DNA of 37,901 nucleotides from Acidobacteriota bacterium. GTDB lineage: Bacteria; Acidobacteriota; Terriglobia; Bryobacterales; Bryobacteraceae. This document shows, piece by piece, positions 1 through 37,901 of the stretch (positions are counted from its first letter, which is position 1; each line of letters opens with the position of its first letter). The notes under the pieces were generated by a model. That model did no database searches, was not told the DNA's origin, and was given only the letters and a program-made list of their open reading frames with translations. Location: NCBI GenBank assembly GCA_003223115.1, contig QHXW01000412.1:1-37901 (forward strand). The letters run 5' to 3'. Made by a program: the position numbers and the translations under genes.

Positions 1-682
1 GATCCTGTTCCACTTCGTAAAGATGCAGATCTATCTTCTCGATCGGCTTCGTAGTCGAACCGACGGCAACGCGCACCGCGTTTCGCACGTGCGTCTCTAC
101 CAGGTGTTTAACCGAAGTTTCAATCGTCGCCGAGAAGAATAGCGTCTGGCGATCGGTGGGTATGGCCGCCATGATCTTTTTGATCGTGGGCAGGAAGCCC
201 ATGTCCAGCATCCGGTCGGCCTCATCCAGAACCAAAATACGGACACTCGCGAGATTGACGAGTTGCCTGCCCAGGAAATCGTACAGCCTCCCCGGAGTGG
301 CGATCAGCACATGTGCGCCCTTACGGATGGACTGCAGTTGCGATCCTTCGCTGAGTCCGCCAACTACGACGGCGGCGCGAATACCTGTGCCCGCCGCTAT
401 TTTGACGAACGTCTCGTGGATCTGGATGGCGAGCTCGCGCGTTGGGCTCAAGATGACAGCACGAACGCCAGAATGAAGCGGCTGGTTCGCGATCAGGTGA
501 ATGATGGGCAGGACAAACGCGAGCGTTTTGCCGGTGCCTGTTTGCGCCGTGGCGACGACGTCGCGGCCCGCCAGTGCCGGCACAATGGCCAAGGCCTGGA
601 CGGGCGTGGGTTCGGTAAAGCCATGCTTTACCAAATTGCTCTTTAAGGGAGCAGAGAGTGAGAGTTCAGAGAAATTTTGCAT
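1..682 (-). CDS. DEAD-box ATP-dependent RNA helicase, RhlE-like (C-terminus beyond window)
   Basis: The N-terminal 227 residues of a DEAD-box RNA helicase, an enzyme that uses ATP to unwind short RNA duplexes in the cytoplasm (ribosome assembly, mRNA turnover or cold adaptation). Translating the reverse strand from the ATG at 682-680 gives the family motifs in order: Q motif PTPVQ (residues 25-29), Walker A AQTGTGKT (46-53), PTREL (80-84), GG (108-109), TPGR (129-132), DEAD (153-156) and SAT (184-186). The first RecA-like domain is therefore complete. The frame is open to the left edge, so the second domain (motifs IV-VI) lies outside the window. The short N-terminus before the Q motif resembles RhlE-type proteins, but the subfamily cannot be fixed without the C-terminus. 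It is divergent from the toxin-antitoxin pair that follows. Confidence 0.95.
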   Translation of the reverse strand, partial: MQNFSELSLSAPLKSNLVKHGFTEPTPVQALAIVPALAGRDVVATAQTGTGKTLAFVLPIIHLIANQPLHSGVRAVILSPTRELAIQIHETFVKIAAGTGIRAAVVVGGLSEGSQLQSIRKGAHVLIATPGRLYDFLGRQLVNLASVRILVLDEADRMLDMGFLPTIKKIMAAIPTDRQTLFFSATIETSVKHLVETHVRNAVRVAVGSTTKPIEKIDLHLYEVEQD

Positions 683-884
683 TTACGTTTTGACGATGAG
701 ATCGCGAGCCGACTACCAACGAAGGAGAGGGGGTTGCGGATCGACTTCCAGTCAGCCCTTATTGTACCGCACCAAGACGGCGGCCGCGTTAGCCGGCGCC
801 AACTGCAGTTTGGGCCGAAGCTGGCGTTTTGCAGAGAGGCTCGGCATGTTCTTCGAGATTGCCGGTCATGCTCATATCAAACAT

Positions 885-922
885 TTGCGGTCGAACTCAA
901 GTGTTATTACAATAGTAATAAC
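885..922 (+). promoter_or_regulatory. Predicted promoter with overlapping palindromic operator of the antitoxin-toxin pair
   Basis: A sigma70-like promoter can be read as TTGCGG (885-890), a 17-base spacer and TACAAT (908-913). The -10 box lies within a perfect inverted repeat with 8-base arms, GTTATTAC (903-910) and GTAATAAC (915-922), separated by AATA. The palindrome is AT-rich in otherwise GC-rich DNA and ends 16 bases before the antitoxin ATG at 939. AbrB/MazE-type antitoxins usually repress their own operon from such sites, so this is the expected autoregulatory operator. The promoter call is by eye. Confidence 0.6.
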
Positions 923-938
923 TCTATGGACGTGCGTC

Positions 939-1166
939 ATGGTAGAACTCAAGGTCCGCAAGTTCGGAAACTCACTTGGGGTGGTCTTACCGAAAGAGGT
1001 CATCAACCGGCTGCACACCGGTGACGGTGAGCCACTGTTCCTGATTGAGGCTTCGGATGGCGGCTATCGGCTCACGCCTTACGATCCTGGTTTCGAGAAA
1101 AAGATGGCGAAGGCCGATGAGATCATCAACCGCTACCGCAATACGCTTCACGTTCTCGCCAAGTGA
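939..1166 (+). CDS. AbrB/MazE-type antitoxin
   Basis: A 75-residue protein that looks like the swapped-hairpin AbrB/MazE/SpoVT antitoxin family. Its N-terminus (VELKVRKFGNSLGVVLPKEV) carries the typical pattern of a basic strand, GNS and LPKEV that forms the DNA-binding beta-barrel on dimerisation. The C-terminal part (about 45-75) is charged and probably forms the toxin-neutralising segment. The ATG at 939 is chosen because the family motif starts directly after it. The frame is open further upstream, but that part has no family similarity and would cross the promoter and operator. The stop overlaps the toxin start by 3 bases, so the pair is translationally coupled. It probably represses its own promoter through the palindrome at 903-922. 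Confidence 0.88.
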   Translation: MVELKVRKFGNSLGVVLPKEVINRLHTGDGEPLFLIEASDGGYRLTPYDPGFEKKMAKADEIINRYRNTLHVLAK

Positions 1167-1558
1167 GGGAACCGGTTTGGATCGACGAGCGCGATGCTCT
1201 CACGCTGCACGATCGCCTGGTCGCGCTGCACGGGGGGCCGGCGGGATTGCGCGATGATACTTTACTTAAGTCCGCGCTGGCACGGCCGAAGCAGCAATAT
1301 GCCGATGCCGGGTCTCCCAATATCATCGACATGGGCACCGCCTATACAGCGGGTATCGCGCGCAACCATCCGTTTGTGGATGGCAACAAGCGCACGGGCT
1401 TTGTTATCGGAATCCTTTTTCTCGAACTCAATGGCTATCGCTTCACCGCCCGCGAGGACGAGGCGGCGCAGGCGGTCATGGAGTTGGTTGCAGGAAACCT
1501 CGACGAGAAAGGTTACAGCGCTTTTCTTCGCGCCAATGCGTCGCGTGAGAAGAAATAG
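1163..1558 (+). CDS. doc: Death-on-curing (Doc/Fic-fold) toxin
   Basis: A 131-residue toxin of the Doc branch of the Fic superfamily. Known Doc proteins phosphorylate elongation factor Tu and stop translation until their antitoxin neutralises them. The active-site loop HPFVDGNKRTG lies at residues 69-79, with the catalytic His69 and the nucleotide-binding Asn75, Lys76 and Arg77. The N-terminal LHGGPAGLRDDTLLKSAL stretch is also typical of Doc. The length matches the family (about 125-135). Translation starts at a GTG at 1163 that overlaps the antitoxin stop, the usual coupling for such pairs. The partner here is AbrB/MazE-like instead of Phd-like, a known kind of module swap. All catalytic residues are present, so the toxin should be active. 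Confidence 0.93.
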   Translation: MREPVWIDERDALTLHDRLVALHGGPAGLRDDTLLKSALARPKQQYADAGSPNIIDMGTAYTAGIARNHPFVDGNKRTGFVIGILFLELNGYRFTAREDEAAQAVMELVAGNLDEKGYSAFLRANASREKK

Positions 1559-1562
1559 AGTT

Positions 1563-1581
1563 CACACAGCTTCGGTGTGTG
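1563..1581 (+). terminator. Hairpin just after the toxin gene, possible terminator
   Basis: Five bases after the doc stop, CACACA and TGTGTG form a 6-bp stem, extended past a bulged G to a C(TTCG)G tetraloop. UUCG tetraloops are very stable in RNA. There is no run of T after the stem, so intrinsic termination is uncertain. It may instead protect the 3' end of the toxin mRNA. Confidence 0.35.
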
Positions 1582-1720
1582 ATGAGTGAAGAATATTCCG
1601 CAGAAGCTCGGCCGTCTCCGAATCGTTTCCTAGGCGATGTAGTGAACGTTCGGCTCGCAGGCCTTTTTGGACGCATGAAACGAATTACCCGCGCTGGCTT
1701 TACCTGAAAGCCCACATTCG

Positions 1721-3154
1721 TCATGTGAGGATCTCGTGAACTACATTGCCATGCACATCAGTCAACCGGAAATCGCGCCCGGCGTAGCGGTAGGTGAGCT
1801 TTTTGTGATCGAGTCCGAGTAAATGCAGAATGGTCGCGTGCAAGTCGTGGAAATGAACCTTGTTTTCGACAGCGTAGTAGCCGTAGTCGTCCGTGGAACC
1901 GTACTGCAGGCCGGGCTTGACGCCTCCACCCGCCATCCACATGGTGAACGCTTCCGGATTGTGATCTCGACCGTCGGAGCCTTGCGCGGTCGGCGTGCGG
2001 CCGAACTCACCGCCCCAAAGCACCAGCGTGTCCTGTAAAAGACCACGCGCCTTCAGATCGTACAGCAGTCCCGCAATCGGCCGGTCCACTTCGTGCGCAT
2101 TTTGTGAATGGTCGCGCAGAAGCTCTGTATGCTGATCCCACTTGTAGGTGTGGCTCACCTGCACAAAACGAACGCCGCGCTCCGAGAGGCGCCGCGCCAT
2201 GAGACACTGACGGCCGAAGTCTTCGCTGATGCGGTTATCGATCCCGTAGAGCTTCAGCGTTACCGGCGTTTCGCGCGAGATGTCCTGCAGGCCCGGCGCT
2301 TCTGATTGCATGCGGAAGGCCAGCTCGAACGATTCGATGCGCCCCTCGAGCGCAGCATCCGGGCCGCTTCCCGCGAGTTGCTCGCGATTCAGCTCCTGCA
2401 GGTAATCGAGTTCCATGCGCTGAATGTCGCGCGGTGTCTCGCTATTTGCAATAAACGGGATCCTGGCATCGCGCGCCGCAACTCCCACCGACCCCACTGG
2501 AGTGCCCGCGTACGGCGCCGGTAGAAAGCCCGAGCTGTAATTATTCATGCCGCCATGACTTTGCGTCGGGCAGATCGTGATAAATCCCGGCATGCTCTGG
2601 TTCTCGGTGCCTAATCCGTAGGTGATCCACGATCCCATGCTGGGGCGGACAAAGGTGTCGCTGCCCGTGTGCAGTTCCAGCAGCGCCCCACCGTGCCGGG
2701 AGTTCGATCCCCACATCGACTTGATGAAGCAGATCTCGTCCACATGCTGTGACAACTCGGGAAACAGCTCGCTCACCCACATTCCGCTCTGCCCATACTG
2801 CTTGAATTCCCATGGAGACTTCAGAAGATTGAAGGTCTCGCTCGAGACAACTTTCGGACGTTTGAACGGCAGCGGCTTGCCGTGGTCGCGCTTCAGCAAC
2901 GGCTTGTAGTCGAACGTATCCACCTGCGAGGGCCCGCCGTGCATGAACAGAAAGATCACTCGCTTGGCCTTTGCGGGAAAATGCGGGGGTTTCACCGCCA
3001 GCGGACTGGACGCGCCCGGACCCACCGTAGCGGCTCGCGCTTCGTCACTCAACATCGCGGCGAGAGCAACGCTTCCAAACCCCGTGCTGCTCACCTGGAG
3101 CAGTTCCCGCCGCGAGAGCCGGCGATTCAGATACGAGTTCCAATGCGCATTCAT
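1721..3154 (-). CDS. DUF1501 domain protein, Tat-exported
   Basis: A 477-residue DUF1501 protein, a family with an alkaline-phosphatase/sulfatase-like fold that is abundant in Planctomycetes, Verrucomicrobia and Acidobacteria. Its biochemical role is unknown. The N-terminus carries a twin-arginine signal (NRRLSRRELLQ followed by a hydrophobic stretch ending ARA). The core motifs FLFMHGGPSQVDTFDYKP near the N-terminus and GGEFGRTP near the C-terminus are clear. I prefer the ATG at 3154, which has GAGG about 9 bases upstream. A TTG at 3169 would add five residues and give a 4-base overlap with the upstream gene. It is second in an operon with the haem protein, and this pair is very common in these phyla. 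Confidence 0.93.
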   Translation of the reverse strand: MNAHWNSYLNRRLSRRELLQVSSTGFGSVALAAMLSDEARAATVGPGASSPLAVKPPHFPAKAKRVIFLFMHGGPSQVDTFDYKPLLKRDHGKPLPFKRPKVVSSETFNLLKSPWEFKQYGQSGMWVSELFPELSQHVDEICFIKSMWGSNSRHGGALLELHTGSDTFVRPSMGSWITYGLGTENQSMPGFITICPTQSHGGMNNYSSGFLPAPYAGTPVGSVGVAARDARIPFIANSETPRDIQRMELDYLQELNREQLAGSGPDAALEGRIESFELAFRMQSEAPGLQDISRETPVTLKLYGIDNRISEDFGRQCLMARRLSERGVRFVQVSHTYKWDQHTELLRDHSQNAHEVDRPIAGLLYDLKARGLLQDTLVLWGGEFGRTPTAQGSDGRDHNPEAFTMWMAGGGVKPGLQYGSTDDYGYYAVENKVHFHDLHATILHLLGLDHKKLTYRYAGRDFRLTDVHGNVVHEILT

Positions 3155-3165
3155 TCGCGAAAGCC

Positions 3166-6100
3166 TCAATTCAAATAGATAAATTCATTCGACGCCATCA
3201 ACGCTTTACAAAAACTCTGCCAGGCGAATGGGCGCGCCTGGGCCGGATCCTGTTTCCGTTCCTTGGTGGCCTGCTCCACTTGTGCGATGAAGGAGAGAGC
3301 GCGGTCGATCTCTTTCGCCGCCGGGGGTCTTCCGAGCGCTCGTTCGTACGCGTCGCGAACGCGGCCGGCATCATCCAGGTCAGTGCGCGCCAGAAGTTTA
3401 CCGGCCATGGTACGCGTGTGCGCCAGTACCACAGACCCGTTCATCATGAACAGCGCCTGGGGAGCGACAACGGTTGCGCTACGGTCGCCGTTCGATGTGG
3501 AGGGATCGGGCAAATCGAAAGCCTGAAACACTTCGTACATCGAGCTGCGGACCACCGGGATGTATACCGCCCTCCGGTTACGATCGTAATCAGCACCCCC
3601 GCGCTTCTCGGTGTCGCTCACATATTGGCGGTCCTTGTAGTCCAGGATCGAACCCCCGGCCGTCAGATCGAGATCGCCCGAAACCGCCATAATGGCGTCG
3701 CGGATCTCCTCGGCCTCGAGCCGCCTCCGGTTCGTTCGCCACAGCAGCGTGTTTTCGGGATCAATCTCCGCGGCGTGCGCATCGTACGCGGTGCTCATCT
3801 GATAGGTATTCGACAACATGATCAACCGGTGCATCTGCTTGATCGACCAGCCGTGCTCCGTGAAGCGCAACGCAAGCCAATCGAGCAAAGGAAGATTAGT
3901 GGGTGGTTCGCCCAGCCGCCCGAAATTATCCACTGATGGCACGATGCCCCGGCCAAAGTGCCACCGCCAGATCCGATTGGCCATGACCCGACTGGTAAGC
4001 GGGTGGCCTGGCTGGGTCAGCCACTCCGCCAGTTGTAAGCGGCCGCTTTGCCGTTCGGGGATGGCGGGCTGGTTTTCTCCCGCAATGACGCGAAGGAACC
4101 GGCGCGGCACCATTTGCCCGAGAGTCCAGTGGCTACCGCGGATGTGAATCGGCAAATCGCCGGTGTCTGCGCCTTCACAAACGCCCATGGCCTGCGGAAA
4201 CTCGGGTTTCGCAGCCTCCAGGTCCTTGTGCTCCTGTTCCAGGCGGGTCAACTGCTGCTGCGCCTCCGCGGGGAAATATTGCTTGGACTGTTCCGGCGCG
4301 CGGAACGGACCGGCTTTGGCGTAGAGCAATTCGCGAAAAGCTTCAAGGCTCGTGTTCGGCAGTCCGGATTCTTTTACGTCCTTCTTGGCGGGATCATCCA
4401 TCTCGTCATCTGGCTCCGCTGCATCCGGCCGGGGCCGAGAGGCCTGGAGAGCCTGCCACTGGCGATCCGCCTGTTGAAACGATTCCTGGTAACGCCCTGC
4501 CAGTTGCTCGCGCGTCTCCGGGCGGAAGCCCTGAAACAACTTCGCGGCGGGCGAAGTCCAGCCAGTCAGACTGTTGTCGTCGAGCGAACCTCTGGCGTCG
4601 AACGCGTACCAAGCAAACAGCACCGAATGCGGAGCACCTTTGGCCCGGCGCATCTCCTCCGCCCAGTGGTCCAAAAATCCAGGGTTGATGCCGTACTGCC
4701 GCGCGATCTGTACATTCGATTTGGGCACGGGAGCGCCGGCCGGAATCGAGCTAGGGGCGACTGACAGCTTCTCGAAGTACGGGAAGCGGGACTTGTGTTC
4801 CAGCCGCAGCGTATTGCGGCCCGCGATAAAAGGAAAGATGCCTGCGATGGACCAGCCGCCCGCGTCTTCGGAAGCAGCCCGGTTCTCGACCGGCGCCGCA
4901 CCCTTCTTCATCAGCACGCCGTTCAACCAGATATCGGCAGTCCCGGCTCCCGCTTCCTGTTCGAGGAGGTCCAGTTGGTAGTCGCCCGCGGCGGCGACGG
5001 TCACGTCGTACTCGGCGAAGAACGGACCTTTCACATCCTTGACAGCGTTCGGATCACCTTTTTTGAGTTGCCGTGGCGCGTTGCCGCGCTCGAAACTGGC
5101 GGCTGCGCGGACCACCGCGCCCGCCGTACTGCTGGCATCCTCCGCCACCGCCTTTAGTGGAATCTGCGCATATCGAAGCACATCCGAAGCGGCCAGCAGA
5201 TAGGTGCCTACTTTGCTTCGGGCCTCTTCAGCCAGCTTCCGATTCTCAGCTTTCGTAACCCGGTCGATCTCTTTGCTCTTGGCCTCGATCTTGGCATCGT
5301 GTGCCCGTAGCCGCGCACGGTCTTCTGGCGGAGCCAGCACATACTCGTGCCACTTAGCCACCACTTTGAAGTTCTCCATGGTCTTCGAACTTTTGAAGAT
5401 GCCGGCCATGGAGTAATAGTCGGCTTGGGGAATGGGATCGAACTTATGATCGTGGCACCGGGCACAGCCGACAGTCAGGGCCATGAACGCGCGGGATGCG
5501 GTGTCGAGTTGCTCGTCGACGATGTCCATCTGCATCTTGACCGGGTCGTCTTCGGCGAGCATCTTGGCGCCGAGCGAGAGGAAGCCGGTGGCGGTCCATC
5601 GTTCGAAAGTAGTTGCCAGATCTTTGGCATCCGGCAACAGATCGCCTGCCAGTTGTTCACGCACAAACTGATCGTAAGGCTTGTCCTTATTGAAGGCCTG
5701 AATCACGTAGTCCCGATAGCGGTAGGCGTTCCTGTAGACCAGATTCTCGTCCAGACCGTTGGAGTCCGCGTAACGGGCGACATCCAGCCAGTGGCGTCCC
5801 CAGCGCTCGCCGTAGCGCGGAGAAGCGAGCAGTCGATCCACCACGCGCGCGAACGCATCCGGGTGCGTGTCATTCAGGAAAGCCTGGACTTCTTCGGGCG
5901 TTGGCGGAAGGCCGGTCAGATCGAACGCCGCGCGCCGGATCATTTCGCGTCTCCCGTCTGGCGCCGCGGGCTTCAAGCCCTTGGCCTCGAGGCCTGCGAG
6001 AACAAATGCATCGATCGGCGACCTCACCCAATCGGCATTCTTTACCTCGGGAATTGCTGGATCCGTGGGCGGCGTGAAGGCCCAGAACTTTTGCGGCGCC

Positions 6101-6513
6101 TTGTCGTCGCGCTCCGGGGGGCTGTTGCCGGGCCAGGGCGCTCCCATCGCTATCCACTGAGCCAGTGTTGCGATTTCCGCGTCGCTCAGCTTGTCGCCAG
6201 GAGGCATCCGCAAGTTGGAACTGATCTGCCGGACCGCGCGGATGATCAAGCTCTCTTCCGGTTTGCCGGTTATGATTGCGGGCCCCCGGGAACCACCTTG
6301 CAAGAAGGACTCGCGGCTGTCCATTCGAAGGCCGCCCGCCGGATGGTCTACGGCGGCGTGACATGCAAGACAACGCTGTGCTAACAAAGGGCGAACATTC
6401 TTCTCGAAAAATTCAACGCCGGTCGTTTGCGCGCGGGCGCTACCCAGGCTGAGTACCGCCAGGGCTAGGCACTTCGCATACTTGCCCACCAGTTCTCTGA
6501 TTATATGGATCAT
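3166..6513 (-). CDS. PSCyt1/DUF1549/DUF1553 (PSD1) cytochrome c-like protein
   Basis: An 1115-residue secreted haem protein. After a Sec signal peptide (about 1-28) comes a Planctomycete-type cytochrome c domain with CLACH (Cys48, Cys51, His52) and a likely axial Met103 in LRMPPG. DUF1549 follows (about 165-370) and contains a second haem-binding motif, CARCH (350-354). A carbohydrate-binding-like middle region is next. DUF1553 occupies roughly 830-1100, with the typical MANRIWRWHFGRGIV pattern. Such proteins are thought to act in periplasmic redox steps coupled to breakdown of complex carbohydrates, but no reaction is proven. The DUF1501 gene follows directly, and the two are almost always neighbours. 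The length is normal for the three-domain form. Confidence 0.95.
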   Translation of the reverse strand: MIHIIRELVGKYAKCLALAVLSLGSARAQTTGVEFFEKNVRPLLAQRCLACHAAVDHPAGGLRMDSRESFLQGGSRGPAIITGKPEESLIIRAVRQISSNLRMPPGDKLSDAEIATLAQWIAMGAPWPGNSPPERDDKAPQKFWAFTPPTDPAIPEVKNADWVRSPIDAFVLAGLEAKGLKPAAPDGRREMIRRAAFDLTGLPPTPEEVQAFLNDTHPDAFARVVDRLLASPRYGERWGRHWLDVARYADSNGLDENLVYRNAYRYRDYVIQAFNKDKPYDQFVREQLAGDLLPDAKDLATTFERWTATGFLSLGAKMLAEDDPVKMQMDIVDEQLDTASRAFMALTVGCARCHDHKFDPIPQADYYSMAGIFKSSKTMENFKVVAKWHEYVLAPPEDRARLRAHDAKIEAKSKEIDRVTKAENRKLAEEARSKVGTYLLAASDVLRYAQIPLKAVAEDASSTAGAVVRAAASFERGNAPRQLKKGDPNAVKDVKGPFFAEYDVTVAAAGDYQLDLLEQEAGAGTADIWLNGVLMKKGAAPVENRAASEDAGGWSIAGIFPFIAGRNTLRLEHKSRFPYFEKLSVAPSSIPAGAPVPKSNVQIARQYGINPGFLDHWAEEMRRAKGAPHSVLFAWYAFDARGSLDDNSLTGWTSPAAKLFQGFRPETREQLAGRYQESFQQADRQWQALQASRPRPDAAEPDDEMDDPAKKDVKESGLPNTSLEAFRELLYAKAGPFRAPEQSKQYFPAEAQQQLTRLEQEHKDLEAAKPEFPQAMGVCEGADTGDLPIHIRGSHWTLGQMVPRRFLRVIAGENQPAIPERQSGRLQLAEWLTQPGHPLTSRVMANRIWRWHFGRGIVPSVDNFGRLGEPPTNLPLLDWLALRFTEHGWSIKQMHRLIMLSNTYQMSTAYDAHAAEIDPENTLLWRTNRRRLEAEEIRDAIMAVSGDLDLTAGGSILDYKDRQYVSDTEKRGGADYDRNRRAVYIPVVRSSMYEVFQAFDLPDPSTSNGDRSATVVAPQALFMMNGSVVLAHTRTMAGKLLARTDLDDAGRVRDAYERALGRPPAAKEIDRALSFIAQVEQATKERKQDPAQARPFAWQSFCKALMASNEFIYLN

Positions 6514-6927
6514 TCGAAAAAAGCCGGTCGCGATTTTGGCCCCGGCTGGGGTCTATTATCGCATTGAGAGAGAACGAAATAGGAGCCGCGCGCAAAACCA
6601 CGCCATTCCCGCTGGACTGTCGTGTCTGGAAAGTGCGTTGACGCAGGGATAGCGAACGATTGCATTTTGGCGGCCGTCGGTGGGCATACGAAACTGCCTG
6701 GTTTCACTTCTCGGCAGTGCTGGACTCCAAAACCGCTCCCAAATAAAATCGGGGCGCCTTACAGATTCCTGGCTCAGAGCCGATTTTTCAAAGCGTAAAA
6801 CGGCAGTGATTTCAACGCACTTCCAAACACGACTCGCTGGACGAATGAGACCCCTTGGGGGTAGCATCTGTTGAAGTGCACCATCGGTGAAGCCCGGTAG
6901 CGCACTGAGCGGATTGGCTCTCAACCT
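6514..6927. other. Gene-free stretch upstream of the PSCyt1/DUF1553 operon
   Basis: About 410 bases without a convincing gene; the ORFs here have no recognisable motifs. It should contain the minus-strand promoter for the haem-protein operon. Reading towards that gene there is an AT-rich GATAAT-like element near 6560 and a small GC-rich hairpin (GGCCCC, loop GGCT, GGGGTC at 6538-6553), but no good -35 box could be assigned. A second short hairpin (CCCC/GGGG) lies near 6850-6862. The right side borders the decayed quinoprotein gene. Confidence 0.5.
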
Positions 6928-7884
6928 ATGCGCCTGACCTTGACGTTGTAACTTCGTGGCACTCGCGTGCCGCGCAGGATTGGCCCCGTTTCCGAGGCAC
7001 GAACGGCGCGGGCATGTCCGACTCGTCCGGACTGCTGGCCGAATTCGGACTGAAAAAGAATCTTGTCTGGCGGGTCGAAGTGCCAACGGGCTGGTCCTCG
7101 CCTATTGTGGTCAAGGACAGGATTTACGTCACCGGAGTGGAGGGAGACAAACTCATCGCGCTGGCACTCGACCGGCAAACCGGCAGAGCGATCTGGCGTC
7201 GAGATATTCTCCGCAATCACACGAACAAGATTTTCGTGGGCAACGATTCGGCAACACCAACCCCCACCTCTGACGGCGAGACCATCTACGCCTTCTTTCC
7301 CGACCTTGGACTCATATCATTCAATGCGGCAGGAGAAGAACGCTGGCGCATCAAACTCGGACCGTTCGACAGCTTCTATGGACTCTCATCGTCGCCTGTC
7401 GTCGAGGGCAATACGGTTGCCTTGGTCTGTGATCAACGCAACGGATCGTTCGCGCTCGCAGCTGACAAAGACTCCGGGCGGATACGCTGGCGGATCGAAC
7501 GGAAGCTGGCCACGACTGAGGGGTACTCGACTCCGGCCCTCTACGCGCCGCAACGAGGAACACATCAGCTGATCGTCACCGGAGCGTACCGCGTCGATGG
7601 TTATGATCTGGAAACCGGCGAAAAGCTGCGGTGGATCGGCAACCAAGGTATTTATTCCATCGGCTCTCCCGTGCTCTTCGGTGATCTGGTGATCGCGGTC
7701 GCCGAGGGTAGTGACACGCCGGAGTATCCGCCATTCGATTGCGCTCCTTCAACAGTTGGATACGAACAAAGACGGCACGCTGTCGCGCGAGGAGTGCAGT
7801 AAGGATCCAATGATGAAGGACCATTTCGGCTGGGTGGACACCGATAAGGATGGAATTATCACCCGTGCCGAGTGGGATCAATGA
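6928..7884 (+). pseudogene. Decayed PQQ-type beta-propeller protein with embedded EF-hands
   Basis: Remains of a secreted PQQ-like (BamB-like) beta-propeller protein. The longest intact part runs from 7014 to 7802 and has repeated propeller blades (LALDRQTGRAIWRR, ADKDSGRIRWRIE, DLETGEKLRW). The conserved family start DWPRFRGTNGAG is encoded in the same frame just upstream (6978-7013) with no usable start codon. Pieces of a signal peptide (MRLTLTL, VALAC, RAAQ) lie in three different frames from 6928, which implies small indels. Near 7735 the frame shifts again: two EF-hand calcium loops (DTNKDGTLSREE and DTDKDGIITRAE) continue in frame +1 to a stop at 7882-7884. The second half of the propeller is missing and sigma-factor sequence begins at that point. 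Confidence 0.8.
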
Positions 7885-8335
7885 CATAGCCCAGCAAGTT
7901 TTCATCAAGGTATACTTCTCGATCAAGAGCTTCGAGGGCCGTAGCTCGCTTTATACCTGGCTCCATCGCATTACCGTCAACAAGTGTTATGAGTTCCTGC
8001 GCAAAAAACGGCCCACCGTGTCATTAGAGACCGGCCTCGCGTCTGAAGACGATCCGGCTCGCGCCAAGCTGCCCGCGGACCCGATCCCGGCAGCGGATAC
8101 GCTCGTTGCTCAGAGGGATTTCCTCAATAAACTGCTCCTACGCATTCCCGAACAGGACCGGCACCTGCTGCTGCTGCGAGAACTCGAGGGCTTATCGATC
8201 GCCCAGCTCTCCGAGGCAACCGGCTTGAACGAAAACACGATCAAGGTGCGGCTGTTTCGGACGCGGAAGCAGCTCCTCGACGCCGCAACTCGTGGGCGTC
8301 AAAGTGCAGGCTTTAGCCGGCTGAGTCGTTTTTGA
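7850..8335 (+). CDS. ECF-type sigma-70 factor lacking its N-terminus (probably non-functional)
   Basis: Encodes 161 residues. From residue 12 (DIAQQVFIKVY) it matches an extracytoplasmic-function sigma factor: the end of region 2.2, regions 2.3-2.4 (SLYTWLHRITVNKCYEFLRKK), a linker, and region 4 with the -35-binding helix-turn-helix (LSIAQLSEATGLNENTIKVRLFRTRKQL, about 120-147). The first 50 or so residues (regions 1.2-2.2) are missing. The first eleven codons are out-of-frame EF-hand DNA from the neighbouring pseudogene, so the ATG at 7850 was acquired through the deletion that joined them. Part of the core-binding helix is lost, so I expect no sigma activity, though the frame remains open. 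No anti-sigma gene is adjacent. Confidence 0.8.
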   Translation: MELSPVPSGINDIAQQVFIKVYFSIKSFEGRSSLYTWLHRITVNKCYEFLRKKRPTVSLETGLASEDDPARAKLPADPIPAADTLVAQRDFLNKLLLRIPEQDRHLLLLRELEGLSIAQLSEATGLNENTIKVRLFRTRKQLLDAATRGRQSAGFSRLSRF

Positions 8336-8354
8336 AGGAAAGGTCCGAGACCGT

Positions 8355-8585
8355 ATGTGGCTCGGCTGGGCATTGAAGGGTACCGGCGAGCAGGTGTTTA
8401 CGCTCCTGGTAGACGATAAGGCAGGAAATCCAGTGACTATTCCCTTCAAGTGGAGCGGCGTTTCACTTCTTCATAGCCGGGTCAAACGGCGACTATAAAC
8501 ACTTCGATCATTCTCACGCTCCTGTAGTATCCACCGAGGGGTTGGGCACAGCGTGTTTCCCTGAGATGCTGGTTGTGGGAAACTG
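8355..8585 (+). pseudogene. Unidentified coding remnant upstream of the esterase gene
   Basis: A 47-codon frame runs from the ATG at 8355 to 8498 (contains FTLLVDDKAGNPVTIPFKW). Protein-like sequence then seems to continue in another frame from about 8463 to a TGA near 8583 (FIAGSNGDYKHFDH, GTACFPEMLVVGN). The switch suggests a frameshifted gene tail. I do not recognise the family. It could be chance, but it adjoins two clearly broken genes. Confidence 0.3.
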
Positions 8586-8596
8586 ATCTGAAGAAA

Positions 8597-10690
8597 ATGA
8601 TTGCGATTACCGGCACGGTATCACGCCGCGGCAGCACGTTGGGGGCTGTCCGTGCGGCGAAGTGGCTGCTATCGGCCACGCTTTTCCAACTCCCGTTTCT
8701 CTTCGCGCAAAAACCTGCGCCAGACCCCTTTCTTGACTGGATGGACCAGATCGCGCAGCAACAATTACAGCAGCGCGAAAACGGCATTGCCGAAATTCGA
8801 ACGGTGGCCGACGCGGAGCGCCGCAAGAAAGTGGTCCGTCAGACACTTCTCGATATTTTGGGAGGTCTGCCCGAGTACAACGGGCCGCTGAACGCGAGAA
8901 TCACCGGCCAGATCCAGGCTGACGGCTACGTCATCGAGAAAGTGATTTTCGAAAGCCTGCCGGGCTTTTTTGTGACCGCCAATCTTTACCGGCCCAACCA
9001 GCCTGGCCGTTATCCCGGTGTCCTGCTGCAGTCCGGCCATACACAGGAGGGGAAGCCCGAACCGCAGAGGCTTGCCGCCAATCTGGCTTTGAAAGGCTTT
9101 GTGTCGCTAGCTTTCGATCCTTTGGGACAAGGCGAAAGAGAACAGAGCTACGACAGCCAGGTGGACCACGCGCTCGCGGGATGGTCGGTCAACGAGCACA
9201 TCCAGGCGGGAGCCCAGGCCATTCTCGTTGGCGAGAGCGTGGCGCGCTACTTCATTTGGGACGCCAAACGAGCGCTCGATTATCTGATCAGCCGGCCGGA
9301 CGTGGACTCGACACGCGTCGGAGCCGCGGGTTGCTCGGGTGGCGGGGCATTGACGACGTTTATTGGCGCTCTCGACCCGAGGCTCAAAGCCGTGGTGCCC
9401 GCCTGCTATCCAAACTCATATCGATTGTTGTTTCGAGGATCGTATTATGATTCCGAAATGGGCTTTCCCAATTTTCTGGTCCGAGGGCTCGATGTCGCGG
9501 ATTTTGTGGAATTATCGACCCCGACGCCCTGGCTGCTCCAGGCCACGGAGCACGATTATTTCACGCCGGAAGGGGCGAAGCTTGTCTATGACGAGGTCAA
9601 GCGGTGGTACGGGCTTTATGACGCCGAGGGCAAAGTGCACTACTTTGTCGGATCGGGCCCTCACGGCACTCCGCTCGAAAGCCGGGAAGCCATCTATGAA
9701 TGGATGATCCGGTGGCTCAAAGACGGACATGGTGATTCTCACGAACAGCCCGTGAAGCTCTATCCCAATTACGAACTCCTGGTCACGCCAAACGGCCGAG
9801 TCGAGGACGAACGCGGGAGCCGGAAGGTTTACCAGTTAATCCTGGATACTTTTCACGCCAAGAAAAAACAGGGAACAGTGTCTGAGCTCGAAGCCGAGCT
9901 GCGCCGGTTGAAAATTCCATCGGACGGTTCCGCTCCGGCCGTCAAAGTATCGGATGAGTCGAGTGGACCGGAAGGCCGGCGCGAGCGCGTTACCTTTGAA
10001 AGCGAGCCGGGGGTCGAGATCAGCGGAACGCTTTACATCCCCCCGGCCGGCGGGCGAAAACCTGCAGTGCTGCTGGTTGAGGATAAAACGTCCAGTTATT
10101 GGATCCAATCAACTACTTCGCTGGCGGAAAGGATGAGAAAGGCTGGCCGGGTTGTGCTCGTATTGGAAGTCCGTGACTCTGCGCCATACGAGGATCACCG
10201 TCCATACGTCAACACTTGGACGGCGAACGCGCGCGCAAATGTGATCGGACTCAACTTGCCGGCGATGCGCGCACACGATATTTTGCGTGGCGTGGATCTA
10301 CTGGCCGCGCGTGACGACGTGGATCCCAAATCCATTCGAGCTGCCGCGCGCAGTGTCAAAGGCATCTGGCTTTTACTGGCGGCTGCGACGGATAAGAGGA
10401 TCGTCAAAGTATGGCTGGATCGAACGCCCCACAGTGTGCGGGACGCTCTGGAACATTCCATGAACACTGACTTATTCGATGCGGTGATTCCCGGCTTTGC
10501 GTTGCATTGGGATTTGGAGGACGTTACGAAAGCCATAGGAAACCGCCCGGTCTTGTGGACTGACCCGACGAATTGGATGGGGCACCCTGTTCCTGCCGGC
10601 CGTGCATTCCGGTATCGTTACGTCATCGGCGATACGACGGATCTCCACGATGAACAGGACAACGCTTACATGAACGAGTTCATCGAATGA
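8597..10690 (+). CDS. Secreted acetylxylan esterase-like alpha/beta hydrolase (tandem hydrolase domains)
   Basis: A roughly 697-residue secreted esterase/peptidase-like protein with two alpha/beta-hydrolase halves. The first half is catalytic: nucleophile Ser247 in GCSGGG, an acid at Asp320 (ATEHDYF) and the catalytic His356 (GPHG). The second half (about 465-697, beginning VEISGTLYIPP) resembles a second hydrolase domain without a clear Ser motif. The ATG at 8597 is preferred over a TTG at 8573, because it is followed by a basic stretch and hydrophobic signal peptide ending LFAQ. Relatives are annotated as acetylxylan esterases and are expected to release acetyl or other acyl groups from plant polysaccharides. 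It probably heads the operon with the amidohydrolases and the cytochrome-quinoprotein; the next gene starts 24 bases downstream. Confidence 0.88.
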   Translation: MIAITGTVSRRGSTLGAVRAAKWLLSATLFQLPFLFAQKPAPDPFLDWMDQIAQQQLQQRENGIAEIRTVADAERRKKVVRQTLLDILGGLPEYNGPLNARITGQIQADGYVIEKVIFESLPGFFVTANLYRPNQPGRYPGVLLQSGHTQEGKPEPQRLAANLALKGFVSLAFDPLGQGEREQSYDSQVDHALAGWSVNEHIQAGAQAILVGESVARYFIWDAKRALDYLISRPDVDSTRVGAAGCSGGGALTTFIGALDPRLKAVVPACYPNSYRLLFRGSYYDSEMGFPNFLVRGLDVADFVELSTPTPWLLQATEHDYFTPEGAKLVYDEVKRWYGLYDAEGKVHYFVGSGPHGTPLESREAIYEWMIRWLKDGHGDSHEQPVKLYPNYELLVTPNGRVEDERGSRKVYQLILDTFHAKKKQGTVSELEAELRRLKIPSDGSAPAVKVSDESSGPEGRRERVTFESEPGVEISGTLYIPPAGGRKPAVLLVEDKTSSYWIQSTTSLAERMRKAGRVVLVLEVRDSAPYEDHRPYVNTWTANARANVIGLNLPAMRAHDILRGVDLLAARDDVDPKSIRAAARSVKGIWLLLAAATDKRIVKVWLDRTPHSVRDALEHSMNTDLFDAVIPGFALHWDLEDVTKAIGNRPVLWTDPTNWMGHPVPAGRAFRYRYVIGDTTDLHDEQDNAYMNEFIE

Positions 10691-10714
10691 TGGTCGAGAC
10701 CCCCCATCAACCAC

Positions 10715-11629
10715 ATGCTCCCTTCAGAGCCGCATAGAATCGCAAGATCACTGGATCGCCGCACCTTCTTCAGACGCGTTTGCGGAGCCATGCCTGTCAT
10801 GGCCGCGGCCCCGTCGATTGCCCGAGGTTTAGCCCAGGACAAGCCGCCGGTGGTTTGGGATATTCACTGCCACCTGACGAATGTCCCGGGAGCTACGCCC
10901 GAAGATCGCATGGCGGAGATCGTCAAATACATGGGTCGAATGGGAATCGACCGGGTCATGCTCTCGCTAGGTTATCCGCTTCTGATGAATCCGCCGCCCG
11001 AGCAGCTTCGCGAAGAGAACAATCAGGTGCTGCAGGCGATCAAATCGAGACCCGATCGCGCTTACGGTTTTGTTTACCTGAACCCGAATTACGTGCAGGC
11101 CAGCCTTGACGAGTTCGATCGTTGCGTCCGCGATGGTCCCATGGTGGGGGTCAAGTTGCTAGTCGCCAAGCGGTGCAACGCTCCGGAACTTGACCCCATT
11201 GTGGAACGTGCCACCGCTCTTCAAGCGCCAATCATGCAGCACACGTGGATGAAAGTCGGCGGCAACGAGCCTGGCGAATCCACGCCCTACGACATCGTGG
11301 AACTCGCCGCGCGGCATCCCGGCGCACGCCTCATTTGCGGCCATGCCGGTGGAGATTGGGAACTCGGGATTCGCGTCGTTCGCAGCTCCAAAACACTGTG
11401 CGTCGAATTGGCCGGCTCCCATCCGACAGCAGGTTTTATGGAAATGGCCGTGCGGGAACTTGGAGCCGAGCGGATTATTTACGGCAGTGACGCGTTCGGC
11501 AGAAGCTTCGCTTCGCAACTAGGGAAAGTGATGGGAGCCGAGATTCCGGAATCCGCGAGGAGACTGATCTTCGGTGAAAATCTGCGCCGCATCCTGACAC
11601 CGATCCTGCGTGCGAAAGGGTACGCATGA
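10715..11629 (+). CDS. Amidohydrolase family protein with Tat-like signal
   Basis: A 304-residue TIM-barrel metal hydrolase of the amidohydrolase-2 type (hydrolysis or decarboxylation of small cyclic or aromatic acids; substrate not predictable). An RRTFFRR twin-arginine-like motif and hydrophobic stretch at residues 15-40 suggest folded export. Metal ligands are in place: HCH (His51, His53) on strand 1, a His in IMQHTW, a His in LICGHAGG, and Asp259 in YGSDAFG. The start at 10715 follows the esterase stop by 24 bases. Its stop overlaps the next start by 4 bases (ATGA), so the two amidohydrolase-fold proteins are made together and may form a complex or successive steps. Confidence 0.88.
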   Translation: MLPSEPHRIARSLDRRTFFRRVCGAMPVMAAAPSIARGLAQDKPPVVWDIHCHLTNVPGATPEDRMAEIVKYMGRMGIDRVMLSLGYPLLMNPPPEQLREENNQVLQAIKSRPDRAYGFVYLNPNYVQASLDEFDRCVRDGPMVGVKLLVAKRCNAPELDPIVERATALQAPIMQHTWMKVGGNEPGESTPYDIVELAARHPGARLICGHAGGDWELGIRVVRSSKTLCVELAGSHPTAGFMEMAVRELGAERIIYGSDAFGRSFASQLGKVMGAEIPESARRLIFGENLRRILTPILRAKGYA

Positions 11630-12393
11630 TCGACGTCAACGTGAATCTGTCGCGGTGGCCGTTTCGTCGTTTAGCCGGCGACGACCCGGAAGGTCTGGCC
11701 GCCCGGCTTCGCACACGCAACGTCAGCAGGGTATGGGCAGGCACCTTCGACGGTGTATTTCATAAGGACCTTTCGAGCGCGAATGAGCGACTGGTGAACG
11801 ACTGTACCCGCTACGGCGCCGGGATTCTCGTCCCATTCGGCTCCATCAACCCCAAACTGCCGGACTGGCAGCAGGACTTGCGGCGTTGCGGCGAAGAATA
11901 TAAGATGCCGGGGATCCGTCTCCATCCGAACTACCACGGGTACCCGCTCACGGATCCCGTCTTTGCGAATCTGTTGCATCTGGCGTCTGCCCGGCGCCTC
12001 GTCGTTCAACTCGCCGTATGCATGGAAGATGAGCGTACGCAGCATCCGCTGATGCGCGTACCACCGGTTGATTTGTCTCCACTGCCCGACCTGCTGAAGA
12101 ACGAGCCGGAAGCGCGGGTTGTCATCCTGAATTCTGATCACTTGCACAACGTCGAGCAGTTGCAAAAACTGGCGGCTGCGGGGAATGCCCATTTTGATAT
12201 TTCTATGGTAGAAGGTGTGGGCGGAGTAGCTCGCTTGGCGCAGAAGATCTCCGTCAGGCGGGTGCTGTTCGGTTCACATTACCCGCTGTTTTATTTTGAG
12301 TCGGCCCTGCTGAAAGTTCGGGAAGCCGGTTTGACCGAAACGGAAAGACAGGCGGTGCTCGAAGAGAACGCGCGGGGGATGGTGGCGTCATGA
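11626..12393 (+). CDS. Amidohydrolase-fold protein with degenerate metal site
   Basis: A 255-residue protein with overall similarity to amidohydrolase-2 (strand-1 start MIDVNVN, IRLHPNYHGY, VVILNSDHLHN, VLFGSHYPLFYFES, and a C-terminal helix with LEENARGM). The usual HxH metal pair is replaced by Asn5-x-Asn7, and the Asp of the GSDxP motif is replaced by His218. It may therefore bind metal differently, or be a non-catalytic partner. No signal peptide is visible, unlike its upstream neighbour. The ATG at 11626 overlaps the preceding stop by 4 bases and its own stop overlaps the next start by 4 bases, which ties it tightly to the operon. Confidence 0.82.
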   Translation: MIDVNVNLSRWPFRRLAGDDPEGLAARLRTRNVSRVWAGTFDGVFHKDLSSANERLVNDCTRYGAGILVPFGSINPKLPDWQQDLRRCGEEYKMPGIRLHPNYHGYPLTDPVFANLLHLASARRLVVQLAVCMEDERTQHPLMRVPPVDLSPLPDLLKNEPEARVVILNSDHLHNVEQLQKLAAAGNAHFDISMVEGVGGVARLAQKISVRRVLFGSHYPLFYFESALLKVREAGLTETERQAVLEENARGMVAS

Positions 12394-14789
12394 TTTTTCA
12401 AGTCACCAGGGATGCAATATACAGGACGCGGAACACGCAGAAGTGGAACTGGCGGTCTGCAGCTAGCGCGGCAATCATACTGTGGGCTCTGGTCCTGAGT
12501 CCCTCACGCATGGCGGGGCAGAATCCCGCCGCGGCCCCTCCAAATCTGGCGGAAGGTCAGGGAACATACGCCGAACGCTGCGTCGGTTGTCACGGGGCCG
12601 ACGCTCATGGGACCGATCAGGCTCCGGGTCTCGTGGGCAACAGCCGGGTCAGTGGTCAGTCCGTTCAGAAGATCCGTGACGTGATTCGCAACGGTATTCC
12701 CCGGACCGGCATGCCGGGTTTCGATCTGCCGGCTCGGGATCTCGACGCTCTTGCAGCCTTCGTGCACTCATTAAATGTGGAGGCGGCTCGAAGCGACGTG
12801 CCCGGTAATCCGGCCGCCGGAGAGCAATTGTTTTTTGGAAAAGGGCAATGCGCTACCTGCCATATGGTCTCCGGCAGAGGCGAGCCCATTGGTCCGGATT
12901 TGTCGAACATCGGCCATGGGAGGACTGTTGACCAAATTCGATCGTCACTGCTCGAGCCCGGCGCGCGTATCGCCCGCGGCTATGAACTGGTGACCGTGGA
13001 GTTGCGGGATGGCAACACGCTTCGCGGTTTCGCGCGGAGCCGGAGCAATTTCGACCTTCGCCTAGAGGATCTGACGGGAAAGATCCACCTGCTTCAGGAG
13101 AGCCAGATCGCTGCGATCCACGAAGAAGATGCATCGCCGATGCCCGCCGTAAGAGCCAACCCTGAAGAGTTGCAGGATCTGATCGCTTATCTCAGCCGGC
13201 TGACCGGCGTGAAGCCCAGATTGATGGCGGCCATCCACGCGCCCGGGCCGGACGAAATTGATTTCTCTCGAATTCTGAATCCCCGCCCGGGAGATTGGTT
13301 GACTTACAACGGAAAGCTGAGCGGGAATCGATACAGCGATCTCAAACAGATCAATACCAAGAACGTGAACCGGTTGGCGCTGAAGTGGATATTTACCGTG
13401 CCTCTCTGGATGCAGCTTCTTCCTGACACCGGCTACTACATCGAGAACATGAAGTACTTTGGCCTCGAGACGACGCCTATTGTGGCTGATGGCACGATGT
13501 ACGTGACTGGTCCCCATCAGGTGTATGCGCTCGATGCTCTCACAGGGCGCGTGATCTGGGAGTATTCCCGGCCGCGAACTCAAGGACTGGTTAGCGACGC
13601 GTCGTTGGGCACGAATCGGGGCGTGGCGATTCTTGGCGATAAGATCTTCAGGACCACCGACAACGCACACCTGATTGCGTTGAACCGCACAACGGGCAAA
13701 TTGGTTTGGGAACAAGTGATGCCTGAGGAGGCCCAGAAATATGGCTCGACCATGGCGCCTTTGGTTGTGAAGGACCTGGTGATCGCGGGCGTCTCGGGCG
13801 GCGACTGGGGCATTCGCGGATTTATCGCCGCATACAAGGCCGACACCGGCGAGCGCGTGTGGCGGTTTTGGACCGTTCCGGCCAAAGGAGAGCCCGGCAT
13901 CGAGACCTGGAAAGGCGAGGAACCCAAGGTCGGCGGGGGCTCGACGTGGCTCACCGGTACTTATGATCCGAAGACCGATACGTTATACTGGCCCACCGGC
14001 AATCCTTTTCCAAACTCCGACGATCGTAACCGGCCGGGCGACAATCTCTTCACCGATTGCATTCTAGCGCTCGACGCCGGCACCGGAAAGTTGAAATGGC
14101 ATTATCAGTTCACTCCACACGATCTTCACGATTGGGATTCGACCGAACCGCCGGTTCTGATCGACACGCGGTATCACGGGCAAGACAGAAAGCTGCTGCT
14201 GTTTGCGAATCGCAACGGGTTCTTCTACGTGCTTGACCGGACCAATGGAAAGGTTCTGCTGGCCAAGCCATTCATCAAGCAGCTCACCTGGGCCAGCGGA
14301 ATTGGTCCAGACGGCCGTCCCCAGTACTTGCAGGAGGGCGATGTAACCTGCCCGGAAGCTGCAACGAATTGGAATGCAACCGCGTTCAGCCCGGTGACAC
14401 GTCTTTATTACCTGGTCGCAGTCGAAGAGTGCGTGGTCAAACTTTCGTCCGGCGCTGGAAAGAGGCAGCTTCCGAAAGAGGAGCCCGCCGTGAAGTACGT
14501 GCGCGCGCTGGATATCGAGAGCGGAAAAGTGGTTTGGGAAAAGCCTCAGATCGGACCAGCGGATGGTAAGCGCTGTGCGGGCGTGTTAGGGACAGCCGGC
14601 GGCCTGGTATTTTACGGAGACCCGGGTGGGGATTTTGTGGCTCTCGACGAGCGGGACGGGAAAACGCTGTGGCATTTCCCTGCTGGCGGAGAAAACAAGA
14701 CATCTCCCGTGACGTTCACCGTTGGCGGAAAACAGTTCATCGCCATTGCCATCGGTTCAAATATCCTGTGCTTTGGCTTGAACGACTAA
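12390..14789 (+). CDS. Di-haem cytochrome c / PQQ-dependent dehydrogenase fusion
   Basis: A 799-residue exported quinohaemoprotein. A signal anchor (about 20-43) is followed by two cytochrome c units with CVGCH (64-68) and CATCH (154-158); Met108 in TGMPG is the likely axial ligand of the first haem. From about 290 to the end it is an eight-bladed PQQ propeller like methanol/alcohol dehydrogenases (GDWLTYNGKLSGNRYSDL, GGSTWLTGTYDP, HYQFTPHDLHDWDS with a candidate catalytic Asp583, and repeated WxF/ALD blade signatures). PQQ enzymes oxidise alcohols or sugars in the periplasm and pass electrons to cytochromes. Here the haems are N-terminal, while classical type II enzymes carry a C-terminal one. 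The adjacent Cys-Cys pair of methanol dehydrogenases is not seen. Last gene of the operon. Confidence 0.93.
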   Translation: MIFQVTRDAIYRTRNTQKWNWRSAASAAIILWALVLSPSRMAGQNPAAAPPNLAEGQGTYAERCVGCHGADAHGTDQAPGLVGNSRVSGQSVQKIRDVIRNGIPRTGMPGFDLPARDLDALAAFVHSLNVEAARSDVPGNPAAGEQLFFGKGQCATCHMVSGRGEPIGPDLSNIGHGRTVDQIRSSLLEPGARIARGYELVTVELRDGNTLRGFARSRSNFDLRLEDLTGKIHLLQESQIAAIHEEDASPMPAVRANPEELQDLIAYLSRLTGVKPRLMAAIHAPGPDEIDFSRILNPRPGDWLTYNGKLSGNRYSDLKQINTKNVNRLALKWIFTVPLWMQLLPDTGYYIENMKYFGLETTPIVADGTMYVTGPHQVYALDALTGRVIWEYSRPRTQGLVSDASLGTNRGVAILGDKIFRTTDNAHLIALNRTTGKLVWEQVMPEEAQKYGSTMAPLVVKDLVIAGVSGGDWGIRGFIAAYKADTGERVWRFWTVPAKGEPGIETWKGEEPKVGGGSTWLTGTYDPKTDTLYWPTGNPFPNSDDRNRPGDNLFTDCILALDAGTGKLKWHYQFTPHDLHDWDSTEPPVLIDTRYHGQDRKLLLFANRNGFFYVLDRTNGKVLLAKPFIKQLTWASGIGPDGRPQYLQEGDVTCPEAATNWNATAFSPVTRLYYLVAVEECVVKLSSGAGKRQLPKEEPAVKYVRALDIESGKVVWEKPQIGPADGKRCAGVLGTAGGLVFYGDPGGDFVALDERDGKTLWHFPAGGENKTSPVTFTVGGKQFIAIAIGSNILCFGLND

Positions 14790-14846
14790 GTTCCGAGCAT
14801 CGGCCTGCGGCGGCCGGCTACTTGCCGCCTCTGTCCTGAATGTACC
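14762..14846. repeat. Direct repeat, copy A (3' end of quinoprotein gene plus deacetylase-like tail)
   Basis: This stretch covers the last 28 bases of the quinoprotein gene and the DNA behind it. Positions 14762-14805 are identical over 44 bases to 15529-15572. After a 12-base segment present only here, similarity resumes with 15 identical bases (14818-14832 versus 15575-15589) and then CCTGAATGTACC in both. On the minus strand it encodes a tail RYIQDRGGK, close to the deacetylase end RYIQEHRGGK. Confidence 0.9.
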
Positions 14847-15528
14847 TCGGCTTGCTGTCCGTTGAGGGGGGCTGCCCGTGATCATAGCCGCCTAAAGCGG
14901 GCCTTCCCGGCCCGGCATATGGGTCAGGTACAGGCATACCGACCGTATAGATAGGAACTGCAGAAATATTCTGCGAGATTGTCACTGTGTTATGCGAGAT
15001 CATACAATGAAAATCAGCCGCCTCTCTGGAGGTCAGCAAAGCACCAGGCGCCTCGTTCCATATTGTAGGTGAGGGGCCTGAACTGCGGATGCGACGAACG
15101 CCCGCCCCGCTACCTCCAATCGAAAGAATCTCCTGAACCCTTCCTTCCTGCGGCTACGATAAGCAGATTGCGTCCAGTCGCCTGCGCACGTTGCCTGTGC
15201 ATGCTGCTAGCTAGAGTAAATGGCTGTCCGACGCAGCCAAATCATGAGCGCCGACATCGAAAGATGGGACCCGCCCAATGATCCAACAGCATTCGAGTCG
15301 CTCTGTCTCGAACTCTGGCGGGATATCTGGCAGGATCATGCCCAGAAGAACGGGCGAAGCGGCCAGCCGCAGGCCGGCGTTGATGTGTTTTGGATAACAT
15401 CAGGTTCCCAAATCTGCGGCACGTCTGTACCACACAAGCGCTTAATCTCTGTTCTTTGGCACAAGTGTACCAGTGTCGAACAATTCTCTTAGCCGTTCGG
15501 CGGCGCTGCAGTCACTCCTTTTCGCCGC
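14847..15528. other. Insert between direct repeats, with broken ORFs
   Basis: About 680 bases lie between the two repeat copies, with no intact gene. On the minus strand an open frame runs from about 15100 into repeat A, ending at 14818. Its PVPDPYAG segment faintly recalls TadG/TadE-type pilus assembly proteins, but I cannot assign it. On the plus strand lies a short nuclease-like fragment (15244-15492). No transposase motif or terminal inverted repeats were seen, so the way it arrived is unknown. Confidence 0.6.
15244..15492 (+). pseudogene. N-terminal fragment resembling a defence-type nuclease/NTPase protein
   Basis: The first 49 codons (15244-15390) read WDPPNDPTAFESLCLELW, then KNGRSGQPQAGVDVF. 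From memory, this FExLC...GRxGQxQxGVD pattern matches the N-terminal Mrr/Cap4-like nuclease domain of large STAND-type or other predicted antiviral proteins, in which the Asp of GVD is a nuclease active-site residue. After GVDVF the sequence loses all similarity and stops at 15492. The intact family is several hundred residues long, so this is a truncated relic, not a working gene. The family assignment comes from a short stretch and is tentative. Confidence 0.5.
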
Positions 15529-15608
15529 TATCCTGTGCTTTGGCTTGAACGACTAAGTTCCGAGCATCGGCCCGCTACTTGCCGCCTCTATGCTCCTGAA
15601 TGTACCGG
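15529..15608. repeat. Direct repeat, copy B (quinoprotein tail plus 3' end of deacetylase gene)
   Basis: Second copy of the 14762-14846 segment. Positions 15529-15572 repeat the last codons and stop of the quinoprotein gene exactly, far from that gene. They lead directly into the real 3' end of the polysaccharide deacetylase gene (from 15575). The two copies differ by small indels after the 44-base identical core. Confidence 0.9.
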
Positions 15609-16384
15609 GAAATATTTTCCACAGTATCGAGCCAGATACCATTCGCGTGGTCTGCGGCGTACTTTAAGAACTGCTCCAACACCGTAGCGTCATTGGTCTG
15701 GTGTCCGGGACTGCCGATTTCATGTCCGGCAAAAACCAGCCAGCCCCCCGTTTGAGCGGCGGCCACGACAGCGGCCTTCATGTCCTCAAGGCTCATTCCG
15801 TCAGAGTCCACGCCCAGCGTCTGTGCCAAATCGCAGAACATGGGATCGTTCGCCGCTTCTTCTCGAAAACCACGGCCCACGCGAAAGCGCTTCGCAACCA
15901 GCGGAACGTAGCTCCTGGTCTCTGTGCCCCGTCCGATGAATTTCTCGCCGCAAGGATAGGCAAACGTGGTGGGCTTCACGCCCAGCAAACTCTCCGTATC
16001 ACGGTTGGCGCTGTCGAGCTCGTTCTCCATCATGGCTACGGTGTAGTTTTCGAGAGCATTGCTCCGCGACCACGGGAAGTTGCCCGTGCACGGGTGTGAT
16101 GCGGAATGATTCCCGATCTCGTGTCCCTTCGCCGCGGCGCTTTTCCAGCCATCCAGGCGTTTTTGGGTGTTTTTCGGGTTTACGTAAAAGGTGACCTTGA
16201 CGCCGTACTTTTCGAACAAAGGCAACCCGACATCAATCTGGCTGGCGCGGGCATCGTCGAATGACAGGCTGACGGCCACCCGCTTACCCTCCGGCCAATG
16301 AAACACGGCATCGGACTTCTGCGCCCTCACTTCGCACTGCGCGCCGACGAGAAACGCAAACGCTGCTACGACTAAGGATTTCAT
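15575..16384 (-). CDS. Secreted polysaccharide deacetylase (NodB homology, CE4)
   Basis: A 269-residue exported carbohydrate-esterase-4 protein that should remove N- or O-acetyl groups from a polysaccharide such as peptidoglycan, chitin or xylan. A signal peptide covers about residues 1-21. The NodB motifs are visible: SFDDA (41-45, catalytic base and metal Asp), HSASHP (93-98, metal His), YPCG (motif 3) and a late WLVFAGHEIG containing the catalytic His. The length is typical for a single-domain enzyme. The ATG at 16384 is followed at once by the signal peptide; no clear Shine-Dalgarno is seen. It converges on the quinoprotein operon, with the repeat-flanked insert between them. A link to acetyl-ester breakdown by the upstream esterase is possible but unproven. 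Confidence 0.92.
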   Translation of the reverse strand: MKSLVVAAFAFLVGAQCEVRAQKSDAVFHWPEGKRVAVSLSFDDARASQIDVGLPLFEKYGVKVTFYVNPKNTQKRLDGWKSAAAKGHEIGNHSASHPCTGNFPWSRSNALENYTVAMMENELDSANRDTESLLGVKPTTFAYPCGEKFIGRGTETRSYVPLVAKRFRVGRGFREEAANDPMFCDLAQTLGVDSDGMSLEDMKAAVVAAAQTGGWLVFAGHEIGSPGHQTNDATVLEQFLKYAADHANGIWLDTVENISRYIQEHRGGK

Positions 16385-16414
16385 AAATTGTTCTTAATCA
16401 TTATGTGGCGCGGC

Positions 16415-16428
16415 CGCGATTTATCGCG
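16415..16428. promoter_or_regulatory. Palindrome in the divergent region before the cell-envelope cluster
   Basis: CGCGAT and ATCGCG form a perfect 6-base inverted repeat with a 2-base centre. It lies between the minus-strand deacetylase gene and the plus-strand FHA gene. A site here could serve as an operator for either gene, but 6-base arms in GC-rich DNA can occur by chance. Confidence 0.25.
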
Positions 16429-16607
16429 ACGCTCGGCTTAACGACGACAGAAGTTGCGTGAGACTAGCGCAATCGCCCTCTACCGGCGCATTTGGCCGAT
16501 TCTACCATCTCACCCGCAACAAGCGTACGTTGCCGCACGACCGGCGCTCCAGGCGACTTGTTAAGATTGAATTGGAACACGCGCGCAACGAATCTCGTAT
16601 CCGAAAT

Positions 16608-17456
16608 ATGACGCGTTTGGCCTCGAACTCCGCCACTGCGCGTGACATCATTCAGGAACTCGTGCGGAACATGCGCGAGGGCCTGGAGCCCCTGCAGTAC
16701 ACCCTTCTGGCGCCGGCCATTTATCACGTTTATCTGCACGCCGACGATCTGGAACGCTTGCGGGGTATTGTGCCCAGAATCATCGATGAGGCACACCGCG
16801 CGCTCGATGGCGAACTGGCCCTTCTGAACCGTGCGCCTCTGAGCGACAAGCTGCGGCTCTCGCGGAAACCGGCTCCCAAAGTAGACGCTCCGCCGGGGGG
16901 CTGGACCATCGACATTCTGGAAAACACCGACGAAGAAACCCAGCCCGGCGACATCGTCATCTATTCGGAACTCGCCATGCCGTCCAAGCCTGAGTATGGC
17001 GCCGGATCCATGACGAAGCGTATTGCCACCAGCCGGCTTTCGGGCGAGTTAAAGACGTCACAAAAGTTTGACGAGAAGCCCGATAGCGCCGCCGAAGCAT
17101 ACGCCACCATCGAATACGAAGACCAGAATGGACGCCAGACGTACCGCGTGACCAAGAACCAGATCGTCATCGGCCGCGGAGGCCGCGACTACTGGACCGA
17201 CTTGACGCTCCACACTGTGCCCGACGTCTCGCGCGAGCACATACGCTTGCGCCGCGACCCGGACAGCGGAAAATTCTTTCTGAAGGACCTGAGCCGGCTC
17301 GGTACAACTGTGGATGGCCAGAAGATTCCGAGCAGCATCGACTACGTCGAGGGTGAAAAAAAAGACAAGAATCTTGAAGTGGGTCTTCCGGTTCGCGCGC
17401 GGATCGGCCTGGCCGATGTGGTCTTCCTGGATTTTCGTGTGACGGGCGCCCAATGA
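16608..17456 (+). CDS. FHA-domain protein with DUF3662-like N-terminus (FhaB/FhaA-like)
   Basis: A 282-residue cytoplasmic protein. The N-terminal region (about 1-80) has a LLAPAIYHVYLHADDLERL segment like the DUF3662 domain of actinobacterial FhaA. A low-complexity linker is followed by a C-terminal FHA domain (about 170-280) with GRGGRD near 189, SREHIRLRRD and the closing LKDLSRLGTTVDG, which together form the phosphothreonine-binding pocket. FHA domains read Ser/Thr-kinase phosphorylation, and the kinase lies two genes on. The ATG at 16608 is chosen because family similarity starts there; the open frame continues up to 16458 without similarity. Its stop overlaps the start of a tiny membrane-protein gene (ATGA). 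It opens the kinase/phosphatase/peptidoglycan-synthase operon. Confidence 0.88.
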   Translation: MTRLASNSATARDIIQELVRNMREGLEPLQYTLLAPAIYHVYLHADDLERLRGIVPRIIDEAHRALDGELALLNRAPLSDKLRLSRKPAPKVDAPPGGWTIDILENTDEETQPGDIVIYSELAMPSKPEYGAGSMTKRIATSRLSGELKTSQKFDEKPDSAAEAYATIEYEDQNGRQTYRVTKNQIVIGRGGRDYWTDLTLHTVPDVSREHIRLRRDPDSGKFFLKDLSRLGTTVDGQKIPSSIDYVEGEKKDKNLEVGLPVRARIGLADVVFLDFRVTGAQ

Positions 17457-17554
17457 GATCGCTGCACATGGCTCGGTACTTCTTTGTGTCCGCCTTGCTC
17501 ATCCTGGTCGCTGGCCTGGCCTGGATGAGTCATTTCCGAACTCAACGAAAATAG
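17453..17554 (+). CDS. Tiny single-pass membrane protein in the envelope cluster
   Basis: A 33-codon frame whose ATG overlaps the FHA gene's stop (ATGA) and ends 6 bases before the phosphatase start. The product has a short basic N-terminus (MRSLHMARY), one hydrophobic segment (about residues 9-26, FFVSALLILVAGLAW) and a basic tail (RTQRK). This is the profile of a small regulatory membrane peptide. I recognise no family. The perfect operon spacing and clean membrane pattern argue that it is real, but only comparison with related genomes can show that. Confidence 0.5.
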   Translation: MRSLHMARYFFVSALLILVAGLAWMSHFRTQRK

Positions 17555-17560
17555 AACTTG

Positions 17561-19192
17561 ATGGTCTCGAGGACGAAGCTGCGGTGTGCGGGCGACAGCC
17601 ATCCGGGACTGGTGCGCTCCAACAATGAAGATCGTTTTCACTTCGATCCGGACCGCGGCATTTTTCTTGTGATCGACGGCATCGGTGGACACGCCGCCGG
17701 CGAAAAGGCCGCCGATATTGCGCTCAGTATGGTTCGAAGCCGCCTGGAACGTGAGACCGGTAGCGCCGGGGAGCGCATCCGGGAAGCTATTACGGTCGCC
17801 AATAACGAAATCTTCCGCCTCGCCAGAACAAATCCGAAGTGGGACGGGATGGCTTGCGTCCTCACGGTTGCGGTGGTCGAAGACGGATCGGCTGTCATCG
17901 GCCACGTCGGAGACTCGCGGCTCTACAAAATCCGCACAGACCGCATCGAGAAGATCACGCACGATCATTCGCCAGTCGGTGAGCGTGAGGATCGGAACGA
18001 CCTTTCCGAAACAGACGCCATGCGGCATCCGCGGCGCAACGAGGTGTTTCGCGACATCGGCACAGAAGAGCACACGCCGGACGACCCGGAGTTCATCGAA
18101 TTGCTTCGCATTCCGTTCGAGGAAGACAGCGCGTTGCTCTTGTGCAGTGACGGGCTCAGTGACCAGTTGACCTCCACGGAAATTCTGCGCACCGTCGTGC
18201 GCGGGGCTGGAAATCCGGACTCGGCCGTACAGGAACTCATCGCAGCCGCCAACCGCGCTGGTGGCAAGGATAACGTTTCGGTTGTCATCGCTGAGGCGCC
18301 ACGATTTTCGGGTCAGCCCGGCGGCGGATCGGCCCCGGACAAGGCCGCGCTCAATCTGTTCACTGCCCGGGGAGCGGTCGCCATCTACGGTTTCATTCTG
18401 GGCGTGCTGGTGCTAGGAGCTCTCGAGTGGCGTTTCGGATGGCTGCACCCCAACCGCACGTCCGATCTAATTTCCGACGCGCGGGTTCTGGTTGTTGGCA
18501 CCGGCGAAGGCGCGCAGTTCACAGCCATCAATGATGCTCTGTCCCAGGCGCGATTCGGCGATACCATCGAGCTGCTCGGCGGTGAGTATCGCGAGCAGAT
18601 CCGGCTGCGTAACGGCGTCAACCTCACGAGCCGGGTGCCGGATGGAGCCATGATCCGGGCCGCGCCTTCCGCTGCGGGCCCCACGATTGCGATTGTGGCC
18701 GAGAAAATCTCGAGCGGCCGGATTACCGGTCTGCGCATCCTTGCCGATGAAAAGATGCCGCTGGCCACAGGGATTCTCCTTGACGACTCGGATGTCGAAA
18801 TCGACGATTCGGAAATTGCAGGCGCCAGCACGGGCATCGAGATTCGAGGAAATTCGCGGGCGGTGCTTCGCGCCAATTCCATCCACGACAATGTGGATAC
18901 CGGTATCGTGATTTCGGGCGGCGCGACGCCCTGGCTCTCGCACAATAGCATCGCCAGCAACGGCCGCAACCCGCGTAGCCCGCGTCCGGGTGTGCTGGTT
19001 TCTAATCCCGCGCGTCCTGTCCTGATCGGTAACGTCTTTGATGACAATGGAACTCAAGCCGTCATCATCCCGCAGGGCATGGACGGCGGCCCGATTCTCA
19101 GATTCAACTTTTTTCTGAAAGGTGAGCCGCTCGGGCGCACGCAGCCGAGTGACATCCGCGGGACGCCAAAACAACGCAGGCGGCGGACGTGA
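17561..19192 (+). CDS. PP2C-type protein phosphatase with TM segment and extracytoplasmic beta-helix domain (PstP-like)
   Basis: A 543-residue membrane protein. The N-terminal PP2C domain (about 1-247) has all metal and catalytic motifs: GDSHPGLVRSNNED (11-24), DGIGGH (39-44), GDSRLY (117-122), CSDGLSD (195-201) and DN (237-238). Such enzymes remove phosphate from Ser/Thr of proteins, here presumably the adjacent kinase and its targets. One TM helix lies at about 271-290. The outer part (about 300-530) shows repeated short strands typical of right-handed parallel beta-helix (PbH1) domains (IDDSEIAGASTGIEI, RANSIHDNVDTGIVI, LSHNSIASNG). This fold often binds or cuts polysaccharides. A TTG one codon upstream was rejected in favour of the ATG. 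The stop overlaps the kinase's GTG start by 4 bases. Confidence 0.92.
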   Translation: MVSRTKLRCAGDSHPGLVRSNNEDRFHFDPDRGIFLVIDGIGGHAAGEKAADIALSMVRSRLERETGSAGERIREAITVANNEIFRLARTNPKWDGMACVLTVAVVEDGSAVIGHVGDSRLYKIRTDRIEKITHDHSPVGEREDRNDLSETDAMRHPRRNEVFRDIGTEEHTPDDPEFIELLRIPFEEDSALLLCSDGLSDQLTSTEILRTVVRGAGNPDSAVQELIAAANRAGGKDNVSVVIAEAPRFSGQPGGGSAPDKAALNLFTARGAVAIYGFILGVLVLGALEWRFGWLHPNRTSDLISDARVLVVGTGEGAQFTAINDALSQARFGDTIELLGGEYREQIRLRNGVNLTSRVPDGAMIRAAPSAAGPTIAIVAEKISSGRITGLRILADEKMPLATGILLDDSDVEIDDSEIAGASTGIEIRGNSRAVLRANSIHDNVDTGIVISGGATPWLSHNSIASNGRNPRSPRPGVLVSNPARPVLIGNVFDDNGTQAVIIPQGMDGGPILRFNFFLKGEPLGRTQPSDIRGTPKQRRRRT

Positions 19193-21105
19193 TACCTGTA
19201 AACCGCAAGGTCGGAAAATTCGAGATTGTCCGCAAGCTGGCGCGCGGCGGCATGGCCGATGTATATCTCGGCCGCGATGATGACACGGGCGGCACCATTG
19301 CTCTGAAGCTCATCGAACATGGCACTGATCCCGATACGGTGGACAGCATCGAAGCTGAGCGCCGCGGTTCGACGCTGCAGGCCCGGCTCGCCGCAGTCGA
19401 TCCGCGCGTGGTGCAGATCCATGGCACTGGCGACGTCGACGATTATTTCTACGTGGCGATGGAGTACATCGAGGGTGAGGATCTGTCAGAGATCATCCGG
19501 CGGGGGCCTCTGCCTGTGGCGCAAGCCGTCGAGATCGCCGGCGAGATTTGCGAGACGCTGGAGCACGCGCACAGCCTGCAAACCACCATCGACGGCAAAG
19601 AGTACCGCGGCATCATCCACGGCGACATCAAGCCGCGAAACATTCGGATCGACTCGAACGGGTGCGTGCGCTTGCTCGATTTCGGCATCGCCAAGGCTCT
19701 CTCGCTTTCCCGCCGCTTGACGCGCAATGAATTCGGCAGCGTGCAGTATGCTTCGCCCGAGCGGCTGGATTCGGGCGAAGTGGACCGCATGTCCGATTTG
19801 TGGTCGGTCGGCGTGGTGCTCTACGAGATGATAACGGGGCAGCAGCCTTACAAAGCGGCTACCACCGAGCGTCTGGAGAGGATGATTCGCTCTCGCATTC
19901 CACCGCCACCGGCGCCCGAGCCTTGTCCCGAACCGTTGCGAAAAATCCTGGTGAAAACGATGACGCCGGATCCAGAGCGGCGCTATCAGTCTGCAGCGGA
20001 CCTGGCAGCAGATCTGATTCGCTTCCGCGGAGGCGGCCTTGTGTTGGCTGCAGACGAAGAGGGCCAGGAAGCCACCAGACGAACCTCGCAGGCCGGTTCT
20101 GTGGATGAAAGTACGCGGAGAACAGCCGCGCCAGCGGATGTCCCGGCCGAAGACGATACGCAGCGAACGGTGGAGCAGTCCAAGCCATCAATACCCGCCG
20201 CACAGCCCGCGCCCGTGGTGAAACCGAAGCTCAAGATCAACAAGATCGTTGTGCGGAGCTTGGCATATCTGTGTCTGGCAATCATGCTCTACATTGGCTA
20301 TGAGACCACTTCCACTTACTTTCTTTACAAGCACGGGCAGCAATTCGAAAATCAGATCAAAACGGAAAAAGTGACGGACCCCGATCGTATCTGGGCGCAG
20401 TGGACGGCACTGGCGAAGGATCGTTCCTCGTCTCCATTCCTGTATGCACCGCGCCGGGCCGTCAAGCAAAAGCTGATGGCCTCCGCCGATCACGTGGTCG
20501 GTACATATAGAGCCAACGATTCCCAGACCGTGTATCAAAAGGATTGGGAGCGCGCGCGAACTTACCTGGCCGATGCCCTGACGCTTGATCCCGGCGACAA
20601 TACCGTCCGTGGGATGCTGCGGCTCAGCGAAGGCCACATTGCGCGAATCAACGGAACGGCGCGGCACAATAGCGCCGCGCTCAACGAGGCCGCTGAGAAG
20701 TTCAACGAGGCGCAGCAGTTGATGCCGAAATCCCCCGATCCCGAACTCGGCCTGGCACGCCTCTACGTTTACGGTTTCAAGGATATCGACAAGGCCTACA
20801 CCGCGCTCCATGAGGCAGAGCGCCGCGGTTATGCGCTGGGCAATCGCGAAAAGGGCCAGCTTGCAGACGGGTACCGCGAGCGGGCTGACCGGCTGTGGAA
20901 CGATTCCCGCAAGATTCGCGGCCTTCCACAGGAAAAAGACGAGGTGCGGAAGGCGGTCGACGATTACGATCGCGCGCTCGAGTTGTATCAGGAGATCGCA
21001 CCTTACGGCAATGCGAGTACCGGTATTGCACGCATTCAGGCGACGATAGGCGCTGTCAAAGGCCGGCTGTTGGAGTTGCAAGCCGGAGCCGATCTATGGC
21101 GGTAA
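19189..21105 (+). CDS. Membrane Ser/Thr protein kinase with extracytoplasmic TPR domain (PknB-like position)
   Basis: A 638-residue Hanks-type kinase. Cytoplasmic catalytic domain at about 9-275: glycine loop (LARGGMADVYLG), ATP lysine Lys40 (ALKLIE), catalytic loop HGDIKPRN with Asp146, DFG at 164-166, a GSVQYASPERL activation-segment end, and DLWSVGVVLYEM. The residue before the catalytic Asp is Gly145, not Arg, so this is a non-RD kinase. A Thr/Pro/Ala-rich linker and one TM helix (about 352-372) follow. The outer C-terminal part (about 375-638) has TPR-like helices and would act as the sensor; PASTA repeats of the PknB type are absent. Start GTG at 19189 overlaps the phosphatase stop. The kinase stop overlaps the SEDS-PBP fusion start by 10 bases. 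Confidence 0.93.
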   Translation: MIPVNRKVGKFEIVRKLARGGMADVYLGRDDDTGGTIALKLIEHGTDPDTVDSIEAERRGSTLQARLAAVDPRVVQIHGTGDVDDYFYVAMEYIEGEDLSEIIRRGPLPVAQAVEIAGEICETLEHAHSLQTTIDGKEYRGIIHGDIKPRNIRIDSNGCVRLLDFGIAKALSLSRRLTRNEFGSVQYASPERLDSGEVDRMSDLWSVGVVLYEMITGQQPYKAATTERLERMIRSRIPPPPAPEPCPEPLRKILVKTMTPDPERRYQSAADLAADLIRFRGGGLVLAADEEGQEATRRTSQAGSVDESTRRTAAPADVPAEDDTQRTVEQSKPSIPAAQPAPVVKPKLKINKIVVRSLAYLCLAIMLYIGYETTSTYFLYKHGQQFENQIKTEKVTDPDRIWAQWTALAKDRSSSPFLYAPRRAVKQKLMASADHVVGTYRANDSQTVYQKDWERARTYLADALTLDPGDNTVRGMLRLSEGHIARINGTARHNSAALNEAAEKFNEAQQLMPKSPDPELGLARLYVYGFKDIDKAYTALHEAERRGYALGNREKGQLADGYRERADRLWNDSRKIRGLPQEKDEVRKAVDDYDRALELYQEIAPYGNASTGIARIQATIGAVKGRLLELQAGADLWR

Positions 21106-24100
21106 CGCGTAGTAAGGCTATCGAACGCGTGGCGACCACTTACGGCCCACTGCACCGGAAGGCTGGAGATGCTTCCGAAGTAGTGTGGTTGGCCGCCGTC
21201 GCCGTACTGATCGCCTGCGGACTGTTCCTGGTGTTCAAAGCCAAAATCCACGCCTTCGGTGAAATTGAACAGGGCCTCGCGAGCAAGCAGATTCTGAACC
21301 TGAACGAGCTTTCGTCGCGAGATGATTTACTTCCTTACCTCGAAATTTTCCCGGATCCCGCCGAGCGGCAGTTCGTCGCGCGTAAGATCTACTATGCCAC
21401 CGGTAATTTGCCGAATGTCGGGGCGCTGGCGCGGATCCGGGTGCCTGAATCCGAGATTCATGGCGGTCGCGGCATGAGCGGATTCCGATCGAGGCTCGAG
21501 CAATTGCCTCAGGTAGAGAGCCACGAGCGTTCACTCGCGCTGCTGACGTCTGAGCAGTTTCGAATCCTCAAACCGCGTTTCGTGGTGCGGCGTCCGGCGC
21601 GTTTCGAACTGGAATTTTTCCTGTGGTCCGCATTGTTCTTCTGCGCTTATTTTGCGGTCTATCTCTGGTGGCGGCTGCGCAACTTCGATGGCGACCGGGT
21701 GCTGCTGGTCCCGGTTTTTCTGCTGACCGGCATCGGCCTCATCCTGATGGTGAGCCTGCGCGATTCGGTGCGGGACGGCCTGATATTCGCCGGGTTCGCG
21801 CAAGGAGTGATCGGCGGCTCTATGCTGTTGGGCTTGCTCAGCTTTATAGACTACAAACGCATGTTCGGAAAACTGTCATTCGTGCCGCTGCTCGCTAGCT
21901 TCGGGCTTTCTCTGTTGCTCGTCCTGTTCGGATATGGTCCGGGCACAAGCGATGCCAAGGTCAACTTGTTCGGATTTCAGCCGGTTGAGCTCATCCGCGT
22001 TCTACTGGTTCTTTTCCTGGCGGGTTATTTCGCCGAACGCTGGGATATTCTGCGCCACGCTCGTGAAGCGCGGCCCAAGATTGCGTGGCTCTCGAAATAC
22101 GTGGATTTACCGCCGCTCGAGTACACGGTTCCGGTGGTTGTGTGTGTCGTTCTGTCGCTGCTGTTCTTCTTTCTACAAAAAGATCTGGGACCAGCGCTGG
22201 TCTTCACCTGTCTTTTCCTCGGGCTCTACGCGATAGCACGGCGCGGCACCACAATGGCGTTCACCGGCCTGGCTGTTCTGGTGATCGGCTTCGGCGCAGG
22301 CTACCTGCTCGGCATTCCACGTACGGTTTCCTCGCGTGTCGCCATGTGGCTCTCGCCCTGGAACAATACCGTGCATGGAGGCGACCAACTCGCACAGTCG
22401 CTATGGGGATTCTCGACCGGCGGCACATTCGGCACAGGGCTCGGGCTGGGCGATGCGGCCCTCGTCCCGGCGGCTCATACCGATCTGGTTTTCTCGGCGC
22501 TGGGCGAGGAATGGGGCTTCCTCGGACTGGTTGCGGTCTTCGCCATTTACGCAATCGTCATCTATCGATCGTTCCACATTGCATTGCGGGCCAAAAGCGA
22601 TTACGAATTTTTTCTCGCCACAGGTCTTACCGCGGCCATCGCCTTGCAGATTCTCCTGATTGGCGGCGGAGCACTTGGCGTGGTGCCGCTCTCGGGTGTG
22701 GTTACTCCGTTTCTGAGTTACGGCCGCAGTTCCATGCTGGCCAATTTCCTGATCTTCGCCATTCTGCTTTCAATCTCCCGGGGCAGCGCGCCAGAACGTA
22801 ATGCGCCGTTTCGGGCGCCGGTCGCGACTATGGGCATCGTTCTGAGTGCTCTGGGCTCCATCATCATCGCCAAAGCCGCATACGTTCAGGTTCTGCGTAG
22901 CGGCCCGATCATGGGGCAAGGCGCTCTGGTTGTTCAGGCGGATGGCGGCCACCGCTACCAATATAATCCTCGCTTTCTCGAGATCATGCGCGAGATTCCG
23001 AAGGGTAGCATCTACGATCGCAACGGTCTGCCGCTGGCAACCAGCCGATGGGAAGAGCTTGAAGCGCATCGCGCTGAGTACGCCCGGCTCGGCGTCGATA
23101 TCAATCGCACGTGCTCGCGTACGGAAAGCCGGCATTATCCATTCGGCGGGCTGACCTTCGACCTTCTCGGCGATCTGCGCACGCGCATGCGTTGGGGCGC
23201 CGGCAACACATCCTTCGTCGAACGAGATTCCGATACTCATTTGCGCGGTTATGATGAACGTCCCACGCTTGTGACCGTGAAGGACCCGAAAACGGGCGCG
23301 ACTGAGCGCATCATGCGTTACGACTACAGCGAGCTGGTTCCATTGCTGCGCCACCGCTATGAGCCCGATGATCCCGCGGTTCGCCGCGTGCTCGACCGGC
23401 CGCGTGATGTGCATATGTCCATCGACGCGCGTTTCGAGGTGCGCACTGCGCAGATCCTCCAGCAGCAGTTGAGGCTGGCCGGAAAGGAGAAAGGCGCGAT
23501 TGTTGTGCTCGATCCTGCAACGGGAGATATGCTGGCTTCGGTGAGTTTTCCGCTTCCGCGGATGATTTCAGCAGATCAACCGTCGAAGACCCGCGACCCT
23601 ATCGGGGCCGATCTGGACAGTTCCGTCGATAACCCTAATCCCTCTCTCGATCGCGCGCGCTACGGCCTCTATCCGCCGGGGTCGACATTCAAAGTGGTCA
23701 CCACGCTGGCCGCGCTGCGTAAAGATCCGGCACTGGCGCACACTCAATACTCATGCATCCGCTTACCGGATGGCCGAGTGGGTAATTACATGCGCGGTTC
23801 CAATCGCCCCATCCGTGATGACGTCCTCGACAAGACACCGCACGGAAATCTGGACATGGAACGAGGCACTGTCGTTTCGTGCAACGCGTATTTCGCGCAG
23901 CTCGGAACATATGATGTGGGCGCTAAGCACTTGTTCGAAACCGCCAGCTTGCTGGGTATTGCAGTGGCCGCGCCGAACACAACGGAACAACTCCGCAAAT
24001 CTCTGCCGCAGTCTTCTTACGGGCAGGGGCAAGTGGTGGCGTCGCCCTTTCAGATGGCGCGGGTCGCCGCTACGGTTGCGAATAGCGGAATGATGCCGCC

Positions 24101-24458
24101 CGGGCAGTGGATTCGCGATGATGCCAAAGGACACACAGCGGAGTTCAAAACAATCGTCAGTCCGGATGTCGCGGTCACCGTGGGGAGATTCATGCGAGAG
24201 GTGGTGACCTCTGGCACCGCCCGGCGCGCTGCATCGGCCGTTGTGCCAATCGCGGGCAAGACCGGCACAGCGGAACTTGCCGACGCTCCCTCACACGCCT
24301 GGTTCATCGGATTTGCGCCCTATGGGAAGGCGGGCCGGCGGATTGCGTTTTCCATTTTGATCGAAAACGGCCAATACGGTGGGACGTACCCGGCGACGGC
24401 TGCTGTCGAGATCGTTGCCGCTGCTCGCGAACTGGGCCTTATCGGCGGGGCGGAGTAA
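21096..24458 (+). CDS. SEDS (RodA/FtsW) glycosyltransferase fused to class B penicillin-binding transpeptidase
   Basis: An 1120-residue membrane protein joining two peptidoglycan synthases. After TM1 (about 29-49) comes an extracytoplasmic segment (50-172), then a SEDS core of about ten TM helices (173-562). It shows SEDS landmarks: FQPVEL (295-299 region; canonical QPSE), QKDLGPAL (361-368), AAHTDLVFSALGEEWGFLG with the conserved loop Asp463, and PFLSYGRSS (538-546). SEDS proteins polymerise lipid II into glycan. A further TM (577-600) leads to a PBP2-type domain: IPKGSIYDRNG pedestal start (634-644), transpeptidase motifs STFK with Ser863, SCN (928-930) and KTGT (1055-1058). The ATG at 21096 overlaps the kinase by 10 bases. 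All catalytic residues are present and the single frame is intact, so the fusion is unlikely to be a sequencing artefact. Confidence 0.95.
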   Translation: MAVTRSKAIERVATTYGPLHRKAGDASEVVWLAAVAVLIACGLFLVFKAKIHAFGEIEQGLASKQILNLNELSSRDDLLPYLEIFPDPAERQFVARKIYYATGNLPNVGALARIRVPESEIHGGRGMSGFRSRLEQLPQVESHERSLALLTSEQFRILKPRFVVRRPARFELEFFLWSALFFCAYFAVYLWWRLRNFDGDRVLLVPVFLLTGIGLILMVSLRDSVRDGLIFAGFAQGVIGGSMLLGLLSFIDYKRMFGKLSFVPLLASFGLSLLLVLFGYGPGTSDAKVNLFGFQPVELIRVLLVLFLAGYFAERWDILRHAREARPKIAWLSKYVDLPPLEYTVPVVVCVVLSLLFFFLQKDLGPALVFTCLFLGLYAIARRGTTMAFTGLAVLVIGFGAGYLLGIPRTVSSRVAMWLSPWNNTVHGGDQLAQSLWGFSTGGTFGTGLGLGDAALVPAAHTDLVFSALGEEWGFLGLVAVFAIYAIVIYRSFHIALRAKSDYEFFLATGLTAAIALQILLIGGGALGVVPLSGVVTPFLSYGRSSMLANFLIFAILLSISRGSAPERNAPFRAPVATMGIVLSALGSIIIAKAAYVQVLRSGPIMGQGALVVQADGGHRYQYNPRFLEIMREIPKGSIYDRNGLPLATSRWEELEAHRAEYARLGVDINRTCSRTESRHYPFGGLTFDLLGDLRTRMRWGAGNTSFVERDSDTHLRGYDERPTLVTVKDPKTGATERIMRYDYSELVPLLRHRYEPDDPAVRRVLDRPRDVHMSIDARFEVRTAQILQQQLRLAGKEKGAIVVLDPATGDMLASVSFPLPRMISADQPSKTRDPIGADLDSSVDNPNPSLDRARYGLYPPGSTFKVVTTLAALRKDPALAHTQYSCIRLPDGRVGNYMRGSNRPIRDDVLDKTPHGNLDMERGTVVSCNAYFAQLGTYDVGAKHLFETASLLGIAVAAPNTTEQLRKSLPQSSYGQGQVVASPFQMARVAATVANSGMMPPGQWIRDDAKGHTAEFKTIVSPDVAVTVGRFMREVVTSGTARRAASAVVPIAGKTGTAELADAPSHAWFIGFAPYGKAGRRIAFSILIENGQYGGTYPATAAVEIVAAARELGLIGGAE

Positions 24459-24463
24459 CAGCC

Positions 24464-25243
24464 ATGCGTTTTTTCTCGGAAATCGAAAAGACCATCGAGC
24501 GGGAGTTTCGTAAGTGGACCCAAAAAGCATTTGGGCCCGCGGAGTCCGATGAGCTGCTGCTGGTCCATCGCGCCATCCTGGAAGAAATAGAGAGCAAAAT
24601 CCAAACGCTGCGCCGCGGCAGCCGGATATTCCCGTTTAACCACCTGGTGGTTCGCTGCTTCTCTCCTGATCCGGCAAAGCGCGCGCTCTTCGAAGCCGCG
24701 TTCGGCCAGAATCGGCGACTGGAAAACGACATGCGCGAGTGCTTGGCCGGGGCACAATGCGAATTGCCCGCTGGTTTCTCGCTTGAGATTGAAACGGCCG
24801 AGAACGGGCCAAAGACTTTCGAAATCCTGTACGAAGTTCAGAACGCGCCGGCTGTCTCCACGGCCAAGCCTGAGCCGGCACGAGTAGTGGTGGTGCGCGG
24901 CAAAGCCAATCTGGATTCGTTCGTGTTGAACAAGCCGCGCACGAACATCGGACGGTTGGCGGAACTTACGGATGCCCGCCATCGCGTCATGCGGCGCAAC
25001 GACATCGTGTTCGAAGATGGAGCAGATGAGGCCAACGCCACGGTCTCACGCAGCCACGCGCACATCCACTTCGATCCAGAGACGGCCGAGTATCGCATCT
25101 GCGATGATTCGAGCGAATATGGCACGCGCATCTTTCGCGACGGCCGCTCGATTGAAGTGCCTTCCGGCGGCAAGCGGGGCGAGCATCTCAGCGCGGGCGA
25201 CGAAATCTACTTCGGCCGTGCCTGCATCCGCTTTGAAGGATAG
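24464..25243 (+). CDS. FhaA-like DUF3662/FHA protein
   Basis: A 259-residue cytoplasmic protein. The N-terminal part (about 1-125) matches the DUF3662/FhaA N-terminal domain: a leading amphipathic FFSEIEKTIEREF, ILEEIESKIQTLRRGSRIFPF, and a small alpha/beta fold. The C-terminal FHA domain (about 145-259) has NIGR near 161, VSRSHAHIHFD, DDSSEYGTRIFRDG and GDEIYFG, giving the Ser/His and GT residues of a phosphothreonine pocket. In Actinobacteria FhaA binds phosphorylated MviN and links the PknB kinase to cell-wall synthesis; a similar adaptor role is inferred here from its neighbours. It starts 5 bases after the fusion gene, with GGAG 8 bases before the ATG. Last gene of the cluster. Confidence 0.9.
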   Translation: MRFFSEIEKTIEREFRKWTQKAFGPAESDELLLVHRAILEEIESKIQTLRRGSRIFPFNHLVVRCFSPDPAKRALFEAAFGQNRRLENDMRECLAGAQCELPAGFSLEIETAENGPKTFEILYEVQNAPAVSTAKPEPARVVVVRGKANLDSFVLNKPRTNIGRLAELTDARHRVMRRNDIVFEDGADEANATVSRSHAHIHFDPETAEYRICDDSSEYGTRIFRDGRSIEVPSGGKRGEHLSAGDEIYFGRACIRFEG

Positions 25244-25273
25244 ATGATCACAAGCCAGCCGCGTCGGGCCTGA

Positions 25274-25291
25274 CCCGTTTCGCCTAACGGG
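25274..25291. terminator. Hairpin between FhaA-like gene and permease pseudogene
   Basis: CCCGTT, a 6-base loop and AACGGG make a perfect stem 31 bases after the FhaA-like stop, overlapping the end of the convergent pseudogene. No T-run follows on either strand, so a two-way terminator role is only possible, not shown. Confidence 0.3.
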
Positions 25292-25919
25292 GATTGGTTA
25301 CCAGAAGGACCAGCCCGATGGCGAGCAGGATTGCTGATACGGTCTCGCGAAACAGTCTTTCCGGGATGCTCCGGAGCACACGTTCGCTGGCCAACGTTCC
25401 AATCACCACGCCGATTATCGCAACAATCAGCGCCGGTCACGCGGCAAAGATTTGCCGGGAGGCCGTGGCGAAGGAGATCGGCATTCGTACTGCATCTACC
25501 GAGACGCCAATCGCCGTTGCTGTGGCTACGAATGTGGCTCCCTCGAGATCCAACCGGGGCATGGCTGCCGATCGAATGCCGCCCTGATTGCCTACCAGAC
25601 CTCCGAATCCGCCTGAAACAATCGCCGCAATCCAGGACGCTTTTCAGCCAAATCGCAGCCGGTCGGCATACCCGGTCAATCCCAGTGCGCCGGCAATAGC
25701 GCGCGCGCAGGCACGAGTGCTCCAACCAGCGCGCCCCCGGCGTTCATTAACCCGAATCGTGGCAATGACGTGCGGAACCGCGACTGCCCCAACCGCCGTT
25801 TTCATTCCGCACTCAGAAGCCAGGAGCGGCGTGAGGATGCTGCCGATGCCCAATCCGGCGATCGCGGCGATGGCTCCAGCGATCATTGCAGTCGCCCCAA
25901 CAATGATTTCGAAGATCAT
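25284..25919 (-). pseudogene. Broken TauE/SafE-family (TSUP) permease
   Basis: On the minus strand the start is a good TSUP permease: MIFEIIVGATAMIAGAI, then GLGIGSILTPLLA and KTAVGAVAVPHVIAT. The frame is then damaged. FGLMNAGGALVGALV appears in another frame, and sequence returns at LGLTGYADRLRFG. From there two in-frame TGA codons interrupt an otherwise continuous match (KASWIAAIVSGGFGGLVGNQ, ATFVATATAIG, then ALIVAIIGVVIGTLASERV), ending at a TAG at 25284. At least two small deletions and two nonsense mutations are needed. Intact TSUP proteins of about 250 residues export or import sulfite, sulfonates or other organic anions. The gene must be inactive. Confidence 0.85.
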
Positions 25920-26077
25920 CGGCCCTTCGCGCTCACTGCGCCGGCTGGGAATCGTGCTGCTTTTTATCGCCGGTATTCTTATGAATTTGCCAGCCTGCGG
26001 GGTGTGAGGCAACTGGCATTATTCCAACGATTCGACTGGGTGGCGCTTTGAGGCCGCTCCGGGGATTAAAATTCGAA

Positions 26078-26084
26078 GTGGAGG
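26078..26084 (+). promoter_or_regulatory. Strong ribosome binding site of the phosphoketolase gene
   Basis: GTGGAGG lies four bases before the ATG at 26089. It is the best Shine-Dalgarno match seen in the window and fixes the start of the phosphoketolase. Confidence 0.7.
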
Positions 26085-26088
26085 ATTT

Positions 26089-28482
26089 ATGTCAGTTGCC
26101 AGCCCCCTTGAAGTCGGTTACCGATCAGACGTGTTGTCCGAGGAAGATCTCCGTAAGATCGATGCTTACTGGCGCGCCGCCAACTACCTGTCCGTCGGCC
26201 AGATCTACCTCTATGACAACCCGCTGCTCACGGAGCCGCTGCGGCTGGACCACATCAAGCCACGGCTGCTGGGTCATTGGGGCACCACTCCAGGCCTGAA
26301 TTTCATCTACGTCCACTGCAACCGCATCATTAAGAAGTATAACGTCAACATGATTTACATCTGCGGGCCGGGGCACGGGGGCCCGGGTATGGTGGCGAAC
26401 ACGTGGCTCGAGGGGACCTACAGCGAGTTCTATCCGAACATCACCCAGGACGCTGAAGGCATGCAGCGGCTTTTCAAACAGTTCTCATTTCCTGGCGGCA
26501 TTCCCAGCCATGCGGCGCCGGAAACACCGGGTTCCATCCATGAAGGCGGAGAACTCGGGTACGCGCTTTTGCACGCTTACGGGGCAGTGTTCGACAATCC
26601 CGACCTGGTGGCGTGTTGCGTCATTGGAGATGGCGAGACGGAAACAGGTCCTCTGGCAGCGAGCTGGCATTCGAATAAGTTTCTCAATCCCGCGCGTGAC
26701 GGAGCTGTGATTCCGATCCTGCATCTGAACGGGTATAAGATCGCCGGGCCGACCGTGCTCGCGCGTATTGGCAACGACGAGCTGACGGATCTACTGCGCG
26801 GTTACGGATATCAGCCCTTTTTCGTTGAAGGCGACCAGCCCGAACCCATGCACCGGTTAATGGCGGGCACGCTCGAAACCGTGTTGGAAGATATCCGGGC
26901 TATTCAGAAAGATGCCCGGGAGCATGGCTTCTCGAAGCGTCCGCGCTGGCCCATGATCGTACTGCGCTCGCCCAAGGGATGGACCGGGCCGAAAGAAGTA
27001 GACGGGCAGCCCGTCGAAGGGACATTCCGCTCCCATCAAGTGCCTGTCGATCAGATGTCGAGCAAACCTGAACACATCAAGATTCTTGAAGCCTGGATGA
27101 AAAGCTACCATCCCGAGCAACTGTTCGATGAAAACGGCCGGTTGATCCGCGAGCTTGCCGATCTGGCGCCGAAAGGCGAGCGGCGCATGGGCGCCAACCC
27201 TCACGCCAACGGCGGATTGCTTCTGCGGGAGCTGCGCATGCCGGATTTCCGCAGTTATGCCGTCGCAGTGCCGAAGCCCGGTACCGTGCGCTCGGAAGCG
27301 ACACGAGTACTGGGACAGATGCTCCGCGACATGATGAAGCTGAACACTGAGTCGCGCAGCTTCCGGGTTTTTGGACCGGATGAGACCAGCTCTAACCGGC
27401 TGGATGCGCTCTTCGAGGTGACAAACCGCGTTTCGACTGCTGAGATTCTTCCGACGGACGATCACGTTTCGCCGGATGGCCGCGTGATGGAAGTGCTCAG
27501 CGAACACATGTGCCAGGGATGGCTGGAAGGTTACCTGCTCACCGGCCGGCACGGTTTCTTTTCCTGCTATGAAGCCTTCATCCACATTGTGGACTCGATG
27601 TTCAACCAGCATGCGAAATGGTTGAAAATCACGCGCGGCATTCCCTGGCGGCGCCCCATCGCGTCTCTGAACTATCTGCTCACCTCGCATGTGTGGCGGC
27701 AGGATCACAACGGCTTCAGCCATCAGGATCCCGGCTTTATCGACCTCGTGATGAATAAGAAGGCGGACGTGGTACGCGTGTATTTGCCTCCCGACTCAAA
27801 CTGCCTGCTTTCGGTGGCAGACCATTGCCTGCGGAGCCGGCATTACGTCAACGTCATCGTTGCCGGGAAACAGCCGGCACTGCAGTGGCTGGACATGGAT
27901 TCGGCAGTCCAGCACTGTACTACGGGAATCGGCATCTGGGACTGGGCCAGCAACGACCAAGGCGGAGAGCCGGACGTAGTCATGGCGTGCGCCGGCGACA
28001 TTCCGACGCTCGAGACGCTGGCGGCAGTCGCCTGGCTGCGCGAACATTTTGCTGAATTGAAAATCCGCGTTGTGAACGTCGTGGATCTGATGACGCTTCA
28101 GCCTTCGAGCGAGCACCCGCACGGTCTCTCTGATCGCGACTTCGATTCCATCTTCACCGCCAACAAACCCATCGTCTTTGCGTTTCATGGGTATCCCTGG
28201 CTCATCCACCGGCTCACCTATCGCCGCACGAATCACGACAATCTGCACGTGCGCGGATACAAAGAAGAAGGCACAACCACCACACCCTTCGATATGACCG
28301 TGTTGAACGATCTGGACCGGTTCCACCTGGCCGGGGACGTCATCGACCGTGTGCCCAAATTGCAAAGCGTGGCGGCGCACAAGAAACAGATGCTGCGCAA
28401 CAAGTTGATCGAGCACAGGCTCTACATCACGCGGCACGGCGACGATATGCCGGAGGTTCGCGACTGGCGATGGCACGGGTAA
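26089..28482 (+). CDS. xfp: Phosphoketolase (xylulose-5-phosphate/fructose-6-phosphate)
   Basis: A 797-residue thiamine-diphosphate enzyme that splits xylulose 5-phosphate (and often fructose 6-phosphate) with phosphate to give acetyl phosphate and a shorter sugar phosphate in the cytoplasm. The whole sequence follows the family: substrate/TPP motifs [21 protein letters not shown] and [19 protein letters not shown] near the N-terminus, the TPP/Mg motif GDGETETGP at about 181-189, [11 protein letters not shown], the central TSSNRL region, [16 protein letters not shown], and the C-terminal [14 protein letters not shown]. Length is normal (about 790-820). It has a strong ribosome binding site and the next gene begins 41 bases later. 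No acetate kinase or phosphotransacetylase gene is adjacent, so the fate of acetyl phosphate is not shown here. Confidence 0.97.
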
Positions 28483-28523
28483 CAACCACCGCTTGGTCCC
28501 GGACCTCGCGAGATAATCGCTGA

Positions 28524-29105
28524 ATGCCTGGAGAGCTTTGGCTGGTTCGTCATGGCGAGACGGAGTGGAGCCTTTCCGGCGCACATACGGGCCGAACCGA
28601 TTTGCCGCTGAATGACGCGGGACGCGAGAGAGCTACGGCTTTGGCCGATTGTCTTGCTGGCCGCCGTTTTGCACTGGTTCTTGTCAGCCCGCTCCAGCGT
28701 GCCGTCGAAACTTGCCGTCTGGCAGGGTACGGGGACGCAGCGCAACTCGAGCCCAATCTCCGTGAGTGGGATTACGGAGATTACGAAGGACGCACGACCG
28801 CCGATATCCGCAAAGATGCGCCGGACTGGTCTCTATGGGTCGACGGAGTGCCTAACGGCGAGAGCATCGGTCAGGTTGCGGCGCGCGCGCAGGCGGTGAT
28901 CGACCAAGCGCTCCAGCCATCGGGGGATGTCGCTTTGTTCGCGCATGGCCATATTCTGAGGATCCTTACGGCATGCTGGCTCGGCTTGCCCGCGGCCGAT
29001 GGCCGGCTGTTCGCGCTAGGTACCGGCTCGCTGAGCACGCTCGGCTATGAACGCGAGACCCAAGTGATCACACTGTGGAATTTCTCGTGTTCGCCGAAAC
29101 GATAA
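28524..29105 (+). CDS. Histidine phosphatase family protein (phosphoglycerate mutase-like)
   Basis: A 193-residue cytoplasmic protein of the histidine-phosphatase superfamily, which uses a phospho-histidine intermediate. The catalytic LVRHGETEW motif includes His10, and the second catalytic His141 is in FAHGHILR. The SPLQRAVET segment and the REWDYGDYEGR acid motif are also typical. The short length and lack of the mutase insert favour a phosphatase (sugar phosphate or alpha-ribazole phosphatase-like) over a glycolytic mutase. It follows the phosphoketolase by 41 bases on the same strand and may act on a sugar phosphate in the same route, but the substrate cannot be read from the sequence. 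Confidence 0.92.
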   Translation: MPGELWLVRHGETEWSLSGAHTGRTDLPLNDAGRERATALADCLAGRRFALVLVSPLQRAVETCRLAGYGDAAQLEPNLREWDYGDYEGRTTADIRKDAPDWSLWVDGVPNGESIGQVAARAQAVIDQALQPSGDVALFAHGHILRILTACWLGLPAADGRLFALGTGSLSTLGYERETQVITLWNFSCSPKR

Positions 29106-29176
29106 ACCACCGCGAAGCGAAACGTGCCGGCTGATAGGCGACAGCGAAATTCGTTTTGACTGAGACCTGGACGGGG

Positions 29177-30916
29177 TCAAATGCCCTTCCCTGCCCCTTG
29201 GCGCAGCGTCATGATTCGGTCTGCCTTGATACCTTCGAAGCGCTCGTGCTTGTGGTCCGGCCATTGGACCAGCACAGCCTCGATTTGAGGCTGATCTCCC
29301 AGCCCGAAATGCACGCGCACATCACTGGCGCTGAGGTAACTGGAATCGGTATGGACCTGACGCCACAACGTGTTCTGGCCGCTGCGGACCACCCCAACAA
29401 GCGCGCCGACGGCGAACCGGTTGGTGCGAGGCGATTCGAGTTTCACCGTAAGCCAGTGCCGGCGTGAAGGCGCCTCGTTGCGCCATAGCTGATTGCGTAG
29501 CAAGCGCACCGGCCCGTTATCATTGGTGACGACGATATCGATGGCGCCGTCGTTATCTACGTCGCCGAAAGCGGCGCCGCGTCCAACTTCTTCTATCTTG
29601 AATGCCGCACCGCCCAGACGCGATGTTTCGCGAAAACGCTTGCGGCGGCCTTCGTTGTGAAACAACTGCTTGCGTTGAGCATAGGTAGAGGCGCCGCGAT
29701 GCTCGGAACCGAGAATCGTTACCGCCCCATTGGTAATGAAAAGATCGAGCCAGCCGTCGTTATCGTAATCGAACCATCCGGCGCCGAAGCCCGTATTGCC
29801 GAAGGTTGCTTCGAGCAAACCGAATTCCGCCGTGACGTCGTCGAACTGTCCCCGTGAATCGCCGCGGAAAACTGTGACGCCCTCGCGCGTGAGATTAGTC
29901 ACCAGCAGTACCTGGCCTCCGTTGTTTTCGACATCACCGAGCGTGACGCCCATGCCGGCTTTGGCCAGCCCGTCCATGCTGTACGCTACACCCATGTCCA
30001 GCGCCGCATCACGAAACGTGCCATCCCCCTGATTGAGCCATAACTGGTTGGCCGCGGTGTCGTTTGCCACATAGATGTCGGTGCGGCCATCGCCGTTGAA
30101 ATCCGCGCACACCACGCCGAGCGCCGGCCCGTAAGCGCGGTTGATTCCCGAGGCCTCGGTAATGTCCTCGAACTTCCCGTTCCCCAGGTTACGGAAAAGT
30201 CGGGAGGGCACCGGATGGTACATCTTCGGCGTGCAGTAATCCGGCTCTCCCGCCGGCGAAGAACAAGCACGATTGCCTTCCACGGTGAAATCGACGTAGT
30301 TGCAGACAAACAAATCCAGATAACCATCGCCGTCAAAATCCACCCAGGCGGCGCTGGTCGACCAATGCGGATCATCCACGCCGGCTTCACGCGTCACATC
30401 GGTGAACGTTCCGTCGCCGTTGTTGTGATACAGCACGTTGCGGCCGAAATTCGTCACGTATAAGTCGAGAAGGCCATCGTTATCGTAATCGCCCACCGCC
30501 ACGCCCATGCCGTAACCCATGTAGCCGACGCCGGCTTTCTCGGTGACGTCGACGAAGCGCAACTCGCCGGTCTCAGCCAGCAGATTCTTGAACAGGCGGT
30601 TCCCCGGTTTCCAGCCGGAGGGAGGCGGCGACAGCAGCTTGCCGGATCGGTTGAACCGTGTGCCCTGCACCAAATAGATGTCCAAATCGCCGTCGTTGTC
30701 ATAGTCGAACAGCGCCCCCCCCGGACCCATGGCCTCGGGCATATAGTGTTGGCCGGTCGCACCATTCGAATGATGAAAATTGAGCCCTGTTTCGGCGGCG
30801 ATATCGCGAAACAGCGGCGCCTCCGGGGCCCCGGCTCCGGAGACTCGACTGCCGCCATAGAGACCGCCCGCAGCCAGCGCCTTCAACAGACCCCGGCGGG
30901 AGATACCGCGAATCAT
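29177..30916 (-). CDS. CRTAC1-family protein (FG-GAP/VCBS repeats with ASPIC/UnbV domain), Tat-exported
   Basis: A 579-residue secreted beta-propeller protein. A twin-arginine signal ([13 protein letters not shown]) starts it. Repeated calcium-binding FG-GAP/VCBS motifs follow, each with a DYDNDG- or DFDGDG-type loop, through about residue 480. The C-terminal ASPIC/UnbV domain (about 495-575) shows [24 protein letters not shown] and VLVQWPD. The family is known in eukaryotes as cartilage acidic protein 1; the bacterial role is unknown, but binding of extracellular glycans or proteins is likely. Its start overlaps the upstream TPR gene's stop by 4 bases, making it the last gene of a four-gene operon. 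TPR-CRTAC1 pairs recur in Acidobacteria and related phyla. Confidence 0.93.
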
Positions 30917-32331
30917 GGTTGACTGCCGAGCGTTTTCAGATCACGATCGATGCTCGACACCAGTTGTGACTGCCCGCGCGCCAGAGCGCCGTCGCGCGCC
31001 TTATGAAAATAAGTCAACGCGTGTTCGCGATCGCCGGCTCGCGAATAGGTGGCCGCCAGCGCATACAGATAGACCGGCGTCTGTTCGCTTTCCGGCTGAA
31101 GAGCCCGCAGAAATTGCTGGATGGCTTCGTCATACTGCCGCCGGTTGACCAGAATACGGCCCAGGTGAAAATGGGCGAGCGCGTAATTTGGCTGGCCCGC
31201 GATGGCCTGGCGAAACTCTTTCTCCGCATCGTCGAGCCGGCCCTGCTGTTCGTAGATCGCACCCAGATTGTTGTGGGCTTCGGCATAGTCCGGATTAACG
31301 GTCACCGCCTGATGAAAGGCCTTTTCGGCGTCTTCGTAATTTCGCTCCTGAAACAGCAGCACGCCATAGTTGTACCAGGCGTCCGGCCGGCCGGGATTCA
31401 GTTTCGTCGCCGTTGAGAAGTGCTGCTTGGCCTTGCCGGAGTTGCCGGTGCGCCCGTAAAGAGAGATCAGGTTGACATGGACTTGTTGGTTGGTGGGATC
31501 GATAGCCAGAGCCGCTTCATGCTCGCGAATCGCGTCCTCGAGCAGGCCCGCCTTCTCTAATTCTGTGCCGCGCCGGAGGTAAACCTGCGTGCCTTGATTT
31601 AGTTCGTGAATGCGCTTGAATAGCGGGTCATCAAGCGGCGGCTCAACACCGGTATTTTTCGAGTACTCGGCGATATGCTCTTCCGCCTGCGCACGGCGGC
31701 CGAGTCTGCGAAGCTCCGCGGCAAGAGCAAAATGGGCGCCCCCGTATGCTGGAAACAAGTTGCAGGCTTGCGAGTACGACTGCGCCGCGCCGGCGTGATC
31801 CCCTTGCGCCGCCTGCACGCGACCGAGGCCGTACCAGGCCTGAGCGAAATCGCGATGCTCGTCCAGAATGCGCCGGTATGCTGTGGCCGCTTCGTCCCAC
31901 TTAGCCAGCGAGGCCAGACTCTGCGCGAGACGAAAATCCGCAGCCAGATCGTGAGGCCGAAGCCGAAGCGCGGACCGGAACGACTCGGCCGCTCTATTGA
32001 ATGCGCCAAGCTCCACCTGCACCGCGCCGCGCAGATAGTGCCAGTCGAAATTCTTCGGCTCGAGCTGGGACGCACGCGAGTAGGCTTGTGCGGCTCGATC
32101 GTACTGCTGGTAGGCATGCAGCGTCATGGCCAGCAGACCGGCGGCCTCGGGATCACGCGATTGTAACCTGGCTTCCCGCTCCGCGTTCTCGATTTGAGTT
32201 CGAATGACAGACTGGAACCCGGATGTATCGACCTTTGGCAGTTCCGGCAGTTGCACGCTTGCAGGCTTGGACTGGCGCTGAGCGCACAGTGAAAAAGCGC
32301 ACGTCAACGCCAGGAGCAAGCTCCACTTCAC
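30913..32331 (-). CDS. Secreted TPR-repeat protein (operon copy 3)
   Basis: A 472-residue protein with a Sec signal peptide (about 1-17, ending LCAQ) followed by roughly ten tetratricopeptide repeats (for example [40 protein letters not shown]). TPR solenoids bind other proteins, here most likely at the periplasmic or outer-membrane face. It overlaps the CRTAC1 gene downstream and the second TPR gene upstream by 4 bases each, so the three are co-translated. Its repeat layout closely follows the two upstream TPR proteins, which suggests tandem duplication within the operon. No enzymatic domain is visible. Confidence 0.9.
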
Positions 32332-33803
32332 GGTGTGCTCTCCTCACCTGCCAGCAGCCGCAAATCGTCGCCGATGTTCTGCGTCAGCTTCGAATCCTGC
32401 CGGGCACGCGCTTTCGAGAGCGCCAGGCGCAGGTAGCGCACGCCATTCTCCAGGTCGCCGACACCGGCGAACGCTATGCCCACCGCGTAAAGATACGAAA
32501 CTTTGGTGGCTTCGTCTTCGGTCCTCAGAGCTTTCAATAAGTGCGGAATACCCTCTTCGTAATTGCCCTGTTTCACTAAGATGCGGCCCAGGCTGAAGTG
32601 AGCCTGCGGAAAACCGGGACTGTTCTCGATCGCTTTCCGTAATTCCGTGATGGCTTCCGGCAGCTTGCCCTGGCCTTCGAGCAGGTAGCCGAGGTTATTG
32701 TGGGCCTCTGAGTACCGAGGGTTGATCTCCACCGACTTACGGAAGGCCTCCTCTGCCTCTCGTATCTTGCCCTGGCCTTGCAGAAGCGATCCGTAGTTGA
32801 AATAAGCGTCCCATTTTTTGGGATCCAGACGCACTGCCGCCCGGAAATGTTGCTCGGCTTTGGCGAACTGGGCCAGCCGTCCATAAATATAGATCAGGCG
32901 CGTCTCGGCATCAGGAAGCTGAGGATTGATCTGTAGCGCTTCCTCGTACGCCGCTGCGGCATCGTCGAGCTTCCCGGCACCGCCTAGTTCAGTCGCGAGC
33001 TTCAGATAAGCCTCGTAATCCCGGTACATCGACTGCACATCCGCCAGCAAACGATCTACTATTTCCGGCACTTCGCCTTCGCTCTCTCTCGAGAGCCGAA
33101 GCTCTTCCTGAACTCGATCTGATTTACCGAGACGCTGATATGCCCGCGCCCGCGCAAAATGAGCCGCCGCAAATTTTGGATGCAGCTGGCAAGCCTTGCC
33201 GAAGGACTCTACTGCTTCGTTCCACTGGTTGCGTGTTGCGCGCACGCGCCCCAGCCCATAATGTGCTTCCGCGCTTTCGGGATGCTTCTGAACAAGCGAC
33301 TCGTAGAGCTTGCCGGCTTCTTCCCAGTTCGCCGAAGCCAGCAGGCACTCGCCCGACCGGAGCTGTGCAGGCAGGTAATCAGGTTGTAGCTGCAAGGCCT
33401 GCCGGAACGCCGCCACCGCCTCGTTGCATTTTGCTTGATCCATTTGGACCAGCGCGAGATAGTAGATCCAGCGGAAAGACGTGGGATCGAGCAGATGCGC
33501 GCGCCGGTAACACACCTCCGCTTCCGTCAGAAAATTGTGGGCGTGCAGAACCATTCCCAGTTTTCCATTTGCGGAAGCCTCTCGCGGATGAGACACAACA
33601 GCGTCGTACGCCTCTTTCACCACGGCGCGTACTGTTGGAAGCATTTTTTCCATGGTGAGATGAGGCAGATCGGGCAAACTGGTACCTTCATCGGGGCTGC
33701 CGGAGCACGGGACGCCGCCGCTAAGAGCAAGCCAGAGAGAGACGCACAGGCCGGCTTTGACCCAGGCGTTGCGCTTCCACGGAAATTCGTGTGGCCTGAT
33801 CAC
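32328..33803 (-). CDS. Secreted TPR-repeat protein (operon copy 2)
   Basis: A 491-residue TPR protein. I take the GTG at 33803, four bases after the stop of the upstream gene. The open frame goes on to 33962, but that part overlaps the upstream gene and has no signal sequence, whereas from the GTG a basic stretch leads into the hydrophobic segment [14 protein letters not shown]. At least nine TPR units follow, with loop motifs such as [20 protein letters not shown] and [20 protein letters not shown]. Strong similarity of the N-terminal half ([40 protein letters not shown]) to the upstream TPR protein marks it as a paralogue. Its stop overlaps the start of the third TPR gene by 4 bases. A protein-binding role is inferred. 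Confidence 0.87.
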
Positions 33804-33807
33804 GTGA

Positions 33808-35295
33808 TTAGTTTCGCGGCACTTCCGCGCCCAGTGTTCGCAGATCATCATCGATGCTTTCGACCAGTCGCGACTGACGCCCGGCAACGGCCTCCTGGCG
33901 CGCCAGCCGCAGATAATGCAAACCGTTCTCCCGATCGCCCGACCGCGTGTAGGCTGCTCCAACGGCGTACAGATATGACGGCTTGCTCTCCTTGTCCGTC
34001 GTGCTCAAACTCTTCAAGAGATGCTGTATGCCCTCCTGGTAGTTTTTCTGGTGTACCAGGATGCGCCCGGCGTTGAACTGAGCTTGCGGATCACCGGGAT
34101 CGTTTTCCACAGCCTTCCGGTATTCCGCCAGCGCCTCGGGAACCTTGCCTTGTGTCTCCAGCATGTAACCCAAATTTATATGCGCGCCAGCATAGGCGGA
34201 ATTGATTTCAAGCGTCCGCCGGAATGCCTTCTCAGCCTCCGGAAACTTCTCCTGGCCGGCGAGCAGTAATCCGTAATCGAAGTAGCTCTCCGGTTCATCG
34301 GGCTTCAGCGTAACTGCCGCCTGAAAGTGCTCCTCGGCCTTGGCGGCCTGCCCGAGCCTGCCGTAAAGCGAGATGAGATGCACATGAGCGGGGACAAGCC
34401 GCGGATTGACAACAAGCGCCTTCTCGTAAGCTGCCGCGGCATCCTCAAATCTTGCGCTGCGGACAAGCTCATCGCCCTTTCGCAGTTCCTCGACGGCATC
34501 CGCGTTCAAGGCGTTGACCTCGTCGAGCATCGCATCCTCGAGACGCGGTGCGGAACGTTTGTCCCGCTCGAAGAGCGCTAGCTCAGCGGCGGCTTGATCT
34601 TTTTTGCCAAGACGCTCGTAAGAATGGCCCAAAGCGTAACGGGCCGCGCCAAAACCCGGGAACAATTCGCACGCCTTCCGAAAAGACAAAATCGCGCCGT
34701 TCAAATCGTTGCGTACAGCATGCACCCGTCCAACCCCGTAATGCGCCTCAGCGCTCGCGGGATGCTTTTTGAGAATCGCCTCATAGAGGCTGGAGGCCTC
34801 CTGCCATTGCCCTGAGCCCAATAGGCAAGCTCCCAGCTTCAACTCTGCCGGCAAATATTCAGGATCGAGACGCAATGCCTCGCGCAGCGTCGCGGTCGCG
34901 TGCTCGCAATCCGCCTGACTTGCCTGGATCAGTCCCAGGAAATAGGCCCATCGGAATGTCGACGGATCAAGCAGGTGGGCTCTCTGGTAGCAGGCTACCG
35001 CTTCATCGATGAGGTGATTCGCATGCAGCACCATGGCCAACGTGCCGTTGGCTGCCGCATCGCGGGGCTTGGCTTCTACAGCCGCGACAGCCTCTTCCAC
35101 GGCAGCCCGGACGGCCGGAGGATAACGCAGCGTCGCGAGCGGCGGGAGTTGCGGCAAGTCAGGCCTTTCGGCCATCGCACTCCAGGTACATGTGCCCGGA
35201 CTAAGCGCGAGAGCCATTCCCACATACCACGCTGCCCGCCGTATGCCGATCATCAAACGGTCAATTTTAACATTCGGCTCAGCGCTACCTTGCAT
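33808..35295 (-). CDS. Secreted TPR-repeat protein (operon copy 1)
   Basis: A 495-residue TPR protein and the first gene of the minus-strand operon. After a short leader comes a hydrophobic export signal (about 18-35, AAWYVGMALALSPGTC) and then about ten TPRs (for example ACYQRAHLLDPSTFRWAYFL, AHINLGYMLETQGKVPEALA). The region after the signal (LPQLPPLATLRYPPAVRAAV, NGTLAMVLHANHLIDEAVAC) is shared with the second TPR protein. The ATG at 35295 follows a G-rich run; an ATG at 35253 would leave a shorter N-region and cannot be excluded. The divergent CRTAC1 gene starts about 100 bases away on the other strand. Role: probable scaffold or partner of the CRTAC1 proteins, inferred from repeated pairing. 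Confidence 0.9.
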   Translation of the reverse strand: MQGSAEPNVKIDRLMIGIRRAAWYVGMALALSPGTCTWSAMAERPDLPQLPPLATLRYPPAVRAAVEEAVAAVEAKPRDAAANGTLAMVLHANHLIDEAVACYQRAHLLDPSTFRWAYFLGLIQASQADCEHATATLREALRLDPEYLPAELKLGACLLGSGQWQEASSLYEAILKKHPASAEAHYGVGRVHAVRNDLNGAILSFRKACELFPGFGAARYALGHSYERLGKKDQAAAELALFERDKRSAPRLEDAMLDEVNALNADAVEELRKGDELVRSARFEDAAAAYEKALVVNPRLVPAHVHLISLYGRLGQAAKAEEHFQAAVTLKPDEPESYFDYGLLLAGQEKFPEAEKAFRRTLEINSAYAGAHINLGYMLETQGKVPEALAEYRKAVENDPGDPQAQFNAGRILVHQKNYQEGIQHLLKSLSTTDKESKPSYLYAVGAAYTRSGDRENGLHYLRLARQEAVAGRQSRLVESIDDDLRTLGAEVPRN

Positions 35296-35356
35296 AGCGA
35301 GCCCCCCGGGTTCTCGGTCTCGGCGACTGGACGCACAGCATGTTTTAGAATACGAC

Positions 35357-35385
35357 TTGCATTGATAACGTCACGGATCTATGCA
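35357..35385 (+). promoter_or_regulatory. Possible promoter of the divergent CRTAC1 gene
   Basis: TTGCAT (35357-35362), a 17-base spacer and TATGCA (35380-35385) give a moderate sigma70-like match. The predicted start of transcription (about 35392) lies next to the ATG at 35394, which would make a nearly leaderless mRNA. Found by eye only. Confidence 0.25.
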
Positions 35386-35393
35386 GCTATTAA

Positions 35394-37139
35394 ATGCCCG
35401 AATCACGTTATAGCCGGCCCAGAGCAGTGTCGCGCCGCCGCGTGTTACGAGGTTTGAGTGGAGCTGGTCTCGGCTGGCGGGTTCTTGCAGGCTCCCCCTT
35501 TTTTTCTGCGCTCTCCGGTTTCGCTAGCCCCATCATTCCCCGTCCTGCTTTTGACGAGATCCCTCCATCAGCAAGCGGGATCACCTGGGTTCACTCCAAC
35601 GGGCGATCCGAGGAAATGTATCTGCCGGAGACGACCGGCGCGGGCTGCGCTTTTATTGATTACGACAACGACGGTTGGATGGACATCTATCTCGTGAACA
35701 GTGGCGCGTGCGACTTCTTCACGCCCCAGCCGCCTTTGCGCAACGCCCTCTACAAGAACAATCGCGACGGGACGTTTACCGACGTGACCTCTAAAGCCGG
35801 TGTTCAGGCGGGAGGGTACGGTATGGGAGTCGCCGTAGGTGATTACTACGGCGACGGGTGGCCCGATCTTTATGTCACACAGTACGGGCGCAGCATCCTC
35901 TATCACAACAATGGCAATGGAACTTTTACGGATGTCACTGACAAGGCCGGTGTAGGGGCGCCCGGCTGGGCATCGAGCGCGGTGTGGTTCGACTACGACA
36001 ACGACGGCAGGCTGGATCTTTTTGTCTGCCGGTTCGTAGATTTCGACAAATCCAAGAACAAGTTCTGCGGCAATCGGGAAACTGGCGAGCGCTACTACTG
36101 CATTCCTCGTGTCTACGAGCCCATGCCGAATTGGCTTTTCCACAACAACGGCGACGGCACATTCACGGACGTGAGCAAAGAATCCGGCATTGGCCAGTTC
36201 CCGTCGAAAGCCTGGGGCGTCGTGGCTAGCGATATCAACAACGACGGTTGGGTGGATCTCTTCGTGGCGAACGACACCACCAGCAACTATTTATTCGCCA
36301 ACCGGGGAAAAGGACAATTTGAAGACATCGGACTGCTGGCCGGAGTGGCTTACAGCGCCGATGGACACCCGCGCTCGGGAATGGGCGTGGACTCGGCCGA
36401 TTATGATCGGGACGGCTGGATGGACCTGTTCGTCGCCAATGTGGACCAGGAGATGTATTCGATTTATCGCAATCGCCACGATGAGAGTTTCGATGACATG
36501 GCCGTGCAAACCGGTATCGGCGTCTCCACAAGGCTGCTGAGCGGCTGGGGAGTGAAGTTTTTTGATTACGACAACGATGGCGACTTGGATCTGTTTCTGG
36601 CGAACGGTCATCCAGACGACCGCATCGAAAAGCGCTTGGAACATGTCAAATACAAAGAGCCGCCGCTGCTGTTCCGGAATACGGGGAAGTCTTTTGAAAA
36701 TGTAAGCCAGGCCAGCGGCCCCATTTTTTCGCAATCCCTGGCCGCTCGCGGCATGGCGCTTGGTGACTTTAATAATGACGGCGCGTTGGACATTCTGATC
36801 TCGGTGAATAACGGCGCGCCGGTGCTGTTACGCAATAACGCCGGAACGCAAAACCATTGGCTGGGCGTGCAACTGGTTGGCAGGAAGTGCAACCGGGACG
36901 CAGTCGGCGCTTTGGTGACTTACCAGGCTGGTGATTTCAAGCGGAGCCGGTGTCGAATCGGAGGCGGCAGTTACCTTTCGTCACACGACCCCAGGCTGGT
37001 TCTGGGGATCGGGAAGCGGACCAAAATCGATTGGCTCGAAGTGAAATGGCCCCAACCCAGCGGAGCGGTGGAGCGGTTCACGGACTTGCCGGTCGACCGT
37101 TACATTACGATAGCGGAGGGCGAGGGCGTCAAGACCTGA
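35394..37139 (+). CDS. CRTAC1-family protein (FG-GAP/VCBS repeats with ASPIC/UnbV domain), Tat-exported
   Basis: A 581-residue secreted protein and paralogue of the CRTAC1 protein at 29177-30916. The N-terminus has a twin-arginine signal ([13 protein letters not shown]). Repeated calcium loops follow ([60 protein letters not shown]), forming an integrin-like beta-propeller. The C-terminal ASPIC/UnbV domain (about 500-578) contains [29 protein letters not shown] and LEVKWPQ. It is transcribed away from the TPR operon and converges, with only 2 bases between stops, on another TPR gene. Thus it too sits beside TPR partners. Ligand and role are unknown; calcium-stabilised binding outside the cell is inferred. 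Confidence 0.93.
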
Positions 37140-37141
37140 GA

Positions 37142-37901
37142 CTAGGGCGGAGTGATCCGTGCCTGCTCCTCGATGTTCTGCTTTTCGACACTGTCCGACG
37201 CTTGAATGGCGGCGAATTTTTTGAGCGTCTCGCGCTCGAGTTCCTTTTGGCCCACGCTTCGATAAGCACGGGACAGTTGATAATAAATGCTGCCATCCTT
37301 GTCGCCGGCGACCGCGGTTTTTAGATGAGGAATGGCTTTCTCCGCCTGTCCGGTTTCGAGATATGCGCGGGCAAGATCCCGGTGCAGGGAAAGCCCCGTC
37401 GGATCTCGCTGGACTGCCTCTTTCAGAAGGGGAATGGCGTCGCCGGCCCTGGTCAGGCCCAACAGCGTGAATCCTAGCCAGTAGTTCAGCTCGACCGAGC
37501 CCCCGGCTTGTCGGTGGAGTTGTTCCAGAATCTGCCGCGCTTCCTCATACTGCCCGCTCTTGCTGAGCGCGACTGCCATCTGTTTTCGATAATACTCGTT
37601 GCCGGGAGAGAAATTCAGGGCCTTCTGCCATTCTTTCGCGGCTTCGCCAAATTTCCTCTGCCGCGAATAAATTTCCGCGAGAAGGTCGTATACTTCCGCG
37701 GACGGCGGGAGCTGAGCCAGCCGGGAAAATGCTCGCAAGGCCAGTGCATTGTACGCACGGGTTCGCCAGTAATACGTTTCCGGGCTCTTGGGGCTCGCCT
37801 GCCGGCTCACCAGTTCGCGGTAGCGTCCTGCCCGGAAGTCACATTCCAGATTCGCTGCAACACGCGTGCAGCTTAGGGCCGGCAGCTTGCTCTCTTTGTC
37901 T
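37142..37901 (-). CDS. TPR-repeat protein, partial (N-terminus beyond window)
   Basis: At least 253 residues of a TPR protein, read on the minus strand from the right edge to a TAG at 37142. The frame is open through the edge; the codons before 37810 (AANLECDFRAGRYRELVSRQ) already look like TPR helices. The GTG at 37810 is therefore probably internal and not the true start. About six to seven TPRs are visible (VYDLLAEIYSRQRKFGEAAK, LNYWLGFTLLGLTRAGDAIP, IYYQLSRAYRSVGQKELERE). It ends two bases from the convergent CRTAC1 gene. Whether it begins a further operon or carries another N-terminal domain cannot be seen. Confidence 0.88.
   Translation of the reverse strand, partial: DKESKLPALSCTRVAANLECDFRAGRYRELVSRQASPKSPETYYWRTRAYNALALRAFSRLAQLPPSAEVYDLLAEIYSRQRKFGEAAKEWQKALNFSPGNEYYRKQMAVALSKSGQYEEARQILEQLHRQAGGSVELNYWLGFTLLGLTRAGDAIPLLKEAVQRDPTGLSLHRDLARAYLETGQAEKAIPHLKTAVAGDKDGSIYYQLSRAYRSVGQKELERETLKKFAAIQASDSVEKQNIEEQARITPP

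Follow-up and report, generated by a model that had tools for sequence, protein, structure and literature searches.

A five-gene acidobacterial cluster with a SEDS-PBP fusion, predicted to be a variant around a SEDS/FhaA core shared with the actinobacterial pkn locus

Actinobacteria have a conserved connection between Ser/Thr kinase signalling and wall synthesis by SEDS enzymes, but its genes are bound up with growth, which makes it difficult to take apart. The genes form the fhaA-fhaB-pstP-rodA-pbpA-pknA-pknB locus, where growth and division are under the control of phosphorylation, and which we compared through the records of Tsukamurella and Actinomyces (in one of the two, the PP2C gene is unannotated and was recovered by profile). 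According to PMC6554272, knockdown of the pstP operon of M. smegmatis changes both the wall and the shape of the cells. Natural SEDS-PBP fusions in a single ORF are mentioned in a passage of PMC10449877, which cites the Rhodococcus RHA1 genome paper as its reference 18. Going by that passage, separate rodA and pbpA genes are not a strict feature of the locus. Among the publications listed in literature searches, none dealt with an acidobacterial cluster of this kind, judging from titles and the opening lines of abstracts.

The window (the whole stretch of DNA that was analysed, 37,901 nucleotides, from a member of the Bryobacteraceae, Acidobacteriota) encodes five genes on the plus strand at positions 16608-25243, in the order fha1, membrane PP2C, membrane Ser/Thr kinase, SEDS-PBP fusion and fha2 (Table 1). 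An earlier note on this DNA had described such a cluster, with RodA+PbpA among its parts and with neighbouring genes overlapping or spaced by a few bases. The five genes are there as described, with the correction that RodA and PbpA are one chain of 1120 residues. The packing is tight at three of the four junctions (overlaps of 4 bases between PP2C and kinase and of 10 between kinase and fusion, and a gap of 5 between fusion and fha2), but fha1 and the PP2C gene are separated by 101 bases. The observation of the cluster was thus partly confirmed. The mechanical ORF of fha1 starts at 16458, and aligned homologues point to 16608. Scans for promoters (3, versus 3.2 in shuffles) and for terminators (9, versus 10.7 in shuffles) gave no excess, so the limits of the operon remain putative.

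Table 1. Features of the cluster, in positions of the window.
Feature	Position	Strand	Evidence
fha1: FhaA_N-like domain and C-terminal FHA, 282 aa	16608..17456	+	Pfam FHA E 1.5e-9
PP2C phosphatase, Stp1/IreP-like, C-terminal right-handed beta-helix	17558..19192	+	PP2C_2 E 4.1e-14, Beta_helix E 1.9e-13
Ser/Thr kinase, TPR-like C-terminal domain	19189..21105	+	Pkinase E 1e-41, TPR_19 E 1.7e-6
SEDS-class B PBP fusion, 1120 aa	21096..24458	+	FTSW_RODA_SPOVE E 2.4e-51, Transpeptidase E 1.3e-34, one ORF
Codons of the N-terminal peptide M-A-V-T-R-S, candidate phosphosite Thr4	21096..21113	+	conserved in aligned fusions
fha2: FhaA-like N-terminal domain and C-terminal FHA, 259 aa	24464..25243	+	FHA E 3.2e-5

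The phosphatase also matched NF033484 (E 1e-57, under the cut-off of that model). By hydropathy, a single membrane helix is predicted in the PP2C (about residues 271-289, before the beta-helix domain) and another in the kinase (about residues 353-371); none above threshold was predicted in fha1. The catalytic loop of the kinase reads HGD in place of HRD, as it does in 67 of 75 cluster kinases, and the domain search gave no match to a PASTA domain in this protein. The earlier note had spoken of altered sensor domains; here the kinase has a TPR-like domain and no PASTA match, and the PP2C has a beta-helix.

From N- to C-terminus, the fusion consists of an N-terminal tail, a helix, an insert of about 115 residues, a second helix, the SEDS core (SEDS domain, residues 207-562), the PBP helix, a pedestal and the transpeptidase (residues 800-1106). 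Residues T462/D463, S863/K866, S928/N930 and K1055-T1058 are invariant in 35 of 35 aligned fusions; residues at these motifs are catalytic in the SEDS and PBP families. The protein has both the SEDS catalytic Asp and the PBP motifs SxxK, SxN and KTG, the combination looked for in a SEDS-class B PBP synthase. In a regular-expression count, SxxK, SxN and KTGT were each found in 82 of 87 fusions and HTD in 69 of 87. The AlphaFold2 model has a mean pLDDT of 86.3 and a pTM of 0.79, with low confidence in the N-terminal tail that carries MAVTRS. The top PDB match in the fold search was M. tuberculosis PbpA (3un7), and the 50 matches listed all belong to proteins known or presumed to be PBPs. A reading as two genes, rodA and pbpA, was rejected given the single ORF (likewise in 15 aligned relatives), and an assembly artefact given the presence of the same fusion across many assemblies. 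Hydropathy also indicates two extra N-terminal helices in the fused SEDS. These are common to the actinobacterial and Monoglobus SEDS and were not seen in the canonical RodA and FtsW of the same genome.

The N-terminal tail begins with a conserved peptide, in which Thr4 is kept in 33 of 35 and Ser6 in 30 of 35 aligned fusions. Overlap with the kinase gene alone does not account for this, since 30 of the 57 motif-bearing fusion genes do not overlap it. The pattern is absent from 20 of 84 fusions (L085, L101, L103 and duplicates were excluded from this count), including the Spirosoma fusion and six of one clade that start with MRII or MRV (L125, L127, L140 and L144-L146). In Occallatibacter savannae AB23 (L074) the fusion begins with MVITRR, which retains the Thr but departs from the exact peptide. 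On sequence conservation, MAVT(R/K)S is a candidate switch and Thr4 its likely phosphosite.

Both FHA proteins have two domains and no third FHA gene was identified, so the cluster contains no short, FHA-only gene of the FhaB type. The earlier note had recognized one FhaA-like protein, fha2. Profile-profile comparison agrees with this (N-terminus of fha2 versus actinobacterial FhaA: hhalign probability 96.7, E 3.2e-10; best of 100 column shuffles 4.2), but fha1 is FhaA-like too (probability 93.0 against the FhaA N-terminus), and it is fha1 that Pfam FhaA_N picks. The actinobacterial FhaA profile in these comparisons comprised 4 rows, and the best of 200 column shuffles for fha1 and fha2 reached 5.0. 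The FhaA_N match of fha1 lies under the cut-off of 25 bits in the domain search (E 1.2e-4, 22.9 bits) and scores 24.9 bits in the genome search, or 25.3 with neighbours; 9 of 13 aligned fha1 members match at E<=0.01. Thus, FhaA_N-type and FHA domains occur together in both proteins, by Pfam and hhalign for fha1 and by hhalign for fha2. Across the genome, FhaA_N was found only at the two copies of the cluster, the second under the cut-off (16.4 bits, E 0.068). The N-terminal domains of fha1 and fha2 do not match each other (hhalign probability 0.9). The AlphaFold2 model of fha2 has a mean pLDDT of 93.3, and in the PDB it most closely matches the FHA domains of OdhI/GarA; the matches listed cover the FHA part, not the N-terminal domain. 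The Asn of the FHA NG motif is absent from 54 of 57 fha2 and 39 of 66 fha1 proteins, so phosphothreonine binding by these proteins is not certain.

A second copy of the cluster is present in the same genome, which also encodes canonical RodA, FtsW and MreB, and a PBP that groups with E. coli PBP2 in the transpeptidase tree. The fusion is thus not the sole SEDS of this organism, and is likely accessory. A canonical SEDS gene (C562:38791) lies 4.3 kb from mreB (C562:33490), and it is this gene, rather than the fusion, that fits a canonical Rod SEDS (in the canonical SEDS group and near mreB).

A comparison of neighbourhoods across Acidobacteriota, suggested in the earlier note, showed that the cluster is kept. 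Among the best 80 of 194 related loci, 53 have all five genes in the same order, 20 are incomplete only where the contig stops, and 7 lack at least one gene despite room for it (L052, L057, L062, L101, L103, L119 and L130). Each flanking gene family occurs in at most 5 of 81 loci, and a conserved sixth gene was rejected on this count. Because the five-gene order is kept while the flanks vary, the cluster is more than chance proximity. The fusion was matched in 84 of the family's 237 genomes (3 candidates scored per genome) and in 11 of 396 genomes of the phylum (2 candidates scored per genome); partial matches are counted in both figures, in which copy numbers and absences are rough. In the divergent phylum members L138 and L139 the cluster is rearranged or reduced. 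Outside Acidobacteriota, our view comprises plasmid records and the best 80 genome loci, and includes a Spirosoma (Bacteroidota) plasmid with the same gene order and one further kinase. In the fusion tree, gp6-like, Thermoanaerobaculia/Holophagales and Bryobacterales sequences roughly hold together as sets; MAGs, whose labels are uncertain, make up many of the records. Two fusion lineages occur in Bryobacterales, many genomes of the phylum lack the fusion, and the Occallatibacter copy pairs with one from a genome of the window's family. Within Acidobacteriota, the distribution pattern looks old.

The first SEDS tree kept 65 loci out of the 86 that had a SEDS row; the other 21 were duplicates, broken copies or sequences of fewer than 300 residues and were removed (including L131, L136, L156, L157, L161, L169, L171 and L172). 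In a SEDS tree from which L139, L143 and L030 were left out and to which Spirosoma and E. coli were added by hand, the fusions, the RodA of four actinobacterial pkn loci, two plasmid-borne relatives and the Monoglobus SEDS form one side (100/100). Two of the six rows labelled actinobacterial (L162 and L163) are these plasmid-borne sequences, without a full locus around them. A topology joining the fusions to RodA and FtsW of their own phylum was rejected (AU p 0.0003, for a group chosen after the trees were seen). With a profile of the fused SEDS, the four pkn-locus RodA and the two plasmid-borne Streptomycetaceae relatives scored 185-211 bits, the SEDS of the Monoglobus FHA locus 163 bits and canonical SEDS 68-127 bits; a broken Arthrobacter copy, in two pieces, scored 77-78 and 124 bits. 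The cluster kinases, thinned to 22 and set against a background of kinases from the genome of the window (loci were available for 30 of 72 matches), form a separate clade (100/99), not with actinobacterial PknA/PknB, and orthology with PknB was therefore rejected. Both Spirosoma kinases also fall outside this clade. The cluster PP2C form their own clade with Spirosoma; with long branches in this tree, their separation from PstP is tentative. The transpeptidase tree, without Spirosoma, has a split of 95/75 and does not choose among kinship with PbpA, PBP2 and FtsI; in AU tests of groups likewise chosen after the trees were seen, neither a clade with FtsI (p 0.354) nor one with PBP2 (p 0.657, higher likelihood) was rejected. 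Of the component phylogenies called for in the earlier note, that of SEDS joins the actinobacterial locus, but that of the kinase does not. Neither of the outcomes that the note had named as refuting it was seen: the cluster is kept in related genomes, and the SEDS tree and the FhaA-like domains both link it to the actinobacterial locus.

Within Acidobacteriota, a generic kinase, PP2C, FHA and wall genes could have been gathered independently, with a likeness to the actinobacterial locus that is functional only. The kinase and PP2C clades apart from PknA/PknB and PstP, a transpeptidase tree compatible with several kinships and the differences in gene order and ectodomains would fit such convergent assembly. 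We consider it quite unlikely, given the strongly supported place of the fused SEDS beside pkn-locus RodA, the AU rejection of own-phylum kinship (again, with the group chosen after the tree), the shared N-terminal helices and the FhaA-like domains. It is also doubtful, if less so, that the fusion is a spare synthase in a shared envelope-stress operon whose signalling genes have their main targets elsewhere: the five genes stay linked as flanks change and the tail of the fusion carries a conserved peptide, although RodA, FtsW and MreB elsewhere in the genome and the putative status of the kinase substrates are compatible with such a role. As for how the cluster came to be where it is, a mobile module that owes its distribution largely to horizontal transfer is a possibility that we hold only tentatively against old vertical inheritance with losses. 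The plasmid-borne copy in Bacteroidota, the patchy presence in the phylum and family (by counts that include partial matches), the varied flanks and the Occallatibacter pairing point to transfer, but the fusion tree roughly keeps the three acidobacterial sets together.

Our preferred reading, which we regard as probable, is that the five genes supply a self-contained peptidoglycan synthase that is controlled by phosphorylation and comes on top of the canonical Rod and Fts machines. Its domains, intact motifs, conserved linkage, SEDS phylogeny, FhaA_N similarity and conserved N-terminal peptide are read from sequence; we infer that the enzymes are active, how they sit in the membrane, which substrates the kinase and which ligands the FHA domains have, and likewise ectodomain binding and timing of use. 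The SEDS part of the fusion would polymerise lipid II and the PBP part would cross-link the strands, with the fusion holding the two at a 1:1 ratio. The membrane kinase and membrane PP2C may sense the envelope via their TPR-like and beta-helix ectodomains and set the level of phosphorylation, for which Thr4 in the N-terminal tail of the fusion is a likely site. The two FhaA-like FHA proteins may act as phosphothreonine readers that bring in the synthase or keep it in place. Shared descent with the actinobacterial fhaA-pstP-rodA-pbpA-pkn locus is probable for the SEDS part and for the FhaA-like domains, and the kinase, ectodomains, fusion and gene order would be the acidobacterial cluster's own.

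A bolder version, to which we give less than even credence, is that of a portable module (single-chain SEDS-bPBP with a built-in Thr4 phospho-switch, two FhaA-like readers, and receptor kinase and phosphatase) that has a common ancestor with the actinobacterial growth-control locus. If so, kinase-gated SEDS synthesis would predate, or have passed among, Actinomycetota, Acidobacteriota, Bacillota and Bacteroidota at the least. The SEDS subfamily of the actinobacterial locus extends beyond Actinomycetota and Bacillota. The related core found here is fused, compact and probably an accessory module of soil bacteria that could be deleted or moved as a unit, and the 1:1 fusion with its short conserved N-terminal peptide offers a testable place for phospho-control of SEDS.

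The earlier note had interpreted the cluster as a counterpart of the actinobacterial locus, which is partly supported. Like that locus, it has an FhaA-type FHA protein, a PP2C, a Ser/Thr kinase, a class B PBP and a SEDS that falls in its clade and likewise carries two extra N-terminal helices, tightly packed on one strand. Unlike it, SEDS and PBP are fused (rodA and pbpA are separate in Tsukamurella and Actinomyces), there is a single non-PASTA HGD kinase of another clade with a TPR-like domain, the PP2C bears a beta-helix domain, two FhaA-like proteins are present and no short FhaB, and the genome has canonical RodA and FtsW as well. The gene order differs, as the note had stated: fha-pp2c-pkn-sedspbp-fha here, versus fha-fha-pp2c-rodA-pbpA-pkn-pkn in the actinobacterial records. 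Since SEDS and FhaA-like domains are shared but the kinase is not a relative of PknA/PknB, the cluster is, as far as sequence comparison indicates, a variant around a shared SEDS/FhaA core.

In the Clostridia set (Monoglobus record), an FHA gene immediately precedes the SEDS and PBP genes and the SEDS falls on the same side of the tree, but SEDS and PBP are separate there and no kinase or PP2C is annotated in the 14 kb examined. The SEDS-PBP fusions mentioned in the passage of PMC10449877 resemble ours in having one ORF for both parts, a likeness by description rather than by sequence comparison. With the RodA-PBP2 and FtsW-FtsI synthases the fusion shares the pairing of SEDS polymerase and class B PBP and the catalytic motifs; it differs from them in being a single chain, in its linkage to kinase, phosphatase and FHA genes, and in having a SEDS outside the canonical group.

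We identified a cluster of five plus-strand genes (16608-25243) encoding two FHA-domain proteins (fha1 and fha2), a PP2C phosphatase, a Ser/Thr kinase, and a fusion of a SEDS polymerase with a class B PBP. The earlier note had listed RodA and PbpA; both parts are present, but as a single chain of 1120 residues rather than as two proteins. No base-composition break occurs at the cluster within the window. Pfam matched the beta-helix domain of the phosphatase in three of six other PP2C proteins scanned (from the related loci L086, L074 and L108), with no match in those of L115, L140 and Spirosoma.

Genes of the cluster and other genes of the window, with the basis of each assignment
Feature	Position	Strand	Basis
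fha1	16608-17456	+	Pfam/NCBIfam domain calls
PP2C phosphatase, one predicted membrane helix, beta-helix domain	17558-19192	+	Pfam/NCBIfam; helix by hydropathy
Ser/Thr kinase, one predicted membrane helix, TPR-like domain	19189-21105	+	Pfam/NCBIfam; helix by hydropathy
SEDS-PBP fusion	21096-24458	+	Pfam/NCBIfam
fha2	24464-25243	+	Pfam/NCBIfam
DUF1501 protein	1721-3169	-	
PSCyt1/PSCyt2/PSD1 (DUF1549/DUF1553) protein	3166-6513	-	
PQQ-type beta-propeller protein with cytochrome c domains	12390-14789		Pfam
Polysaccharide deacetylase (Polysacc_deac_1)	15575-16384	-	Pfam; signal-like N-terminus by eye
Phosphoketolase (XFP)	26089-28482		Pfam
FG-GAP/UnbV_ASPIC protein	29177-30916		
TPR protein	30913-32331		
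TPR protein	33808-35295		
FG-GAP/UnbV_ASPIC protein	35394-37139		

The deacetylase, divergent from the cluster, could act on peptidoglycan. The FG-GAP/UnbV_ASPIC and TPR genes are perhaps a duplicated pair. Pairing of PSCyt1/PSCyt2/PSD1 and DUF1501 genes, which adjoin here, is known from Planctomycetes.

The cluster reported in the earlier note is real and conserved. A scan of named genomes yielded 194 relatives, and the best 80 of these all carry acidobacterial titles (including Bryobacterales, Occallatibacter, Thermoanaerobaculia, Holophagales and gp6/gp18 bins). Among these best 80 loci, 53 are complete with the five genes in order, 20 miss genes only at contig ends, and seven lack one or more genes despite room: PP2C (L119, L130), fha1 (L057), fha2 (L062, and L103, whose opposite flank is truncated as well), the three genes upstream of the fusion (L052), or all four of its partners (L101). 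None of the 80 has the genes that are present in a different order. No family of flanking ORFs is common to more than 5 of 81 loci. Among 61 genomes (the host and relatives), the fusion occurs in 12, all from the host's family, to which 37 of the 61 belong; the 24 from outside the family gave weak matches only. At E<=1e-100, with some matches partial, it is matched within the family in 84 of 237 genomes, 51 of 148 good-quality genomes and 30 of 76 genera. Phylum-wide, 11 of 396 genomes match (host genome counted).

The host assembly (9.1 Mb, 594 contigs; 97.5% complete, 4.8% contamination) encodes four SEDS domains: those of RodA, of FtsW and of two fusions, one in the window and the other on contig C121, where the five-gene cluster occurs a second time. 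We use the names RodA and FtsW because the neighbouring PBPs group with E. coli PBP2 and FtsI; the RodA gene lies 4.3 kb from that of MreB. FhaA_N was found in two places, both in fusion clusters (the second below cut-off; 16.4 bits, E 0.068), and among 14 control genomes in Corynebacterium glutamicum only. Two of the four PP2C_2 places are in fusion clusters; the genome has 72 Pkinase matches (some fragments) versus only these four. In a full-length tree, Bryobacterales fusions form two lineages, which fits two clusters within one genome. The PP2C of the window's lineage is long, and that of the other lineage is often short and without ectodomain.

Two distant members differ in content. L138 has a rearranged cluster with three kinases that form a clade of their own; beside it, a kinase is joined to an FGE-sulfatase domain (16369-18000). 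L139 has only PP2C, the fusion and a kinase-like gene (10402-12594), which adjoins the divergent fusion and whose product weakly matches TCAD9 (ternary complex associated domain), at a score below cut-off.

The SEDS part is related to that of the actinobacterial locus. Scored with a profile of fused SEDS, the RodA proteins from four actinobacterial pkn loci, together with two relatives on Streptomycetaceae plasmids (neither with a PBP or PP2C match in the surrounding 14 kb), reached 185-211 bits, SEDS of the clostridial Monoglobus 163 bits, and canonical RodA, FtsW and SpoVE 68-127 bits. In a 65-row tree, the fusions, these six actinobacterial proteins and Monoglobus fall on one side (100/100), and the fusions, including that of Spirosoma, form one clade (100/100). 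A tree constrained to group the fusions with canonical acidobacterial SEDS was rejected (p 0.0003). By hydropathy, two extra N-terminal helices are common to fusions, actinobacterial and Monoglobus SEDS, and absent from the host's canonical RodA and FtsW; about 115 residues lie between the two helices in the fusions.

Against an actinobacterial FhaA profile built from four sequences, the N-terminal domains of fha2 (hhalign probability 96.7, E 3.2e-10) and fha1 (93.0, E 3.3e-7) both match; controls gave at most 5.0 (200 column shuffles), 1.2 (reversed profiles) and 0.6 (unrelated-domain pieces). The two domains do not match each other (0.9). For the transpeptidase, the free tree places the fusion with PbpA (95/75), but trees constrained to join it to FtsI (p 0.354) or to PBP2 (p 0.657, with a likelihood above the free tree) were not rejected, so that several placements are compatible with the data. 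The best structural match of the fusion model is M. tuberculosis PbpA. Kinases of the acidobacterial clusters (22 in the tree) make up a separate clade (100/99) that excludes PknA, PknB and Spirosoma's kinases; 67 of 75 cluster kinases have HGD instead of HRD in the catalytic loop. The PP2C domain of Spirosoma falls into one clade with those of the clusters.

The fusion's first 23 residues, modelled with low confidence (pLDDT <50), are variable except for M-A-V-T-[R/K]-S. Of 35 aligned fusions, 33 have T4 and 30 have S6, and [VILM]-T-[RKH]-[ST] occurs in 64 of the 84 distinct fusions whose start could be read. Since a 10-base overlap between the kinase and fusion genes is frequent, we examined non-overlapping genes; these make up 30 of 57 motif-bearing cases and retain the motif. 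A phospho-switch at the conserved Thr is plausible, as the tail is predicted to be cytoplasmic and its gene has kinase, phosphatase and two FHA genes as neighbours. Counting against this switch, the Asn of the FHA NG motif is missing in 54 of 57 fha2 and 39 of 66 fha1 proteins; SRxH is retained in 52 of 57 and 63 of 66, respectively. Our best reading from sequence is that the cluster probably functions as a phospho-gated additional wall synthase. The fusion would lock polymerase to cross-linker, phosphorylation would gate the synthase, kinase and phosphatase would carry the sensors, and the FHA proteins would be the read-out.

Carriers outside the phylum were sought among plasmid records and the best 80 of the 194 relatives. 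Of 72,556 plasmid records, one has >80% fusion coverage: a 137-kb Spirosoma oryzicola plasmid (L131), annotated as FHA, PP2C, kinase, kinase, SEDS-PBP fusion, FHA. This order is the same as in the window, apart from one extra kinase. Pfam confirmed FHA in the first protein; the last has no Pfam FHA match and is matched by the fha2 profile at 44.8 bits. The Spirosoma fusion (6206-10177) weakly matches CarboxypepD_reg (E 7.3e-5, below cut-off) where acidobacterial fusions have a different insert. The fusion, this plasmid copy and the N-terminal peptide make the cluster more interesting than first described.

Among the open-licence papers listed by literature searches, none was on an acidobacterial version, a silence that is weak evidence for novelty. 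Natural single-ORF SEDS-PBP proteins are mentioned in PMC10449877. PMC6554272 and PMC11898655 describe the actinobacterial locus and how it is tied to wall synthesis; according to the former, part of the Firmicutes also conserve the pknB-fhaA cluster. The cluster had been proposed as the counterpart of that actinobacterial locus; it is a variant related to it through the SEDS and FhaA cores, but not the same locus.
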